The translations under genes and the position numbers were made by a program. From Winogradskyella eximia (GTDB taxonomy: Bacteria; Bacteroidota; Bacteroidia; Flavobacteriales; Flavobacteriaceae), in the NCBI RefSeq assembly GCF_003386165.1, contig NZ_QRDV01000008.1:81103-145102 (forward strand): a DNA stretch of 64,000 nucleotides. Reading direction: 5' to 3'. The notes beneath the pieces were generated by a model, which did not search any database, was not told the DNA's origin, and saw nothing but the letters and a program-made list of their open reading frames with translations. Positions 1 to 64,000 of this stretch are shown in pieces. Numbering within the stretch: position 1 is the first letter of the stretch; each line of letters opens with the position of its first letter.

Positions 1-300
1 TTTGAAACTTTAGATGCATTACATCGTCAGTTACCATATTTAAAAGCGATTGCTAAGAATCACCTTTTGGTAGTTATCTTTTTTGAAAATACAGAATTAC
101 AGAAACTCACTAATGTTGAAGCTCATAACACTTTCGATATTTTTCAGAAGACGGTTGCAGAAAAGTTTATGTACGAAAAGAAATTGATTGTTAACGAACT
201 TCAAAAACACGGTATTCAATCTATTTTAACAACACCAGAAAACTTGACAATCAATACAATTAATAAATATTTAGAGATTAAGGCACGTGGACTTCTTTAA
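1..300 (+). CDS. DUF58 domain protein, C-terminal part (partial)
   Basis: The reading frame is open from the first base to a TAA at 298-300, so only the last 99 codons of a longer gene are present. The visible end, including NHLLVVIFFEN and the tail KHGIQSILTTPENLTINTIN, matches the C-terminus of DUF58 proteins. That family is usually encoded beside MoxR-type AAA ATPases and VWA proteins and is thought to help assemble or activate envelope complexes. The upstream partners lie outside the window. Internal ATG codons are not the start because the frame continues upstream of them. Confidence 0.75.
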   Translation, partial: FETLDALHRQLPYLKAIAKNHLLVVIFFENTELQKLTNVEAHNTFDIFQKTVAEKFMYEKKLIVNELQKHGIQSILTTPENLTINTINKYLEIKARGLL

Positions 301-395
301 AAAATATTCCTAATTGATTTTACAGTCATTTATGGTTAAAAAAACAATTCACCTAAATCACCACTAAAAACATCATTACCAATGATTTAAAACAC

Positions 396-428
396 AAAAA
401 AGGATGTATAATTAAATACATCCTTTTT
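396..428 (+). terminator. Rho-independent terminator after the DUF58 gene
   Basis: A 9-bp stem (AGGATGTAT at 401-409, ATACATCCT at 416-424) with a 6-nt loop is preceded by A5 and followed by TTTT. It lies about 100 bp after the DUF58 stop. Confidence 0.8.
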
Positions 429-432
429 ATTT

Positions 433-458
433 GTTATCAGATTTGGGGAACTGATAAC
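433..458. promoter_or_regulatory. Inverted repeat upstream of the first ECF sigma gene
   Basis: GTTATCAG (433-440) and CTGATAAC (451-458) form a perfect 8-bp inverted repeat with a 10-nt spacer. It sits just after the terminator and about 215 bp before the sigma gene, and there is no T-run, so an operator fits better than a terminator. A partial copy (CACTGATAA) recurs near 570. Apart from the terminator and this repeat, the 301-672 gap shows no gene. Confidence 0.35.
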
Positions 459-672
459 GGTAAATAGGTTAAGCTGAGACAAACATATAATAAATAAACA
501 TACCACACAAGAAAAATATGTTTTTTATCGTCTTTTTTTGCATTTTATCGTAAATATTGGTTTTAAGTCACTGATAATCAATAAAAGCATTTGGATGTGA
601 AATTTAATAAAAAAGGTCTATTAAACTTTTAGTACTTTAACAAGTCTAATTAATAGCATATCAACATTAAAA

Positions 673-1236
673 TTGATACAAATAGTAAATCATTTGATTA
701 ACGAGTCGGAATTTATAAAACGTTTACAAGACCCTAAGTCTAAAGAAGCTGCTTTTAGAGAATTATTACAACTCTATAAAGAGCGTCTGTATTGGCATAT
801 TCGTAAAATTGTATTAAACCATAACGATGCTGATGATGTACTTCAAAATACATTTATAAAAGTCCACCGTAGTATTGATAAGTTTAAAGGTGAAAGCAAA
901 TTATTTTCGTGGTTATATAGAATAGCAACCAATGAATCTATTACACTCCTTAACAAAAATGCAAAACGATTGCAAATTACAAACGAAGAGTATCAAGATA
1001 GAGCCATTAATAATTTAACAGCAGATGTTTATTTTGAAGGAGATGAGATTGCACTAAAATTACAAAAAGCCATTGCTACCTTACCCAAAAAGCAACAATT
1101 GGTATTTAATATGCGTTATTTTGAAGATATAAAATATAAAGATATGGCTGTAATATTAGATTTGAGCGAAGGTGCACTTAAATCATCATATCATATTGCT
1201 GCTAAAAAAATAGAAGCCTATTTAACTTCAGATTAA
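673..1236 (+). CDS. ECF-type RNA polymerase sigma factor
   Basis: A 187-residue sigma-70 family protein with region 2 (around DADDVLQNTFIKVHRSIDKFKG, SWLYRIATNESI) and region 4 (LPKKQQLVFNMRYFEDIKYKDMA, then LSEGALKSSYH). It should direct core RNA polymerase to a small regulon. It is followed by a membrane protein and a Spy-like protein, the usual layout for sigma, anti-sigma and envelope sensor. No ATG is available at the N-terminus. The frame opens after a stop at 622-624, so initiation must be at TTG 673 or TTG 694. Function is well supported; the start is uncertain by 7 codons. Confidence 0.9.
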   Translation: MIQIVNHLINESEFIKRLQDPKSKEAAFRELLQLYKERLYWHIRKIVLNHNDADDVLQNTFIKVHRSIDKFKGESKLFSWLYRIATNESITLLNKNAKRLQITNEEYQDRAINNLTADVYFEGDEIALKLQKAIATLPKKQQLVFNMRYFEDIKYKDMAVILDLSEGALKSSYHIAAKKIEAYLTSD

Positions 1237-1307
1237 ACCATTTAACAAATTTGAAGTCTTATTAGAGAACACAAGTTAAAAAGATTCCACTTTCAAGGGA
1301 ACTAAAG

Positions 1308-1808
1308 ATGAAAAAAGAAAATAACATTAAAAGTTCTGGTTTTAAAACACCTGATAATTATTTTGAATCCATTGACGATCAAATTCTTGAACGCCTAAAT
1401 GACAAAGAAATAATCAGTGCTTCAGAAACTACTGGTTTTATGGTTCCAAAAGATTATTTTGATTCAGTTGAAACAACTATTTTAGAAAAATTAGAGTCTC
1501 AACCTGAAACACCAGTAATTGCTTTAAAATCTAGACGCACATTGTATTATGTTGCTGGTATAGCAGCAAGTTTTGTATTGCTTTTAAGTTTGTTTTTTAA
1601 TAATGAAGATAAAATTAACATCAACGCTATTGATACAGCGAGTATTGAAAATTATTTATTTCAAGAAGATTATACAAACGACGATTTAGCGACTTTATTT
1701 ATAACTGATAATATCTCAGAAGCAGATTTTATTGATATCACTATTTCAGATGATACTTTAAATGAATATTTAGAAAATGCAGATACTGAAGATTTTATTT
1801 TAGATTAA
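1308..1808 (+). CDS. Single-pass membrane protein, probable anti-sigma factor
   Basis: 166 residues with one membrane segment at about 79-97 (LYYVAGIAASFVLLLSLFF) between a charged N-terminal and an acidic C-terminal part. The N-terminal half holds two copies of a short motif: GFKTPDNYFESIDDQIL (residues 12-28) and GFMVPKDYFDSVETTIL (about 44-60). Position between an ECF sigma gene and a Spy-like gene, plus the topology (cytoplasmic N-terminus, periplasmic tail), suggests an anti-sigma factor whose repeats hold the sigma factor. That role is inferred from context. The stop is 5 bp before the next start, so the two are probably co-transcribed. Confidence 0.6.
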   Translation: MKKENNIKSSGFKTPDNYFESIDDQILERLNDKEIISASETTGFMVPKDYFDSVETTILEKLESQPETPVIALKSRRTLYYVAGIAASFVLLLSLFFNNEDKININAIDTASIENYLFQEDYTNDDLATLFITDNISEADFIDITISDDTLNEYLENADTEDFILD

Positions 1809-1813
1809 AGATT

Positions 1814-2254
1814 ATGAAAACAATAACCTTATTTATCCTAACCCTATTTGTTTCGGCAAGCGTATTTGCACAGCGACCAGATAGAGAAAAAATTAAAGCA
1901 TTAAAAATTGCTCATATTACTGAACAATTAGATTTAACTGAAACTGAAGCTCAAAAATTTTGGCCAATTTATAATGCTAATGAAGATGCTAAAAGTAAGC
2001 TAAGAGAAGCTTCTATGAACAGACGTAAAGAACAACCTATAGAAGAACTTACGGAAAGCGAAGCTAAGTCGTTATTGCTAGACATGGAAAAAACTGAAAA
2101 GCAAAAAGTGGCATTAGAATCTAAATTACTGAATCAATTGTTAGAAATTCTTCCGGCAAAGAAAATCATAAAACTCTATCAAGCTGAACGTTCTTTTAAG
2201 CAAAAAATGTTTGAAGAATATAAGAAAAGGCATGCTAATGAAAAGCGGAATTAA
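1814..2254 (+). CDS. Spy/CpxP-like periplasmic protein
   Basis: 146 residues: a cleavable signal peptide ending at about VFAQ, then a highly charged all-helical domain. The segment ITEQLDLTETEAQKFWPIYN resembles the LTxxQ region of Spy/CpxP/CnrX-type proteins, which act as periplasmic chaperones or metal/stress sensors. In Flavobacteria such genes are commonly found behind ECF sigma factors, as here. It is last in the three-gene unit, and a strong terminator follows at 2261-2293. The ligand cannot be told from sequence. Confidence 0.7.
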   Translation: MKTITLFILTLFVSASVFAQRPDREKIKALKIAHITEQLDLTETEAQKFWPIYNANEDAKSKLREASMNRRKEQPIEELTESEAKSLLLDMEKTEKQKVALESKLLNQLLEILPAKKIIKLYQAERSFKQKMFEEYKKRHANEKRN

Positions 2255-2260
2255 AATATT

Positions 2261-2293
2261 AAAAAAGGAAACCTAAAAAGTTTCCTTTTTTTT
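2261..2293. terminator. Bidirectional terminator between convergent genes
   Basis: A-run plus GGAAAC (2267-2272), a 7-nt loop, GTTTCC (2280-2285) and T8. It serves the plus-strand sigma unit and, read in reverse, the minus-strand propeller gene whose stop at 2292-2294 lies at its edge. Confidence 0.8.
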
Positions 2294-3377
2294 ATTCTCT
2301 AAAAGTCAATTTACTAATTCTACCATTTCCTGCTGCATAAGCTACAGAATCATTTAAAAATCGAATGGTATAAAAGCCTTCATCACTTAAATGCGTCCAA
2401 GAGTCTCCTGAATCATTACTATAATCAATACCTTTAAAACCAATAGCAACTAGTTCTTTTCCATTGGAGTTAGGAATATATTGCACACAACTTCTATAAC
2501 CAGGTCCTTTTCCATTAGCCACAATTTGCCAAGTTTTTCCACCATCACTAGTTCTTATCTTATTATTTAAAGTATCGTTTGGTTTGGTGTAATCTCCACC
2601 TATGGCGAATCCATTTTGTTCATCGTAAAAATCTAAAGAATATATGCCTGTAGTTGCTGTGCCTTGGATGATTGGTGTATCAAAAACTTCCCAAGTTTTT
2701 CCTTTGTTTGGTGAGTATAATATTCTGCTAGCTTTACCACCTGTAGCAACCCAAGTGTGATCTCCAACAATAGAAATATTAGTATCACTTGCAGCAAAAG
2801 CGGCTTCTCCTTCTCTAGTCTTGGGTAAATCCTCGCAAGATAGTTTTGTCCATGTATTTCCACCATCTCTTGTGATAATGATACTCATACAATTGTCTGT
2901 TGGATCTCCAATGGCAATGCCTTCTTGGTCATTCCAAAAATCCATGGAATCGTAGAAAACCTTTTCATTCACCTCCTCGTACACTAATTTTGGTTTATCA
3001 GACTTTCTATAAATCTTGTAAAGTCTTGCCGGATTAGCAATTGATATAATAAATAAATTACCTTCTACTTCTTTAATTGCCCTAAAATGAAGTGGCTTTT
3101 CTTCGTAGTTAAGTATGTGTTTAAAGTGATTTTTATTGCTACTAACATTTAACTCGCTGAGATTAATTTTAAACTCCTCATTTAATCCTCGCTTTCCAAT
3201 ATGATCGGAACTCCCATAATACAAATATTCATCATTAAAGTCTATAGCTCTAACACTTAATGTAGAATCGACAAAAATAGGTTCAATAATAACTTTAGTT
3301 ACGTTTATTGATCTTTTATATTCTTCTTTACAAGAATTAAACATTATAAAACAAAGTACAACAACAAATAATCTCAT
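2292..3377 (-). CDS. Lipoprotein with BNR/Ycf48-like beta-propeller
   Basis: 361 residues beginning with a lipoprotein signal (lipobox FNSC), so it is probably membrane-anchored outside the cytoplasm. At least four BNR-type turns are visible: RDGGNTW, PNKGKTW, SDGGKTW and NDSGDSW. These are typical of sialidase-like and Ycf48-like six/seven-bladed propellers. The family is often labelled oxidoreductase or photosystem-stability-like, but no catalytic residues are evident, so a binding or assembly role is more likely. The gene lies downstream of the SCO-gene terminator, and no ECF promoter motif was found before it. Confidence 0.7.
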   Translation of the reverse strand: MRLFVVVLCFIMFNSCKEEYKRSINVTKVIIEPIFVDSTLSVRAIDFNDEYLYYGSSDHIGKRGLNEEFKINLSELNVSSNKNHFKHILNYEEKPLHFRAIKEVEGNLFIISIANPARLYKIYRKSDKPKLVYEEVNEKVFYDSMDFWNDQEGIAIGDPTDNCMSIIITRDGGNTWTKLSCEDLPKTREGEAAFAASDTNISIVGDHTWVATGGKASRILYSPNKGKTWEVFDTPIIQGTATTGIYSLDFYDEQNGFAIGGDYTKPNDTLNNKIRTSDGGKTWQIVANGKGPGYRSCVQYIPNSNGKELVAIGFKGIDYSNDSGDSWTHLSDEGFYTIRFLNDSVAYAAGNGRISKLTFRE

Positions 3378-3401
3378 ATATAATAATTTTCCTTAAAAAT
3401 A

Positions 3402-3434
3402 GAAAAGCTTTACGATATAACCGCAAAGCTTTTC
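3402..3434 (-). terminator. Terminator after the SCO-family gene
   Basis: Perfect 10-bp stem GAAAAGCTTT (3402-3411) / AAAGCTTTTC (3425-3434), with T-rich sequence downstream on the minus strand. It resembles the GCTTC-type hairpins at 10523, 13885 and 14333. Confidence 0.75.
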
Positions 3435-3475
3435 AAATCATCAATAATCAATCAAATAAAAACTAGGTCATCACT

Positions 3476-4144
3476 CTAGCTTTCTTTTTTTAATGCTTTA
3501 ATATCTACAATTAATTGTGCTATTGAAGCTCTGTTTAATCCGTTATAGATACCTCTAATATGTTTGTTCTTATCTATCAATAAAAAATTTTCGGTATGTA
3601 GAAAATCATCATCAGTTTTAACTTCTCCTAAATCACTTTCTACAAAATAATGGTCTCTTCCAAGAGTATAAATTTCACTTCGTTCGCCTGTTACTAAATG
3701 CCATTTATTATCTATTACATCATTTTTATTTGCATACGCTCGCAATACATTAACAGAATCCGTACTTGGCATCACCGAATGTGATAACAATAAGACGTCC
3801 TTGTCGTTTTTAAATTCTTCTTGCACTTTTGACATATTACCAGTCATTTTAGGACAAATACCTGGACATGTTGTAAAAAAGAAATCGGTTACATATATTT
3901 TATTTTCAAACGTACTTTGAGTAACTGCTTCTCCGAGTTGATTTGTTAATGAAAAATCCGGGATTTTATGAAACGCTTTTTCTTCTTCCGTATTTGGTGT
4001 TAACCAATGTGGTGTAAAAGAGTCATCGTTGTAATACGGCAAATACTCAACTCTACTGTTTTCAACAACTTTAATAGTTTCCTTTTTTACATCCTCCTTA
4101 CAACTTGTAAAAACAAACAGTATTATAATATATAGGTATTTCAT
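3476..4144 (-). CDS. SCO1/SenC family copper-binding lipoprotein
   Basis: A thioredoxin-fold protein of 222 residues with a lipobox at its N-terminus (VFTSC, Cys15) and the family copper/redox motif TTCPGICPKM. A conserved-type His follows late in the sequence (DFLHTENFLL). SCO proteins bind Cu and help metallate the CuA site of oxidases or act as envelope thiol reductases. The start at 4144 (MKYLYIIIL) is chosen because it gives a clean lipoprotein signal and does not overlap the upstream gene; an earlier in-frame ATG at 4174 does overlap. It is last in the unit driven from the ECF-type promoter at 5593-5622, linking copper handling to this regulon. Confidence 0.88.
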   Translation of the reverse strand: MKYLYIIILFVFTSCKEDVKKETIKVVENSRVEYLPYYNDDSFTPHWLTPNTEEEKAFHKIPDFSLTNQLGEAVTQSTFENKIYVTDFFFTTCPGICPKMTGNMSKVQEEFKNDKDVLLLSHSVMPSTDSVNVLRAYANKNDVIDNKWHLVTGERSEIYTLGRDHYFVESDLGEVKTDDDFLHTENFLLIDKNKHIRGIYNGLNRASIAQLIVDIKALKKES

Positions 4145-4148
4145 AACA

Positions 4149-4775
4149 TTATTTTTTTCTAATAACAACTTCATCTTCTAATCTAACACATGAATTTGCT
4201 CTTCTCATACCAAAAATCCTCCCATTCTTGGCTTCATAATTAACATATAATTTGCCATTGGCTAACCAAGCTTTTTGAAAACCATCTTCTTTGCCATCAA
4301 CAAAATTTCTTAATTTAAATAGTTGCCCATTTGAAAACCATTTTTTTTCAACTCCTTGTTTTACACCATTCTCGTAAAAAGATTCACCAGATAAAACACC
4401 ATTTTCCCACCAAGTTTTATAAACACCTACTAACCTATTATTTTTATAGTAAGATACTAATTGAAGGATTTCATTTTTAGTCCAACGTCTAGCAACACCT
4501 TCTCTTCTACCATTGTAAAAACCCCATTTTTCTTCCAAAACTCCATTGGGATGATACTTTAAAGAATAACCATTATACGGTTTATCCTTATAATACCAAA
4601 TGCCTTTATTTCCATTAAGAACCAATTCTTCTTTTAACACCTCAACATTATCTATAATGATAAATTGCTCTTCTGCAGCCACAGTGCTTACACTTTTAAG
4701 CGATGAAGTTTCTTTACAACCAGTTGTTAATAATACAATTAGTGCTAAAAAAAGGATTGGTTTCATATTTTTCAA
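4149..4775 (-). CDS. MORN-repeat lipoprotein, YwqK family
   Basis: 208 residues with a lipoprotein signal (LLTTGC) followed by about five MORN-variant repeats of the pattern NGxxxGxxxxWxxNG, for example YHPNGVLEEKWGFYNGRREG, WWENGVLSGESFYENG, WFSNGQLFKLRNFVDG and WLANGKLYVNY. Databases often call these YwqK antitoxins, but there is no toxin gene here and the protein is exported, so a structural or envelope role fits better. It lies 3 bp after the upstream YHYH gene stop and 4 bp before the SCO start, so the three form one operon. Confidence 0.75.
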   Translation of the reverse strand: MKNMKPILFLALIVLLTTGCKETSSLKSVSTVAAEEQFIIIDNVEVLKEELVLNGNKGIWYYKDKPYNGYSLKYHPNGVLEEKWGFYNGRREGVARRWTKNEILQLVSYYKNNRLVGVYKTWWENGVLSGESFYENGVKQGVEKKWFSNGQLFKLRNFVDGKEDGFQKAWLANGKLYVNYEAKNGRIFGMRRANSCVRLEDEVVIRKK

Positions 4776-4778
4776 ATT

Positions 4779-5564
4779 TTAGTATCCTTGAAATGGTCCA
4801 GCAAAAAGAACATAGGCAGGTGCATAAGCATAATTACCTGCAGGATACACTTCATTAATAATATGATAATGATATTCTTCTGCGCCATCTGTATACTGTG
4901 TCGTAGATGTGTGACCACCTGAAGCATCTAAATCTGTAGGATTTGTTCCTGTTGAACTACATTGTCTTCCATAAATGAAGACACCATCGAGTAATATACC
5001 TACCAAACTATCATCATCGCTAGTAATTGGTGTAGGCTCTAAGTGATAGTGATACACACCTGGACCTTTGTGAGCTCCTGCCCAATCTAAACTTCCAGCA
5101 GCTTGATCTAAATCTCCCATACCTTCTTGATCATTAAATATAGACGCTCCACTAACTGCTATACCAATTGTATTTAATTGTGTAGTAACAGTAGCACCTG
5201 TTAAGTCTGGCGTGGCATCAACTGTAAAACTTGCTGCTTCACCTTGCCCACCACCAATATAGGTGTCTTGAGTTGTTTTTGTAACACCTGGCTCATCTAT
5301 ATAAAGCGCATTATCTGTTTCCCAATAAATTGATGTATGGTTTGGAAAACCTGTTGTTTCAATATAAACTTCAGTACCATCATCGGATAAAATAGCGGTG
5401 ACCGCATCTGAATTAAACGCTGCAAATGCGGCATGCAATTCTGTTACTCCAACATCGTCGTCGTCACCATTACCTCCATCACTTACAGAATCATCACTAC
5501 TGCAAGCAAATAGTGCAAAAGCAAAAATTGTAATGTAGGTTAAAGGTTTAAAATAGATTTTCAT
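4779..5564 (-). CDS. YHYH-domain lipoprotein
   Basis: 261 residues, lipobox FACS near residue 21, a low-complexity Asp/Gly linker (DGGNGDDDDVG), then a YHYH domain with the signature twice (GVYHYHLEP and EEYHYHIIN) and the LLDGVFIYG core. YHYH domains are found in secreted bacterial proteins of unknown function; the paired His/Tyr motifs suggest metal binding but this is not established. It is the first gene of a three-gene unit with a strong ECF-type promoter 28 bp upstream of its start. It is one of four YHYH genes in the cluster. Confidence 0.8.
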   Translation of the reverse strand: MKIYFKPLTYITIFAFALFACSSDDSVSDGGNGDDDDVGVTELHAAFAAFNSDAVTAILSDDGTEVYIETTGFPNHTSIYWETDNALYIDEPGVTKTTQDTYIGGGQGEAASFTVDATPDLTGATVTTQLNTIGIAVSGASIFNDQEGMGDLDQAAGSLDWAGAHKGPGVYHYHLEPTPITSDDDSLVGILLDGVFIYGRQCSSTGTNPTDLDASGGHTSTTQYTDGAEEYHYHIINEVYPAGNYAYAPAYVLFAGPFQGY

Positions 5565-5592
5565 AGTTTTAGTGTTTTAAGGTTATTTAATA

Positions 5593-5622
5593 TTTAGATG
5601 CCTTAACAGAAATAAACTTGTG
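5593..5622 (-). promoter_or_regulatory. ECF-type promoter for YHYH-YwqK-SCO operon
   Basis: On the minus strand CACAAGTTT, a 12-bp spacer, then GCATCTAAA ending 28 bp before the 5564 start. It is one of seven matching elements in this cluster, including one before the sigma gene. The rest of 5565-5776 shows only a degenerate AAAAAAAGCTTC stretch near 5655 that could be a decayed hairpin of the cluster type. Confidence 0.85.
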
Positions 5623-5776
5623 CAGGCTTTTCTTTTTAGTATTTATTTAACAAAAAAAGCTTCAAACAAAAACACTACAAACTGATTAAAATCGCTTTAC
5701 AAAAACGAATAATTCTTGTTTCTTATTATGGAATTATAAAGTGCCACTTTAAAAGGTTCTCGATTGTTATTCTGAA

Positions 5777-6355
5777 TTATAGTTTCTTCCGCTGACTCCA
5801 AAGAAAGACTCCAAAAACACAAAAAGCGACTACAATTAAGCCTGTTATAACGCGATTCCCTCCATTCCTTTCTGATATAGGCTGTAATACAGCTACAGGT
5901 GAATCTGGTGATGTAATGAATTTTAAATGCTCTTTTGAAACAAGTATATCGTGATAATTTTCCTGATCTTTATACACATTAAACATCACTGCATTTTTAA
6001 CGGTATCAAAAGCATTTCCTTCAAATAAAAAGATAAATGCATTGGCATGTGCATGCTCATTATGCGTTACCTCTTCTACAGCTATTAATTTTAAAATAGA
6101 GTCATCATTTCTCAATTCAAAATTAGTTTTAACGTAATCAAAAAAAGCTGTATCAAAATCCGCTTTACTTTTTGAATGTTCTAATTCTGGATAGGCTTCT
6201 AGAAGTGCATTTCTAATACTCCAAGGAAATTCAGCTCTTACTTCAACCAAATTATCTTTTTGTTGAATATTAAAAAAGGCTTTGTTGGCATCGTGAGCAA
6301 ATCCTACACCTGAAAAAGCAAAAAAAAGTAATACTATGCAACTAGAAAATTTCAT
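5777..6355 (-). CDS. Membrane-anchored exported protein of unknown function
   Basis: 192 residues with an N-terminal signal peptide (to about GFAH), a mainly beta/charged extracytoplasmic part containing the His-rich stretch HNEHAHANA, and a C-terminal membrane segment (VITGLIVVAFCVFGVFLW) ending in RKKL. So it is probably held in the inner membrane with its body in the periplasm. I do not recognise the family; a distant relation to DUF6702-type proteins is possible. Its start abuts the stop of the upstream YHYH gene, so it is translated from the same operon (promoter at 10474-10503). The His residues may fit a metal-related role. Confidence 0.6.
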   Translation of the reverse strand: MKFSSCIVLLFFAFSGVGFAHDANKAFFNIQQKDNLVEVRAEFPWSIRNALLEAYPELEHSKSKADFDTAFFDYVKTNFELRNDDSILKLIAVEEVTHNEHAHANAFIFLFEGNAFDTVKNAVMFNVYKDQENYHDILVSKEHLKFITSPDSPVAVLQPISERNGGNRVITGLIVVAFCVFGVFLWSQRKKL

Positions 6356-7432
6356 CTAGTTGTTTCCTATTTTAAAATCATTAGATGGTGTTCCTTTAAA
6401 GAATCTTGGAATACTAGGATATTCATCAGTTATAACATAGTAATACGTTCCTGATGGATATTCTGGAGTGACTCCTGTTCTACCATTGGCTTCATCTAAA
6501 GTGCCAAGCCCTGAAACATATTCGTAATCATTAGAATAAACACCATTGTAATCTCCGCAAGGAGCTGTAACTCCATCTCCTCCTCTATTGCCCGACTTTA
6601 ATTGGTAACTTGAAGACATTACAATAACAGAAGAGTTATTATTTGATGCATCCGAATACGCATATTTATAATAAATAGGAAAACCATCTGCAGCATAGCC
6701 AATTAATGTCATAGCATTTGTTGGTACATTTAATGATTCTAAAAATAATATTGGAGAACCATGGTAATGGTATTTACCTGTTGGTTGTACATGAGCACTA
6801 TTACAATCTAAACCTAAGTTAACATTTAAAGCCTCTAAATTCCACTCCCAATTTACGTTTGGACTCATAGCTCCTTCATGAGGAAAAGGTTCTGCAGCAA
6901 CAGGATCTAATTCTACACCATTTAGTAAAACACCAAATGAATATTGCGGTCCTGCATTTGGCCCTATTCCTGTTGTTGACAACAATGCCGTGAGAACATT
7001 CGCTTCCGTTGGATTAATTGTAATGGTATAAATTTCATTTTGCTCAGAAATGGCATTAGGATTTAATGAACCAGGTCCCATACCAAAGGTTCCAACAAGA
7101 TGTTCAGGTATACTATTTGAAGTAATTATTCTATTTGTTCCTGAAATAGTTTGGTTATATGAATTAGTAAAAGCTAATGTTTGATTACAAGCACCTCTTG
7201 AATCATCTAAAACTTGGTCTGACTCACAACCCGAATCATCAGTATCTGAATTATTGGAGACATAACCATTTGGTTGTTCGCAAGCCTCAATGCTAACATC
7301 TGGATTTCCCAAATTATCCTCATCAAAATCCTGGTACCAAGTTAATTCTGTACATGCGCTATCGTCATTGTTTGAACACGCTACGAATACTGCCAATATA
7401 ATTACCAGTAATAATTTTATTATGTTTTTCAT
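6356..7432 (-). CDS. YHYH-domain lipoprotein
   Basis: 358 residues with lipobox VACS (Cys19). After it comes a Cys/Asp-rich segment (TWYQDFDEDNLGNP, then TDDSGCESD) of the type found in thrombospondin-3-like calcium linkers. The YHYH domain follows: motif GKYHYHGSP, core GYAADGFPIYYKY, and a C-terminal tail YYYVITDEYPSIPRFFKG that is also found in the neighbouring YHYH protein at 7506. Function of the domain is unknown. It is the fourth gene of the EF-hand/YHYH operon, 73 bp after the previous stop. A TTTAGAC in that gap is not a convincing second promoter. Confidence 0.8.
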   Translation of the reverse strand: MKNIIKLLLVIILAVFVACSNNDDSACTELTWYQDFDEDNLGNPDVSIEACEQPNGYVSNNSDTDDSGCESDQVLDDSRGACNQTLAFTNSYNQTISGTNRIITSNSIPEHLVGTFGMGPGSLNPNAISEQNEIYTITINPTEANVLTALLSTTGIGPNAGPQYSFGVLLNGVELDPVAAEPFPHEGAMSPNVNWEWNLEALNVNLGLDCNSAHVQPTGKYHYHGSPILFLESLNVPTNAMTLIGYAADGFPIYYKYAYSDASNNNSSVIVMSSSYQLKSGNRGGDGVTAPCGDYNGVYSNDYEYVSGLGTLDEANGRTGVTPEYPSGTYYYVITDEYPSIPRFFKGTPSNDFKIGNN

Positions 7433-7505
7433 TAATTCAGTTGGTTAGCACTTTTTAGACTTAAGTGTGTGTGTTAAAAGTTTAATTCTTATAATGAATT
7501 TCTTC

Positions 7506-8648
7506 TTAATTTCTTCCTCCTTGTGGTCTTCCTCCTTGAGGCCTTTGCCCATTTTGGTTTTGTCCTTTTTCTAATTCTTCCTTTGTGATAAATCCATCCT
7601 TATCTGAATCTACTTTTGAGAAATGTTCAGACAAAGGTCCTTTTACTTCATCTTTAGATAGCTTACCATCTTTATTAGTATCCATTTTGCTTATTAATTC
7701 AGTAGCATTTGGTCGCTGACCTTGACCTCCTCTTGGTCTTTGTCCACCTCCTTGTGGTCTAGCTTCTTCATAGTCTCCCATTAAACATCTACTGATATAT
7801 GGAAACTCGGCTGTGACTAAATACATATAAACTCCATCAATTGTGATACCGTTGCATTCATCTAAGTCTCCTGAACCTGCTATATATTCAAAGTCAGAAG
7901 TAAATGTTCCATCATGATGACCACCGACAGAAATATCGATAGATTGATGCGGATTTTCATAGGTGCAATCTTCCCCTTCTCTATTACCATCTATAGCCTT
8001 ATAACTTGGTTTGAATTTCCCTGATTTAGAATAATACATAGGAAAACCATCGTGCGCAAAACCAACATGTACTAAATCTTCGCCTGCATCAAATTCTTCA
8101 ATTACAGAGGTTGGTGTTCCATGATAATGATAAGCACCTGTTGGTTGCACATGTGCATGATTAAAATCTAAGCCTAAATCTATAACATCTTGAAGTGCTT
8201 CTACTCGATAATTTTCGCCTGTATCACATTCAACAACCTCAGCTGTTCCCGGTTCAAATTTAATACCATTCAATGCTATTCCTGGCTCTCTTGCCCAAGT
8301 TGCTTTGCCTGTATATTTTGGGTTTAAAGGAAAACTGTAAGTATTATTCTGAGCAGAAATTGTATTTGGATTTCCTGGGTTTGGAAATTCTCCTGTTTTA
8401 TGATTTGGTAAAGCATTGGTTACCATAACTCGTGCATCTTTGGTAAGTGTCACTTTTGTTTTGGTACCATATTCTTCATTTTCTAAATCGTAAGCACCAA
8501 AATAATGAGTCATATTAGAAAAGCTTTTTGTTGAATGAGAATGTGTCTCTCCACCATCATGACTATGTTCTCCTTTATTTTTTTGACTATTACAACCTAA
8601 TAAAAAAGCTAAAGCCATTACACTTGTAATTCTAACAATGTATTTCAT
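7506..8648 (-). CDS. YHYH-domain lipoprotein with C-terminal EF-hand pair
   Basis: 380 residues: lipobox LLGC (Cys19), then a His-rich stretch (GEHSHDGGETHSHS, residues 27-40) that looks metal-binding. The YHYH domain (GAYHYHGTP, GFAHDGFPMYYS) ends in YLVTAEFPYISRC. A Gly/Arg/Pro/Gln linker leads to two EF-hand loops, DTNKDGKLSKDE (323-334) and DSDKDGFITKEE (347-358), and the protein closes with a QRPQGG-type tail. The EF-hand loops have canonical Ca ligands. Third gene of the operon starting at 10451; the gap to the previous stop is 26 bp. Confidence 0.85.
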   Translation of the reverse strand: MKYIVRITSVMALAFLLGCNSQKNKGEHSHDGGETHSHSTKSFSNMTHYFGAYDLENEEYGTKTKVTLTKDARVMVTNALPNHKTGEFPNPGNPNTISAQNNTYSFPLNPKYTGKATWAREPGIALNGIKFEPGTAEVVECDTGENYRVEALQDVIDLGLDFNHAHVQPTGAYHYHGTPTSVIEEFDAGEDLVHVGFAHDGFPMYYSKSGKFKPSYKAIDGNREGEDCTYENPHQSIDISVGGHHDGTFTSDFEYIAGSGDLDECNGITIDGVYMYLVTAEFPYISRCLMGDYEEARPQGGGQRPRGGQGQRPNATELISKMDTNKDGKLSKDEVKGPLSEHFSKVDSDKDGFITKEELEKGQNQNGQRPQGGRPQGGRN

Positions 8649-8674
8649 CTTTTAAAATTATTTGAATTAAAGTC

Positions 8675-9874
8675 TCACCCCTTAACAGACACTGATCCAC
8701 TTACTCCATGTAAACAGCCTAAAACTTGATTGCTACCAGCATCTCCTGCGTGGTAATGGTAACCTCTAATCTCATCATAATGTCCACCACAATCATCTAA
8801 ATCATGGTATCCATTACCGTTTTTGTCCTTGTGCGCATAGATTCCAAAACCATCCATAGCATAACCAATCATTGGTGCATGAGTATCTTTTTGCGCTATC
8901 TCTTTTGTCTTACCTGTAACGGCATGATAATGATAACCTGCATGTGGATTAACATGACCACCAGCATCATCTAAAGGTGCTAAAGTATGTGCTGAAAGTA
9001 TAGCATGTGTTGGTGCTGGAGCATCAAAATTAACACCGTTAAATGCAACTCCAATACCGTTTCTTCCTAATGCATTTGAATTTTCTAAATACATAGGTTT
9101 AACAGGAATAATGTAAGTTGATACTTTCTCTCTATAATAGTCTGGTAAACATTCTACACAATAATTATGATACTTTTCATCAACATCTGGTCTTGCTGCA
9201 GCTTCACATTCTTCTTGAGTCTTTGTAACTTTAACTGATCCATCTTCTCTAAACAACGCCCATTCTTCATCAGAATAAAATTCTTTAAGGTTGGCAATAA
9301 AATGGCCATCTACATCATAGACTTTATCATCTTTAAACCAAATACCACCTTTATCTTTACCGTCATTAATATGTGTTGGACACCATGGTCCCATTTTGTG
9401 TTCTTGAGGTTGAGAAGCTGTTGTAATAACATAACATAGGGCTTTTGTACCATTAGATAGCGTCCGTTCTTCTGTTGTAATTTCTTTTAATAAACTTTCC
9501 TTTATAAATAATGAAGGATCTACATTTATAGTGACTTCGAAATCTTTCTGAACACTGTTGTTAGTTCTAGTCTCTCTTGGTTCTCTTCTCTCTGGTCTCG
9601 GTGCACTTTCTAATTCCTCTTTAGAGAGAAAACCATTATTATTAGTATCTATTGTAGAAAAATCATTTGATAAAGGGCCTTGCACTTCTGACTTTGATAA
9701 TTTTCCATCTTTATTAATATCCATCTCATTTATTAAATCAGTGACACTAGGTGCCTGCCCTTCTCTTGGATTGACAATATTATCATCATTAGATTTTGTA
9801 CTTGGCTTACAGCAGAAGAATGTTACAGTAAACACAAATATTATCATCGCTTTTAAGATCTTGGAATACTTCAT
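8675..9874 (-). CDS. YHYH-domain lipoprotein with N-terminal EF-hand pair
   Basis: 399 residues with a lipobox around FFCC (Cys21/22). The EF-hand pair comes first here: DINKDGKLSKSE (52-63) and DTNNNGFLSKEE (76-87), followed by an Arg/Pro/Glu linker and a YHYH domain with two signatures (GYHYHAV near 313, GYHYHAG near 371). Between them lies GYAMDGFGIYAHKDKNGNG, itself partly EF-loop-like. The EF pair is very similar to that at the C-terminus of the 7506 protein, so the module has moved relative to the YHYH domain. Second gene of the operon; the 46-bp gap upstream has no ECF motif. Confidence 0.85.
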   Translation of the reverse strand: MKYSKILKAMIIFVFTVTFFCCKPSTKSNDDNIVNPREGQAPSVTDLINEMDINKDGKLSKSEVQGPLSNDFSTIDTNNNGFLSKEELESAPRPERREPRETRTNNSVQKDFEVTINVDPSLFIKESLLKEITTEERTLSNGTKALCYVITTASQPQEHKMGPWCPTHINDGKDKGGIWFKDDKVYDVDGHFIANLKEFYSDEEWALFREDGSVKVTKTQEECEAAARPDVDEKYHNYCVECLPDYYREKVSTYIIPVKPMYLENSNALGRNGIGVAFNGVNFDAPAPTHAILSAHTLAPLDDAGGHVNPHAGYHYHAVTGKTKEIAQKDTHAPMIGYAMDGFGIYAHKDKNGNGYHDLDDCGGHYDEIRGYHYHAGDAGSNQVLGCLHGVSGSVSVKG

Positions 9875-9920
9875 AAATAAATGGATTTAAAATGTTTCAA
9901 TTAAAGTTAACCTATTAGTT

Positions 9921-10451
9921 CTATTCCTTTCTGTTTTTGGTTTTCTTATCGTCTTTTGAATAAAACGCTTTTAACTCTTCTATATCTAATTGACTATCAC
10001 CATTTACATCAATCTCAGAAAAATTAGCCATCAAATCTCGCTTGTCTTTTGCGGCAACCTCCAATTCATTTAATTGTCCATCTTCATCTTGATCTACTTC
10101 TTTTAAAAGTTTCTTTATAGATACTCTTTTAGGTTTTCTGCTGTCTAAAGACGCTTCCAATTCTTCTAAATCTATAAATCCATCTTCATTAGCATCTATG
10201 GTATCAAAATCTTCAGAAATCTTTCCTCTTTTGTCTTTTGCTGCTTCATCTTTATCAATTTTATCATCGTTATTGATATCTAACAATTTTAATATTTCTG
10301 AAGCATTTGGTTTTTCGCCTTTTGGTGGTCCACCACCTTGTCTTCCGCCTCTTCCTCCTTGTCCTCCACCAGGAGGTCCTTGAGCAAACGTGGTTAAACA
10401 TAGTAGCATTGAAAATACCGTTATTACAAATGTTATTTTTCTATTTTTCAT
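9921..10451 (-). CDS. Secreted four-EF-hand protein
   Basis: 176 residues: signal peptide to about TFAQ, a Gly/Arg/Pro-rich linker (residues 25-47), then four EF-hand loops: DINNDDKIDKDE (58-69), DANEDGFIDLEE (86-97), DQDEDGQLNELE (120-131) and DVNGDSQLDIEE (148-159). Ligand positions 1, 3, 5 and 12 are mostly Asp/Asn/Glu, so calcium binding is likely. The first and fourth loops lack the central Gly. It leads a five-gene operon with an ECF-type promoter 22 bp upstream of its start. It may buffer Ca or be a partner of the cluster's CotH kinases; that is inference. Confidence 0.85.
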   Translation of the reverse strand: MKNRKITFVITVFSMLLCLTTFAQGPPGGGQGGRGGRQGGGPPKGEKPNASEILKLLDINNDDKIDKDEAAKDKRGKISEDFDTIDANEDGFIDLEELEASLDSRKPKRVSIKKLLKEVDQDEDGQLNELEVAAKDKRDLMANFSEIDVNGDSQLDIEELKAFYSKDDKKTKNRKE

Positions 10452-10473
10452 TTTGATTCTTATTGTTTTTATT

Positions 10474-10503
10474 TTTAGATGTGTTATTCTAAAAAAACTT
10501 GTG
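10474..10503 (-). promoter_or_regulatory. ECF-type promoter for the EF-hand/YHYH operon
   Basis: Minus strand CACAAGTTT, 12-bp spacer, ACATCTAAA ending 22 bp before the start at 10451. It matches the other six elements in the cluster. Confidence 0.85.
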
Positions 10504-10517
10504 TTAATAACATAAAA

Positions 10518-10549
10518 AAAAAAGCTTCATGATAAAATCACAAAGCTCT
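10518..10549 (-). terminator. Terminator after the T9SS CotH gene
   Basis: An 11-bp stem (ATCACAAAGCT at 10537-10547, AGCTTCATGAT at 10523-10533) with a 3-nt loop and two non-Watson-Crick positions, followed on the minus strand by a long T-run. It belongs to the GCTTC-type hairpin set of this cluster. Confidence 0.8.
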
Positions 10550-10578
10550 TCTACTATTAAACAATATAAATTACTCAA

Positions 10579-12897
10579 TTATTTTCTTGCTATTTTTAAT
10601 ACTGTAATTTCATTTACAACCACTAGATATAATCCTTTAGAAAAAGAAGTAAAATCAATATTTACAGCGTTTTCATTAACGTAACTTCCTTTAAACAATT
10701 GCTGACCTTGAAGATTATAAACCTCGACAGATTCAATTGAAAAATTGGTATTTTCTAGAGTTAAATAATTGTTTGTTGGATTTGGGAAGTACTTTAAATG
10801 ATTGTTAAATGTTACTTCATCAACAGAGAGCGTTTCGTTATTGGCGCCAAAAGTTGGAGCTTGAATTACAAAATCACCAGTTCCGTTTGGATTTCTGGCA
10901 TAAGCCATATCTGTAGTTTGCTCACCAAAAGTTATGTTTTGCAAAATAGTACCATCAGCATAAGATAAAATGGCTGTTTCACCACCTGACGAGAATTTAA
11001 AGTCGGCATGAAAATCTCCTTGTTCTGGATCTTTATCGCACCAAACTATTAAATAACTATCTGCATCTAAAGTTGTTCCTGCAGGAAATTGATAAACTAA
11101 TGGATCTGAAGCATCATCTGATAAATACAAGTTATCTAAACTTAATGTTGCATCTGTAGTGTTATATAACTCAATCCAATCTTCATATTCTCCTTCTTCA
11201 TCAGTTTCACCTGTATCATTTGAAGCTAAAATTTCGTTTATTACCAAATCACCAACGTTTAATGTGGCATAAGTAGCATCTACTGTATAAAATTCATACT
11301 CTGCTCTAGCAGGTGAAAATGCTCCAATATTAGAATTTTCAGCATAAATATAATATTGCATGTAGGCGTCATCAATAGTTACATCAATGCCATAAACGTT
11401 ATCTCCTGCAGCTCCATCGTTGTGCGCTCCATCATCAAACATTTCTACTTTTGTAAATGGTATAGATTCATCTGTTCTATATCCTAAATACACATTGTTA
11501 GTGTCTGTAACATTTGCTGTAATTGATATATCATCACCTATAGTAGGTATTGCTACAGAAGATCCTAAATTGTTTATAGTGGGTTGTGTATTTGTAAAAT
11601 CGGATTGTGATAACAAATATGAACTTCTTGAGCTCATTAAATTTGTAAGTCCAGAGGCCGTATTCATTCCTAAGCTATAATCCGTATTTATATTCCCTGT
11701 AAATTGAGCATCAGTGTAAAACTTATTAGTATCTGCTGTAACTGCAGTAGAGATTATAGCTTGATAATCATTAGCTAAAGTTAAGTAGTTTGAATTACTA
11801 ATATTCTCTGTTAAAATAGTTTTATAATGTGCTAAATACATTCTCTTGTATTTAGGTACTGCTAACAATTTAGAAATTAAAGGAAAATCAGAACTCGTAT
11901 CATGTAATAAATGGTCTAATTGCGCTTTTTGAGTGGTTGTATTTAAAGAACCACCTCCGCCACCTCCAGGACCACCTCCTCCGCTACTTTCACCTGTCAT
12001 TGCGAAAGTACCAAAAGACATATTTAAATCCCATACTACAGGCTTAAACTGCCCATTGTTGTCTTTGTATAAATAATAATTTTGTTTAAACTGACCTATA
12101 TAACTATCTAAATTTACCATAACATTATCAAATGCCAACATCCATATTGCCATATCAACATCTAAAACAGATTCAATATTAGTAATATCGTTATTTAAAG
12201 TGTACGTTAAATCTATTAAATCATCCCAATGTGCTAAAGCAACAGAAGGATCATCATCATCATCAGATTTAATTTCATAGGCATCATCATAGCTCGTATA
12301 ACTTGTACCTAAATATTGTAAATTTGGTAAGTTGGTACTTTGAGGTCCGGCTCCATCTGGTGGACTACAACTAAAAAAAGCATTATCGTTAGAATTAAAA
12401 TGTTTGTTTACAAATTTCTTAGAAATTGATTCTGTGTTTGTATATAAACCAATCAAAGTTCCGTTAACATAAACATTAGCATAATTAGCTTGAGGTGCAT
12501 CCATATATTGGTTTACAATATTATAGGCTACTGTTTCTCTCACAAAAGACGGATCAAACATAACATTTGCCAATTTAATATCGGTATAACCTTGATGATC
12601 TTGATCTACATACGTATCTAATTCAATATGAAATGGATTCTTTGTTTGGTTAGCACTGTAAGAGCTATTTCCCTTATACTTTACACCAACTTGGTTATAA
12701 ACTGTTCCGTTTATGGTTACAGAAGTAGCTTCCGTATAATTATTATCTCCAGCTTTTTCTGCATCTAATAGTGCGTCCCAATTGCTTTGAGCGAATTGGA
12801 TTTCTATGGTCTGAATAGAATTAATATCATACAAATCTTGCGAAAACGCATTCATTGACAATAAGAATATCAATAGAATAGTAATTGTTTTTTTCAT
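10579..12897 (-). CDS. Secreted CotH-type kinase with lamin-tail and T9SS sorting domains
   Basis: 772 residues. A signal peptide (to about AFSQ) is followed by a CotH kinase domain (about 25-450) with the family landmarks GNSS (76-79), IGLYTNTE (149-156), NLDSY (262-266) and VVWDLN (287-292). CotH proteins are atypical kinases first known from Bacillus spore coats. A Gly tract (305-317) interrupts the domain. Then come a beta-sandwich region (about 480-560), a lamin-tail domain (about 570-690, VINEILASND...DWIELYN) and a C-terminal T9SS type-A sorting domain starting at YFPNPTNN, so it is probably exported across the outer membrane. It has its own ECF-type promoter and terminator. Kinase activity is inferred from motifs. 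Confidence 0.88.
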   Translation of the reverse strand: MKKTITILLIFLLSMNAFSQDLYDINSIQTIEIQFAQSNWDALLDAEKAGDNNYTEATSVTINGTVYNQVGVKYKGNSSYSANQTKNPFHIELDTYVDQDHQGYTDIKLANVMFDPSFVRETVAYNIVNQYMDAPQANYANVYVNGTLIGLYTNTESISKKFVNKHFNSNDNAFFSCSPPDGAGPQSTNLPNLQYLGTSYTSYDDAYEIKSDDDDDPSVALAHWDDLIDLTYTLNNDITNIESVLDVDMAIWMLAFDNVMVNLDSYIGQFKQNYYLYKDNNGQFKPVVWDLNMSFGTFAMTGESSGGGGPGGGGGGSLNTTTQKAQLDHLLHDTSSDFPLISKLLAVPKYKRMYLAHYKTILTENISNSNYLTLANDYQAIISTAVTADTNKFYTDAQFTGNINTDYSLGMNTASGLTNLMSSRSSYLLSQSDFTNTQPTINNLGSSVAIPTIGDDISITANVTDTNNVYLGYRTDESIPFTKVEMFDDGAHNDGAAGDNVYGIDVTIDDAYMQYYIYAENSNIGAFSPARAEYEFYTVDATYATLNVGDLVINEILASNDTGETDEEGEYEDWIELYNTTDATLSLDNLYLSDDASDPLVYQFPAGTTLDADSYLIVWCDKDPEQGDFHADFKFSSGGETAILSYADGTILQNITFGEQTTDMAYARNPNGTGDFVIQAPTFGANNETLSVDEVTFNNHLKYFPNPTNNYLTLENTNFSIESVEVYNLQGQQLFKGSYVNENAVNIDFTSFSKGLYLVVVNEITVLKIARK

Positions 12898-12929
12898 TTG
12901 TTAAGTTTAATTTATTGATGTGATACACC

Positions 12930-12959
12930 TTTAGATGCTTAAACAATAAAAAACTTGCG
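12930..12959 (-). promoter_or_regulatory. ECF-type promoter for the T9SS CotH gene
   Basis: Minus strand CGCAAGTTT, 12-bp spacer, GCATCTAAA ending 32 bp before the start at 12897. The remainder of 12898-13081 holds nothing else recognisable. Confidence 0.85.
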
Positions 12960-13081
12960 CTATATATTAAATAATTTTAAAAAAAACCAAAACCACAATT
13001 AAAATGCTAATAATTAAATAACTGAATCAGTATTTAATTAATGTATTATTTATAAAAATAACATCATTGTTAATTTTTTAA

Positions 13082-13822
13082 TTACTTGTTCAATTGAAAA
13101 GCAATTATTTCTGTTTTGTTTCTTAAACTTTTAGCGTTTGTTAATTGTATTTCAGTTTGTAATAACCGATCTACCAAACTATTTTGGTATTCGCGACTTT
13201 TAAGCAATTGTGTATAGTTAGATTCAGTAGAAAACGTTTTGAAACAATTAAATTTGAATTCGCGCTTTTTTAGCATATCAATTAAAGAGATATAATTTTC
13301 TATCGCAGGTTGCAATCGATTAATAACGATGTTTTCAATCTTAGATTCTTGATTTTGAAAATTGTCTAGTTCATTAGGGTATGCTGCAATTAAATCTTTA
13401 AGTAAAACACTTTCAATAAACTCAAATTTATTTGTGGTATTAACTGAATTTATGGCTCCATTGTGCAATTGTGTAGGTTGGTAATTCACAAAAATAATAT
13501 TTGTTTTTTGCGCTTCAGTATATTGACTTGGCAACTCGTCCATAACAATAGCAATGGTACCTTCTATAGCTTTTACACTCTCAGTATAATTAGCAATTGA
13601 AGCATCTAGAAGCACTAAGTTGGAGTTTAACTCTTCACTTAGTGATTGATATATTTTTAATTCTACTATTCTATTTTTTCTTAATTCATTTAAATTATTA
13701 ATTTTCCAAGCAATTAAAACACCAATTACAATTAACAATATTTCTCCTATTGCATAAACGATGTAATTTCTCAATTTTCCTGAAATCAATAATTTCTTTC
13801 TTATTTTTCTAAATAATCTCAT
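13082..13822 (-). CDS. DUF6090 family membrane protein
   Basis: A 246-residue protein starting MRLFRKIRKKLL, with one membrane segment at about 25-42 (YAIGEILLIVIGVLIAWKI) and a long helical charged C-terminal part. This is the layout of DUF6090, a family common and of unknown function in Flavobacteriaceae. Start 13822 is preferred over the in-frame GTA-preceded ATG at 13834 because family members begin directly with the basic FRKIR segment. It lies between two ECF-promoter units but has no ECF motif itself. A 13-bp tandem duplication precedes it, so it may be an insertion in the cluster with separate control. Confidence 0.7.
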   Translation of the reverse strand: MRLFRKIRKKLLISGKLRNYIVYAIGEILLIVIGVLIAWKINNLNELRKNRIVELKIYQSLSEELNSNLVLLDASIANYTESVKAIEGTIAIVMDELPSQYTEAQKTNIIFVNYQPTQLHNGAINSVNTTNKFEFIESVLLKDLIAAYPNELDNFQNQESKIENIVINRLQPAIENYISLIDMLKKREFKFNCFKTFSTESNYTQLLKSREYQNSLVDRLLQTEIQLTNAKSLRNKTEIIAFQLNK

Positions 13823-13843
13823 ACCACTTACCATTATTTAAAC

Positions 13844-13869
13844 ATTTTATATAGATATTTTATATAGAT
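13844..13869. repeat. 13-bp perfect tandem duplication
   Basis: ATTTTATATAGAT occurs twice back to back (13844-13856, 13857-13869), followed by a further partial ATTT. It sits 22-47 bp upstream of the DUF6090 start, where promoter elements would be expected. Confidence 0.85.
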
Positions 13870-13876
13870 ATTTCTT

Positions 13877-13908
13877 AAAAAAAAGCTTCGCGATTTCTCA
13901 CGAAGCCT
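13877..13908 (-). terminator. Terminator after the small EF-hand gene
   Basis: GCTTCG (13885-13890) pairs with CGAAGC (13901-13906). On the minus strand the hairpin is followed by T8. Its sequence is close to the hairpin at 14331-14356. Confidence 0.8.
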
Positions 13909-13931
13909 TAAAAAAACCAATCAATCAAACT

Positions 13932-14222
13932 CTATTTATTTCTTTTTTTTCGTTCTGGCTTAGGAGCATTTTTAAACTCTTCCTCTGTAATAAAACCATC
14001 TTCATCTGTGTCTACTTTAGAAAAATCTTCTTTTAATGGTCCTTTTATCTCATCTTTTGAAAGTTTACCGTCTTCATTTTTATCCATTTCCTTTAACAAC
14101 TCACTAAATGTTGGTGGCTCTTTTCTTTCTTTACGATTTTGAGATTGTGCATAAGAATTAGTAGACATAAATAATGCTATTCCAAATACTATTGCTACTG
14201 TTTTAAATGTTTTACTTTTCAT
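13932..14222 (-). CDS. Small secreted EF-hand-pair protein
   Basis: 96 residues: signal peptide (to about SYAQ), a basic linker, and one EF-hand pair, DKNEDGKLSKDE (47-58) and DTDEDGFITEEE (71-82), joined by the segment IKGPLKEDFSKV, then a Lys/Arg-rich tail. Both loops have full canonical Ca ligands and the central Gly. The pair is nearly the same as the EF modules in the YHYH proteins at 7506 and 8675, here free-standing. It is a single-gene unit with an ECF-type promoter 26 bp upstream and its own terminator. Confidence 0.85.
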   Translation of the reverse strand: MKSKTFKTVAIVFGIALFMSTNSYAQSQNRKERKEPPTFSELLKEMDKNEDGKLSKDEIKGPLKEDFSKVDTDEDGFITEEEFKNAPKPERKKRNK

Positions 14223-14248
14223 CTTTTCAAATTTTAATGTTATATAAG

Positions 14249-14278
14249 TTTAGATGTGCTTCTACATATAAACTTGTG
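14249..14278 (-). promoter_or_regulatory. ECF-type promoter for the small EF-hand gene
   Basis: Minus strand CACAAGTTT, 12-bp spacer, ACATCTAAA ending 26 bp before the start at 14222. The segment upstream (TGTTAAATAAAACAC, 14287-14301) is also found upstream of the promoter at 15855. Confidence 0.85.
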
Positions 14279-14330
14279 AGGTGTCTTGTTAAATAAAACA
14301 CAAAAAAAGTACCATCTATTTTAAACAACA

Positions 14331-14356
14331 AAGCTTCGTAATTACTCACGAAGCCT
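14331..14356 (-). terminator. Terminator after the lipoprotein CotH gene
   Basis: GCTTCG (14333-14338) pairs with CGAAGC (14349-14354) around a 10-nt loop. It belongs to the same hairpin type as 13877-13908. T-run on the minus strand is short. Confidence 0.65.
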
Positions 14357-14396
14357 TTAATAATCTAAAAACAATCAGCTCAAATAGCTAATAATA

Positions 14397-15818
14397 TTAT
14401 TGTCCATTTAAATAATTACTTACTGCTGTAGCTCTTGATACAACATGCGAGTTCAATGTACTAACAGCTGTTTGAAAATCTGAACTACTATTTAAAAATG
14501 AATACCCATCTAGTTCAGTGGTAGCATAAGGCTCTATTAAGGTAGAATATGTTGCGTATTGGGATTGAATAGTGTTTACATCAAACGCTCCATCTACAAC
14601 CTCTTGAACGTATGCATTGTATTGCGCTTTATACACTTCATCTGCGTATAAATATCCAATTAACGGCCATTGAGAGCTACTTAATCCTGAAAAATCTAAA
14701 GGTAAAGAACCTCCCATATTTCCGGTTTGTAAAGCCTCATTATTATCCCATGGAATCCATGTTAATTTATTCGTATCTGGATTGTTGTAGAGATAATAAT
14801 TATGAGTCATTTTACCATAAGTGTCCCAATTTTGGATGACCGTATTTGTTGCTAAATATTTTAAGAAAACATCCGTATCTAAAACAGCATCTAAATTAGT
14901 TCTCCATGTTACTGGATCAGAAGTTCTTGTAGCATCATTGATTATAGTATATAAACTTTGAACATCGGAGAAATCTGCATCATCTTCATTTGTCTTTTTA
15001 ACAAATTCATTTTCATCGTAAGTACCATAAGCAAAACTAGCAGCATCACCGTCTGGTTTATATAAATTACCATCATCATCAGAAAATTGAGTATCTAAAA
15101 CAGTATCATCTACTTCTTCAACCATGGTGTAAAGACCAAAATAAATTGGACCATCTCCATGATCTACATAAACAGTATAAAATGCAGTATGAGAACCTGC
15201 TAAACCTGCATTTCTAAATACATCACCTGCTACTTTTTCTCGTAATTGGGATTTGTCATTATAATTATTTTTAAGGCTTAGTTTTTTGAATCCATAAAAA
15301 CGTTGGTTATCTATTTGTGGATAATCATCTTCAAACTCATCAAAATCTAATTTAAATGAAAGTTTTAAAATACCATTAGCCCAAGAAGAAGCTAAACTAG
15401 AATTACCTTTAAATCTTACTCCTACTCTGTACCATTCAATTCCGTTATAAAAAACCTCTGCAGGCACAAATATTGGATCTTCGTCATCATCGGAAAATGA
15501 TCCATTTCCGCCACCAAATGCTCCATATAGATTAGTCATATCATCAAGCATATTTCCCCAACGAGATTCTGTAATAACGATATCTATGCGCTTTACAGCA
15601 TTATCTTCAAATACCTCATCAAAATCTGGATCAGCATCTTTACTATGCGTTTCCGTGGTCCAATCTGTAGCTTCAAAATCAGTATCATCAATAATAACCT
15701 CTACCTCGTCACTAGATGAAGTTACATCATCATTACTGCAAGCATTAAAAGTCAGTATCGAGGTACTAATACATATTGCTACTAATAAAAATTTAATTGT
15801 GTTTCTCATGTTTTTCAT
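14397..15818 (-). CDS. CotH-type kinase lipoprotein
   Basis: 473 residues with a lipobox FNAC (Cys27), an acidic Ser/Asp linker, then a CotH kinase domain: VRFKGNSS (134-141), FGLYTMVEE (227-235), NWDTY (330-334) and WIPWDNN (354-360), which are the expected nucleotide/metal-binding landmarks. Unlike the neighbouring 10579 protein it has no lamin-tail or T9SS domain and should stay membrane-anchored. It is about as long as family kinases and looks intact. Single-gene unit with its own ECF-type promoter. Substrates are unknown; the EF-hand, YHYH and Spy-like neighbours are candidates. Confidence 0.87.
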   Translation of the reverse strand: MKNMRNTIKFLLVAICISTSILTFNACSNDDVTSSSDEVEVIIDDTDFEATDWTTETHSKDADPDFDEVFEDNAVKRIDIVITESRWGNMLDDMTNLYGAFGGGNGSFSDDDEDPIFVPAEVFYNGIEWYRVGVRFKGNSSLASSWANGILKLSFKLDFDEFEDDYPQIDNQRFYGFKKLSLKNNYNDKSQLREKVAGDVFRNAGLAGSHTAFYTVYVDHGDGPIYFGLYTMVEEVDDTVLDTQFSDDDGNLYKPDGDAASFAYGTYDENEFVKKTNEDDADFSDVQSLYTIINDATRTSDPVTWRTNLDAVLDTDVFLKYLATNTVIQNWDTYGKMTHNYYLYNNPDTNKLTWIPWDNNEALQTGNMGGSLPLDFSGLSSSQWPLIGYLYADEVYKAQYNAYVQEVVDGAFDVNTIQSQYATYSTLIEPYATTELDGYSFLNSSSDFQTAVSTLNSHVVSRATAVSNYLNGQ

Positions 15819-15854
15819 ATCTAATTATTTTTAAAACTTTTACTATTACTTAGA

Positions 15855-15885
15855 TTTAGATGTAAATATGGTTTTTAAACTTGTG
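15855..15885 (-). promoter_or_regulatory. ECF-type promoter for the lipoprotein CotH gene
   Basis: Minus strand CACAAGTTT, 13-bp spacer (the only 13 in the set), ACATCTAAA ending 36 bp before the start at 15818. Confidence 0.8.
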
Positions 15886-15910
15886 GATGCTATTGTTAAA
15901 TAAAACACAA

Positions 15911-15940
15911 AAAAAAGACCTTCAATAGTTGAAGGTCCTT
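15911..15940 (-). terminator. Terminator after the Spy-like gene
   Basis: Perfect 9-bp stem GACCTTCAA (15917-15925) / TTGAAGGTC (15929-15937) with a 3-nt loop and a T-run on the minus strand. Confidence 0.85.
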
Positions 15941-15957
15941 ACTGTAAATTTTTAATA

Positions 15958-16461
15958 TTACGAATTGCGAGGTGGTGGCCTATGCCCTTTTCCTTCTCCA
16001 GGTGGTGGAGGTCTCTGTCCTTGATCTCCTTGTCGTAACGCATCTTTTATTATAGTTTTAAACTTTTCTTTTTGCTTATCATTAGATAATTCTTGTATCA
16101 TTTTAAAATGATAAAAAATCTCCTTGTCTTTTAGTTTTTCTTTTTCACAAATTAAAGATGAAATAGAATCGATTGTCGATTCATTTATTCCGTCTTCTGA
16201 TAATTTACTGAAGAGTTCATCTTTTAAGCCTTTAATTTCATCTGACAAACGCATCATAATTTGATGATGACCTTGGCTATTTTCTTTAAATTGTGCTAAT
16301 TGTGCTTTATTAAAACCCAGTTCTTTTACAATAAAATCTCTATTCCCTTGAGGTCCTTTTGATGTATTTTCATTGCTTTCACTCATGTAATTAAACAGAA
16401 AAAATCCATTCACTACAATTAGGAAAGCGACTAAAATGTATAATATATTATTCTTCTTCAT
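15958..16461 (-). CDS. Membrane-anchored Spy/CnrX-like periplasmic protein
   Basis: 167 residues: an N-terminal membrane anchor (about 7-25), then a helical domain (about 40-140) with the segment KELGFNKAQLAQFKENSQGHHQ and a long charged helix pair, as in CnrX/ZraP/Spy-type proteins. The C-terminus is a Pro/Gly/Arg tract (QRPPPPGEGKGHRPPP). In the CnrYXH system a protein of this shape senses metal and controls an anti-sigma factor; the gene order sigma, anti-sigma, Spy-like matches that plan. The HH pair at about 63-64 could be a metal site. The gene begins 2 bp after the anti-sigma stop and is followed by a terminator. Confidence 0.7.
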   Translation of the reverse strand: MKKNNILYILVAFLIVVNGFFLFNYMSESNENTSKGPQGNRDFIVKELGFNKAQLAQFKENSQGHHQIMMRLSDEIKGLKDELFSKLSEDGINESTIDSISSLICEKEKLKDKEIFYHFKMIQELSNDKQKEKFKTIIKDALRQGDQGQRPPPPGEGKGHRPPPRNS

Positions 16462-16463
16462 GA

Positions 16464-16760
16464 TTATTTTAATAAAGTAGATTCTGTGGTTGTAGATAGG
16501 CCATAAGACTCCGCAAAACTGCTCACATTTTCATCGTAAGTTGTTTCTTGTAAATTATTAAAAGCCATAATATTCAATACAACAACACAAACCAAAGTCG
16601 CTAATTGTAATTTTGGTGTAAACCATGAGTACGTTGCCGCTTGAATGTCTTCTGATGCATTACGAATTTTATGCATCACTTTCTCTTTAAAAAACGGAGA
16701 CACTTTAACTTCGCCAATTGACTCTAACGAATCAAAAGTAGCTTTCACTTTTTCATTCAT
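16464..16760 (-). CDS. Probable anti-sigma factor (single-pass membrane protein)
   Basis: About 98 residues with a cytoplasmic N-terminal part (EKVKATFDSLESIGEVKVSPFFKEKVMHKI), one membrane segment (about LQLATLVCVVVLNIMAF) and a short periplasmic tail. Size and topology resemble CnrY-type anti-sigma factors. It follows the sigma gene directly. An in-frame ATG exists at 16778, but it lies only 9 bp from the -10 of the ECF-type promoter at 16788-16817. The ATG at 16760 gives a 27-bp distance, within the 22-36 bp of the other six units, so I prefer it. The anti-sigma role is inferred from context. Confidence 0.7.
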   Translation of the reverse strand: MNEKVKATFDSLESIGEVKVSPFFKEKVMHKIRNASEDIQAATYSWFTPKLQLATLVCVVVLNIMAFNNLQETTYDENVSSFAESYGLSTTTESTLLK

Positions 16761-16787
16761 TTCAACATTTGTTTTCATATCTATATA

Positions 16788-16817
16788 TTTAGATGCATAA
16801 GTCTAAAAAAACTTGTG
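16788..16817 (-). promoter_or_regulatory. ECF-type promoter for anti-sigma and Spy-like genes
   Basis: Minus strand CACAAGTTT, 12-bp spacer, GCATCTAAA. It begins right after the sigma gene stop, giving the anti-sigma gene an additional promoter within the sigma unit. Confidence 0.85.
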
Positions 16818-17396
16818 CTAATGTTCGTTTTTATAATAATTTTCTAAAATTTTCTGTAAATTCTTCTTAGCTCTAAACATTACTGACTCTACAGAAGACA
16901 AGCTTTTATTTGTAATCTCAGCAACTTCTTGGTAACTTTTTCCGTCAACTTTATGGAGCGTAAAAATAACGGACTGACTTTCAGGCAATCTATTAATTGC
17001 CATAAATAAAGTTGAATTGAGTTCTTTGTTTTCTAACAAAATCCCTGGATGATTCATTTCTGTAAAATAATCTGTCTTATCCATCGGAATTGCATTTCCT
17101 GTTATAGACTGTAAAAAAGCAAAACGTTTTTTAGTACTCTTCTTTCTAATAAACTCTAAACACTTATTAGTTGTAATTCTATAAATCCAAGTTGATAATT
17201 TTGAATCACCTTTAAATTTATGAATAGAATTGTAAACCTCAACAAAAACATCTTGCGCAATATCCTCTGCATCTTCTTTATTAGGCACAAAGGAAATACA
17301 CGTGGCAAATACTTTTTGCTGAAAATCATCGACAAGCTTACTGTAAGCTACAGTGCTTTTCAAGTTTAATTCTTTTATAAATTCAGTTTCTGTCAA
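16818..17396 (-). CDS. ECF-type RNA polymerase sigma factor, likely master of the CotH/YHYH regulon
   Basis: 192 residues with sigma region 2 (NKEDAEDIAQDVFVEVYNSIHKFKG, then STWIYRITTNKCLEF) and region 4 (LPESQSVIFTLHKVDGKSYQEVAEITNKSLSSVESVMFRAKKNL). Start is TTG at 17396: an in-frame stop lies two codons upstream and no Met occurs early in the protein, so no ATG start is possible. An element of the cluster motif lies 25 bp upstream, which implies autoregulation. The next genes are the membrane anti-sigma and Spy-like proteins. Control of the seven motif-bearing units is inferred from motif and position. Confidence 0.9.
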   Translation of the reverse strand: MTETEFIKELNLKSTVAYSKLVDDFQQKVFATCISFVPNKEDAEDIAQDVFVEVYNSIHKFKGDSKLSTWIYRITTNKCLEFIRKKSTKKRFAFLQSITGNAIPMDKTDYFTEMNHPGILLENKELNSTLFMAINRLPESQSVIFTLHKVDGKSYQEVAEITNKSLSSVESVMFRAKKNLQKILENYYKNEH

Positions 17397-17421
17397 AAAT
17401 TATTTGTGTTGCTTGATTATT

Positions 17422-17451
17422 TTTAGATGCTTTTAAAAATAAAAACTTGCG
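17422..17451 (-). promoter_or_regulatory. ECF-type autoregulatory promoter of the sigma gene
   Basis: Minus strand CGCAAGTTT, 12-bp spacer, GCATCTAAA ending 25 bp before the TTG start. It matches the six other elements. Confidence 0.85.
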
Positions 17452-17516
17452 GTAATATTAATTATTTTTAAAAATAACACTTTTGAATAAAGTCTCACAA
17501 TTTTAATCTTTTAGCT

Positions 17517-17524
17517 TACCTTTG
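17517..17524 (+). promoter_or_regulatory. Bacteroidota -7 box (TACCTTTG) for the rRNA methyltransferase
   Basis: TACCTTTG fits TAnnTTTG and stands 52 bp before the ATG at 17576. No clear -33 TTG at usual spacing. Confidence 0.6.
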
Positions 17525-17575
17525 CACGTTATTTTTGCAGAACACATTTTGCATATTGAAAATTAAACATTAGTT

Positions 17576-18787
17576 ATGAGATTACATAGAAACTTATGCT
17601 TTGCCGTAATTGACGGATTACACCTTATTTTTAACGAAGGTGAGTATGCAGATAAAGTAATACAGCAATTACTAAAGCGTGATAAACGTTGGGGAAGTAG
17701 AGATAGAGGATTTGTTGCAGAAACCGTTTATACCATTGTACGTTACCAAAGATTATATGCAGAAATTGCTAATGTAAAAGCACCTTACCATAGAGATGAT
17801 CTATGGCGAATGTTTGCTGTTTGGGCAACTCTTAAAGGTATAAAATTACCGGATTGGAAATATTTCACAGATACTCCTACTAGAAAAATTAAAGGACGCT
17901 TTGATGAATTATCTAAAATTAGAAAATATAGAGAGTCTATTCCAGATTGGATTGATGAATTGGGTGTTGCGGAATTAGGTGAAGCAGAATGGACTAAGGA
18001 AATTGCTATGCAAAATGAGCAAGCTGAAGTTATTCTTCGAGTAAATACCATAAAAACAAATAAAAAAGACTTACAACTTAAGTTACAGTCTGAAGACATT
18101 GAAACTGAGTTTTTACCAAATCATCCTTCGGCATTAAAATTAGTAGAACGTGCTAATGTATTTAAAACTGAAGCCTTTAAAAACGGTTGGTTTGAAGTAC
18201 AAGATGCTTCTTCTCAATTAGTTGCAGATTACCTAGACGTAAAACCCGGAATGAAAGTCGTTGACGTTTGTGCTGGTGCTGGTGGAAAAACATTGCATTT
18301 GGCTTCTTTAATGGAAAATAAAGGTCAGCTTATTGCTATGGATATTTACGAAAGTAAATTGAAAAAACTCAAAGTAAGAGCACGTAGAAATGGTGTTCAT
18401 AACATTGAGATGAAAGTGATTGATTCTACCAAACCAATTAAAAAATTGCATGGTAAAGCAGATCGTTTACTAATTGATGCACCATGTTCTGGCTTAGGAG
18501 TTTTACGTAGAAATCCAGATGCGAAATGGAAATTGCAACCTGAGTTTATAGAAAACATAAAAAAGACACAATTAGAAGTTTTAGATCAATACTCTAAAAT
18601 GGTAAAATCTGGTGGAAAAATGGTCTATGCAACGTGTTCTGTTTTGCCTTCAGAAAATCAAAAACAAGTTGAGACATTCTTAACAACAGAAGCTGGTAAA
18701 GAATTTACGCTTGTAAAAGACAAAAAGATATTAGCCTATAAATCTGGTTTTGATGGATTCTATATGGCACTTTTAGAAAAAAAATAA
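17576..18787 (+). CDS. RsmB/NOP-family RNA cytosine-5 methyltransferase
   Basis: 403 residues. The N-terminal part (to about 150) is an RsmB-like helical/RNA-binding region; the C-terminal part is a class I SAM-dependent methyltransferase fold with the SAM motif VDVCAGAGGKTLHLA (about 226-240). It has the two cysteine motifs of m5C methyltransferases: APCSGLGVLRRNPDAKW (catalytic-type PC) and ATCSVLPSENQKQVE (TC). The likely substrate is rRNA, cytosine C5. The gene is divergent from the ECF sigma gene but has a housekeeping -7 box rather than the ECF motif, so it is not part of that regulon. Confidence 0.88.
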   Translation: MRLHRNLCFAVIDGLHLIFNEGEYADKVIQQLLKRDKRWGSRDRGFVAETVYTIVRYQRLYAEIANVKAPYHRDDLWRMFAVWATLKGIKLPDWKYFTDTPTRKIKGRFDELSKIRKYRESIPDWIDELGVAELGEAEWTKEIAMQNEQAEVILRVNTIKTNKKDLQLKLQSEDIETEFLPNHPSALKLVERANVFKTEAFKNGWFEVQDASSQLVADYLDVKPGMKVVDVCAGAGGKTLHLASLMENKGQLIAMDIYESKLKKLKVRARRNGVHNIEMKVIDSTKPIKKLHGKADRLLIDAPCSGLGVLRRNPDAKWKLQPEFIENIKKTQLEVLDQYSKMVKSGGKMVYATCSVLPSENQKQVETFLTTEAGKEFTLVKDKKILAYKSGFDGFYMALLEKK

Positions 18788-18859
18788 TAAAAAGCAGTTT
18801 CCCCCAAACACCATTCTGCCTCAATTATTATTCCCTAATAATATTTTAACCTACTGATT

Positions 18860-20638
18860 ATGAAATACCTTTACATTGTATTCCTATGCTTTTCTAGCAT
18901 TGGTTTTTCTCAAATCCCTTCAAGTTATTATGATAGTGCAAACGGACTATCTGGTTTTACTTTAAAAACAGAACTGAAAAACATAATAACTAATAGTCAT
19001 ATTGATCAAGGCTACAATACGCTGTTTACGGGTTACGTATCAACCCACTCTGATAATATTATAGAAGCAGGTTACGAAAATGATGATACCATTTTGTTGT
19101 ATTACACAGAAAATCCCAATGGTATCGACTCTTATACTTATAATCATGGATCTCCCAACCAATGTGGTAGTTATGTTGACGAAGGGTCTTGTTACAATCA
19201 TGAAAGCTTAGTTCCACAAGGAGCATTTAGTTCTGCTTTTCCAATGAAAAGTGATATACATCATATCACACCAAGTGATGGGTTTGTAAATGATAAAAGA
19301 GGTGATTTACCTTTTGGTATCGTTGGTAATGCAAATTGGACTTCTTTAAACGGTACTAAACGCGGAATAAGTGCAACACCAGGATATACTGGAGTTGTAT
19401 TTGAACCAATTGATGAATTTAAAGGCGATATAGCAAGAGCGATTCTCTATTTTGTGACCAGATACGAAGATACCGTAGATGGATATACTAGTTTTCCAAT
19501 GTTCAATGGCACAGAAAACCAAGCTTTATCTAATTGGTCTTTAACGATGTTATTAGATTGGCATTATAATATCGATCCTGTTGACCAAAGAGAAATAGAT
19601 AGAAATATCGCTGCATATAACTATCAAGGTAATGCTAATCCTTTTGTTGATCATCCTGAGTATGCAAATATGATTTGGATAGATACCCAAGCTCCAACAA
19701 ATCCTATAAATTTAGCAGCTTCTAATCCAACAGACAATTCTATAGATTTAACGTGGCTACCATCTACAGATAATATAGCAGTTATTGGTTATGATGTTTA
19801 CATCGATTCTATTTATGCCTTTACTACAGCCAATACAACTACAACAATAAATGGATTAACACCAGCTACAAATTACTGCTTTACAATAAAGGCAAAAGAC
19901 GCAGCTAACAATCAATCAAATTTCAGTGATCAAGTTTGTGATACCACCACAGATGCAGGCATAGGTAATACAAATTGCTTAATCGAAAATTTTGAAAATA
20001 TAGGAGTGTCTTCAGCAACTTATAAAACCATTAGCTGGAATGGAAGCGATGGAGGTAATTGGATTGCTACAGATGCTAGAAATGACCAAACATTAAATAC
20101 CAAAGCCATCACTATTAGAAACGGAGCCTTAACATTACCTACTACTTTTGGAGGTATTGGCTCTTTAACAATCACAACTAAACTTATCCTTTCAGGAACT
20201 AGCGGAACATTTAATTTAAAGGTAAACGGAAATATAGTAGGCACAATTCCTTACAGTGACTTAGAACAAACTTTTACTATACCTAATATTAATATTGAAA
20301 ATAATGCAGCAATTGTTATAGATGGTAATAGTACTGCTACAAACAGTGTAAAAATTGATGACCTAAATTACACTTGTTATTCTGCTTTAGGGATTGATGA
20401 TTTTAGTGTTAACCACATAAATACATATCCAAATCCCGTAAATAATCAACTCATAATTAGTCTAAAAAATAAAAGAACTACCACTATTGAAATTTTTGAT
20501 ATTTTAGGAAAGCGAGTTTTTAATACGATCATTGATAAGACAACTTCTCTTAATCTTCATGATTTAAAAACTGGAGTATATATGATAAAAATGACTCAAA
20601 ATAACGCAACGATTACAAAAAAACTTCTAAAGCAATAA
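18860..20638 (+). CDS. Secreted endonuclease I-like protein with altered active site
   Basis: 592 residues: signal peptide (to FSQ), an endonuclease I (NucM/Vvn-like) domain (about 20-275), a fibronectin type III domain (about 280-365), a beta-rich region and a C-terminal T9SS sorting domain (TYPNPVNNQL). The family motif REHxxP reads NHESLVP here (113-119), so the general-base His is Ser116, whereas the Mg-site Glu115, DIHH (132-135) and VNxxR (143-147) remain. The region before it is also shorter than in the neighbouring copy. It is likely weakened or non-catalytic and is a tandem paralogue of the 20875 gene. Confidence 0.85.
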   Translation: MKYLYIVFLCFSSIGFSQIPSSYYDSANGLSGFTLKTELKNIITNSHIDQGYNTLFTGYVSTHSDNIIEAGYENDDTILLYYTENPNGIDSYTYNHGSPNQCGSYVDEGSCYNHESLVPQGAFSSAFPMKSDIHHITPSDGFVNDKRGDLPFGIVGNANWTSLNGTKRGISATPGYTGVVFEPIDEFKGDIARAILYFVTRYEDTVDGYTSFPMFNGTENQALSNWSLTMLLDWHYNIDPVDQREIDRNIAAYNYQGNANPFVDHPEYANMIWIDTQAPTNPINLAASNPTDNSIDLTWLPSTDNIAVIGYDVYIDSIYAFTTANTTTTINGLTPATNYCFTIKAKDAANNQSNFSDQVCDTTTDAGIGNTNCLIENFENIGVSSATYKTISWNGSDGGNWIATDARNDQTLNTKAITIRNGALTLPTTFGGIGSLTITTKLILSGTSGTFNLKVNGNIVGTIPYSDLEQTFTIPNINIENNAAIVIDGNSTATNSVKIDDLNYTCYSALGIDDFSVNHINTYPNPVNNQLIISLKNKRTTTIEIFDILGKRVFNTIIDKTTSLNLHDLKTGVYMIKMTQNNATITKKLLKQ

Positions 20639-20658
20639 TTGTAATAAAATTAGAAACT

Positions 20659-20687
20659 AAAGCAAATTTTTATAAATTGCTTTTGCT
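20659..20687 (+). terminator. Probable terminator after the first endonuclease gene
   Basis: AAAGCAA (20659-20665) pairs with TTGCTTT (20677-20683) with further A/T pairing inside and a T-rich tail. The rest of the 236-bp gap to the next gene holds only its promoter. Confidence 0.5.
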
Positions 20688-20833
20688 TTCTTAAGCTCTA
20701 AAAACAAACATCTTGTAGATTAATTTATATTTATAGTCAACATACAATAAGAGTTAGTATTGACGCTAAATTTCTAATTTATTCTAACGTTTATATCAGA
20801 ATTTAGTTTAACTATTATTATTAAAAAATATTC

Positions 20834-20841
20834 TACCTTTG
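20834..20841 (+). promoter_or_regulatory. -7 box (TACCTTTG) of the second endonuclease gene
   Basis: TACCTTTG lies 34 bp before the ATG at 20875 and fits the Bacteroidota consensus. Confidence 0.65.
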
Positions 20842-20874
20842 TTTATAATAAATACGCTCTAAATACTATAATAC

Positions 20875-22701
20875 ATGAAATACTTTTACCTATTTTTCTT
20901 ATTCATTACAAGCATTGGGTTTGCTCAAACCCCATCTAATTATTACGATAGCGCGAATGGATTATCTGGTTTTGCATTAAAAACTCAGTTAAAAAGTATT
21001 ACAACAAATGGCCATACGGCAAGAACGTACGACCAACTTTATGATGGATCTGGCGTTTCTGGTTCTAATGGATATGTAGACACTCATTCAGATGTTCCTG
21101 TGTCATCTGGTAATATTTATGAAAATGACGGCACGGTTCTAGATTTCTATTCAGAAAATCCAACGGGTTCAGATCCTTACAATTTTACGCACAATGTTGA
21201 TGAAGGAGGTAACCAAAACTCAGAAGGTGACTGTTATAACAGAGAACATTTAGTGCCACAATCGTCTTTTGGCAGTTCTTATCCAATGCAAAGTGATATT
21301 CACCACGTTATCCCAACGGATTGTAGAGTTAATAATTACAGAAGCTCATATCCTTTTGGAAATGTTGGATCAGTAAATCTTACATCTCAAAATGGATCTA
21401 AAAGAGGAACAAGCGCAATGCCAGGATATTCAGGTATTGTTTTTGAGCCTATCGATGAATTTAAAGGTGATATCGCAAGAGCCTTACTTTATTTCGCTAC
21501 GCGTTATGAAAGTACTGTTGATGGTTACACAAGTTTTGATATGTTTAACGGTACGGAAGATCAAGTATTTTTTCCTTGGGCAATTGATGTTTTACTAGAT
21601 TGGCATAATAATGTAGATCCTGTAGACCAAAGAGAACGTGATAGAAATAATGCTGCGTATAATTTTCAAGGTAATGCTAATCCTTTTGTGGATCATCCTG
21701 AATACGCAGATCTAATTTGGAATCCGACTCCAGATACTGAAGCTCCATCAAACCCAACTAATTTAGTCGCTTCTAACCCTACTGATAATAGTATTAGTTT
21801 ATCATGGACAGCGTCTAGTGATAATATTGGAGTGATATCTTATGATATTTATATTGACGGAACATACGCATTCAACTCTGGTAATACAACAGCTACCGCT
21901 ACTGGTTTAACTGCAGAAACCAATTATTGTTTTACAGTTAAAGCTAAAGATGCAGCTAATAATGAATCTGGATTTAGTAATCAAGATTGCGAAACTACTA
22001 CGGACAATGGAACAGTTGGAGGATCAGATTGTTTAACGGAATCATTTGAAAATTTAGATACATCTATCGGCTCCTATTCTAGTGTTAGCTGGACTGGTGA
22101 CGAAGGAGGAACATGGACTGCTACCGATGCCAGAACAGATCAAGTAATTAATACAACTACATCTGCCGCAATTACGGTTAGAGATGGAATATTAACATTA
22201 CCAACAACTTCTGGAGGAATTGGATCGCTTACCGTAACAACGAAACGTGTCTTTAGTGGTTCTGACGGAACATTTAATGTCAATGTTAACGGAACTTTAG
22301 TGGGTACAATTGCTTACAGTGGTGATGAGCAAACCGTTACAATACCTAACATTAATATAGAAAACAGTGTTTCTATTGTAATAAATGGCAATAGTGGATC
22401 TGGTAACAGAGTTGTATTTGATAATTTATCTTACACCTGTTATACAGCTTTAAATGTTGAAAAATTTGATATTTCTAGTGTTAAGATTCACCCAAATCCG
22501 GTTAAAAATAGTTTAACTGTAGATTTAGAATCTAATATTAGTACCAGCATTGAAATTTTTGATATTCTAGGAAAACGAGTTATTAAAAACAACATATCTA
22601 AAACAAGCAACTTAAATCTTCAAGCTTTAAAAGCTGGTATTTATATTGTAAAAATTACACAAGGAAATTCTATAGTTACCAAAAAATTAGTGAAACAATA
22701 A
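20875..22701 (+). CDS. Secreted endonuclease I with FN3 and T9SS sorting domains
   Basis: 608 residues: signal peptide (to FAQ), endonuclease I domain with intact motifs YNREHLVPQS (121-130), SDIHHVIPTD (140-149) and RVNNYR (151-156), an FN3 domain (about 290-380), a beta-rich carbohydrate-binding-like region and a T9SS type-A sorting domain (HPNPVKNSLTV). It should be a Mg-dependent, non-specific DNA/RNA nuclease released outside the cell, useful for using extracellular nucleic acid. It shares its architecture and much of its sequence with the preceding gene, so the pair came from a duplication. Confidence 0.9.
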   Translation: MKYFYLFFLFITSIGFAQTPSNYYDSANGLSGFALKTQLKSITTNGHTARTYDQLYDGSGVSGSNGYVDTHSDVPVSSGNIYENDGTVLDFYSENPTGSDPYNFTHNVDEGGNQNSEGDCYNREHLVPQSSFGSSYPMQSDIHHVIPTDCRVNNYRSSYPFGNVGSVNLTSQNGSKRGTSAMPGYSGIVFEPIDEFKGDIARALLYFATRYESTVDGYTSFDMFNGTEDQVFFPWAIDVLLDWHNNVDPVDQRERDRNNAAYNFQGNANPFVDHPEYADLIWNPTPDTEAPSNPTNLVASNPTDNSISLSWTASSDNIGVISYDIYIDGTYAFNSGNTTATATGLTAETNYCFTVKAKDAANNESGFSNQDCETTTDNGTVGGSDCLTESFENLDTSIGSYSSVSWTGDEGGTWTATDARTDQVINTTTSAAITVRDGILTLPTTSGGIGSLTVTTKRVFSGSDGTFNVNVNGTLVGTIAYSGDEQTVTIPNINIENSVSIVINGNSGSGNRVVFDNLSYTCYTALNVEKFDISSVKIHPNPVKNSLTVDLESNISTSIEIFDILGKRVIKNNISKTSNLNLQALKAGIYIVKITQGNSIVTKKLVKQ

Positions 22702-22723
22702 ATTCACTAATTATAAATATTTA

Positions 22724-22752
22724 AAAAGCAGCTTTTATAGCTGCTTTTTTTA
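22724..22752 (+). terminator. Terminator after the second endonuclease gene
   Basis: AAAGCAGC (22725-22732) pairs with GCTGCTTT (22740-22747) around a 7-nt loop, followed by a T-run. Confidence 0.85.
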
Positions 22753-22829
22753 TCCAAATCAGCGATTCAAAATATTAAACATGTCATCATTGGAAGGTGT
22801 TAAAAAAAATTATAATCTATAAAAATTTT

Positions 22830-22837
22830 TACCTTTG
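22830..22837 (+). promoter_or_regulatory. -7 box (TACCTTTG) of the third endonuclease gene
   Basis: TACCTTTG overlaps an earlier in-frame ATG (22835). That ATG would sit at the promoter, which supports the start at 22907. Confidence 0.65.
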
Positions 22838-22906
22838 CAGAAGACCCAATGTATAAACCTACTTACTACAGGTTTCACTTGTCTCTATAAAAAAAATCAA
22901 GAAATA

Positions 22907-23995
22907 ATGAAACACCTTTACACACTATTATTAATATTTGTAACTACAATTGCATTTGCGCAGTTAGTTCCACCAGCTGAATTAAGTTCTTATTATACCA
23001 CAGTCGATTTTACTTCTACTGGCATTAGCTTAAAAAATGATTTAATTGATGTAACTACAGATAAGCATGTCAACTATTTAAGTTACAGCGACGTTTGGGA
23101 TGCTTCTAGGATAACAGATTTAGATCCAAACAATTCTAATAATGTACTTTTACTTTATGGCTATAATGATACTGATGGTAGTATAACGACTGACAGAACT
23201 AGAGGAAAGTTTGATAATGGTGGTGGTGTTGGCGACTGGAACAGAGAACATGTTTACCCAAAATCTTTAGGAAATCCTAACTTAGGCACTTCTGGTCCTG
23301 GCTCTGATGCTCAAATGCTAAGACCTAGCGATGTTCAAAGAAATGGGCAACGCGGAAGCTTACAATTTACAGATAAAAACAATGGTGAATTCCCTAACGG
23401 TGAATCTGGTAGTACCAATGGTGGTTGGTATCCTGGAGATGAATGGAAAGGTGACTGTGCAAGAATTATTATGTATATGTATATACGTTATGGTGATCGT
23501 TGTTTACCAACAGGTGTTGGCAATGGAAGTAGTGCTTCTACTCCAGATGCTATGATAGATTTATTTTTAAAATGGAATGCTGAAGATCCTGTAGTTGAAG
23601 GAGAATTAGAAGACGTTAGAAATGCGTATCATGGAGACCCAAATAATGAATATGCACAAGGTAATAGAAATCCTTTTATTGACAACCCGTATTTAGCTAC
23701 TGTAATATGGGGAGGACCTGAAGCTCAAAACAGATGGGAAAATCTTTCTATTACAGATGTAGAGCAAAATAGCATTAAAATGTTTCCTAATCCTGCAAAT
23801 GGTAATGAGGTTACTATTTTATCAAACCAAGACATTATTGCCGAAGTTTATGACATTTTAGGTAAAAAAGTTACGGTTCAAAACATCTCGTCAAACCAAT
23901 CTAAATTAAATATATCTAACTTAACTAAAGGTGTTTATATCGTAAAGTTAAATTCTGAAGTCGGTACGCAAACAAAAAGATTGATCAAACAATAA
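22907..23995 (+). CDS. Secreted endonuclease I family protein, short form
   Basis: About 362 residues starting MKHLYTLLLIFVTTIAFAQ, a clean signal peptide; an in-frame ATG at 22835 would bury this signal and overlap the -7 box. The nuclease domain has GDWNREHVYPKS, with the general-base His kept. The DLHHL-type motif of the family is replaced by SDAQMLRPSDVQRN, so the HH pair is missing. There is no FN3 domain, but a T9SS sorting domain (MFPNPANGNEVTI) closes the protein. It is a more distant paralogue than the two upstream copies; activity may differ or depend on the remaining residues. Confidence 0.87.
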   Translation: MKHLYTLLLIFVTTIAFAQLVPPAELSSYYTTVDFTSTGISLKNDLIDVTTDKHVNYLSYSDVWDASRITDLDPNNSNNVLLLYGYNDTDGSITTDRTRGKFDNGGGVGDWNREHVYPKSLGNPNLGTSGPGSDAQMLRPSDVQRNGQRGSLQFTDKNNGEFPNGESGSTNGGWYPGDEWKGDCARIIMYMYIRYGDRCLPTGVGNGSSASTPDAMIDLFLKWNAEDPVVEGELEDVRNAYHGDPNNEYAQGNRNPFIDNPYLATVIWGGPEAQNRWENLSITDVEQNSIKMFPNPANGNEVTILSNQDIIAEVYDILGKKVTVQNISSNQSKLNISNLTKGVYIVKLNSEVGTQTKRLIKQ

Positions 23996-24010
23996 GTATA
24001 ACTATCATAT

Positions 24011-24043
24011 AAAAAAAAAAGCGACTCATGGAGTCGCTTTTTT
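24011..24043 (+). terminator. Terminator after the third endonuclease gene
   Basis: A10, GCGACTC (24021-24027), a 3-nt loop, GAGTCGC (24031-24037), then T-run. Strong. Confidence 0.88.
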
Positions 24044-24115
24044 ATGTTTAAAACATCGTGAACAACTCTCCATTTTTGAATAGGTAATTATAAGTTAAAT
24101 CACGTTTAAAAAAAG

Positions 24116-24123
24116 TAAATTTG
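24116..24123 (+). promoter_or_regulatory. -7 box (TAAATTTG) of purL
   Basis: TAAATTTG fits TAnnTTTG, 35 bp before the ATG at 24159. Confidence 0.6.
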
Positions 24124-24158
24124 CATTTTACTAAACACAACTCAAACACACCACATAA

Positions 24159-27100
24159 ATGATTCATTTCTTCGGAAACCAAAACAGCAAGGTATTTGCT
24201 GTTCAAGCCACAAAAGAATTATCAACAGAAACCGTTTCAAAACTGACATGGTTATTTGGCGACCAACCAAAAATAGAACAAGCATCTCTCGATGCTTTTT
24301 TTGTTGGACCTAGAGCAGCAATGATTACTCCTTGGAGTACAAATGCTGTTGAAATCACTCAAAACATGGGAATTTCTGATATCCTAAGAATTGAAGAATT
24401 TACTTCAGTTCCTAAAGATTTCAAAGATTACGACCCTATGATTTCTGAAAAATATCAAAGTTTAAATCAAGATATTTTCAAAATTGATATTCAACCTAAA
24501 GCGATTCTAAATATTGAAAACATTTCAGAATACAACCAACAAGAAGGCTTATCACTTAGTGATGAAGAAGTTGACTATTTAGAAAGTGTTTCTAAAAAAA
24601 TAGGTAGACCATTAACCGATTCTGAAGTTTTTGGCTTCTCTCAAGTCAATTCTGAGCACTGTCGTCATAAAATTTTCAATGGAACCTTTGTGATTGATGG
24701 AGAAGAAAAAGAAACGTCGTTATTCAAACTTATAAAAGAAACATCGAAACAACATCCTAACGATATTGTTTCGGCATATAAAGATAACGTCGCTTTTATA
24801 AAAGGACCTGTTGTGGAACAGTTTGCACCAAAGCGTGCTGATGTTCCAGATTATTATACAACTAAAGATTTTGAATCTGTAATTTCACTAAAAGCAGAAA
24901 CACACAATTTCCCAACTACTGTTGAGCCTTTTAATGGTGCTGCTACAGGTTCTGGCGGTGAAATTAGAGATAGACTTGCTGGCGGAAAAGGCTCTTTACC
25001 ATTAGCCGGAACAGCCGTTTACATGACGTCTTACTCACGGTTAAACGACGAACGCCCTTGGGAAAAAGCCTTCCCTGAACGTAAATGGTTGTACCAAACA
25101 CCAATGGATATTTTAATAAAAGCCAGTAATGGTGCCTCCGATTTTGGAAATAAATTTGGGCAACCGCTTATCTGTGGTTCTATTTTAACCTTTGAACACC
25201 AAGATCTAAATGGTAAGATTGGTTACGACAAAGTCATTATGCAAGCTGGTGGAATTGGGTATGGAAAAGCAGATCAAGCTTTAAAAGATACACCTCAAGA
25301 AGGCGACAAAATAGTGATTCTTGGTGGTGATAATTATAGAATCGGAATGGGAGGAGCTGCAGTGTCCTCAGCAGATACAGGAGCTTTGGCTTCAGGTATC
25401 GAATTAAATGCTGTACAACGTTCTAACCCAGAAATGCAAAAACGTGCTGCCAATGCGGTTCGTGGCATGGTAGAAAGCGATGAAAATTTTATTGTGTCTA
25501 TTCACGATCATGGAGCTGGTGGACACCTTAACTGTTTATCTGAACTTGTTGAAGATACAGGAGGAAACATTGATTTAGACAAATTACCTGTTGGAGACCC
25601 AACATTGTCTGCAAAAGAAATTATTGGTAACGAATCTCAAGAACGTATGGGATTAGTGATTGCCGATAAACACTTAGAAACATTACATAAAATAGCCGAT
25701 AGAGAACGTTCTCCAATTTACGATGTTGGTGAAGTTACAGGAAAACACCGCTTTACTTTCGAATCTAAAACTACTGGTGAAAAACCAATGGATTTAGCCT
25801 TAGAAGATATGTTTGGAAGCTCTCCAAAAACCATAATGAACGATATTACGGTTGAAAAAAACTATGGAGGTATTTCTTATGACACCAATAAATTCTACGA
25901 TTATCTAGACCAAGTATTACAACTAGAAGCTGTAGCCTCTAAAGATTGGTTAACAAATAAAGTAGACCGCTGTGTTGGTGGTAAAGTGGCCAAACAACAA
26001 TGTGTTGGTCCTTTACAAATTCCCTTAAATAATGTTGGTGTGATGGCACTCGATTTTAAAGGTAAAGAAGGTATTGCAACCTCTATTGGTCACTCTCCTA
26101 TTTCGGGATTAATTAATCCAGAAGCAGGAAGTCGCAACTCTATCGCAGAAGCGTTAACCAATATTATTTGGGCGCCTTTAAAAGATGGACTTAAGAGTGT
26201 GTCTTTATCCGCAAACTGGATGTGGCCTTGTAAAAATGAAGGTGAAGATGCACGTTTGTATGAAGCGGTAAAAGCGATTTCAGAATTTTCAATTGACTTA
26301 GGCATCAACGTACCAACAGGTAAGGATTCCTTATCCATGAAGCAAAAATATCCTGATGGTGATGTCATTTCTCCAGGTACAGTAATTATTTCTGCGGCCG
26401 GAAACTGTAATGATATTACGAAAGTTGTGGAACCTGTTTTTCAGAAAGGAAAAGGATCTATTTATTATATCAATGTATCACAAGATACGTTTGAATTAGG
26501 TGGAAGTTCATTCGCACAAATCAATAACAAAATTGGAAATACCACTCCAAACATAAAAAGTGCGGCTTACGTTAAAACGGTATTTAATACCATTCAAAAT
26601 TTAATAAAAGACAATCAAATTGTTGCTGGTCATGATGTGGCTTCTGGTGGATTAATAACCACACTTTTAGAAATGTGTTTTGCAGATACTAATTTAGGAG
26701 CTGAATTAGATATTACTAGCCTAAACGAATCGGATTCATTTAAAGTTTTATTTGCTGAAAATGCTGGACTTGTAATTCAATCAGAGGATGATAGCATTGA
26801 AGGTATCCTTTCTGATGCAGCTATCAAATTCCACAAAATAGGTAACGTTACCGAAAGTGATGTTTTAGGTATTATAAACGGTAGTCAAGTCTTTACGATG
26901 ACGGTTTCAAAATTACGAGATACGTGGTTTAAAACCTCTTTCCTACTCGATCAAAAACAAACCGCAAATGGTTTAGCCAAAGACCGATTTGATAATTATA
27001 AACATCAAGCTTTAGACTTTACCTTCCCAAGTCATTTTACAGGAAAATTAAAAGATACGCTTGGCACAACCAACACACGACCAAAAGCCGCTATTCTTAG

Positions 27101-27827
27101 AGAAAAAGGTTCAAATTCTGAACGCGAAATGGCAAATGCGATGTATTTAGCTGGTTTTGATGTGAAGGATGTGCATATGACCGATTTAATTTCGGGCAGA
27201 GAAACTCTTGAAGATATTCAGTTTTTAGGAGCTGTTGGTGGTTTTAGTAATTCTGATGTTTTAGGTTCTGCTAAAGGTTGGGCCGGAGCTATTAAATATA
27301 ACGACAAAGCCAATAAAGTAATCAATGATTTCTTTAAGCGCGAAGACACATTGTCTGTTGGTATTTGTAATGGCTGTCAATTAATGATGGAACTCTATTT
27401 AGTAAATCCAGAACACGAGGTTCACGGAAAAATGACGTATAATGATTCTCATAAGCACGAAAGTGGCTTTACGTCTGTGAAGATTCAAAAGAATAATTCG
27501 GTGATGCTTTCTTCATTGGAAGGTGCGACATTAGGAGTTTGGATTTCTCATGGTGAAGGTAAATTCAAATTGCCTTATACGGAAGACCAATACAATATCG
27601 TAGCCAAATATGGTTATACAGATTATCCTGCTAATCCTAATGGTTCAGATTTTAATACGGCTATGTTAACCGATAAAACCGGAAGACATTTAGTAACCAT
27701 GCCACATATTGAACGTTCTATTTTTCAATGGAACTGGGCCAATTACCCAGCTGGACGAAAAGATGACGTATCACCATGGCTTGAAGCTTTTGTGAATGCT
27801 AGATTGTGGATTGACAAAAACAACTAA
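24159..27827 (+). CDS. purL: Phosphoribosylformylglycinamidine synthase (single-chain PurL)
   Basis: 1222 residues, the large single-polypeptide form that makes FGAM from FGAR, ATP and glutamine in purine synthesis. It has the FGAM-synthase domains with conserved stretches such as GFSQVNSEHCRHKIF, AETHNFPTTVEPFNGAATGSGGEIRD and HDHGAGGHLNC. The C-terminal class I glutamine amidotransferase has nucleophile Cys1070 in GICNGCQLMM and PHIERSIFQWNW near the end with the catalytic-type His/Glu. Intact and full length. Single-gene unit between two strong terminators. Confidence 0.97.
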   Translation: MIHFFGNQNSKVFAVQATKELSTETVSKLTWLFGDQPKIEQASLDAFFVGPRAAMITPWSTNAVEITQNMGISDILRIEEFTSVPKDFKDYDPMISEKYQSLNQDIFKIDIQPKAILNIENISEYNQQEGLSLSDEEVDYLESVSKKIGRPLTDSEVFGFSQVNSEHCRHKIFNGTFVIDGEEKETSLFKLIKETSKQHPNDIVSAYKDNVAFIKGPVVEQFAPKRADVPDYYTTKDFESVISLKAETHNFPTTVEPFNGAATGSGGEIRDRLAGGKGSLPLAGTAVYMTSYSRLNDERPWEKAFPERKWLYQTPMDILIKASNGASDFGNKFGQPLICGSILTFEHQDLNGKIGYDKVIMQAGGIGYGKADQALKDTPQEGDKIVILGGDNYRIGMGGAAVSSADTGALASGIELNAVQRSNPEMQKRAANAVRGMVESDENFIVSIHDHGAGGHLNCLSELVEDTGGNIDLDKLPVGDPTLSAKEIIGNESQERMGLVIADKHLETLHKIADRERSPIYDVGEVTGKHRFTFESKTTGEKPMDLALEDMFGSSPKTIMNDITVEKNYGGISYDTNKFYDYLDQVLQLEAVASKDWLTNKVDRCVGGKVAKQQCVGPLQIPLNNVGVMALDFKGKEGIATSIGHSPISGLINPEAGSRNSIAEALTNIIWAPLKDGLKSVSLSANWMWPCKNEGEDARLYEAVKAISEFSIDLGINVPTGKDSLSMKQKYPDGDVISPGTVIISAAGNCNDITKVVEPVFQKGKGSIYYINVSQDTFELGGSSFAQINNKIGNTTPNIKSAAYVKTVFNTIQNLIKDNQIVAGHDVASGGLITTLLEMCFADTNLGAELDITSLNESDSFKVLFAENAGLVIQSEDDSIEGILSDAAIKFHKIGNVTESDVLGIINGSQVFTMTVSKLRDTWFKTSFLLDQKQTANGLAKDRFDNYKHQALDFTFPSHFTGKLKDTLGTTNTRPKAAILREKGSNSEREMANAMYLAGFDVKDVHMTDLISGRETLEDIQFLGAVGGFSNSDVLGSAKGWAGAIKYNDKANKVINDFFKREDTLSVGICNGCQLMMELYLVNPEHEVHGKMTYNDSHKHESGFTSVKIQKNNSVMLSSLEGATLGVWISHGEGKFKLPYTEDQYNIVAKYGYTDYPANPNGSDFNTAMLTDKTGRHLVTMPHIERSIFQWNWANYPAGRKDDVSPWLEAFVNARLWIDKNN

Positions 27828-27828
27828 A

Positions 27829-27863
27829 AAAAAAGGCTTCTCAAATTGAGAAGCCTTTTTTTT
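27829..27863. terminator. Bidirectional terminator between purL and the alginate lyase
   Basis: GGCTTCTC (27835-27842) pairs with GAGAAGCC (27848-27855), with an A-run before and a T-run after, so it works for both convergent genes. Confidence 0.9.
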
Positions 27864-27881
27864 AAAATCAACTTTTCTGTC

Positions 27882-30518
27882 TTAATTAGAAATTATAATG
27901 CGTTTTGAGATCGTTCTACCATCGTCGCTAGATAGATTTAAAATATATGTACCATTCGTTACCTCTGATATATCAATTTTAAATGTAGAATTTTCAACGT
28001 TTAAATCGGATTCCATTATTAATCTTCCATCTATATTATACAATTTATAAGATTCAATATTAGTTACGTTATGAACTTTTACATTTAAATTACCTTGAAC
28101 AGGATTAGGGTATATAGTTACATTATTTTGTAAATCAGCATCACCTACAGATAATACTTCAGATCCAAAAAACTCAATTTCTCCAACTGCATTCCATACG
28201 CTTACTCTAGAATTACCTGCACTATTGAATCTTCCATAACCTAATAATTTTACATAACGTGCATTATCATCAACTTCGTATAGATTAAAGTCCGTAGTAT
28301 TTGTAGCCGTTAATATTAAATCTCCGGAAACAGGTAATATCATAGAAAAATCTGATTCATCCGTTCCAGTAGTAGAAACTAAAACTTGAAAACCAAATGC
28401 ATCGGATTTATTAGTCGTAGAAAATTGAATTAAATTAAGCGCATAAGTACTACCTAAATCATAAATAATATACTCACCATCTCCTTTGTAATCTCCAGAT
28501 AAAACATCACCATCGTCGGCAGCCCAAACGGAGCTATTATCTTTGTCTAAAGTATTTGTGGCGTAGTTAAATTTATCAACACCGTTGACTTCTTCTTTTG
28601 AAAAAGAATGTACAAAAACGGGATCTTCACCCACAACTCCTGTATTAATAAGATCATACAAATCTGTTAAATCTGCACCTTCTTGGGTTACATTTAACTG
28701 TCTTATAATATCACTACCTCCAGAATCTTGTGTAAAAGTTACTGAACCTGTTCTAGTAGCTGTATCTGTATTTTCAGTTACAGTAATAGACACTGTTGCA
28801 TCACCATTATTAGAAGTTACATCAATTGATATCCAACTATCATTAGACATTGCTGTCCAACTCACATTAGCATAAACAGAAACATCATAACTGTTTGCAT
28901 CAGGAGCAAGTGTTGGTAAACTGCCAATCGTTAAAGATTCAGGTATTTCTATAGTACAATCTCCATCTGTAATATTGCTTCCTAAATTATTTAAAAAACA
29001 AGCGCCAATGCCATAACCTACCATATCATCTGTTGTAGGCTCGTATACTCCCATATCTGCACCTTTACCTGTTGAGCCTGCACCCGAAAAAGTAAATATC
29101 TCTCCATCAGCAGTTGCTGTAATTCCTGTTTCTTCAGAGAAACCTGTATTAGTTTCACCTAAAGCACTTCCTGTATAAACATTTCCTGAATATGCTAAAG
29201 TTGTACCAAGATCAGCATAAGAAGATGCCGTATCTCCTGTAATAACATCTGTTATATTAGCATTTCCTGTAGTAAAGTATATTAAATTATTAGCAACTGT
29301 TCCTGTTGGATCAGTTGATCCTTTATCTGTATTATAAAACAATGGAGCATTTGTATTTATAATTGTATTATTAGAAAGGTTAATATTTTCAACTTTCTGA
29401 TAACCATTTGAATTATTATCTGAAGCACAAGGCACAGCATTATTAGCGCTTCCTCCTAAAAAGGTTATTCCATTGTTCCACTTTGCTTGATCAACAACGG
29501 TAATACAATCTTGAATATAATTATTTGTTATGGTGTGTTCACTGTCAACAATTCTAATGCCTCCCGTACCATCAACATCTTCACCTAAAAAGTAATTGCC
29601 ATCTACTGTAGCGTTAGAACCGTGTCTTAATACTAAAGAACCTCTACATCTTCTAAAAGTGTTATTAATATAGGAGTTGTTTTTACTTTTATTTGTAATG
29701 ATTTCATTTTCACCATCCGCTTCTACAAAGTAGTTGTTACTCACCATAGTACTACTATCCACATTTTGATAAGAACTTGTACCAATTCGTATAGTTTCAC
29801 TATCTCCAGCATTGGTTAACGACGAATCAATTTTATCATAATTATAGAAATAATTATTACTAATTGTATGTCCGACGATATCACAACTAGTATTAATCTC
29901 AGGTTCACCATCTTCAACTGGTGGAAAAGCATTGTAAGCTAATTCTACTAAGATCATATTTCCAGAACTTACTTTATTCATAAACGAACAGTTAATAACG
30001 GTATTGTAAGTTCCGTATAACATAACCCAGTTATGCTTTACACTTGTTCCTGTTTCCATATCATCAGGATCAATTCCTAAACCATCCATAGCACAATTTT
30101 GCATTATACTATAATTAGCATAATCTTCTCCATCTCTAAATTCAATCACTTTACTAGATCCATAACCACCTTGCCAATGAAAACCATCTATAATAACATG
30201 ATCTCCACCTATACTCATATTTAAACCACCTGTAAATTTAACACCTCCTGGAGTTTGAGCTCTAAATGTAATTGGCATAGCCGCAGTACCTGTTGTTGGA
30301 GAAAATTTAATTCTTTCATCTGTAGAATAAACTCCATCTGCTAAGATAACAGTGTCACCAGCAGCAAGTGTATCAAATAAATCTTCGAGAGCGCCTATAT
30401 CATCAAGATCATCCACGGTATATGTGGTTTGCGAATACAAACTAATTGAAGACAACATTAAAATTATAAACGTAAAAAGACATTGGGACTTAAGATTGTA
30501 AAAAGTTTTCATAAGCAT
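27882..30518 (-). CDS. Secreted PL6-family polysaccharide (alginate) lyase with BACON, discoidin-like and T9SS domains
   Basis: 878 residues: signal peptide (to about LYSQ), a right-handed beta-helix PL6 domain (about 30-500), a BACON domain (about 545-625), a discoidin/F5-8C-like domain (about 640-785) and a T9SS sorting domain (IYPNPVQGNLNV). The PL6 catalytic pair is visible as Lys277 in ITNKSKNNSY and Arg298 in VLRHG, 21 residues apart as in characterised PL6 alginate lyases. Likely substrate is alginate; chondroitin/dermatan sulfate is the other option in this family. No SusCD pair or other lyase is nearby, so it is an isolated enzyme. A GntR-like palindrome lies upstream. Confidence 0.88.
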   Translation of the reverse strand: MLMKTFYNLKSQCLFTFIILMLSSISLYSQTTYTVDDLDDIGALEDLFDTLAAGDTVILADGVYSTDERIKFSPTTGTAAMPITFRAQTPGGVKFTGGLNMSIGGDHVIIDGFHWQGGYGSSKVIEFRDGEDYANYSIMQNCAMDGLGIDPDDMETGTSVKHNWVMLYGTYNTVINCSFMNKVSSGNMILVELAYNAFPPVEDGEPEINTSCDIVGHTISNNYFYNYDKIDSSLTNAGDSETIRIGTSSYQNVDSSTMVSNNYFVEADGENEIITNKSKNNSYINNTFRRCRGSLVLRHGSNATVDGNYFLGEDVDGTGGIRIVDSEHTITNNYIQDCITVVDQAKWNNGITFLGGSANNAVPCASDNNSNGYQKVENINLSNNTIINTNAPLFYNTDKGSTDPTGTVANNLIYFTTGNANITDVITGDTASSYADLGTTLAYSGNVYTGSALGETNTGFSEETGITATADGEIFTFSGAGSTGKGADMGVYEPTTDDMVGYGIGACFLNNLGSNITDGDCTIEIPESLTIGSLPTLAPDANSYDVSVYANVSWTAMSNDSWISIDVTSNNGDATVSITVTENTDTATRTGSVTFTQDSGGSDIIRQLNVTQEGADLTDLYDLINTGVVGEDPVFVHSFSKEEVNGVDKFNYATNTLDKDNSSVWAADDGDVLSGDYKGDGEYIIYDLGSTYALNLIQFSTTNKSDAFGFQVLVSTTGTDESDFSMILPVSGDLILTATNTTDFNLYEVDDNARYVKLLGYGRFNSAGNSRVSVWNAVGEIEFFGSEVLSVGDADLQNNVTIYPNPVQGNLNVKVHNVTNIESYKLYNIDGRLIMESDLNVENSTFKIDISEVTNGTYILNLSSDDGRTISKRIIISN

Positions 30519-30560
30519 TAAAGTTATTTAGTTTTTTATTTAGTTGAGCGTACTATTAAA

Positions 30561-30587
30561 ATTGGATTACCAATCTGGTAAACCAAT
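30561..30587. promoter_or_regulatory. Palindromic operator candidate upstream of the PL6 lyase
   Basis: ATTGGATTACC (30561-30571) and GGTAAACCAAT (30577-30587) are inverted repeats with one mismatch and a 5-nt spacer. The TGGTnnnACCA style halves recall GntR/FadR-type operators. It lies 43 bp upstream of the lyase start in the 242-bp divergent gap to the acyl-CoA synthetase, and could serve either gene. Confidence 0.5.
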
Positions 30588-30760
30588 TATATTGACTTAA
30601 AAGTAGAAAAAAAAACCGAATAATTAAATTTTTTTAACCACCTTATTACGAATTTTATAAAAAACAAATACTTTTTTTAATAAGTTACTCCTTTTTAGTT
30701 CCCATATTTGAAAATCCTTTTTATTTTCATAATTTGCAATGTTATAACAGCTTTACATAA

Positions 30761-32533
30761 ATGACACAAGTAACTAGACTTTTTGACTTTCCATACTACC
30801 AATTAGAGCATAAACCAAACGCTAAAGCTTTGGTTACCAAATACGATGGTAAATGGGAAGCCATTTCCACTGAAGAATACATTGATAAATCGAACGCAAT
30901 TAGTAGGGCTTTGTTAAGGCTAGGCATTCAAAAAGACGACAAAATTGCTGTTATTTCTACTACAAATAGAACAGAATGGAATATTATGGATATTGGGATA
31001 CTTCAACTTGGAGCTCAAAATATTCCTATATATCCAACTATTTCTGCAGAAGATTATGAATATGTTTTAAATCATAGTGAATCTATTTATTGTTTTGTAT
31101 CTGATAAAGATGTTTTAGAAAAAGTAAGAAAAGTACAGTCTAACACAAAAATTAAAGAGGTATACTCTTTTAATCATATTGAAGGTTGTAAGCATTATTC
31201 TGAATTATTAGAACTTGGTAAAGACCAAAGTAATCAACCAGAAGTTGAAGCACGAAAAGATGCCGTAAAACCTGAAGATTTAGCAACAATAATTTATACT
31301 TCAGGAACAACAGGAAGACCAAAAGGTGTGATGTTATCGCATTGGAATATTACTAGTAACGCTTTAGACAGTTCTCCTAGAGTACCATTAAAAGAAGGTG
31401 AAACACGCATATTAAGTTTTTTACCTATTTGCCACATTTTTGAACGTCTATTAATTTACGTTTATCAATATGCTGGCACATCTATTTACTTTGCTGAAGG
31501 CATTGATAAAATTGGTGACAATGCCAAAGAGATAAAACCAAATTTAATGAGTGTTGTTCCTCGATTGCTTGAAAAAGTGTTTGATAAAATAATGTTTAAA
31601 GGAGAAGAATTATCTGGTATCAAAAAAGGATTATTCTTTTGGGCAGTGAGATTAGCGGAACGTTGGGAACCTTACGGAGCAAATGGTGGTTGGTACGAAT
31701 TTCAATTAAAAATAGCCAATAAACTTATATTTACTAAGTGGAGAGAAGCGCTTGGAGGAGAATTAGGCACAATGGTTTCTGGTAGTGCTGCTTTGCAACC
31801 AAGATTAGCAAGAATTTTTGGAGCTGCCCAAATGCAAGTTATGGAAGGATATGGTTTAACTGAAACATCACCAGTTGTCGCAGTTGGAATGTATAAAGAT
31901 CACGGATACAAGGTCGCAACAGTTGGTAAGCCTATTGGTAATGTTGAAGTTAAAATTGCAGACGATGGAGAAATCCTAATAAAGGGACCAAACGTAATGT
32001 TAGGCTATTACAAAGACCCAGAAAAAACTGCTAGCGTAATGTCTGGAGATTATTTTCATACCGGAGATAAAGGCATTATAGACGCAGAAGGCTTCTTAAA
32101 AATTACAGGTCGAAAAAAGGAAATGTTTAAAACCTCTGGAGGAAAATATGTCATTCCACCTCTTTTAGAAAACGACATGAAGCAGTCTCTTTTCATAGAA
32201 CAAATTATGGTTATTGGTGAAGGTGAAAAAATGCCTGCAGCTTTAATTCAACCAAATTTTGATTTTATACGAGATTGGATCGATCTAAAAAAACACAATG
32301 TTGGTAAAACAGATGCTGAAATTGCAAATTCAGATATTGTAATTAATCGTATTCAACAAGAAATTGATAAATACAATAAACATTTTGGTAAATGGGAACA
32401 AATTAAACGTTTCGAACTCACACCAGATGTGTGGTCTATTGATGGAGGACACCTTACTCCTACCATGAAGATGAAACGAGCCATCATAAAAAATATTTAC
32501 CAAGATCTTTACGATAAAATCTACCGTTCTTAA
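30761..32533 (+). CDS. Long-chain acyl-CoA synthetase (AMP-forming)
   Basis: 590 residues of the ANL superfamily: P-loop-like motif IIYTSGTTGRPKGVMLSH (about 178-195), core motif GYGLTETSPVV, and YFHTGDKGIIDAEGFLKITGRKKEMFKTSGGKYV near the C-terminus. It activates fatty acids to acyl-CoA with ATP, and its closest type is the FadD/ACSL-like group (FadD15-like). It stands upstream of a beta-oxidation operon and probably feeds it, although it has its own unit. No strong -7 box; ATATTTG and AATTTG stretches near 30710-30740 are only weak candidates. Confidence 0.9.
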   Translation: MTQVTRLFDFPYYQLEHKPNAKALVTKYDGKWEAISTEEYIDKSNAISRALLRLGIQKDDKIAVISTTNRTEWNIMDIGILQLGAQNIPIYPTISAEDYEYVLNHSESIYCFVSDKDVLEKVRKVQSNTKIKEVYSFNHIEGCKHYSELLELGKDQSNQPEVEARKDAVKPEDLATIIYTSGTTGRPKGVMLSHWNITSNALDSSPRVPLKEGETRILSFLPICHIFERLLIYVYQYAGTSIYFAEGIDKIGDNAKEIKPNLMSVVPRLLEKVFDKIMFKGEELSGIKKGLFFWAVRLAERWEPYGANGGWYEFQLKIANKLIFTKWREALGGELGTMVSGSAALQPRLARIFGAAQMQVMEGYGLTETSPVVAVGMYKDHGYKVATVGKPIGNVEVKIADDGEILIKGPNVMLGYYKDPEKTASVMSGDYFHTGDKGIIDAEGFLKITGRKKEMFKTSGGKYVIPPLLENDMKQSLFIEQIMVIGEGEKMPAALIQPNFDFIRDWIDLKKHNVGKTDAEIANSDIVINRIQQEIDKYNKHFGKWEQIKRFELTPDVWSIDGGHLTPTMKMKRAIIKNIYQDLYDKIYRS

Positions 32534-32672
32534 GATTTTGAGGTTATACCTGGTAGTAAAATTATAGGAAATATTAAGATTAATCGAGAATTAAAAACGC
32601 TTAGTCGTTGATATAAAACACTTTACATTAAATTTCATATCTTAGGGTAAATCAACCGCTAAACCCTAAAAT

Positions 32673-33065
32673 ATGAAAACCAAGACATTTATCATTGCAG
32701 GCATTTGTGGAGGCATTACCAATTGGCTACTTAGCTGGTTGAGTTATGGAATTATCCTTGAAGACTACTTCGCACAACCTAACGAAAGTAAACGCGCCTT
32801 TATATATTTAATTTTAGGTTGCTTAGCTCTAGGATTTTTCTTGTCCTATTTTTATAATCGTTGGGCACAAATTTCCACTATGTCTACAGGTGCAAAAGCA
32901 GGAGCCTTTTTTGGTTTATTTTTGGCATTAACTACTGGTTTTACAAAAATGGCAATGGACGCATCTTTGACCACAGAACTATTTACATTAGACATTGCTG
33001 TATCAATTTTCATTACCGCAATTACTGGAGCAGTGGTTGGCTTCATCAACCACAAAGTAAGATAA
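32673..33065 (+). CDS. Four-helix membrane protein, DUF1761-like
   Basis: 130 residues with about four predicted membrane segments (around 6-26, 43-61, 75-92 and 105-124) and little soluble sequence. The layout and GGITNWLLSWLSYGIIL start resemble DUF1761-type small membrane proteins, but this is a loose match. No function can be given. It sits alone between the acyl-CoA synthetase and the MarR operon. Confidence 0.6.
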   Translation: MKTKTFIIAGICGGITNWLLSWLSYGIILEDYFAQPNESKRAFIYLILGCLALGFFLSYFYNRWAQISTMSTGAKAGAFFGLFLALTTGFTKMAMDASLTTELFTLDIAVSIFITAITGAVVGFINHKVR

Positions 33066-33177
33066 TCGCAAAATATCCACCTTAAAAATAGACTTCCTAA
33101 AATTATTATCCATAATTATTGAAGTATCATCAATATAATATTTTCTTAATTTATTATGCACGCATAGTATTTTTTAC

Positions 33178-33185
33178 TATCTTTG
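33178..33185 (+). promoter_or_regulatory. -7 box (TATCTTTG) of the MarR/beta-oxidation operon
   Basis: TATCTTTG fits TAnnTTTG and lies only 17 bp before the ATG at 33203. It argues against the earlier in-frame ATG at 33119, which is upstream of the promoter. Confidence 0.65.
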
Positions 33186-33202
33186 GTAACCAATCACATT
33201 GC

Positions 33203-33658
33203 ATGAAAGATAAAACAATAGATTACATACTCAGAACCACATGGTTAGCAGTGAATAAAATGTATAACGAAGAAGCGTCTCAATTTGGGACAACTATGGC
33301 TACCGGATTTGCATTATTAAGTATAGATCCAGAAAAAGGTACACCTTCAACGTCTTTAGGTCCCAAAATGGGAATGGAAGCCACGAGTCTTTCTAGAACC
33401 TTAAAAACCATGGAAGAAAAAGGATTAATAGAACGAAAACCAAATCCAGAGGATGGTCGAGGAGTTTTAATCTTTTTAACCGAATTTGGAAGAAAAAAAA
33501 GAAACTATTCTAAAGAAAAGGTATTGACTTTTAATGAAACCATTAAAGCAAATGTCTCTGCAGAAGAGTTAGCCAACTTTCAGAAAGTAGCCGAAGTCAT
33601 TAATAATATGATCTCAAATAAACAGATATATAATAAAAAAGAACACATTTTAAAATAA
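33203..33658 (+). CDS. MarR-family transcriptional regulator
   Basis: 151 residues starting MKDKTIDYILRTTWLAVNKMYNE, with a winged helix: GPKMGMEATSLSRTLKTMEEKGLIERKPNPEDGRGVLIFLTEFGR contains the recognition helix and the DxR wing. An ATG at 33119 in the same frame would add a hydrophobic N-terminus unlike MarR proteins and lies before the promoter. The stop is 1 bp before fadJ, so it leads the beta-oxidation operon and probably controls it, perhaps in response to an acyl-CoA. That ligand is a guess. Confidence 0.88.
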   Translation: MKDKTIDYILRTTWLAVNKMYNEEASQFGTTMATGFALLSIDPEKGTPSTSLGPKMGMEATSLSRTLKTMEEKGLIERKPNPEDGRGVLIFLTEFGRKKRNYSKEKVLTFNETIKANVSAEELANFQKVAEVINNMISNKQIYNKKEHILK

Positions 33659-33659
33659 T

Positions 33660-36068
33660 ATGAGCAAACGTAGAATTAAAAAAGTTGCGATTATTGGTTC
33701 CGGAATTATGGGATCTGGTATCGCGTGTCACTTCGCCAATATTGGTGTAGACGTATTACTATTAGATATTGTTCCTAGAGAACTAAACGACAAAGAAAAA
33801 GCTAAGGGTTTAACCTTAGAAGACAAAGTTGTAAGAAACAGATTAGTAAACGATGCTTTAACAGCGTCATTAAAATCTAAGCCCTCTCCTATTTACAGTC
33901 AAGCTTTTGCTAGTCGCATCACTACAGGTAACTTAGAAGATGATATTGCTAAGGTTGCAGATGTAGATTGGATTATGGAAGTTGTAGTTGAAAGACTAGA
34001 CATCAAAAAAATGGTGTTCGAAAACTTAGAAAAATACCGTAAGCCAGGAACATTAATTACATCAAATACGTCTGGTATTCCAATCAAATTTATGAGTGAA
34101 GGTCGTAGTGAAGATTTCCAGAAGCATTTCTGTGGAACGCACTTCTTTAATCCAGCGCGTTACTTAAAATTATTCGAAATTATTCCTGGACCGAAAACAG
34201 ATGCTTCTGTTTTAGAGTTTTTAAATGAATATGGCGAAAAGTTCTTAGGAAAAACATCTGTTGTTGCTAAAGACACTCCTGCTTTCATAGGAAACAGGGT
34301 TGGTATTTTTAGCATACAGAGTTTATTTCATGCGGTTAAAGATTTAGATTTAACTATCGAGGAAGTCGATAAATTATCAGGACCAGTAATTGGTCGTCCT
34401 AAATCGGCAACCTTCCGTACAGTTGATGTTGTAGGTTTAGATACTTTGGTTCACGTGGCTAACGGAATTAGAGAAAACTGTCCTAATGACGAACGTTTAG
34501 AGTTATTTAAATTACCAGATTTCATCAACACAATGATGGAAAACAAATGGTTAGGAAGTAAAACTGGACAAGGTTTTTATAAAAAGAATGTTTCAGCCGA
34601 TGGGAAAAAAGAAATTCTTTCTCTTGACTTAAACACCTTAGAATACCGTTCTGCGAAACGCGCAAAATTCGCAACTTTAGAAATGACTAAAACTATTGAT
34701 AAAGTAGTAGATCGTTTTAAAGTATTAGTAAAAGGAAAAGATAAAGCAGGTGAGTTTTACAGAAAAAGCTTCACTGCATTATTTGCTTACGTATCTAATC
34801 GTATTCCAGAAATTTCAGATGAGCTTTACAAGATTGATGATGCCATGAAAGCTGGTTTTGGTTGGGAACACGGACCTTTCCAAATTTGGGATGCAATAGG
34901 TGTAGAAAAAGGAATTGAATTAATGAAAGCCGAAGGCCTAGAACCTGCTGCTTGGGTTAATGAGATGATTGCTTCTGGCAACACGTCATTCTACACTGTA
35001 AAAGATGGTGCTTCATATTTCTATGATATTCCTTCCAAAAAACAAACTAAAATACCTGGTCAAGATAGTTTCATCATCCTTGATAATATTAGAAAAACAA
35101 ACGAAGTGTTTAAAAACTCTGGTGTTGTTATTGAAGATATCGGAGACGGCATCCTTAACCTAGAATTCCAATCTAAAATGAACACTATTGGTGGAGACGT
35201 TTTAGCTGGATTAAATAAAGCTATTGATTTAGCTGAAAAAGATTTTGCTGGTTTAGTCGTTGGTAACCAAGCTGCAAATTTCTCTGTTGGTGCAAACATC
35301 GGAATGATTTTCATGATGGCTGCAGAGCAAGAATATGATGAGCTTAACATGGCTATCAAATATTTCCAAGATTCTATGATGCGTATGCGTTATTCTTCTA
35401 TCCCAACGATTTCTGCTCCTCACGGCATGGCTTTAGGTGGTGGATGTGAATTATCATTACACGCAGATAAAGTGGTTGCAGCAGCAGAAACTTACATGGG
35501 ACTTGTAGAGTTTGGTGTTGGTGTGATTCCTGGAGGTGGTGGTTCTAAAGAAATGGCTTTAAGAGCGCAAGACCTTTTCCATAAAGGCGATGTGCAATTA
35601 AACGTTTTACAAGAACATTTCTTAACCATTGGTATGGCAAAAGTATCTACTTCTGCTTACGAAGCTTTCGATTTAAACCTACTTCAAAAAGGAAAAGATG
35701 TTGTTGTGGTTAACAAAGACCGTCAAATAGCAGTCGCAAAACAACACGCTATGCTAATGGCTAATTCAGGGTACACACAACCAGTAAAAAGAGATGATGT
35801 TTTAGTTCTTGGTAAACAAGCATTAGGTATGTTCTTAGTTGGAACAGACTCTATGGAAGACTCAAATTACATTTCTGAACACGATATGAAAATCGCTAAT
35901 AAATTAGCTTACGTAATGGCTGGTGGAGATTTATCTGAACCAACACGCGTAACAGAACAATATTTATTGGATTTAGAGCGTGAAGCTTTCTTAAGTTTAT
36001 GTACAGAGCGTAAAACTTTAGAGCGTATTCAGCACATGTTAACAAAAGGGAAACCGTTACGTAATTAA
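33660..36068 (+). CDS. 3-hydroxyacyl-CoA dehydrogenase / enoyl-CoA hydratase fusion
   Basis: 802 residues. The dehydrogenase half is N-terminal, with NAD motif GSGIMGSGIACHFANIGVDVLLLD, then HFFNPARYLKLFEIIP; the enoyl-CoA hydratase half is C-terminal (about 480-700, VGNQAANFSVGANIGMIF, GMALGGGCELSLHAD). This order is the reverse of E. coli FadB/FadJ. It performs the hydration and NAD-linked oxidation steps of fatty-acid beta-oxidation. It lies between the MarR regulator and the thiolase gene. Full length and intact. Confidence 0.94.
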   Translation: MSKRRIKKVAIIGSGIMGSGIACHFANIGVDVLLLDIVPRELNDKEKAKGLTLEDKVVRNRLVNDALTASLKSKPSPIYSQAFASRITTGNLEDDIAKVADVDWIMEVVVERLDIKKMVFENLEKYRKPGTLITSNTSGIPIKFMSEGRSEDFQKHFCGTHFFNPARYLKLFEIIPGPKTDASVLEFLNEYGEKFLGKTSVVAKDTPAFIGNRVGIFSIQSLFHAVKDLDLTIEEVDKLSGPVIGRPKSATFRTVDVVGLDTLVHVANGIRENCPNDERLELFKLPDFINTMMENKWLGSKTGQGFYKKNVSADGKKEILSLDLNTLEYRSAKRAKFATLEMTKTIDKVVDRFKVLVKGKDKAGEFYRKSFTALFAYVSNRIPEISDELYKIDDAMKAGFGWEHGPFQIWDAIGVEKGIELMKAEGLEPAAWVNEMIASGNTSFYTVKDGASYFYDIPSKKQTKIPGQDSFIILDNIRKTNEVFKNSGVVIEDIGDGILNLEFQSKMNTIGGDVLAGLNKAIDLAEKDFAGLVVGNQAANFSVGANIGMIFMMAAEQEYDELNMAIKYFQDSMMRMRYSSIPTISAPHGMALGGGCELSLHADKVVAAAETYMGLVEFGVGVIPGGGGSKEMALRAQDLFHKGDVQLNVLQEHFLTIGMAKVSTSAYEAFDLNLLQKGKDVVVVNKDRQIAVAKQHAMLMANSGYTQPVKRDDVLVLGKQALGMFLVGTDSMEDSNYISEHDMKIANKLAYVMAGGDLSEPTRVTEQYLLDLEREAFLSLCTERKTLERIQHMLTKGKPLRN

Positions 36069-36082
36069 AAATTACTAAGCGA

Positions 36083-36162
36083 TTAGCCTTTAGCATTTAG
36101 CTATTGGCAGTTATAATGTAAAATTTTTAGACGCTAATAGCTAAAAGCTAGTAGCCAAAAGC
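36083..36162. repeat. Intergenic inverted element of AGCTAAAA-type heptad repeats
   Basis: Left part 36083-36108 runs through TTAGCC, TTTAGC, ATTTAGC and TATTGGC; the right part 36133-36162 runs through GCTAATAGC, TAAAAGC, TAGTAGCC and AAAAGC. The two arms are roughly complementary in an A/T-rich loop. A similar element lies at 50408-50490. Confidence 0.6.
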
Positions 36163-36169
36163 ATAAAAT

Positions 36170-37360
36170 ATGAAAACAGCATATATAGTAAAAGCATATA
36201 GAACCGCAGTTGGTAAAGCACCAAAAGGCGTGTTCCGTTTTAAAAGAACAGATGAATTGGCAGCAGAAACCATCAAGTATATGATGAAGGAATTGCCAGG
36301 TTTAGACCCAAAGCGTATTGACGATGTAATTGTTGGTAACGCAATGCCAGAAGGTTCTCAAGGATTAAATATGGCACGTTTAATCTCTTTAATGGGATTA
36401 GATATTGTGGATGTTCCTGGCGTAACTGTAAACCGTTTTTGCTCTTCTGGAGTAGAAACAATTGGAATGGCAACTGCAAAAATACAAGCTGGAATGGCAG
36501 ATTGTATTATTGCTGGTGGAGCAGAAAGTATGAGTAGCGTACCAATGACTGGTTTTAAACCAGAATTGAACTACGATATTGTAAAAGCAGGTCATGAAGA
36601 TTATTATTGGGGAATGGGAAATACTGCAGAAGCTGTTGCAAAACAGTTTAAAGTATCTCGTGAAGACCAAGATGAATTTGCATTCAATTCTCATATGAAA
36701 GCATTAAGAGCGCAAGCTGAAAATCGTTTTCAAGATCAAATTGTACCAATTGAAGTAGAACAAACTTACATTGATGCTAACGGAAAGAAAGCGACAAAAT
36801 CTTACACAGTAACTAAAGATGAAGGACCTCGTGCAGGAACAAGCAAAGAAGCTTTAGCTAAACTTAGAGCAGTATTTGCTGCTGGAGGAAGTGTTACAGC
36901 TGGTAACTCGTCACAAATGAGTGATGGTGCTGCTTTTGTAATGGTTATGAGTGAAGACATGGTTAAAGAGCTAGGTTTAGAACCAATTGCAAGAATGGTA
37001 AACTATGCTGCTGCAGGTGTTGAACCTCGTATCATGGGAATTGGACCAGTAAAAGCAATTCCAAAAGCATTAAAACAAGCAGGATTAAAACAAGACGATT
37101 TAGCTTTAATTGAGTTAAATGAAGCTTTTGCTTCGCAATCTTTAGCTGTAATTAGAGAACTAAACCTAAATCCAGATATTATTAATGTAAATGGTGGTGC
37201 AATTGCACTTGGTCATCCATTAGGATGTACAGGAGCAAAATTATCTGTACAACTTTTTGACGAAATGCGTAAGCAAGACATGAAAGGTAAATATGGTGCA
37301 GTAACCATGTGTGTTGGAACAGGTCAAGGTGCTTGCGGAATATTTGAATTCCTTAATTAA
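36170..37360 (+). CDS. Acetyl-CoA acyltransferase (thiolase)
   Basis: 396 residues of the thiolase family with acyl-binding Cys91 in NRFCSSG, the NEAFA motif (LIELNEAFASQ), the active-site His in NVNGGAIALGHPLGCTGA, and the second Cys in CVGTGQGACGIFEFL. It cleaves 3-ketoacyl-CoA to acetyl-CoA and shortened acyl-CoA, the last step of beta-oxidation. The gene follows the FadJ-type gene after a repeat element and belongs to the same operon. Confidence 0.95.
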   Translation: MKTAYIVKAYRTAVGKAPKGVFRFKRTDELAAETIKYMMKELPGLDPKRIDDVIVGNAMPEGSQGLNMARLISLMGLDIVDVPGVTVNRFCSSGVETIGMATAKIQAGMADCIIAGGAESMSSVPMTGFKPELNYDIVKAGHEDYYWGMGNTAEAVAKQFKVSREDQDEFAFNSHMKALRAQAENRFQDQIVPIEVEQTYIDANGKKATKSYTVTKDEGPRAGTSKEALAKLRAVFAAGGSVTAGNSSQMSDGAAFVMVMSEDMVKELGLEPIARMVNYAAAGVEPRIMGIGPVKAIPKALKQAGLKQDDLALIELNEAFASQSLAVIRELNLNPDIINVNGGAIALGHPLGCTGAKLSVQLFDEMRKQDMKGKYGAVTMCVGTGQGACGIFEFLN

Positions 37361-37387
37361 GAATCAAGATTTAAAAAACTAGAAACC

Positions 37388-37744
37388 ATGCATAATTTCA
37401 AGAATTTAAAAATTTGGAATGAGAGCATGGCATTAGTTTCAGAATCTTATAAAATCACGCGAGGTTTTCCAAAGTTTGAAACATATGGCATAATCAATCA
37501 AATGAAGAGATGTGCTATTTCAATCCCTTCAAACATATCTGAAGGCACAAGCAAAAATTCAAATGAAGATTTTGCTCATTATTTAGAACACAGTTTAGGT
37601 TCTGCTTTTGAATGGGAAACACAACTGAATATCGCTTTTAATGAAAGCTATATTTCAGAAGAAAAATTTAAAGAACTAGAAAACAAAGTAAAACAAATAC
37701 AAAAAATGATTTCAAGTTTCAAATCCGGACTTAAGCTGTCTTGA
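37388..37744 (+). CDS. Four-helix-bundle protein (23S rRNA IVS-type family)
   Basis: 118 residues of the family of small four-helix-bundle proteins first seen in rRNA intervening sequences: MHNFKNLKIWNESMALVSESYKITRGFPKFETYGIINQMKRCAISIPSNISEGTSK is the typical start. Their biochemical role is unknown. Here the gene sits inside the beta-oxidation operon between thiolase and acyl-CoA dehydrogenase with gaps of 27 and 39 bp, so it has inserted into a metabolic operon without breaking it. It looks intact. Confidence 0.85.
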   Translation: MHNFKNLKIWNESMALVSESYKITRGFPKFETYGIINQMKRCAISIPSNISEGTSKNSNEDFAHYLEHSLGSAFEWETQLNIAFNESYISEEKFKELENKVKQIQKMISSFKSGLKLS

Positions 37745-37783
37745 TTCTTGGTTCTAGAAGTCTTAAAATCTAATAATAAAAAT

Positions 37784-39592
37784 ATGGCAGATTTAGAAAA
37801 AGATATCCTTCGTGGAGGTCAATTCTTAGTAAAAGAAACAAATTGTGAAGATGTGTTTACTCCTGAAGATTTTTCAGAAGAGCAAACCATGATGAAAGAA
37901 TCCGTAATGGAATTTAACGATCGTGAAATCATACCTCATAAGCCTCGTTTTGAAGCTAAAGATTATGCATTAACCGAAGAGGTTATGCGTAAAGCTGGTG
38001 ATATGGGATTCTTAAGTGTTGCCGTCCCTGAAGCTTATGGTGGAATGGGAATGGGCTTTGTATCTACGGTATTAACTTGTGATTATATCTCTAGTGGAAC
38101 AGGTTCTTTTAGTACTGCTTTTGGTGCACATACAGGTATTGGTACTATGCCAATTACTTTATATGGTACAGAAGAGCAAAAACAAAAATACGTACCAAAA
38201 TTAGCCTCTGGTGAATGGTTTGGCGCATATTGTTTAACAGAACCTGGTGCAGGGTCTGATGCCAATTCTGGTAAAACAACAGCGACGCTTTCAGAAGATG
38301 GTAAATCTTATACAATTAACGGTCAAAAAATGTGGATCTCAAATGCAGGTTTCTGTAGTTTGATGATTGTTTTTGCACGTATTGAAGATGATAAAAATAT
38401 TACAGGTTTTATCGTTGAATATGATGGAGAGAATCCTAACGGTATTGTTTTAGGAGAAGAAGAACATAAATTAGGTATTCGTGCCTCTTCTACACGTCAA
38501 GTATTTTTTAACGATACTGTAGTACCTGTTGAAAATATGTTAGCTGGTCGTGGTGAAGGTTTTAAAATCGCTATGAACGCACTTAACGTTGGTCGTATTA
38601 AATTAGCTGCTGCTTGTTTAGATTCTCAGCGTCGTATCTTAACTACTGCTGTAACTTACGCTAACGAACGTAAACAATTTAAAACTCCTATAGCAAATTT
38701 TGGAGCTATTAAAACAAAATTAGCAGAAATGGCAGCAAGTGCTTATGCTGGTGAATCTGCAACCTATAGAGCAGCTAAAAATATTGAAGACAGAATTGCT
38801 ATGCGCGAAGCGGCTGGTAATTCGCATCAAGAAGCAGAACTAAAAGGTGTTGAAGAATACGCTATTGAGTGTTCTATCTTAAAAGTTGCCGTATCAGAAG
38901 ATGTTCAGAATGCAGCAGATGAAGGTATCCAAATATTTGGTGGTATGGGATTCTCTGAAGAAACTCCAATGGAGTCGGCTTGGAGAGATGCTCGTATTGC
39001 TCGTATTTACGAAGGAACTAACGAAATCAACAGAATGTTAGCTGTTGGTATGTTAGTTAAAAAGGCGATGAAAGGTCATGTTGATTTACTAGGTCCTGCT
39101 TCTAAAGTTCAAGAAGAATTAATGGGAATTCCTTCTTTTGAAACTCCTGATTATTCTGAATTATTTTCAGAAGAAAAGCAAATGATTGCAAAACTTAAGA
39201 AAACATTCTTAATGGTTGCTGGTGGAGCCGTTCAAAAATTCGGACCTCAACTAGAAGAGCACCAACAATTGTTAATTGCTGCAGCAGATATCTTAATTGA
39301 AATCTACATGGCAGAATCTGCAATTTTAAGAACAGAGAAAAACGTGAAGCGTACTAGCGAAGCAGAGCAATCTGCACAAATCGCAATGGCTAAATTATAT
39401 TTATATCACGCTGTAGATATCGTTGAAGAAAAAGGAAAAGAAAGCATTATTTCTTTTGCTGAAGGCGATGAGCAACGTATGATGTTAATGGGACTTAAAC
39501 GCTTTACTAAATATGCCAACTATCCAGATATTGTAGATTTACGTATTGAGATTGCAGAAAAAGTAAAAGCAGAAAATAAGTACTGTTTCTAA
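37784..39592 (+). CDS. Acyl-CoA dehydrogenase, long (VLCAD-like) form
   Basis: About 602 residues starting MADLEKDILRGGQFLVKET. An earlier in-frame ATG at 37748 would add 12 poorly conserved residues, so 37784 is preferred. It has the acyl-CoA dehydrogenase motifs WFGAYCLTEPGAGSDANSG and KMWISNAGF, the C-terminal IFGGMGFSEETPMESAWRDARIARIYEGTNEINRM, and an extra C-terminal helical domain (about 430-600). It is an FAD enzyme that makes the first double bond in beta-oxidation. Last gene of the operon. Confidence 0.93.
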   Translation: MADLEKDILRGGQFLVKETNCEDVFTPEDFSEEQTMMKESVMEFNDREIIPHKPRFEAKDYALTEEVMRKAGDMGFLSVAVPEAYGGMGMGFVSTVLTCDYISSGTGSFSTAFGAHTGIGTMPITLYGTEEQKQKYVPKLASGEWFGAYCLTEPGAGSDANSGKTTATLSEDGKSYTINGQKMWISNAGFCSLMIVFARIEDDKNITGFIVEYDGENPNGIVLGEEEHKLGIRASSTRQVFFNDTVVPVENMLAGRGEGFKIAMNALNVGRIKLAAACLDSQRRILTTAVTYANERKQFKTPIANFGAIKTKLAEMAASAYAGESATYRAAKNIEDRIAMREAAGNSHQEAELKGVEEYAIECSILKVAVSEDVQNAADEGIQIFGGMGFSEETPMESAWRDARIARIYEGTNEINRMLAVGMLVKKAMKGHVDLLGPASKVQEELMGIPSFETPDYSELFSEEKQMIAKLKKTFLMVAGGAVQKFGPQLEEHQQLLIAAADILIEIYMAESAILRTEKNVKRTSEAEQSAQIAMAKLYLYHAVDIVEEKGKESIISFAEGDEQRMMLMGLKRFTKYANYPDIVDLRIEIAEKVKAENKYCF

Positions 39593-39688
39593 TAATTCAA
39601 TAATTAGACTAACTCAAATAATTCTAATTATAAAGCCAATTCTTCCAATATAAATTTTGGATTGAATTGGCTTTTTTATTTTGAAAAA

Positions 39689-41116
39689 CTATTGAGCTTC
39701 TCTTATTTCTAATAAACTTCCAAATAAAGATTTTGCAATTTCCACTTGTTCTGCTTCATTCGTTAAAACCGCTTTATCTTTTTCATTTGTAAGAAACCCT
39801 AGTTCTAAATAGATTGCTGGACAATTCACATTTCTAAGAAGATAAAAACTCGCAGACTTAACATTACTCCGTCCTGAAAGTAGTCTTGATTGATTATTAA
39901 TTAGAATCTTACTATAATCAAAAGAGGCTTTTTTATCCTCATTTTCATCATTATAATAGACTTCAATACCATTTATTGATGGTTCAGTATGTGCGTTACA
40001 ATGTAAGCTAATCACTAAATCTGCATTTACAGCATTAATAATCTCACTGCGTTCTTTAAGTGAAAGAAAATTGTCAGAGTTTCTTGTCTGTATTATTTTT
40101 ACTTTTTCATTGCTGTAAGATGCTAATAAGTTCGATATTTCTAAGACAATCTCTTTTTCGATAGAATTACCTGAATCATGTCCTCCATGTCCAGCATCGA
40201 TGACGACAATTAATGTGTCATCTGAAAATGAATCGTCTAAATTCTTATAAGAACTAAACATAAAAATACCCGCAAGAAGTAATATAACAGCTGCGCTTTT
40301 TAAGGTTCGGTTAAATACTGATGATTTCGATTGATGTAACATAATAATTCGATTTTTGATTTGAATGAAATTAAATCCGCTAGTTAGAGGAACACGGTAT
40401 TCCTTTTGTCCTAAGTTTATTATAGTGTTTGAATAATTTTCGATATCAATGCCAGATGAAACAGACATTTCATCAGCAATAAATTCGTGATTTTGTAAAA
40501 CAGCTTTCTTATACAACCAAATAAATGGATTAAACCAAAACACACAACTCAATAATTCTAATAGTATAATATCTATAGTATGTAGTTCCTTACTATGTGC
40601 GGTTTCATGAGCAATAATACTTTCGAAATCCTCTCTAGATAGCGTGTGTTGCTTAGGAATAAACATGTAATTAAAAAAACTAGACACCATATTAGAATCT
40701 TCAATTTTTATTAATTTAAGATGGCCTATTGTTTCATATTCCGATCTAGTAAGTTTGTATATTTGAAGTAGATTCCTTGAAAATCGAATGATTAATAAAA
40801 GAGAAATTAAACCATAAATAATCATAACTGGATTAGCTCGATAAGGATTAACAGCTACCTCCTCTCCTAATGTGACATTATCTACAGTATCTATTACCGC
40901 GTTTGTCTCTGTATATTTATCTAAAGGAATTTGTGTAATACTTGGAACGGCTTTAAACAGTTCAAACTCTAAAAATGGAGCTACAAGACATAGTACCAAA
41001 GCGCTTAAAAGAAAAAATCGATTAAACTGAAATGTTTTTTGCCTTCTAAGTAATAAGAAATAAACCGCATAAGAACAGCCTAAACTAATAATGGTATAAA
41101 TAAAATAACTAATCAT
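39689..41116 (-). CDS. BlaR1-type M56 membrane peptidase fused to an N-acetylmuramoyl-L-alanine amidase
   Basis: 475 residues. The N-terminal half is a multi-pass M56 peptidase with zinc motif HETAH (170-174) and HEFIADE further on. A membrane segment (AAVILLLAGIFMF) then leads to a complete Amidase_3 domain: DAGHGGHDSG (His310), EKEIVLEIS, VISLHCNAH and IYLELGFLTNEKD carry the usual zinc His/Glu ligands. Amidase_3 enzymes cut the amide bond between muramic acid and the stem peptide. In BlaR1/MecR1 the extracytoplasmic part is a penicillin sensor; here an amidase takes its place. It overlaps the BlaI gene by 8 bp, so the pair is a regulator unit. Confidence 0.9.
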   Translation of the reverse strand: MISYFIYTIISLGCSYAVYFLLLRRQKTFQFNRFFLLSALVLCLVAPFLEFELFKAVPSITQIPLDKYTETNAVIDTVDNVTLGEEVAVNPYRANPVMIIYGLISLLLIIRFSRNLLQIYKLTRSEYETIGHLKLIKIEDSNMVSSFFNYMFIPKQHTLSREDFESIIAHETAHSKELHTIDIILLELLSCVFWFNPFIWLYKKAVLQNHEFIADEMSVSSGIDIENYSNTIINLGQKEYRVPLTSGFNFIQIKNRIIMLHQSKSSVFNRTLKSAAVILLLAGIFMFSSYKNLDDSFSDDTLIVVIDAGHGGHDSGNSIEKEIVLEISNLLASYSNEKVKIIQTRNSDNFLSLKERSEIINAVNADLVISLHCNAHTEPSINGIEVYYNDENEDKKASFDYSKILINNQSRLLSGRSNVKSASFYLLRNVNCPAIYLELGFLTNEKDKAVLTNEAEQVEIAKSLFGSLLEIREAQ

Positions 41117-41495
41117 TGGCTTTCTTTTGATCCATTTTCTGCGTTAACAACGCTTGAAGTTCCTCTAATTCTTGCATCGACAAATCAGCGTTTTTGGTAA
41201 AAAACGATGCAAATTGTGCTTTAGAATCATTAAAAAAATGCTGAATCATTCCGTTAACTTGTTTCGTAAAATAGTCGTTTTTCTTAAGAATAGGAAAATA
41301 TTGCTTGTCTCTTCCTAAACGCTCAAACCCTATATAATCCTTATCTGTCATACGTTTTAACAAAGTAGAAATAGTAGTATAAGCTGGTCTTGGCTCAGGA
41401 AATTTCTCTACAATGTCTTTCATAAATCCTTTTTCAAGCATCCATAAATACTTCATAATTTGAAGTTCAGATTTATTTAGTTGTTTTATATCCAC
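41109..41495 (-). CDS. BlaI/MecI-family transcriptional repressor
   Basis: 128 residues of the BlaI/MecI/CopY family with a winged helix: LNKSELQIMKYLWMLEKGFMKDIVEKFPEPRPAYTTISTLLKRMTDKDYIGFERLGRDKQYFP. It normally represses its target and is released by proteolysis from the M56 partner, which is the next, overlapping gene. The start is GTG at 41495. A 16-bp perfect palindrome of MecI-operator type lies over the -7 box, so it probably represses its own operon. Confidence 0.92.
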   Translation of the reverse strand: MDIKQLNKSELQIMKYLWMLEKGFMKDIVEKFPEPRPAYTTISTLLKRMTDKDYIGFERLGRDKQYFPILKKNDYFTKQVNGMIQHFFNDSKAQFASFFTKNADLSMQELEELQALLTQKMDQKKAND

Positions 41496-41509
41496 AATTA
41501 TAGTTTTAA

Positions 41510-41525
41510 TACTACAAATGTAGTA
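41510..41525. promoter_or_regulatory. BlaI/MecI-type operator over the -7 box
   Basis: TACTACAAATGTAGTA is a perfect palindrome and differs little from the known MecI/BlaI operator (TACTACATATGTAGTA). It contains minus-strand TACATTTG (41515-41522), a TAnnTTTG -7 box about 20 bp from the GTG start. Occupancy should block the promoter of the BlaI/M56 pair. Confidence 0.85.
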
Positions 41526-41584
41526 ATAAAAAATTAATATGCAATTCTTTCATAAAATTTCTATCTTTAAAAAAACTATTTACA

Positions 41585-43183
41585 ATGCGCTATTTTCTCA
41601 TATCCTTACTTTTATTACCAATAATCGCTATCTCACAAACCAATACGGAAGTTTTTCTCTTCGATGTAGAAACAGCGAACTCTAATATTTCAGTTAAAAA
41701 CGGTAAAAATATTTCTAATAATCAAGGCTACGATAATCAACCTTCTTTTTTAGATGATCGCTATATAGTCTTTGCTGCTACCAGAAATGAACAAACAGAT
41801 ATTGCAAAATTCGATACGAGATATAATGGTAAAATTTGGATTAATTTTTCTGAGGGAAGCGAATATTCACCTTTAAAAATCCCTAACAAACATGAGTTTT
41901 CGGCCGTAAGATTAGATAAAGATGGTAAACAACGTTTGTATGCTTATAGTCTAAGCAATGGTGAATCATCTGAACTTATAAAAGATTTAGTAGTGGCATA
42001 TTATACTTGGTATGACGATAATACAATTGTTTCTGCCGTTATAGAAGATAAAGAACTGAACCTTTATGTCTCAAATTTAGATAAAGGAACAAACAAAAAA
42101 ATAGCCTCAAATGTAGGACGTTCATTTCATAAGATTCCCGATTCTGACTTGGTTAGTTTTATTTCAAAAGCAAACAAAAACCAATGGCAAATAAAATCAT
42201 TAAATCCAAAAACGGGTAAAGTCAAAATAATTGCTAACACTCTAAAGAATGTAGAAGATATTTGTTGGTTAGATAGTAAAACATTACTTCTAGGTAAAGA
42301 CAACATACTTTATAAACTAAGACTTCAACGAGATAATAACTGGAAAAAAATAGCAGATTTATCCAATTACGGAATCACAAAAATTAGCCGTATAGCAACT
42401 AACAATTCTGCAACAAAACTACTTTTAGCAGGAGATATTGTTGTGGATAAAACTGCAACCGAAATTGTTGAAGAACCAATTGTAGATGATTCCGACGCTA
42501 CCAGAATTGCAATGGAAAAAAATGCTATAAAAATTGTACAAAGGCATATCGAACCTTTTAACAATAGGAAACTAGATGAATTTGCATACAATTTTGATTC
42601 TAATATACTTGTTAACAGATTTCCTAGAGCAAAAATGTATTCTGGTCGTAATACGTTAAAAGAACATTACCGTTTATTTTTCAAGAAAAATAAAAAGACG
42701 CATGTTAAAGTAATTAATAGAATGGCTCATAAAAATATGGTGATTGACGAAGAATTGGTAACTTTAGATAACACCACTAAGAGACAGGTTACTATTTATG
42801 AAACTGATGCTGATAATATTAAAATAATGACCATTATTAGTAACTCTAAAACTGATGCTAATCCTGAATATATTGTAAACGAGCAACTAGAAGTTTATAA
42901 CAATAGAGATGTTAATGGCTTTATAAAAACTTACGCTGATGATGTTATGCTATTTACATTTCCGTACACGCTAAATATTGAAGGTCATGACGCTTTAAAA
43001 AAACAATATGCTCCTTTTTTTAAGAGCACTCCCGATTTAAATGCAGAAATTGTTAATAGAATTGTAATAGGTAATAAAGTAATTGATAAAGAAAAAGTCC
43101 TAGTTAATGGAAAGACAATTTATGCTATTGCTATTTATGAAATTCAAAACGGATTAATTTCTAGAGTTACATTCATCCAATAG
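41585..43183 (+). CDS. Secreted beta-propeller protein with two SnoaL-like domains
   Basis: 532 residues: signal peptide (to about AISQ), a WD40-like TolB-type propeller region (about 20-290, with repeats such as YIVFAATRNEQTDI and DSKTLLLGKDNILY), and two consecutive SnoaL/NTF2-like domains (about 320-425 and 425-532). Each of the latter starts with a VQRHIEPFNNRKLDEFAYNF or EQLEVYNNRDVNGFIKTY pattern. SnoaL-like folds are binding or isomerase scaffolds; no activity can be assigned. The gene starts 89 bp from the BlaI start on the opposite strand. Confidence 0.7.
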   Translation: MRYFLISLLLLPIIAISQTNTEVFLFDVETANSNISVKNGKNISNNQGYDNQPSFLDDRYIVFAATRNEQTDIAKFDTRYNGKIWINFSEGSEYSPLKIPNKHEFSAVRLDKDGKQRLYAYSLSNGESSELIKDLVVAYYTWYDDNTIVSAVIEDKELNLYVSNLDKGTNKKIASNVGRSFHKIPDSDLVSFISKANKNQWQIKSLNPKTGKVKIIANTLKNVEDICWLDSKTLLLGKDNILYKLRLQRDNNWKKIADLSNYGITKISRIATNNSATKLLLAGDIVVDKTATEIVEEPIVDDSDATRIAMEKNAIKIVQRHIEPFNNRKLDEFAYNFDSNILVNRFPRAKMYSGRNTLKEHYRLFFKKNKKTHVKVINRMAHKNMVIDEELVTLDNTTKRQVTIYETDADNIKIMTIISNSKTDANPEYIVNEQLEVYNNRDVNGFIKTYADDVMLFTFPYTLNIEGHDALKKQYAPFFKSTPDLNAEIVNRIVIGNKVIDKEKVLVNGKTIYAIAIYEIQNGLISRVTFIQ

Positions 43184-43266
43184 TGTAACAATTTAATGCG
43201 CTAATAGACATATAGTTAAACAACCCAACACTATCTAACTGTCCCTACTTTCTAAAACTAATCATA

Positions 43267-43458
43267 ATGGGACTATTTTGGGATTTAATCCAACAAAGCG
43301 AATTAGAAAATCAAAAAGGAAAAGCTGAATCGTTAGAAGAACGTGTAGCCGTACTTGAAACTGAACTTTCAACCACCAAGGCATTATTATTAAGAACACT
43401 TCACATACTCGAAAAAAGCTCTGGTCTCGATATTAATGAGGATGGCAAAATAGGCTGA
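43267..43458 (+). CDS. Small coiled-coil protein
   Basis: 63 residues with no signal peptide. The middle (about 15-50, KGKAESLEERVAVLETELSTTKALLLRTLHILE) is a heptad coiled coil and the end reads DINEDGKIG, the first nine positions of an EF-hand/dockerin-type loop without its last Glu. Not a family I recognise with function. It could be a regulatory or scaffolding peptide; Ca binding by such a truncated loop is doubtful. Confidence 0.55.
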   Translation: MGLFWDLIQQSELENQKGKAESLEERVAVLETELSTTKALLLRTLHILEKSSGLDINEDGKIG

Positions 43459-43530
43459 TGCTGTTTTCTAAAGCTAAGTTTTAAATTTAGGTGATTCGCA
43501 CCCAAACCGATTCATATACAATACACAATA

Positions 43531-43606
43531 TCACATTAATATGTGATTGACAGCCGCTATAGATTAAACTATTTTTAAGCAATCCATTACTCTAAATTAA
43601 TGGATT
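43531..43606. promoter_or_regulatory. Two palindromic hairpins in a 407-bp intergenic region
   Basis: ATCACAT (43531-43537) / ATGTGAT (43542-43548), and AATCCATTA (43581-43589) / TAATGGATT (43598-43606). Neither has a T-run, so they are not obvious terminators. The rest of 43459-43865 shows no gene I can support. Confidence 0.4.
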
Positions 43607-43865
43607 ATTATACATATATAAATAAAATTAAAATCTATAAAGGGTTAGTCAGTCATTATAATTACTGCTGCCATTGAACAAAGTTTATTCGAGGTTTCCA
43701 CACCTACACTAGCTATATTTTTTTATCATTTCAAAAATATCAGACTAGATATTTAAAAATGTAAGTGCGCTATTAGTCTTTTAGCAATAGGACTTATTAT
43801 TTTGTTTATAACCGGTTTGTACCATGTAATTTTTATATTTACTTGATCATATAAAAACGAGCTCA

Positions 43866-45014
43866 ATGAAACACTTACTGTTCTTACTAATTGCTTTTAC
43901 ATTACCAAGTAAAGCACAAACAAGTAAAGTGCTTGAGCCCAAATTAGAAAACATTGCATGGATTGCTGGAACATGGCATGGTGAAGCTTTTGGTGGCATC
44001 ACCGAAGAAATTTGGAGCGAACCTTCTGGCGGTTCTATGATGGCAACGTTTAAATTAATTAACGACGGAAAAGTCACCTTCTACGAAATTGAAGTCATAA
44101 GAGAAGTCGAAAATTCATTAATCCTTCAATTAAAACATTTCGGCCCAGATCTTAAAGGCTGGGAAACGAAAGATGAAACCGTTGATTTTCCTTTAATAGA
44201 AATCACAGAAAACAAAGTGGTTTTTGAAGGCATGTCCTTTGAAAAAAATTCAGATAATGAAATGAATGTTTATGTGGATATCAAAGACAACGGAAAAACG
44301 GAAACCGTAAAATTCAATTACAGAAAAACTTTAAAAAACAGCAAACCACTGAAACAGCTGATTAAAGTTAAACATGCAAAAGAAACCATAAATATTGATG
44401 GTATTGCAAATGAAACCATTTGGAAAAATTCAGAATGGCATCAACTCGATCAGTTATGGTTAGGTGAAGCCTATACGGCGGACGATTTTAAAGGGCGATA
44501 CAAGTTATCTTGGACTAAAGATGCCCTTTATCTTTTGGCAGAAATACAAGATGATGTTATTGTAGACACTCACAAAGATCCTCTTGTAGCGTGGTGGGAC
44601 GATGATTGTTTAGAAGTATTTATTGATGAAGACAATAGCGGAGGCGAACATCAATTTAATCATAATGCCTTTGCTTATCATATTGCTTTAGATGGCAATG
44701 TGGTTGACATGTCTACGGAGAAAACAGGTAAACTTTATAATTCTCATATCGAATCTAAAAACATAACCATAGGAAACACAACCATTTGGGAAGTAAAAAT
44801 GTCACTATACGACAATTCATACAATGACCATGGAGAAAATACACCTGTAAACTTAAGCTCCAATAAAAACATAGGATTCGCTCTTGCATACTGTGACAAC
44901 GACAGTAGTATAGAACGTGAAAACTTCATAGGATCTATTTCTGTTGAAGGTATTGACAAAAATCGTGGTTGGATTGATGCCAATATTTTCGGAACTTTAC
45001 AATTAATCGATTAA
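43866..45014 (+). CDS. Secreted DUF6265 and CBM9-like domain protein
   Basis: 382 residues: signal peptide, a DUF6265-type domain (about 20-155, ENIAWIAGTWHGEAFGGITEEIWSEPSGGSMMATFKL) and a CBM9-like sugar-binding domain (about 170-382, NIDGIANETIWKNSEWHQLDQLW, YLLAEIQDD, WDDDCLEVFID). CBM9 domains bind sugar ends, so a carbohydrate-linked envelope role is possible. Followed 13 bp later by the M28 peptidase gene, probably co-transcribed. Confidence 0.7.
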   Translation: MKHLLFLLIAFTLPSKAQTSKVLEPKLENIAWIAGTWHGEAFGGITEEIWSEPSGGSMMATFKLINDGKVTFYEIEVIREVENSLILQLKHFGPDLKGWETKDETVDFPLIEITENKVVFEGMSFEKNSDNEMNVYVDIKDNGKTETVKFNYRKTLKNSKPLKQLIKVKHAKETINIDGIANETIWKNSEWHQLDQLWLGEAYTADDFKGRYKLSWTKDALYLLAEIQDDVIVDTHKDPLVAWWDDDCLEVFIDEDNSGGEHQFNHNAFAYHIALDGNVVDMSTEKTGKLYNSHIESKNITIGNTTIWEVKMSLYDNSYNDHGENTPVNLSSNKNIGFALAYCDNDSSIERENFIGSISVEGIDKNRGWIDANIFGTLQLID

Positions 45015-45027
45015 CAACTTCAACATA

Positions 45028-46374
45028 ATGAAAATCGCAATCAGCTCAGTATTTCTAATGGTCTCTATTTTACTAGGTGCACAAACCGACCAAAATATTT
45101 ATGACATCATTGATGCTGTTTCGGAAGAACGTTTAAAAAAAGACGTACAAACGTTAGTCGATTTTGGAACACGCCATACACTAAGCGATACCATTTCTAA
45201 TACGCGTGGTATTGGAGCTGCGCGTCGTTGGATAAAATCTGAATTCGAAACCATTTCTAAAGATTGTAACGATTGCTTAGAGGTCTTCTACCAAAAGGAT
45301 TTAGTAAAAAAAGGAGAGAATCAACGTATCGTTAAAGACGTGATGGTCGTTAATGTTGTTGCCATTCAGCGAGGCACAAAATATCCAAATCGCTATATCA
45401 TAATGAGTGGTGATATCGATTCTAGAGTTTCTGACCCAAATGATTTTACTTCAGATGCACCAGGTGCTAATGACAATGCCACAGGAATGGCAGGTGCTAT
45501 TGAAGCTGCTAGAGTATTGTCTAAATATAAGTTTGAAAGTAGTATTATTTATGTGGGACTGTCTGGTGAAGAACAAGGTTTGTTTGGAGGGCAAGGTTTA
45601 GCAAAATATGCGAAGGAGCATCATTGGGATATTATTGGAGTTTTAAATAATGACATGATTGGAAATATCTCTGGAGTGGATGGTGTGATTGATAATCGCA
45701 CTTTCCGAATTTTCTCAGAACCGATTACAACGTCGGAAACAGATCCTGAAACATTAGCAAAACAAGCGAGAGCCAGACGTTTTTATGGTGGTGAAGTCGA
45801 TGGTATTTCGCGTCAGTTGGCACGATTTGTATATAAAACAACAAAAACCTACATGCCAGAGATGAACCCAATGCTAGTGTATCGCTTAGATCGTTTTGGA
45901 CGTGGAGGTCATCATAGACCTTTTAACGATGCGGGCTTTGCTGGTATCCGAATTATGGAAGCTCACGAAAATTACACCCAACAGCATCAAGATATTCGTA
46001 CAGAAAACGGGATTGCATACGGAGACACTTTTGAACATGTTAACTTTCCGTATTGCAAAAAATTAACCGCTGTCAACGCCATTACTATGGCAAGCCTTGC
46101 TTCTGCTCCACCGTCTCCAACCGAATTTAGTATTGGTGGCATTGTGGAAGCCTCTGCTAAATTACAATGGAATAACGTTGAAGGTGCCAAAGGTTATAAA
46201 ATCTATTGGCGAGATACCACTTCGCCAACTTGGGATCACAGCCGTTACGTAGAAGGTGCTACCGAATTTACCTTAGACGGTATCGTTATTGATAATTTCT
46301 TTTTTGGCGTGGCAGCTGTAAATGCTAATGGCCATGAAAGTGTTGTTGTGTTTCCAAATAAAATTTTAAGATAA
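45028..46374 (+). CDS. M28-family metallopeptidase with FN3 domain, altered zinc site
   Basis: 448 residues: signal peptide (to about LGAQ), M28 peptidase domain (about 100-300) and a C-terminal FN3 domain (about 360-448). Motifs GANDNATG (Asp149), SGEEQGLFGG (Glu181/182), LNNDMIGN and GGHHRPF carry most of the co-catalytic zinc residues of this family. The usual first motif GxHxDS reads SGDIDSR here (127-133), so the first zinc His is Asp129. It may still bind metal, but the site is unusual. It is part of a run of closely spaced plus-strand genes (43866-48935). Confidence 0.85.
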   Translation: MKIAISSVFLMVSILLGAQTDQNIYDIIDAVSEERLKKDVQTLVDFGTRHTLSDTISNTRGIGAARRWIKSEFETISKDCNDCLEVFYQKDLVKKGENQRIVKDVMVVNVVAIQRGTKYPNRYIIMSGDIDSRVSDPNDFTSDAPGANDNATGMAGAIEAARVLSKYKFESSIIYVGLSGEEQGLFGGQGLAKYAKEHHWDIIGVLNNDMIGNISGVDGVIDNRTFRIFSEPITTSETDPETLAKQARARRFYGGEVDGISRQLARFVYKTTKTYMPEMNPMLVYRLDRFGRGGHHRPFNDAGFAGIRIMEAHENYTQQHQDIRTENGIAYGDTFEHVNFPYCKKLTAVNAITMASLASAPPSPTEFSIGGIVEASAKLQWNNVEGAKGYKIYWRDTTSPTWDHSRYVEGATEFTLDGIVIDNFFFGVAAVNANGHESVVVFPNKILR

Positions 46375-46380
46375 ACAGCA

Positions 46381-46731
46381 ATGAAAATCAGTCAGCTTAA
46401 ACCGTTAATACCAGAATTATTTTTAATGGTTTCCGTTTTATATTATTGGGTTTTAACTCTTAATCTTTTAAATCCAATTGCTATGGGTTTATTAGCTATT
46501 CTTATTTATCTTATTATAAGCAAAAAAGCAACATTAGGATTAGTTATTTCAGTTGTCTTTATTGCTTTGAATTTATTTCTGGTTTTAGCATTAATTTCTG
46601 AATTATCAGAATTTGAAGTCATTAATCAAAATTATAACAACCTTATTATTTTTGGCTCCTTATATCTTGGATTAAATTTAATATTGGCAGGATTTATGTT
46701 TTATAAATACTTGAAATTAAAAACGAATTAA
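46381..46731 (+). CDS. Small membrane protein of unknown function
   Basis: 116 residues with about four hydrophobic segments (around 12-32, 34-50, 55-75 and 87-108). No signature is visible. It is placed 6 bp after the M28 gene and 2 bp before the M1 peptidase gene, so it is co-transcribed with two peptidases. No function can be proposed. Confidence 0.6.
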   Translation: MKISQLKPLIPELFLMVSVLYYWVLTLNLLNPIAMGLLAILIYLIISKKATLGLVISVVFIALNLFLVLALISELSEFEVINQNYNNLIIFGSLYLGLNLILAGFMFYKYLKLKTN

Positions 46732-46733
46732 AA

Positions 46734-48362
46734 TTGAAAACTAAGTTACTCCTACTATTTGTATTGACATTTTCGACCATACAAGCCCAATTGCTTCAAG
46801 ATAAGGGAGAATTCACCAAACAAGATACACTTAGAGGAAGCATTACTCCAGAACGTGAATGGTGGGATTTAACCTATTACTTTTTAGATCTAAAAATCTT
46901 TGAATCTAAGAAATATATTTCAGGCGTAAACACTATAAAATACAAAGTCTTAAAACCTCACCAAGTTATGCAAATAGACTTACAAGAGCCTATGCGTATA
47001 ACCTCAGTTTACCAGGATAATGAAAAACTAAAAGTAACTCGAGATGGAAGTGCACATTTTATAACGTTAATCAAACCGCAAACTACAGGAACAATTAATA
47101 CGCTTTACGTATCTTATGATGGGAAACCAAAAGAGGCGATTAATGCCCCTTGGGATGGAGGATTTTCTTGGAAGAAAGACAAAAATGGCAAGGATTTTAT
47201 TGCTACCTCTTGTCAAGGTTTAGGAGCAAGTGTGTGGTGGCCCAACAAAGACCACATGTACGATGAAGTGGATAGTATGCATATTAGGATTACCGCGCCT
47301 AAAGATCTCATTCCTGTTTCCAATGGTCGGTTAGTACATATTCAAGATCACCCTAAAGCGAACATATATACCTGGTTTGTAAATAACCCAATTAACAATT
47401 ATGGCGTTAATGTAAATATTGGAGACTATACCAATTTCTCTGAAGTCTTTAAAGGTGAAAAAGGGGATTTAGATATGGATTATTGGGTGCTTAAAGATAA
47501 TTTAGAACTAGCAAAAGCGCATTTTAAAGATGCACCAAAAATGATGAAAGCCTTTGAACATTGGTTTGGTCCTTATCCATTTTATGAAGATAGTTTTAAA
47601 TTGGTTGAAGTCCCTTATTTAGGCATGGAGCATCAAAGTTCTGTGACCTACGGAAACAAATATAAGCAAGGCTATTTAGGACGAGATTTATCTGGCACAG
47701 GTTGGGGTTTAAAATTTGATTTTATTATTATCCACGAAGCTGGTCACGAATGGTTTGCTAACAATATCACCAACAAAGACATCGCTGATATGTGGATTCA
47801 CGAAGGCTTCACCTCCTACTCTGAAAATCTATTTTTAGACTATTATTATGGCAAAGAAGCGTCTGCCGATTATGTGATTGGTACACGTGCTAATATTCAA
47901 AACGATAAACCTTTAATTGGCACCTACAATGTGAATAATGAAGGCTCTAGCGACATGTATTATAAAGGAGCTAATATGTTGCACACACTTCGTCAACTGA
48001 TTGAAGATGATGAAAAATGGAGACAAATACTGAGAGGTTTAAATTCTGAATTTTATCATCAAACGGTGACTACAAAACAGATTGAAGATTACTTAAGTGA
48101 GCACTCTGGTATTGATTTAACGGCTTTTTTTAATCAATATTTAAGAACGACTAAAATTCCGACTTTAGAATATGAAATAAAAGCGGGTGAGTTAAAGTAT
48201 CGCTGGACCGACATTGTTGAAGGGTTTGATATGCCTATTCAAGTTGACATTGATGGCAAATCCGAATGGTTATTTCCAAAAGCCGAATGGCAATCTAAAA
48301 AAGTCTCTTCTCAAGATTTCAAAATAGATAGAGACTTCTACGTGAATTCTAAAAAATTATAA
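46734..48362 (+). CDS. M1-family zinc metallopeptidase
   Basis: 542 residues with a signal peptide (to about IQAQ) and the gluzincin motif HEAGHEWFANN, with the third ligand Glu 19 residues downstream in DMWIHEGFTSYSEN. The substrate motif GxMEN reads LGMEHQS, as in a known M1 subgroup. It should be a periplasmic aminopeptidase or related. The start is TTG, 2 bp after the preceding stop; the N-terminal MKTKLLLLFVLTF signal begins right there, which supports it. Confidence 0.9.
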   Translation: MKTKLLLLFVLTFSTIQAQLLQDKGEFTKQDTLRGSITPEREWWDLTYYFLDLKIFESKKYISGVNTIKYKVLKPHQVMQIDLQEPMRITSVYQDNEKLKVTRDGSAHFITLIKPQTTGTINTLYVSYDGKPKEAINAPWDGGFSWKKDKNGKDFIATSCQGLGASVWWPNKDHMYDEVDSMHIRITAPKDLIPVSNGRLVHIQDHPKANIYTWFVNNPINNYGVNVNIGDYTNFSEVFKGEKGDLDMDYWVLKDNLELAKAHFKDAPKMMKAFEHWFGPYPFYEDSFKLVEVPYLGMEHQSSVTYGNKYKQGYLGRDLSGTGWGLKFDFIIIHEAGHEWFANNITNKDIADMWIHEGFTSYSENLFLDYYYGKEASADYVIGTRANIQNDKPLIGTYNVNNEGSSDMYYKGANMLHTLRQLIEDDEKWRQILRGLNSEFYHQTVTTKQIEDYLSEHSGIDLTAFFNQYLRTTKIPTLEYEIKAGELKYRWTDIVEGFDMPIQVDIDGKSEWLFPKAEWQSKKVSSQDFKIDRDFYVNSKKL

Positions 48363-48365
48363 CCT

Positions 48366-48935
48366 TTGGAATTACCAGAATTATATTTTAAAACAGATAC
48401 GGATTGGCGCGAATGGTTACTAGACTATCATGACTCTGTAAAAGGCGTACATTTAATTTTCTACAAAGTAGATCATAAAAAGGAATCTATGCGTTGGGAA
48501 GAGGCGGTAAAAGTTGCCCTTTGTTTTGGTTGGATAGATTCCACAGTAAAAAGTTTAGGAGACGGAAAGCGTAAACAATATTTTTGCCCACGACAACCCA
48601 AAAGTGTCTGGAGTGCAGTAAACAAAAATCATATAGCGCAATTACATAAAGCGAACTTAATCCACCAAAGTGGACACCACTCTATTAAAATTGCAAAAGA
48701 AAATGGCAGTTGGACAGCATTAGATGATGTAGAAAATGGAGTTATTCCCAGTAATCTTCAACAAGCCTTTGATGCTAACAAAAATGCTTTTGAAAACTAC
48801 CTCAACTTTGCTCCTAGCTACAGAAAACATTATTTATACTGGCTAAATCAAGCTAAACGCGAAGCGACCAAACAAAAAAGAATCGCAGAGATTATTAAAC
48901 TCTGCGATGCTAATATTAAAAGTCGTGATATTTAG
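48366..48935 (+). CDS. YdeI/OmpD-associated family protein
   Basis: 189 residues of the YdeI (DUF1905-like, OmpD-associated) family, with WREWLLDYHDSVKGVHLIFYKVDHKKESMRWEEAVKVALCFGWIDSTVKSLGDGKRKQYFCPRQPKSVWSAVN. Some relatives are linked to resistance to cationic peptides. The start is TTG at 48366, 3 bp after the M1 stop. It is cytosolic (no signal). Last gene of the plus-strand run. Confidence 0.85.
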   Translation: MELPELYFKTDTDWREWLLDYHDSVKGVHLIFYKVDHKKESMRWEEAVKVALCFGWIDSTVKSLGDGKRKQYFCPRQPKSVWSAVNKNHIAQLHKANLIHQSGHHSIKIAKENGSWTALDDVENGVIPSNLQQAFDANKNAFENYLNFAPSYRKHYLYWLNQAKREATKQKRIAEIIKLCDANIKSRDI

Positions 48936-48939
48936 TAAA

Positions 48940-50403
48940 TTATAACCCACTAATATAACTTCCATAAGGGTCTTTAAACTGCATACCTTCAGAATAACGA
49001 TACTTACTTAATTTTTTAAATTGCGTTAAACCCCAAAGAATAAATTCCTTTTCAAAATAGACATCTTTAGGATCAATTTCTGGCTGATAATCTGCAATTA
49101 AAGCATCTAACGGAGTGACCTCATCTAATTTTGCCTTATAAGTTGCATCATTATAATCATCTAACAATTCAAAACCATCTCCATTAAAGAACCATGAGAT
49201 TAAGTCATCGTAAGGTGTTTCGTCACGTTGTTTTTCTAGTTTTTCAACTTTAGGAAAATATTTAGGGAATAAGGTTTTTACTGCAGCCTCCATTAAAGCG
49301 TTAGCTACAAAATCGGCACCTTCTTGTTCTCCTTCGTACACTAATTCCACTTTTCCTGTAATTGCAGGAATCACTCCTGTAAAATCCGATAAACGTACAG
49401 CAGTTGTATCATCTCCTGCTATTAAAGCACGACGTTCTGCGGTACTTAGTAAATTCTCAAAAGCCGTAATACTCATACGTGCACTGACACCACTTTTTAC
49501 ATCTACATATTCACTTTCTCTGGCTTCAAAACTGATTTGCTCTAAAAGGTCTTTAGCTAGTTCTGGAACGTAAACAGATTCCGATTGTCTAGAATCTAGC
49601 TTTGCTTCTTGTGCAGTAATTGTTCTTGCCGTTTCTACATCTTCAGGATAATGCGTTAAAATCTGAGAACCAATTCTATCCTTCAAAGGAGTCACAATGC
49701 TTCCTCTATTGGTATAATCTTCAGGATTTGCTGTAAACACAAACTGCATATCTAAAGGTAAACGCAATTTGAAACCTCTAATTTGAATATCACCTTCTTG
49801 CAAAATATTAAATAAGGCGACTTGAATTCGTGCTTGTAAATCTGGCAATTCGTTTATAACAAAAATGCAACGGTTCGCTCTTGGAATCATACCGTAGTGA
49901 ATGACACGATCATCAGCATAACTCAATTTCAAATTGGCTGCTTTTATCGGATCGACATCACCAATAATATCGGCAACGGTTACATCTGGTGTGGCTAATT
50001 TTTCAGCAAAACGATCATTTCTATGTAACCAAGTTATTGGAGTATCATCTCCTTTTTCAGCAATCAATTCTACTGCAAATCTTGAAATCGGTGCTAAGGG
50101 ATCGTCATTAATTTCAGAACCTGCTACAATTGGAATGTTTTCATCCAACAGATTCACCATCATCCTTGCCAAACGTGTTTTTGCCTGTCCTCTTAATCCT
50201 AATAAATTAATATTATGTCTAGATAGAATCGCACGTTCTAATTCTGGAATCACGGTATTTTCATAACCATGAATGCCTTCAAACGTATTGACTTTATTCT
50301 TTATATTTTCAATAAGATTATCTCTCAATTCATCTTTAATAGACTTTGATTGATATCCTGTTTTTTTTAATTCTCCGAGTGTACTTATGTTTTCTGTTTT
50401 CAT
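48940..50403 (-). CDS. AAA ATPase of the magnesium-chelatase/MoxR-like group
   Basis: About 487 residues starting MKTENISTLGELKKTGYQSKSIKDELR; the further in-frame ATG at 50472 lies in a repeat element and is not used. It has a Walker A-like GLRGQAKTRLAR, Walker B CIFVINELPDL, and sensor-type motifs (TANPEDYTNRGSIVTPLKDRIGSQ). These proteins act with VWA-domain partners as metal-chelatase-like or chaperone machines, and the VWA gene follows 91 bp upstream of it on the same strand. No chelatase substrate can be inferred. Its stop is 5 bp from the end of the opposite YdeI-like gene. Confidence 0.87.
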   Translation of the reverse strand: MKTENISTLGELKKTGYQSKSIKDELRDNLIENIKNKVNTFEGIHGYENTVIPELERAILSRHNINLLGLRGQAKTRLARMMVNLLDENIPIVAGSEINDDPLAPISRFAVELIAEKGDDTPITWLHRNDRFAEKLATPDVTVADIIGDVDPIKAANLKLSYADDRVIHYGMIPRANRCIFVINELPDLQARIQVALFNILQEGDIQIRGFKLRLPLDMQFVFTANPEDYTNRGSIVTPLKDRIGSQILTHYPEDVETARTITAQEAKLDSRQSESVYVPELAKDLLEQISFEARESEYVDVKSGVSARMSITAFENLLSTAERRALIAGDDTTAVRLSDFTGVIPAITGKVELVYEGEQEGADFVANALMEAAVKTLFPKYFPKVEKLEKQRDETPYDDLISWFFNGDGFELLDDYNDATYKAKLDEVTPLDALIADYQPEIDPKDVYFEKEFILWGLTQFKKLSKYRYSEGMQFKDPYGSYISGL

Positions 50404-50407
50404 TGTA

Positions 50408-50490
50408 TAGCTTTTGGCCATTGGCTTTTCGTTGTTAGTAACTTCAAATACATAAAAGCTAAAGGCTAACACCTAAAAGCAAACAGCTAA
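50408..50490. repeat. Second intergenic element of AGCTAAAA-type repeats
   Basis: Left part 50408-50430 (ATAGC, TTTTGGC, CATTGGC, TTTT) and right part 50454-50490 (AAAAGCTAAAGGCTAAC, then AAAAGC, AGCTAA) repeat the theme of 36083-36162 in the gap between VWA and ATPase genes. Confidence 0.6.
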
Positions 50491-50494
50491 TTAT

Positions 50495-51625
50495 TTATCC
50501 TTTAATTCTCTTCTTCCTATTGTTTTCGTAATCTTCAAAAATCATTTCGCCTAAACCTTTCAATCCTGTGTAGAATGCTTTTCCTCTATTGGCTTGCGTA
50601 AATTTTCTAATAAATTGCATTAAATACGGATCTTCTGCAATCATAAAAGTTGTTATTGGAATATGTAAACGTCTTGCCTGTTGTGCCATCGCATAACACT
50701 TGTTGGTGATATACGGATCTAAGCCATTACTATTTTTATAATATTGGCCGTCTGGCATACGTAAGCAACTAGGCTTGCCATCCGTAATCATAAAAATCTG
50801 CTTGTTGGTATTTCGTTTTCTGCGCAACATATCCATCGCGAGTTGTAATCCTGCAACCGTATTGGTATGGTAAGGACCGACTTTTAAATAGGGTAATTCT
50901 TTGATTTTAATTGGCCAAGCATCATTACCAAAGACTAATATTTCTAAAGTGTCTTTTGGATAACGTGTGGTGATTAATTCGGCTAAAGCCATAGCGACTT
51001 TTTTCGCTGGAGTAATTCGGTCTTCCCCGTACAGAATCATACTATGACTAATATCAATCATCAAAACCGTACTCATTTGGCTTTTGTGAAGGGTTTCTTC
51101 AACAACCAAATCATCTTCTGTTAGACTAAAATCGCCAATACCATTATTGATTTGAGCGTTTCTAATGCTTTCAGTCATCGAAACTTTATCTAAACTATCA
51201 CCAAACTGATAAGCTCTAAAATCACCTGTATGCTCGTCACCAAGTCCAACACCTTTGCTTTTATGGTTGCCAGAACCGCTACGTTTTATTTTTCCAAAAA
51301 TATGATCTAGTGCTTGTTGTCTAATAGCACGTTCTGTTTTTGCAGTAATTGTCATGCCTCCTTCACCTGCGCCTGTAGGATCAATTTCTTCTCTTATGTA
51401 ACCTTTATTCTTTAGGTCTTCAATAAAATCATCAATAGTATATTCTGGAGTCGTTAATTTGTATTCTTTATCGAGCTCTCGTAACCAATCGATAGCTTCA
51501 TCAAAATCACCCGAGGTATGGGTAATGAGCTCCTTAAAAATTTCGAAAAGTTTTTCGAAAGGAGACTGATGCGGAGCTTCGTAGGTTTTAAAGACGAAAC
51601 CCGATTTATTTGTTTTTTCTTTCAT
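50495..51625 (-). CDS. VWA-domain protein, partner of the AAA ATPase
   Basis: About 376 residues from MKEKTNKSGFVFKTYEAP; the in-frame ATG at 51658 is not preferred. The C-terminal half is a von Willebrand A domain with an intact MIDAS: DISHSM, a Thr in the LITTRYPKD region and MITDGKPS. The N-terminal part is helical with a Gly/Lys-rich linker (GSGNHKSKGVGLGDEHTGD). With the neighbouring AAA ATPase it forms a chelatase/chaperone-like pair. Target unknown. Confidence 0.85.
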   Translation of the reverse strand: MKEKTNKSGFVFKTYEAPHQSPFEKLFEIFKELITHTSGDFDEAIDWLRELDKEYKLTTPEYTIDDFIEDLKNKGYIREEIDPTGAGEGGMTITAKTERAIRQQALDHIFGKIKRSGSGNHKSKGVGLGDEHTGDFRAYQFGDSLDKVSMTESIRNAQINNGIGDFSLTEDDLVVEETLHKSQMSTVLMIDISHSMILYGEDRITPAKKVAMALAELITTRYPKDTLEILVFGNDAWPIKIKELPYLKVGPYHTNTVAGLQLAMDMLRRKRNTNKQIFMITDGKPSCLRMPDGQYYKNSNGLDPYITNKCYAMAQQARRLHIPITTFMIAEDPYLMQFIRKFTQANRGKAFYTGLKGLGEMIFEDYENNRKKRIKG

Positions 51626-52032
51626 GTGTTTTTCTTTAATAATATTTAACTGACACATGCAGTTCGCGACTATTCTCTGTCTTTCTGAGATGAAATTTTA
51701 AGAATGCGCGTTTCATAGCTATGTAAAAATAATGCTTTTTAGCTCGCTTCAATAAGCATTAACATCTCTTTTAGAAATGATTTTTTAGATATAGCGATGT
51801 TTAAACTTTTGTTTACCTTGACTTCAAGACGTTAAAATAAAGTCTTTTTAAAAGGTTTCTATTGTAAGTGAGAATTATAAACAAAGATTTAATAAGTGTT
51901 CTAGAAACACTTTATTACATATGAAGCTTCAATCTTTAAGTAAGACTCAAATTTATATGTGGTAATCGCAGTAGTTTGGTTTCGGTTTAAAATTCGGAAT
52001 AGACTTAAGCAAATAATTAAGTGAGATTTTAA
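51626..52032. other. Intergenic region without a supported gene
   Basis: About 400 bp. An imperfect hairpin AAGTGTT (51894-51900) / AACACTT (51906-51912) is visible, and a minus-strand TAAATTTG (51948-51955) could be a -7 box for the VWA gene. I see no coding region. Confidence 0.4.
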
Positions 52033-52710
52033 TTATTCTACACGTCTTAAGCCTTCTAAATCTTCTATCTTTACATGTTTTCCTGTGGTAGATATTAGAC
52101 CTTCCTTTTTAAATTGAGATAAAATTCTAATGGCAGACTCTGTTGCTGTGCCCACTAAACTGGCATAATCTTCTCTAGATAACATAACACCTAAAAACCC
52201 TTTCTCATCAGTATTAAAAGTTTCATATAAGTAAATTAGAACATCTGCTAAACGTTGCTTTACAGATTTCTGAGCCATATCTACAATGATATTATCTGCG
52301 ACTCTAAGCTCTTTTGCCATTTCCTGAAGCATGTCTAGAGAAAAATTAGCATTATTGGTTAGGTCATTAATAATCTCATTTCTAGGTATAAAACAAATTT
52401 CCATGTCATTCAAAGCAATAGCTGTAAGATTCGATTTCTCATCTGTAACTAAAGAACGTTGCCCAATTAAATCACCTCTAACAACCAATTTTACAATTTG
52501 ATCCTTACCGTTGGCACTTAATTTAGATAATTTACAAACACCATCTTTTACACAATAAACACCATTAATACTTTCTCCTTCTCTAAAAAGAATTTCTCCT
52601 TTTTTAATAAACTTTGAAGTCTTACATCCCGAAATTCGAATTAAATCATCTTTCCCTAAAGCTCTTAAAGAATTAAACTGTTTAATTATACATTGTTCAC
52701 ATTTACTCAT
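52033..52710 (-). CDS. Crp/Fnr-family transcriptional regulator
   Basis: About 225 residues: cNMP-binding-type beta-roll (about 25-140) followed by a helix-turn-helix (LSREDYASLVGTATESAIRILSQFKKEGLI). The N-terminus reads MSKCEQC, with Cys4 and Cys7 and a further Cys29. This could be part of an Fe-S site but is not the spacing of E. coli FNR. Start 52710 is preferred over 52731 because the minus-strand -7 box TAACTTTG (52729-52736) overlaps the latter. It is divergent from the CcoI gene and next to the cbb3 oxidase locus, so it probably controls micro-aerobic respiration. Confidence 0.88.
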   Translation of the reverse strand: MSKCEQCIIKQFNSLRALGKDDLIRISGCKTSKFIKKGEILFREGESINGVYCVKDGVCKLSKLSANGKDQIVKLVVRGDLIGQRSLVTDEKSNLTAIALNDMEICFIPRNEIINDLTNNANFSLDMLQEMAKELRVADNIIVDMAQKSVKQRLADVLIYLYETFNTDEKGFLGVMLSREDYASLVGTATESAIRILSQFKKEGLISTTGKHVKIEDLEGLRRVE

Positions 52711-52728
52711 TCCAAAATCTATTATATT

Positions 52729-52736
52729 CAAAGTTA
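52729..52736 (-). promoter_or_regulatory. -7 box (TAACTTTG) of the Crp/Fnr gene
   Basis: TAACTTTG on the minus strand, 19 bp before the ATG at 52710. Confidence 0.6.
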
Positions 52737-52744
52737 ATCAAAAC

Positions 52745-52758
52745 ATGACAAATATCAT
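52745..52758. promoter_or_regulatory. FNR-like palindrome between the regulator and ccoI
   Basis: ATGAC-AAAT-ATCAT resembles the FNR box TTGAT-N4-ATCAA and matches the palindrome at 55295-55312. It is placed between the divergent -7 boxes. Nearby 52778-52793 reads TGTGA-N6-TTACA, one mismatch from a CRP site. Confidence 0.6.
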
Positions 52759-52771
52759 AGATTATAATAAC

Positions 52772-52779
52772 TAGATTTG
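52772..52779 (+). promoter_or_regulatory. -7 box (TAGATTTG) of ccoI
   Basis: TAGATTTG, 37 bp before the ATG at 52817. Confidence 0.6.
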
Positions 52780-52816
52780 TGACTTTTGTTACAGGTATAA
52801 TTGAGCAAATTTTAAA

Positions 52817-55243
52817 ATGGAAAACAAACATTGTTTTCATTGTGGTGATGATTGTGGGAATCACCCAATTACATTTCAGGACAAATCATTTTGTTGTAAT
52901 GGTTGTAAAACCGTTTTCGAAATTTTTAACGAAAATGATCTTACGTGTTACTACGATTTGCAAAATTCTCCTGGAGCAGTTCCAAAGGAAATTGAAGGTA
53001 AATACGATTTTCTAACTCAAGAAAACATAATTGAAAAACTAACTGAGTTTAGAGGCGACTCTATTGAAATTGCAACACTATACATTCCGCATATTCACTG
53101 TAGCTCTTGTATTTGGATACTTGAAAACCTAAACAAACTCAATCCTAATATTTCAGATTCTCAAGTTAATTTTGGTAAAAAAACGGTTAGAGTTACCTAT
53201 AATTCTGATACTACCAACTTAAAATCTGTAGTCTTATTATTAAGCTCTATTGGTTACGAACCTTATATTAGTTTAGACGATTTTAACTCAGGTAAAAAGC
53301 AAATTAATAGAACTTTAATTTACAAACTTGGAGTTGCTGCTTTTGGGTTTGGTAATATTATGTTTTTATCTTTTCCGGAGTATTTTGAAGTTAACGAATA
53401 TTGGTTAGAACAATACAAACCGTTATTCCGTTGGTTAATGTTTGCCTTGTCGTTACCTATCGTATTTTACTCAGCTCAAGATTATTTTATTTCAGCATTT
53501 AAAGGCTTAAAGGCAAAAATTTTAAATATTGATGTTCCAATTGCGCTAGGAGTTTCAGTACTTTTTATAAGAAGTACTATTGAAATTATGTTCGATTTAG
53601 GTTCTGGATTTTTTGACAGTCTCGCTGGTTTAATATTTTTTCTTTTAGTTGGGAAATTCTTTCAACAAAAAACATATGAGTTCTTATCCTTTGAACGCGA
53701 CTATAAATCTTATTTCCCTATTGCCATAACTAAAATAAATAAGGAAGGTTATGAAGAAACGATTCAAGTTTATGATATAGAAAAAGGTGATCGTATTTTA
53801 ATTAGAAATGAAGAATTAATTCCTATTGACGGCATCTTAATTAATGGTAACGCAAAAATAGATTATAGTTTTGTTACTGGTGAATCACAAACCATTTCAA
53901 AACAGTCTGGAGATAAATTATTTGCAGGTGGAAAGCAAACCAATGGTGTTATTGAAATGGAAGCTTTAAAATCTGTTGAGCAAAGTTACTTGACGCAATT
54001 GTGGAGTAACGATGTTTTTAATAAAAACAAAGAAGAAGGTTTTACTAGTATTACCAATACCATTAGTAAACATTTTACAATAGCCATTTTAACTATTTCT
54101 GCAGTTGCAACTTTATTTTGGTTATTTGTTGATCCTAGTAAAGCGATGAATGTTTTTACTGCTGTATTAATAATTGCATGCCCTTGTGCTATTGCACTTT
54201 CTGCACCATTTACCTTTGGAAACTTATTGAGAATCTTTGGCAAACAAAAATTCTATGTTAAAAACGCAAGTGTTATAGAACAATTGGCACAAATAAATAC
54301 CATAATTTTTGATAAAACGGGTACAATTACTTCTAATAAGGATAGTAGTGCAGCATATGATGGAGAATTACTTTCAGATTCTGAAAACATAGTCCTAAAG
54401 AATTCACTCAGAGGATCTAACCATCCGTTAAGCAGAACTTTATATCATATTTTAGAGGAAAACAACATTATTACACTCGATGCTTTTGAGGAACATATAG
54501 GTAAAGGTATAGAAGCAAAACATAATGCCGTAAACATGAAAATTGGCTCTGCAAGTTTTGTTGGTAACACAAATGAAAAAACTATTCTAAACACCACAGT
54601 ACATGTAAGTAGTAATAATATATATAAAGGAAAATTTACATTCTATAATAGTTACAGAAAAGGGGTTTCAAAATTATTTAATCAATTAAAACAGCAATTT
54701 GATTTAGTGATCTTATCTGGTGATAATGAAGGTGAGCGCGAAAATCTAAAAAAATTACTGCCATCAAAAACTAAATTAATTTTCAATCAAAAACCAGAAG
54801 ATAAACTCGATTTTATAAAATACCATCAATCCGAAGGCGCAAAAGTATTAATGATAGGTGACGGATTAAATGATGCAGGCGCATTAGCACAAAGTAATGT
54901 TGGTATAGCCATCTCTGAAGATGTCAATGTATTTTCACCAGCTTGTGATGCTATTTTAGATGCTTCAAGATTTGAACAATTATATACATTCATAAAGGCC
55001 TCCAAATCCGCTATAAAAATTATAAAATGGAGCTTTGTATTGTCATTTTTTTATAATCTTATTGGGTTATATTTTGCTGTAACCGGACAACTTGAACCTG
55101 TAGTTGCAGCTATTTTAATGCCTTTAAGCTCTATTAGCATTGTTATATTTACAACTATTGCTACTAATATTTTAGGTAGAAGAATTATAAAAAAAACAGA
55201 AAAACCACATAAGTCACTAGCTACAAGCACAATCTGCTTATAA
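52817..55243 (+). CDS. ccoI: Copper-transporting P-type ATPase of cbb3 oxidase assembly (CcoI/FixI type)
   Basis: 808 residues. The N-terminus has a Cys-rich metal-binding domain (CFHCGDDCGNH, FCCNGCKTVFE), then an HMA domain with CSSC. Membrane helices lead to the P1B copper motif ACPCAIALSAPF (Cys455, Cys457), phosphorylation motif DKTGTIT (Asp499) and GDGLNDAGAL. It likely moves copper to the periplasm for the CuB centre of the cbb3 oxidase. It is divergent from the Crp/Fnr gene and upstream of the cco structural genes. Confidence 0.93.
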   Translation: MENKHCFHCGDDCGNHPITFQDKSFCCNGCKTVFEIFNENDLTCYYDLQNSPGAVPKEIEGKYDFLTQENIIEKLTEFRGDSIEIATLYIPHIHCSSCIWILENLNKLNPNISDSQVNFGKKTVRVTYNSDTTNLKSVVLLLSSIGYEPYISLDDFNSGKKQINRTLIYKLGVAAFGFGNIMFLSFPEYFEVNEYWLEQYKPLFRWLMFALSLPIVFYSAQDYFISAFKGLKAKILNIDVPIALGVSVLFIRSTIEIMFDLGSGFFDSLAGLIFFLLVGKFFQQKTYEFLSFERDYKSYFPIAITKINKEGYEETIQVYDIEKGDRILIRNEELIPIDGILINGNAKIDYSFVTGESQTISKQSGDKLFAGGKQTNGVIEMEALKSVEQSYLTQLWSNDVFNKNKEEGFTSITNTISKHFTIAILTISAVATLFWLFVDPSKAMNVFTAVLIIACPCAIALSAPFTFGNLLRIFGKQKFYVKNASVIEQLAQINTIIFDKTGTITSNKDSSAAYDGELLSDSENIVLKNSLRGSNHPLSRTLYHILEENNIITLDAFEEHIGKGIEAKHNAVNMKIGSASFVGNTNEKTILNTTVHVSSNNIYKGKFTFYNSYRKGVSKLFNQLKQQFDLVILSGDNEGERENLKKLLPSKTKLIFNQKPEDKLDFIKYHQSEGAKVLMIGDGLNDAGALAQSNVGIAISEDVNVFSPACDAILDASRFEQLYTFIKASKSAIKIIKWSFVLSFFYNLIGLYFAVTGQLEPVVAAILMPLSSISIVIFTTIATNILGRRIIKKTEKPHKSLATSTICL

Positions 55244-55294
55244 TTAGTTCGAATAAAAAATTAAAAGTTAATAAACAGTTAAAAAAAATCATTA

Positions 55295-55312
55295 ACATGA
55301 TAAAAATCATGT
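55295..55312. promoter_or_regulatory. FNR-like palindrome upstream of ccoS-ccoNO
   Basis: ACATGATAAAAATCATGT is a perfect 18-bp palindrome containing ATGAT-N4-ATCAT. Its centre lies about 37 bp before the end of the -7 box TATTTTTG (55333-55340), close to the -41.5 position of activating FNR sites. Confidence 0.75.
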
Positions 55313-55332
55313 TTTAAGAATAGGTTCAATAT

Positions 55333-55340
55333 TATTTTTG
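55333..55340 (+). promoter_or_regulatory. -7 box (TATTTTTG) of the cco operon
   Basis: TATTTTTG fits TAnnTTTG, 19 bp before the ccoS ATG. Confidence 0.6.
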
Positions 55341-55359
55341 GGCCATAACTTCAGTAGGT

Positions 55360-55551
55360 ATGAGTGTTATTTATATTTTATTAACGGTTAGCGTAGTTGT
55401 TGGCGTGACTTTTTTTGTCATTTTTATAATGGCAGTAAGGTCTGGTCAGTACGATGACGATTATACTCCATCTGTACGCATGCTATTTGAAGACGAACTA
55501 GTAAAAGAACAAACTAATATATCAAAACAAACTAAAACTAAAACCGACTAA
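55360..55551 (+). CDS. ccoS: cbb3 oxidase assembly protein CcoS
   Basis: 63 residues: one membrane helix (YILLTVSVVVGVTFFVIFIMAV), then the family-typical SGQYDDDYTPSVRMLFED. CcoS is needed for cofactor insertion into the cbb3 oxidase. It starts the cco operon, 10 bp before the ccoNO gene. Confidence 0.9.
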   Translation: MSVIYILLTVSVVVGVTFFVIFIMAVRSGQYDDDYTPSVRMLFEDELVKEQTNISKQTKTKTD

Positions 55552-55561
55552 TATTTTTAAT

Positions 55562-57769
55562 ATGGAAATGCAACAATTCTATTACGATAATAAAATCGTT
55601 AAAAAATTCCTCTATGCCACAATAGTGTTTGGTGTGGTTGGGATGCTTGTAGGTCTTCTTCTGGCCTTTATGTTTTTATTCCCAAACATGACCGATGGTA
55701 TCTCTTGGTTAAGTTTTGGTCGATTGAGACCATTACACACCAATGCAGTCATCTTTGCCTTTGTAGGTAATGCGATTTTTGCAGGAGTTTACTACTCTAC
55801 ACAGCGTCTCTTAAAAGCTAGAATGTTTAGCGACTTATTAAGTAATATTAATTTTTGGGGTTGGCAACTTATTATTGTAGGCGCTGCAATTACGCTTCCT
55901 TTAGGATATTCAACATCAAAAGAATATGCCGAGTTAGAGTGGCCTTTTGATATTGCGATTGCAGTAATATGGGTAACCTTTGGTATTAACCTTATTGGTA
56001 CAATGCTTAAGCGTCGTCAACGTCACTTATATGTAGCTATTTGGTTTTATATCGCGACGTTTGTTACCGTAGCGGTACTTCATATTTTTAATAGTTTAGA
56101 AATTCCTGTGAGTTTTACAGGTATGAAAAGTTATTCAGTTTATGCAGGTGTACAAGATGCCTTAGTGCAATGGTGGTACGGACACAATGCGGTTGCATTC
56201 TTCCTTACTACTCCTTTCTTAGGGTTAATGTACTACTTTGTACCTAAAGCAGCAAATAGACCTGTTTATTCATATAGACTTTCTATTGTTCACTTTTGGT
56301 CATTGATCTTTATATACATTTGGGCAGGACCTCACCATTTATTATATACAGCATTACCAGAATGGGCACAGCATTTAGGTGTTGCATTCTCTGTAATGTT
56401 ATTGATGCCATCTTGGGGAGGTATGATAAACGGACTTTTAACCTTGCGTGGAGCTTGGGATAAAGTACGTACAGATCCTGTTTTAAAATTCATGGTTGTG
56501 GCTATTACTGGTTATGGTATGGCGACTTTTGAAGGTCCAATGCTATCCCTTAAAAACGTAAATGCTATTGCACACTTTACTGATTGGATTATTGCTCACG
56601 TTCACGTTGGTGCTTTAGCTTGGAATGGCTTCTTAGCCTTTGGTATGATTTATTGGTTAATTCCAAGATTATTTAAAACAAAATTACATTCTATTGGTTT
56701 AGCAAATGTTCATTTCTGGATTGGTACATTAGGTATTATGCTTTATGCATTGCCATTATATGTTGCAGGTTTTGCACAAGCAAGTATGTGGAAGCAATTT
56801 AATCCAGATGGTACATTAGTTTACGGTAACTTCTTAGAAACTGTAACGGAAATAATGCCAATGTATTGGATGCGTGCTATTGGTGGTACACTTTACCTTA
56901 CAGGTATGCTTATTCTAGTATTTAATGTAATCATGACGATTGTAAAATCTGAACATAAAGTAACTGATGAATTAGCTGAAGCACCAGCATTAAAACGCGT
57001 ATCTAAGAGTCGTGTTGCAGGTGAAGGATGGCACACTTGGTTAGAGCGTAAGCCAGTACTTTTAACAATATATGCTACAATTGCCATTTTAATTGGTGGT
57101 ATAGTTCAAATAATTCCAACAATTGTTGTAAAATCTAACATACCAACTATAAGTAGTGTTAAGCCTTACACTCCATTAGAGTTAGAAGGAAGAGATCTTT
57201 ACATCAGAGAAGGTTGCGTAGGATGTCACTCTCAAATGGTTCGTCCGTTTAGATCTGAAGTAGAACGTTACGGTGAATATTCTAAAGCTGGAGAATTTGT
57301 TTACGATCACCCATTCCTTTGGGGAAGTAAACGTACAGGACCAGATTTACACAGAATTGGAGGAAAGTATTCAGATAACTGGCACTTTAATCACATGTAC
57401 GACCCTCAAAGTACCTCTAGTGGATCTATAATGCCTTCTTATAAATGGCTTATTGTAGGTGAAGGTGCTAAACTAGACAAATCCACTATTGAAAAGAAAA
57501 TGGAAGTTATGGTAACTTTAGGTGTACCATATACAGAAGAAGACATTGCTAATGCTCAGGCTTCAATGTTAGAGCAAGGAACTAAAATAGAACAAAGTCT
57601 TTATAATGATCCAGATTTTGTAGCTTCATATGAAGCAGACAAAGCAGCTTCAGGAGACGAATTCATAGAAATGCGAAACAGAGAAATCGTTGCCATGATT
57701 GCGTACTTACAACGCCTTGGAACCGATATTAAAGTAAAAGATATTATAGACGAAACTGCTCAAAACTAA
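55562..57769 (+). CDS. ccoN: Cytochrome c oxidase cbb3-type, fused subunits I and II (CcoNO)
   Basis: 735 residues. The N-terminal part (to about 480) is the heme-copper catalytic subunit CcoN with multiple membrane helices and heme/CuB-type His stretches (GHNAVAFFLT, WAGPHHLLYT, AHVHVGALAWN). It continues into the CcoO mono-heme cytochrome c with CVGCH at 552-556, SQMVRPFRSEVERYG and IGGKYSDNWHF. Fusion of CcoN and CcoO is usual in Bacteroidota. This is the terminal oxidase for low oxygen. Confidence 0.95.
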   Translation: MEMQQFYYDNKIVKKFLYATIVFGVVGMLVGLLLAFMFLFPNMTDGISWLSFGRLRPLHTNAVIFAFVGNAIFAGVYYSTQRLLKARMFSDLLSNINFWGWQLIIVGAAITLPLGYSTSKEYAELEWPFDIAIAVIWVTFGINLIGTMLKRRQRHLYVAIWFYIATFVTVAVLHIFNSLEIPVSFTGMKSYSVYAGVQDALVQWWYGHNAVAFFLTTPFLGLMYYFVPKAANRPVYSYRLSIVHFWSLIFIYIWAGPHHLLYTALPEWAQHLGVAFSVMLLMPSWGGMINGLLTLRGAWDKVRTDPVLKFMVVAITGYGMATFEGPMLSLKNVNAIAHFTDWIIAHVHVGALAWNGFLAFGMIYWLIPRLFKTKLHSIGLANVHFWIGTLGIMLYALPLYVAGFAQASMWKQFNPDGTLVYGNFLETVTEIMPMYWMRAIGGTLYLTGMLILVFNVIMTIVKSEHKVTDELAEAPALKRVSKSRVAGEGWHTWLERKPVLLTIYATIAILIGGIVQIIPTIVVKSNIPTISSVKPYTPLELEGRDLYIREGCVGCHSQMVRPFRSEVERYGEYSKAGEFVYDHPFLWGSKRTGPDLHRIGGKYSDNWHFNHMYDPQSTSSGSIMPSYKWLIVGEGAKLDKSTIEKKMEVMVTLGVPYTEEDIANAQASMLEQGTKIEQSLYNDPDFVASYEADKAASGDEFIEMRNREIVAMIAYLQRLGTDIKVKDIIDETAQN

Positions 57770-57775
57770 ATTATT

Positions 57776-57961
57776 ATGTTCAAATTTATAAAAGGCCATT
57801 TAGAAAGCATTGCTGGTATTGAAATATACCCAATGATATCGCTTCTTATCTTTTTTATCTTCTTTGTTGTGTTATTCTATTGGGTAATCACAGCTAAAAA
57901 AGATTATATAACAACTGTTAGTAATATACCATTAGACAACCAAAACGACACCGAAATATGA
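57776..57961 (+). CDS. ccoQ: cbb3 oxidase subunit CcoQ
   Basis: 61 residues with one membrane helix (about 17-40, YPMISLLIFFIFFVVLFYWVIT) and the polar tail AKKDYITTVSNIPLDN, the CcoQ/FixQ layout. Its stop overlaps the start of ccoP by 4 bp (ATGA), so they are translationally coupled. Confidence 0.88.
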   Translation: MFKFIKGHLESIAGIEIYPMISLLIFFIFFVVLFYWVITAKKDYITTVSNIPLDNQNDTEI

Positions 57962-58932
57962 GACATTTAATCCCATCATACATTAGAGTACCTGTTATCT
58001 TTTTCGCCATTGCAGGACTCATAGAATACTTTGTAGATTCAGGTGATCAACCTGCATTTATTGAGCAACCTATTATTTTACTATTCTTAGTTCTTGTACT
58101 ATTAGTACTTATTGGAATAGAAGGTATTGTTAGCTCAATGGATAACATTCTTTTTCAAAGCTTAGATGAAAAAGGCAAAGAACGCTATTTAGCATCAAGG
58201 ACTAAAGCACCTCAATTTGAAAAAGTTAATGCGCTTTACGCAAAACTAGTAGGTAAACACAAACCTATTGAAGAAGAAAGTGAGATTATACTAGATCATA
58301 ATTACGATGGAATTAAAGAATTAGATAATAATTTACCACCATGGTGGGTTTATAGTTTTTACATCTCTATCGTTTTTGCAGTCATTTATATGGTGCGTTA
58401 TCATGTACTAAATGCAGACGATCAGTTTGTAGAATATGAAATTGAATATGCAGAAGCTAACGCTGCCATTGAAGAATACAAAAAAACAGCTAAAGGTTTA
58501 GTAGATTTTAATACCGTAGAGCTCTTAACTGAAACAGCAGATTTAAATGCTGGTCAAAAAGTTTTTGAAGCCAACTGTGTTGCTTGTCACAAAGCTGATG
58601 GTGGTGGTGGAATTGGACCAAACCTTACTGATAATCACTGGATTTTAGGTGGAGGCATTAAAAATGTTTTCAAAACGATTTCTGAAGGTGGTAGAGATGG
58701 AAAAGGAATGGTATCATGGAAATCTGAATTAAAGCCTCTACAAATGGCTCAAGTTGCTAGTTATGTTTTAAGTTTTCAAGGCACAACACCTGCTGAACCA
58801 AAAGCTGCAGAAGGTGACATTTGGGTAGAAGAAGGTGCTGTTAACACTAATACAGAAGCTACACAAGATAATAGCGACACCACTACTGAAGAAGTAACTG
58901 AAGCTGTTGAAAACGTAGTATCTAATAATTAA
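57958..58932 (+). CDS. ccoP: cbb3 oxidase subunit CcoP (cytochrome c)
   Basis: 324 residues: two membrane segments at the N-terminus (about 10-60), then the FixP/CcoP-type region NNLPPWWVYSFYISIVFAVIY with a further helix, and one cytochrome c domain with CVACH (207-211). Only one heme motif is present; proteobacterial CcoP usually has two. The C-terminus is an acidic Thr/Glu tail. It delivers electrons to CcoNO. Confidence 0.92.
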   Translation: MRHLIPSYIRVPVIFFAIAGLIEYFVDSGDQPAFIEQPIILLFLVLVLLVLIGIEGIVSSMDNILFQSLDEKGKERYLASRTKAPQFEKVNALYAKLVGKHKPIEEESEIILDHNYDGIKELDNNLPPWWVYSFYISIVFAVIYMVRYHVLNADDQFVEYEIEYAEANAAIEEYKKTAKGLVDFNTVELLTETADLNAGQKVFEANCVACHKADGGGGIGPNLTDNHWILGGGIKNVFKTISEGGRDGKGMVSWKSELKPLQMAQVASYVLSFQGTTPAEPKAAEGDIWVEEGAVNTNTEATQDNSDTTTEEVTEAVENVVSNN

Positions 58933-58948
58933 TTAGAAGTTACAAAAA

Positions 58949-60373
58949 ATGGAAACGCCAGACAATGAAGTTTTTAGAGATTCAATAGGTACCATCGACG
59001 AAGAAGGTAAACGTAAATGGGTATTTCCTAAAAAACCTTCGGGACCTTTATATGAGAAGCGTAAAATAGTCAGTTATTTTCTATTAGCATTTTTACTTGC
59101 TGCTCCTTTTATAAAGATCAACGGTAATCAATTTCTATTATTTAATATTCTAGAAAGGCGTTTCAATATTTTTGGTTTTCCATTTTGGCCACAAGATTTC
59201 TATCTCTTTGTAATTTCAATGTTGATAGGTGTTGTTTTCATTACCTTGTTTACAGTAGGTTTTGGACGTGTGTTTTGTGGTTGGATTTGTCCTCAGACCA
59301 TATTCTTAGAAATGGTCTTTAGACGAATTGAATATTGGATAGATGGTGATCGTAATAAACAAATGCGTTTAGATCGTCAAAAATGGGATGCAGAGAAAAT
59401 TAGAAAACGAGTACTAAAATGGTTTATCTTTTTAGTCATTTCATTCTTAATTGCTAATGTCTTTTTAGCCTATTTAATTGGAGGGGACAAACTCTTAAAG
59501 TATATTACAGAAGGGCCATTTGAGCATACAGGCACACTTATTCCGTTGCTAATATTCACAGCTGTCTTCTATTTTGTATTTGCATGGTTTAGAGAACAAG
59601 TATGTATAATAGCTTGTCCATACGGCCGTTTACAAGGTGTACTTTTAGATAATAAATCTATCGTTGTTGCTTATGATTATAAACGAGGAGAAGCTGATAA
59701 TGGCAGAAAGAAATTCAGAAAAAATGAAGATCGTGAAGCCTTAGGTCATGGTGACTGTATTGATTGTAATCAATGCGTTAACGTTTGTCCTACTGGTATT
59801 GATATTAGAAACGGTACACAATTAGAATGTGTTAATTGTACTGCTTGTATAGATGAGTGTGATCACATAATGGAAAGCATAAATCTTCCTAAAGGCTTAA
59901 TTCGTTTTGCCAGTGAAGATGAAATTGAAAAGAAAGAGCCTTTTAAAATAACGGCTCGTATGAAAGGTTATATCGCTGTACTGACTATTTTAATAGGTAT
60001 TTTGGCAGGTATGTTATTATTACGTAGTGATGTTGAAGCTAGAATATTACGCTTACCAGGACAATTATTTGAACATAAAGAAAATGGTATTATTAGTAAT
60101 GTTTACACCTTTAAGCTAGTTAACAAAACCTCTCAGGACATTGATAATTTAAGTTTCAAATTAAGAGGATGGGATGGTACTATAAATGTTGTATCTACAT
60201 CTGAGACTTTTGAAGTAGATGCTCAAGGTATAGCGGAAGGCACATTATTTATTGAATTAAAACAAAGTGATTTATCTGGTGATAAAAACGAGGTAATGAT
60301 TGATTTATATAGTGATGGTGAGTTAATTGAAACCACATCTGTATCATTCTTAGGACCACGAAGTTTTAATTAG
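58949..60373 (+). CDS. ccoG: cbb3 oxidase accessory protein CcoG (FixG/RdxA)
   Basis: 474 residues with about five membrane helices, the FixG motif GFGRVFCGWICPQTIFLE, REQVCIIACPYGRLQG, and two [4Fe-4S] clusters' worth of Cys (CIDCNQCVNVCPTGIDIR, CVNCTACIDECD), then an Ig-like C-terminal domain. CcoG is a copper-reductase-type assembly factor for the oxidase. It follows ccoP by 16 bp. Confidence 0.93.
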   Translation: METPDNEVFRDSIGTIDEEGKRKWVFPKKPSGPLYEKRKIVSYFLLAFLLAAPFIKINGNQFLLFNILERRFNIFGFPFWPQDFYLFVISMLIGVVFITLFTVGFGRVFCGWICPQTIFLEMVFRRIEYWIDGDRNKQMRLDRQKWDAEKIRKRVLKWFIFLVISFLIANVFLAYLIGGDKLLKYITEGPFEHTGTLIPLLIFTAVFYFVFAWFREQVCIIACPYGRLQGVLLDNKSIVVAYDYKRGEADNGRKKFRKNEDREALGHGDCIDCNQCVNVCPTGIDIRNGTQLECVNCTACIDECDHIMESINLPKGLIRFASEDEIEKKEPFKITARMKGYIAVLTILIGILAGMLLLRSDVEARILRLPGQLFEHKENGIISNVYTFKLVNKTSQDIDNLSFKLRGWDGTINVVSTSETFEVDAQGIAEGTLFIELKQSDLSGDKNEVMIDLYSDGELIETTSVSFLGPRSFN

Positions 60374-60388
60374 ATATAAAATACTAAG

Positions 60389-60452
60389 ATTCTGAAATAC
60401 TTTCAGAATACAATTAAAAATGGAGATTCCCATTAGGGAAGTTGAATTATGA
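60389..60452 (+). promoter_or_regulatory. Hairpins and 10-codon leader before fixH
   Basis: ATTCTGAAA (60389-60397) / TTTCAGAAT (60401-60409) is a perfect 9-bp stem with a 3-nt loop. A second hairpin TTCCC-ATTA-GGGAA is at 60427-60440. An open leader ATG (60420) to TGA (60450-60452) encodes MEIPIREVEL and overlaps the fixH start ATG at 60449 (ATGA). It could couple translation; chance is possible. Confidence 0.4.
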
Positions 60453-60895
60453 AAATAAATTGGGGAACAGCAATTGTAATAGCGTTTGTATGTTTTATAT
60501 CATTTATCATGTATTTTGTTATTACCATGAGTACTGGCACAAAATACGAACATGATTTGGTGGTAGAAGATTATTACGGTCAAGAACTTCAATTTCAAGA
60601 AGATATTACTCATGAAGAAAATTCTAAAACATTAAAAACCAATGTAACCTGGAAAAAAACAAATGATGGCATTGTTATCACGTTTCCAGAAGATTTGGAT
60701 ATTAACTTAATTAAAGGTAAAGTGTTCCTATACAGACCATCTAACAAGCAATTAGATTTTGAAACACCGATTTCACTATCTAACCATAATTTGCTCATAC
60801 CTGACAAACGCATGTTGGATGGTCGTTGGAACATTAAAATAGACTGGAAATATAACACTAATTCTTATCTTTATAAAACCGAAATAACATATTAA
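60449..60895 (+). CDS. fixH: FixH family protein
   Basis: 148 residues: one N-terminal membrane segment (about 6-27, GTAIVIAFVCFISFIMYFVIT) and a beta-rich extracytoplasmic domain with KYEHDLVVEDYYGQELQFQEDI and DGRWNIKIDWKY, typical of FixH. It assists copper loading or assembly of cbb3 oxidase together with CcoG/CcoI. Its stop is directly followed by the start of the next gene. Confidence 0.9.
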   Translation: MKINWGTAIVIAFVCFISFIMYFVITMSTGTKYEHDLVVEDYYGQELQFQEDITHEENSKTLKTNVTWKKTNDGIVITFPEDLDINLIKGKVFLYRPSNKQLDFETPISLSNHNLLIPDKRMLDGRWNIKIDWKYNTNSYLYKTEITY

Positions 60896-61597
60896 ATGTT
60901 GTTTTCAGCTTTCATATTAGGATTATTAGGGAGTTTACACTGCGTAGGTATGTGTGGCCCAATTGCCTTTATGTTACCTGTTGATCGGTCTAATTCTTTC
61001 AAAAAAGTAAGTCAAATTGCAATTTATCATTTTGGCAGATTATTATCTTACAGCTTAATAGGCTTGGTTTTTGGTCTCTTAGGTAAAAGCTTTTATCTAT
61101 TTGGTATACAGCAACAACTCTCTATCATCATTGGTGTATTAATGATTATTATAGTGATTTTACCGCATAAAGTCATCGGTAAATACAACTTATCAAAACC
61201 TTTATACCGAATTATATCCAAAGTAAAATCATCTCTTGGTAAAGCCCTAAAAAAGAAAACGGCAGATACATTTTTAACTATCGGTTTTCTCAATGGTTTT
61301 TTACCTTGTGGTTTAGTATATATGGCTGTTTTTGGATCTATTGCTACAGGAAGTCTTTTAGAAGGCAGTTTATACATGATTTTATTTGGACTTGGCACTA
61401 TTCCATTAATGACTACCGCTATTTATTTAGGTAAATTTTTAAACAGCACTATAAAACAACGCATCCAAAAAGCCATTCCTGTTTTTGTGGTTGTTATTGG
61501 TGTTTTATTTATTCTTCGTGGTTTAGGTCTTGGCATTCCTTACATCTCTCCTGCTCCAATTGTAGAAACAGCTACGAGTGCCATAGAGTGTCACTAA
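60896..61597 (+). CDS. SafE/UreH-type membrane protein, likely in cbb3 assembly
   Basis: 233 residues with about six membrane helices and the SafE/UreH-domain motif LGLLGSLHCVGMCGPIAFML, where the Cys/His/Met group may bind copper, and a second FLPCGLVYMAVFG. It is often annotated as sulfite exporter TauE/SafE, but in cco clusters this family is thought to act as a metal transporter for oxidase assembly. It abuts fixH (0 bp), is the last gene of the operon and is intact. Confidence 0.87.
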   Translation: MLFSAFILGLLGSLHCVGMCGPIAFMLPVDRSNSFKKVSQIAIYHFGRLLSYSLIGLVFGLLGKSFYLFGIQQQLSIIIGVLMIIIVILPHKVIGKYNLSKPLYRIISKVKSSLGKALKKKTADTFLTIGFLNGFLPCGLVYMAVFGSIATGSLLEGSLYMILFGLGTIPLMTTAIYLGKFLNSTIKQRIQKAIPVFVVVIGVLFILRGLGLGIPYISPAPIVETATSAIECH

Positions 61598-61702
61598 ACA
61601 GCAAATAAACTCTCTAAACATATAACAATTATTATAGCTATATTTATTCCTATAAACATTAATTAAAGATTGTAATAACCTGAAACTATTAAGATTTCAG
61701 AA

Positions 61703-61740
61703 ATAAAAAAAACGTCAAAAGTCTAAACTTTTGACGTTTA
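61703..61740. terminator. Terminator between the cco operon and uspA
   Basis: Perfect 12-bp stem AACGTCAAAAGT (61711-61722) / ACTTTTGACGTT (61727-61738) with a 4-nt loop. On the minus strand it is followed by T8, so it mainly serves the uspA gene; on plus it also follows the SafE gene. Confidence 0.85.
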
Positions 61741-61779
61741 ATTTGATGTTAAAAACCCTTAAGACAATAACACCAAATA

Positions 61780-62613
61780 CTATATTTTAAAAGTCATTAC
61801 AGGCAACGTAGAATGATTAGCGATATCTTCGGACACACTACCATCGAAGAAATGAGATAATCCTTTTCTGCCGTGAGTTGCAACAGCTATAACATCTGCA
61901 CCAATCACATTTGCAAAATTTAGAATTCCTTTTTCTATAGAATAATCAGACACTACATTAACGTCTTTTAAGTTATCTAAACCACCTTCTGCAATTCTTA
62001 AAAAAGCGGCTATTTTCTTATCAATTTCAGAAGAACTTCTAAAATTACCATCTGGAGAATTTACATACACTAAATGCATTTTAGTCCCTAAAGCATCAAA
62101 CGTTTCCTTTGCTTTTAAATAAGGTTTTACAGCCTCTTCTTCAAAATCACTAGCAAAGACCGCATTTTCAAAATCTAATAATATTGGATTATGCTTAATT
62201 ACTAAAACAGGGATATTAGCATGTCTAACCACTTTTTGGGTATTAGAACCAATTAACACCTCTTTAAAACCACTTGCACCTTGTGAGCCCATTACAATTA
62301 AATTTGCATCATGCTCAATGGCTATATCGTTTACTTCACTCCAAACCTTAAAGTGTTTTACAATTGGTGTAACTTTAATATCTTTTAGATAAGGCTTATC
62401 TAAAAAGGTATCAAACTTTTGTTCTGCTAATTTTAAATAAAAAACGGCCTCTTGGCTTAAAGTTTCACTAGCTGAAGAAATAATTGCATTAGACAATTCT
62501 AACATGTGTAAAACAATAAGTTCTGAGTCAAATTTTTGAGCCAAACTTGCTGCTGCTTCTAGTGCAAACTCTGAATGTTCAGAGAAATCTATGGGTACAA
62601 TTATTTTTTTCAT
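61780..62613 (-). CDS. Universal stress protein with two UspA domains
   Basis: 277 residues: two tandem UspA domains (about 1-140 and 150-277). The first has VPIDFSEHSEFALEAA and VMGSQGASGFKEVLIGSNTQKVVRHANIPVLVI with the ATP-binding GxxGxxxxxxGS-type loop; the second ends ATHGRKGLSHFFDGSVSEDIANHSTLPVMTF. Such tandem UspA proteins are often induced by low oxygen or starvation. It lies between cco and hemN, consistent with an FNR-linked region, but no FNR box is visible in its 86-bp upstream gap. Confidence 0.88.
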   Translation of the reverse strand: MKKIIVPIDFSEHSEFALEAAASLAQKFDSELIVLHMLELSNAIISSASETLSQEAVFYLKLAEQKFDTFLDKPYLKDIKVTPIVKHFKVWSEVNDIAIEHDANLIVMGSQGASGFKEVLIGSNTQKVVRHANIPVLVIKHNPILLDFENAVFASDFEEEAVKPYLKAKETFDALGTKMHLVYVNSPDGNFRSSSEIDKKIAAFLRIAEGGLDNLKDVNVVSDYSIEKGILNFANVIGADVIAVATHGRKGLSHFFDGSVSEDIANHSTLPVMTFKI

Positions 62614-62699
62614 CGTTTTTTTATTTAGTTAATAATTCATTTTATAAACTGATTGTAGTACTCATCAGTCTAAGTGTTATTGTCATATATTTCAAATTT

Positions 62700-64000
62700 C
62701 TATATGGTCATTGAGAACAACTTTGTTTCTGGCTTTTTTCGCTGTAATAACAAATCGAAAGCCATACAAATATTTCTTATAAATGGTTTCCCTTTATCTG
62801 TAACGGTAACATTTTTTGTTTCAAATTGAAGTAATCCGTCTAATTCAAATTCCTTTAAATTAATAAGTACTTCTGGTAATTCATTAAATGCCATATCATC
62901 ATTAATCCAGGACGTTTCAAAATTACACATCAGATTAAGAATGTGTTTTCTAATAACTAAATCTTCTGTATTTAAAATGTGACCTTTAAAAACCGGAATT
63001 ATATCTTGGTCTAATAACTTATAATACTCTTCATTAGACTTCACGTTTTGCGCAAAACCATACCAGCTATCACTAATAGAAGACACTCCCAAACCAATCA
63101 TAGCTTGAGTTTTAGAAGCGGTATAACCCATAAAATTACGATGCAATGTTTTATTTTCCATCGCTTTATAGAGTGAATCTGTTTTTAGTGCAAAATGATC
63201 CATACCAATCTCTACATAACCAGCTTCTTCAAAACGTTGTTTTCCTGTTTCGTACTGCTGACGTTTAGATTCTGGAGTTGGCAAATCGTCTTCACTAAAA
63301 CCACGTTGTCCATTTCCTTTTATCCAAGGCACATGTGCATAACTGTAAAACGCAATGCGATCTGGCATTAATGTTTTTGTTTTATTAATGGTTTCTATGA
63401 CATCTGCTTCTGTCTGAAATGGTAACCCAAAAATAATATCATGGCCTACAGAAGTATAACCTATGTTACGTGCCAAATCTGTAGCGCGTTTTACGTTTTC
63501 AAAAGGTTGAATACGATGAATCGCTTTTTGAATACTGAGATTATAATCTTGAACACCATAACTCACACGTCTAAAGCCTAAATTGAATAGTGTTTGAAGA
63601 TGTGCTTCTGTTGTATTATTAGGATGGCCTTCAAAACTAAACTCATAGCCTTCAGCCAATTCAGCATCTTTTAAAAGTCCTGAAATTAAAAATTCTAGAT
63701 GCTCTGGTGAGAAAAATGTTGGTGTACCTCCACCAAGATGTAATTCTTTAATTTTTGGTGTACTACCTAATAATTTGAGGTACAATTGCCACTCCTTTAA
63801 AACGGCTTTTATGTACGGAGCTTCTACCTCATGTCGTTTAGTAATGCGCTTATGACAACCACAAAAGGTGCATAAACTTTCGCAAAACGGCAAATGGATG
63901 TAGAGACTTAAACCTTCGGATGTATTACTTTCTTCAAAAGAACGCTTTAACGACGCTTTCCATTGCTCTAAAGAAAACGATTCTAAATCCCAATAGGGCA
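62700..64000 (-). CDS. hemN: Oxygen-independent coproporphyrinogen III oxidase (partial)
   Basis: At least 433 codons are visible; the frame is open to the window end, so the N-terminus is cut. The radical-SAM motif is CESLCTFCGC (CxxxCxxC), preceded by EGLSLYIHLPF and followed by HLGGGTPTFFS. It performs anaerobic decarboxylation of coproporphyrinogen III in heme synthesis. An internal ATG at 63893 is not the start because conserved HemN sequence precedes it. Its place beside the cbb3 locus and the Crp/Fnr gene fits heme supply for low-oxygen respiration. Confidence 0.92.
   Translation of the reverse strand, partial: PYWDLESFSLEQWKASLKRSFEESNTSEGLSLYIHLPFCESLCTFCGCHKRITKRHEVEAPYIKAVLKEWQLYLKLLGSTPKIKELHLGGGTPTFFSPEHLEFLISGLLKDAELAEGYEFSFEGHPNNTTEAHLQTLFNLGFRRVSYGVQDYNLSIQKAIHRIQPFENVKRATDLARNIGYTSVGHDIIFGLPFQTEADVIETINKTKTLMPDRIAFYSYAHVPWIKGNGQRGFSEDDLPTPESKRQQYETGKQRFEEAGYVEIGMDHFALKTDSLYKAMENKTLHRNFMGYTASKTQAMIGLGVSSISDSWYGFAQNVKSNEEYYKLLDQDIIPVFKGHILNTEDLVIRKHILNLMCNFETSWINDDMAFNELPEVLINLKEFELDGLLQFETKNVTVTDKGKPFIRNICMAFDLLLQRKKPETKLFSMTI

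Follow-up and report, generated by a model that had tools for sequence, protein, structure and literature searches.

The window analysed here, a 64,000-nucleotide stretch of DNA from Winogradskyella eximia, carries a minus-strand gene cluster headed by an ECF sigma factor gene (16818..17396; 192 aa, TTG start). Pfam matches of the product are Sigma70_r2 (residues 21-87) and Sigma70_r4_2 (residues 132-180), i.e., only the sigma2 and sigma4 domains, as in ECF sigma factors, and the recognition helix is SSVESVMFRAKK. Next come genes for a putative anti-sigma factor (16464..16778; 104 aa), which has a conserved PFFK and one membrane stretch recognized by eye, and for a sensor-like protein (15958..16461; 167 aa), predicted to be periplasmic and membrane-anchored. 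The remaining genes encode a CotH kinase-family protein (CotH1, 14397..15818; 473 aa), a lipoprotein by eye; an EF-hand protein (13932..14222; 96 aa) with a signal peptide by eye; a protein with CotH, lamin-tail and type IX secretion signal regions (CotH2, 10579..12897; 772 aa); an EF-hand protein (9921..10451; 176 aa), an EF-hand plus YHYH protein (8675..9874; 399 aa), a YHYH plus EF-hand protein (7506..8648; 380 aa), a YHYH protein (6356..7432; 358 aa) and a DUF6702-like protein (5777..6355; 192 aa; match below cut-off); and a YHYH protein (4779..5564; 261 aa), a MORN_2 repeat protein (4149..4775; 208 aa) and a SCO1/SenC-type protein (3476..4174; 232 aa).

Seven minus-strand elements, CRCAAGTTT-N12-RCATCTAAA, were found by a scan of the window exactly where the first-pass annotation had placed them, six with an N12 spacer and one with N13. 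They are predicted ECF promoters of the YHYH-MORN-SCO1 operon (5593..5622; 28 bp from the -10 box to the start codon), the EF-hand/YHYH operon (10474..10503; 22 bp), CotH2 (12930..12959; 32 bp), the 96-aa EF-hand gene (14249..14278; 26 bp), CotH1 (15855..15885, the N13 site; 36 bp), the anti-sigma gene (16788..16817, at the junction with the sigma gene; 9 bp) and the sigma gene itself (17422..17451, CGCAAGTTT-N12-GCATCTAAA; 25 bp). DUF6090 (13082-13834) has no such element and is set apart from the unit by a terminator-like hairpin (13882..13909, minus strand), in agreement with its earlier exclusion from the regulon. An earlier range of 22-36 bp to the start codon fits six sites, the exception being the junction site, for which an ATG at 16760, 27 bp from the -10 box, had been chosen as the anti-sigma start. 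Most orthologues among those listed begin at the position equivalent to 16778 (starts being called mechanically), and the first in-frame ATG lies at most 12 bp behind the junction box in 50 of 74 named loci; for these reasons 16778 is more likely than 16760 to be the start, as judged by comparison of sequences.

The sensor-like protein was modelled with an alignment (mean pLDDT 77.9), the single-sequence model (47.8) being useless. The model resembles CnrX, CpxP and Spy: the first Foldseek match is CnrX (3epv; probability 1.00, E 0.066, target TM 0.77), and CnrX supplies eight of the first nine chains. No Foldseek match reached E <0.001, so that the predicted CnrX-type fold of a periplasmic sensor is found at a weak E value (0.066). 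Structural comparison by VIA gave Z 11.3 and rmsd 2.7 over 107 aligned residues, although for helical bundles a Z near 11 is not decisive. As CpxP, ZraP and Spy also match the model, the fold alone cannot single out CnrX. A SpoIIIAH assignment was set aside because its Pfam match is below the cut-off.

These likenesses leave room for a second view of the protein, in which it acts as a chaperone of the Spy/CpxP type, signalling misfolded protein in the envelope rather than sensing a metal. Direct sequence search with the window protein alone gave no match among solved structures, but a 53-row profile of the family matched Spy best (E 3e-4, against 1.2 for CnrX and 1.7 for NccX), and at E up to 1 Pfam finds LTXXQ in 40 and Metal_resist in 32 of the 53 members. 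In addition to the predominance of CnrX among the structural matches, conserved residues speak against a chaperone: His65 is present in 76, Met69 in 68, His118 in 52 and Cys126 in 59 of 79 copies, a set that would suit a metal site, although residue 126 of the window protein is Ser where most relatives have Cys. The operon is also of the kind in which CnrX-type sensors occur, with a sigma factor and a small membrane protein. A chaperone is thus possible but somewhat doubtful.

In the CnrYXH system of Cupriavidus metallidurans, the sigma factor CnrH, the anti-sigma factor CnrY and the periplasmic sensor CnrX correspond in kind to three products of the window: the ECF sigma factor, the small protein with its single membrane stretch, and the helical periplasmic protein with its membrane anchor. 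The gene order in cnrYXH differs from that of the window operon. CnrYXH controls metal efflux, whereas Pfam assigns no metal-efflux family to any gene behind the seven elements and the targets are instead CotH, EF-hand, YHYH and SCO1-type proteins; among solved structures the window sigma factor is nearer RpoE (E 9e-22) than CnrH (E 2e-6). Homologues of the 104-aa putative anti-sigma factor are present in 78 of 80 named loci. Pfam and a profile search of solved structures revealed neither a known anti-sigma family nor a structural relative, CnrY included, and its proposed role therefore rests on place, size and the membrane stretch.

In layout, the elements resemble RpoE/SigW promoters, which are read by sigma factors with the same sigma2 and sigma4 domains: six of the seven sites read GCAAGTT/ACAAGTT-N16-TCTAAA and one has N17, so that the -35 and -10 cores lie about 16 bp apart, as in promoters of ECF (group IV) sigma factors. 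In the sections of PMC8103513 consulted, the promoter sequence given for ECF sigma factors differs from the AAG and CATCTAA of the window element; the same sections hold that later findings permit no clear-cut promoter rules for ECF sigma factors, so that this departure leaves ECF membership possible.

Conservation was analysed in 80 named loci of relatives, picked by the sigma protein alone. These contain 295 sites, 292 of them on the cluster strand and 283 with one and the same spacer, whereas 40 permuted motifs gave a mean of 1.6 and a maximum of 7 matches in the same loci; the 295 include seven one-mismatch matches with a one-base-longer spacer, which lie within an opposite-strand neighbour gene (RsmB-like by place; at ~9100-9270 of L069, L074, L076, L080, L081, L091 and L140). 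Homologues of the window cluster's genes follow 264 of the 295 sites. At positions before CAAGTTT that were outside the scan pattern, C is conserved in 92% of the 283 sites, and nearly every one of them has a purine. Within the family, 34 of 37 loci have the motif, and the three others have a divergent sigma factor and a different motif. The expectation that the element would precede orthologous clusters is thereby borne out.

A conserved bipartite element before many genes could also be an operator for another DNA-binding regulator, the genes being transcribed by the main sigma factor. This is quite unlikely, since the element consists of two unlike half-sites at one distance, spaced like the -35 and -10 boxes of ECF promoters, and keeps its orientation relative to the gene, switching strand with the divergent target operons of L059, L061 and L064. 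Moreover, the median distance to the first ATG is 22-34 bp in eight effector gene groups of the named loci, and the element changes along with the sigma lineage (see below). Four of the five large target groups show an enrichment of A at the sixth base after the -10 box, the expected +1, but this signal is absent at the sigma gene's own sites and position 15 is equally A-rich. Taken together, the orthologous loci, strand bias, fixed spacer and orientation support the earlier assignment of the layout to an ECF promoter, and the element, as far as comparative sequence evidence goes, behaves as one.

Even as an ECF promoter, the element might be read by a different sigma factor. Twenty-three other matches to the window sigma factor occur in the genome, one of them within the window (~700-1221; C8:81802-82323), and a second sigma-like gene lies behind the cluster in 24 of 37 family loci. 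This reading is very unlikely. None of the 20 paralogues examined (of 23) shares the recognition-helix set S167-S168-E170-F174, the neighbour in the window having Gly167, Lys170 and His174, and 10 of the 34 motif-bearing family loci have no second sigma gene nearby. Across 299 genomes the motif follows the sigma/sensor operon: of 38 genomes that have the sensor gene, 25 contain at least two matches, as against 1 of 261 that lack it (Fisher p ~8e-26, related genomes being treated as independent). Also, the junction between the sigma and anti-sigma genes has a site, within two mismatches, in all 80 named loci. The proposal that the sigma factor encoded at 16818-17396 very probably reads its own regulon is supported by this co-occurrence and by the junction site. 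The site before the sigma gene, which the first-pass annotation had stressed, is present in the window but less conserved (41 of 80 loci) than the anti-sigma/sensor site, making negative feedback the predicted conserved regulatory logic.

Nor are the elements scattered over the genome (4,242,526 bases, 27 contigs), where the only exact matches are the seven in the cluster and the pattern read backwards has none. With at most two mismatches and one fixed spacer, the count rises to 60 (including six of the exact cluster sites), the reversed control giving 43. Inspection of the five that lie outside the cluster with a single mismatch placed four within reading frames and showed no reading frame beginning within 250 bp behind the fifth. 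Chance or a repeat artefact was rejected, and has a negligible probability, given these counts, the lack of any match in 100 dinucleotide shuffles of the window, the differing spacers and retention of the element in all 80 named loci. In sensor-holding genomes, 18 distal matches were counted by eye, and 17 were examined (the one left out, in G153, has a short spacer). Twelve have the usual spacer, eight being intergenic before a reading frame and four in or over coding sequence; the five with other spacers comprise four in reading frames and one intergenic (L161). These five and the four coding ones were treated as chance. Proteins behind seven of the eight intergenic sites were scanned and include CotH, YHYH, VTC, sulfatase, PAP2, CCP_MauG and a CHU_C-tailed protein.

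We infer that the sigma factor reads the motif directly, that transcription actually starts there, that the small membrane protein is an anti-sigma factor which holds and releases it, and what the nature of the signal is. It is very probable as a whole that the seven elements are promoters of a private regulon read by this sigma factor, with an anti-sigma brake and a periplasmic sensor. The sigma factor would recognize all seven elements and would be held by the membrane-spanning anti-sigma factor encoded next door. The membrane-anchored periplasmic protein of CnrX/Spy/CpxP fold would sense an envelope signal, most likely metal or else misfolded protein, and make the anti-sigma factor release the sigma factor, which would then promote transcription of the genes for the exported CotH, EF-hand, YHYH and SCO1-type proteins. 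The sigma factor's own brake and sensor would likewise be transcribed, from the junction promoter. This would be a complete, testable regulon of promoter, sigma factor, likely brake and sensor, and targets, linking the YHYH, bacterial CotH and exported EF-hand families, whose roles are unclear, in Flavobacteriaceae (e.g., Winogradskyella and Algibacter). No description of it was found in the open-licence literature searched.

In distant Bacteroidia, a related sigma factor goes with a second promoter, CGAAGGA-N15-CGTCTAA (type B; the window's is type A), which precedes similar targets: anti-sigma, YHYH, CotH, VTC and di-haem peroxidase genes. The junction promoter tracks the sigma factor: of 57 sigma loci, 37 have type A there and 14 have type B. 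Both types have AAG in the -35 box, in contrast to AAC in classical ECF promoters, e.g., GGAACTT for RpoE in the section of PMC6713349 consulted. The window sigma factor has Glu170 where SigW/RpoE have Lys170/Arg171 (its recognition-helix numbering agrees with that of SigW), and in the same section those residues contact the G paired to C-31 (PMC6713349). Residues that vary with promoter type are confounded by descent, as 40 positions have non-overlapping common residues between the two groups, and their covariation with the promoter may be taken as a lead only.

A broader proposal is offered tentatively, as possible but short of probable: one Bacteroidia ECF sigma lineage would run a conserved exported CotH/YHYH/EF-hand/VTC/di-haem peroxidase regulon behind a CnrX-like sensor, the whole regulon having shifted jointly between the promoters CGAAGGA/CGTCTAA, GCAAGTTT/CGTCTAA and GCAAGTTT/CATCTAAA. 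The -35 box would follow recognition-helix residues 167 and 174, Glu170 would fix AAG in place of AAC throughout, and the regulon as a whole would form a phosphorylation and calcium/copper system outside the cell, in which CotH kinases act on exported EF-hand and YHYH proteins. The natural series, in which target kinds are kept while the promoter changes, comes with named residues to swap, so that the joint change of a sigma factor and many promoters becomes testable.

Another ECF-type promoter of Flavobacteriaceae is motif SM6 of Flavobacterium psychrophilum, which, according to the part of PMC9723704 consulted, precedes type IX secretion genes and carries a -10 box with CGT. Type B shares this CGT, whereas type A has CATCTAAA; the targets listed there for SM6 also differ, the comparison covering the -10 box and the targets. 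A looser pattern applied to 13 genomes was noisy, with 12 matches against seven in the reversed control; five of the 12 are in reading frames and seven lie before a start codon.

All seven minus-strand elements CRCAAGTTT-N12/13-RCATCTAAA claimed by the first-pass annotation are present, at 5593-5622, 10474-10503, 12930-12959, 14249-14278, 15855-15885, 16788-16817 and 17422-17451, six with a 12-base and one with a 13-base spacer (the N13 used below is the same spacer once the motif is trimmed to CAAGTTT...CATCTAA(A)). The -10 box lies 28, 22, 32, 26, 36, 9 and 25 bp, respectively, from the start codon. The motif is not scattered at random over the genome: exact matches are the seven cluster sites only, the reversed pattern has 0 matches genome-wide, and 100 shuffled versions of the window contain 0. 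When up to two mismatches are allowed, the genome contains 60 matches (six being exact sites) versus 43 for the reversed control; the five one-mismatch matches beyond the cluster comprise four within reading frames and one without any frame starting behind it. The seven-element finding is genuine and, as far as sequence can tell, its reading as an ECF promoter is correct; the system is a new regulon of an already known kind.

Terminator-like hairpins are located 3' of the sensor-like gene (15958-16461), CotH1 (14397-15818), the 96-aa EF-hand gene (13932-14222) and CotH2 (10579-12897), and they also separate SCO1 from the BNR gene (14 across 2000-18000 versus 5.9 expected), indicating that most sites open a new unit. 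DUF6090 (13082-13834) has no site of its own, and the hairpin placement separates it from the unit. The remaining targets are read as two operons, one running from 10451 to 5777 with the EF-hand/YHYH genes, the other made up of YHYH-MORN-SCO1. Pfam matches among the targets are CotH (two), EF-hands (four proteins), YHYH (four), SCO1 (one) and MORN (one). Export signals or lipoprotein boxes are recognisable by eye in the target proteins, and one of the two CotH proteins ends in a type IX secretion tail. As to function, our guess is an exported system for phosphorylation and metal handling. Near the cluster, the other strand encodes an endonuclease I with fibronectin III and a type IX secretion signal (18860-20638).

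The sensor gene is present in 38 of 299 family genomes and the relaxed motif in 71. At least one match occurs in 30/38 sensor-holding genomes versus 41/261 others, and at least two in 25/38 versus 1/261 (p ~8e-26, genome kinship ignored). Among the eight sensor-holding genomes lacking an exact match, five have one-mismatch sites at the cluster and three, which are the lowest-scoring sensor matches, have another promoter type. Before orthologous clusters, the motif (up to one mismatch) is present in 34 of 37 family loci. Three of these, L059, L061 and L064, have a divergent EF-hand/YHYH/MORN/SCO1 operon, whose strand also carries the site. In another family locus (L038, genome G140), the YHYH-MORN-SCO1 trio occurs twice in tandem, with a site (up to one mismatch) ahead of the first copy only.

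A further 80 named loci, of at least 80 that exist, were selected by sigma protein alone; among the matches listed, their sites total 295, of which 292 lie on the strand of the cluster and three opposite, compared with 1.6 on average and at most 7 for 40 permuted motifs. Among these listed matches, 264 precede homologues of window-cluster genes, 13 other genes and 18 none; 20 lie inside called reading frames, and 283 have the same spacer. In those 283, the unqueried bases ahead of CAAGTTT are C in 92% and a purine in 100% (rounded). G157, the sole other same-genus genome in the sample, is without a sensor match, and its nearest sigma is 38% identical; thus the system seems to have been gained or lost within the genus.

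The first uncommon point is a conserved feedback promoter between the sigma gene and the putative anti-sigma gene. Among the matches listed, the site at this junction has at most one mismatch in 76/80 named loci and two in the remaining four; the site before the sigma gene has at most one in 41/80 and two in one, and the corresponding region of the other 38 has 3-6 mismatches, as in random stretches. The sigma's predicted site set thus includes its putative brake and sensor always, and sigma itself about half the time, among the matches listed. Positive autoregulation is counted as a hallmark of the first ECFs studied in an excerpt of PMC8103513. The anti-sigma start had been placed at ATG 16760; most listed orthologues use the 16778 position instead, under mechanical start calling, and the first in-frame ATG lies within 12 bp past the box in 50/74 named loci among the matches listed. 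If +1 is the sixth base past the box, the anti-sigma mRNA leader is predicted to be only ~4 bases. The sigma gene starts with TTG in the window (17396), and the matched first sigma residue is encoded by TTG in 77/80 named loci (L068-L147) among the matches listed; such a conserved weak start would hold the sigma level low.

The second is the joining of a CnrX-like sensor to CotH/YHYH/EF-hand targets rather than to efflux genes. The third operon gene encodes an N-terminal membrane stretch followed by a helical remainder. Its 53 homologues include 40 that match LTXXQ (Spy/CpxP) and 32 that match Metal_resist, with E up to 1 allowed for these matches, and its profile search gave Spy (E 3e-4) and, more weakly, CnrX (1.2) and NccX (1.7). 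With the structure model (pLDDT 77.9), the top Foldseek match is CnrX 3epv (probability 1.00, E 0.066; none below 0.001). CnrX accounts for eight of the nine top-ranked chains, the third being a Salmonella VirG-like protein; CpxP, ZraP and Spy follow. VIA gave Z 11.3 and rmsd 2.7 with 107 aligned, subject to the caveat for helical bundles. Across 79 sensor copies, His65 is found in 76, Met69 in 68, His118 in 52 and Cys126 in 59 (Ser126 in the window copy), and the two long helices could plausibly hold a metal site between them.

Of the 17 distal matches examined in sensor-holding relatives, 12 have the usual spacer (eight intergenic before a reading frame, four in or over coding sequence). Seven of the eight distal target proteins were scanned, giving sulfatase, CHU_C-tailed, CotH, VTC, PAP2, YHYH and di-haem peroxidase proteins; the eighth, going by its sequence, resembles another sulfatase. 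Further in-cluster sites of relatives precede genes including those for VTC with DUF4956 and DUF2490, sulfatase, Lcl_C, Cthe_2159 and di-haem peroxidase proteins. In locus L122 (12236-16004), VTC, DUF4956 and DUF2490 genes lie between a site and a CotH gene; L048 has a stretch of the same gene lengths and order, known by these alone, and VTC stands alone behind a site in L153 and L196.

Third, the promoter sequence seems to have been rewritten throughout the regulon. In a class-wide sample of 247 genomes, the sensor profile is found in 47 and the exact window promoter (type A, CAAGTTT-N13-CATCTAA) in five, two of which (G444 and G529, from another family) carry it at the sigma/anti-sigma junction. 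Junctions of 57 sigma loci, assigned by hand from printed matches, are type A (up to two mismatches) in 37, type B of distant Bacteroidia in 14 (7/14 exactly CGAAGGA-N15-CGTCTAA), a mixture in two and neither in four. Since the -35 box of type B extends over the sigma gene's final codons, type B was searched genome-wide: 21 exact sites occur in 10/14 type B genomes and in 0/10 others (reversed control, three). Seven are at junctions, one precedes sigma, one is intragenic, one is unclassified and 11 precede targets, namely YHYH (six), CotH, VTC, arylsulfotransferase, di-haem peroxidase and a redoxin. Hybrid sites with a type A -35 and a type B -10 box occur in G488, G444 and G529 (looser pattern, 12 matches versus 7 reversed), one preceding a YHYH gene and two related proteins without Pfam match (L219 scanned). 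Both -10 forms are present in G444 and G529. The -35 and -10 boxes thus seem to have changed independently of each other, with target kinds retained.

Over the recognition helix, the sigma (16818-17396) aligns to SigW with no shift in residue numbering. Excerpts of PMC6713349 describe two contacts in SigW/RpoE: that of Lys170/Arg171 with the G opposite C-31, and that of His174/Phe175 with the -32/-33 pairs. Unlike SigW/RpoE promoters, both types here have G for that C (AAG, not AAC), and residue 170 is Glu in 37/37 type A and 13/14 type B sigmas (Asp in one type B). At residue 174, all 37 type A sigmas have Phe, and all 14 type B sigmas have Gln or Ser; residue 167 is Ser/Pro/Ala in type A versus Lys in type B. 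This covariation is confounded with descent, as common residues are non-overlapping at 40 positions. Two sigmas just 42-43% identical to the window sigma keep Ser167/Phe174 and the CAAGTT box, yet locus L184 has Ser167/Phe174 without a CAAGTT box at the junction. Among 20 examined of this genome's 23 other sigma-like genes, 0 have the same residue set, with Glu170 in three and Phe174 in two. A second sigma-like gene in the window (~700-1221) has a different helix. Behind the cluster, a second sigma-like gene (~180 aa) recurs within a block on the opposite strand in 24 of the 37 family loci (L031-L067), L031 and L039 being examples.
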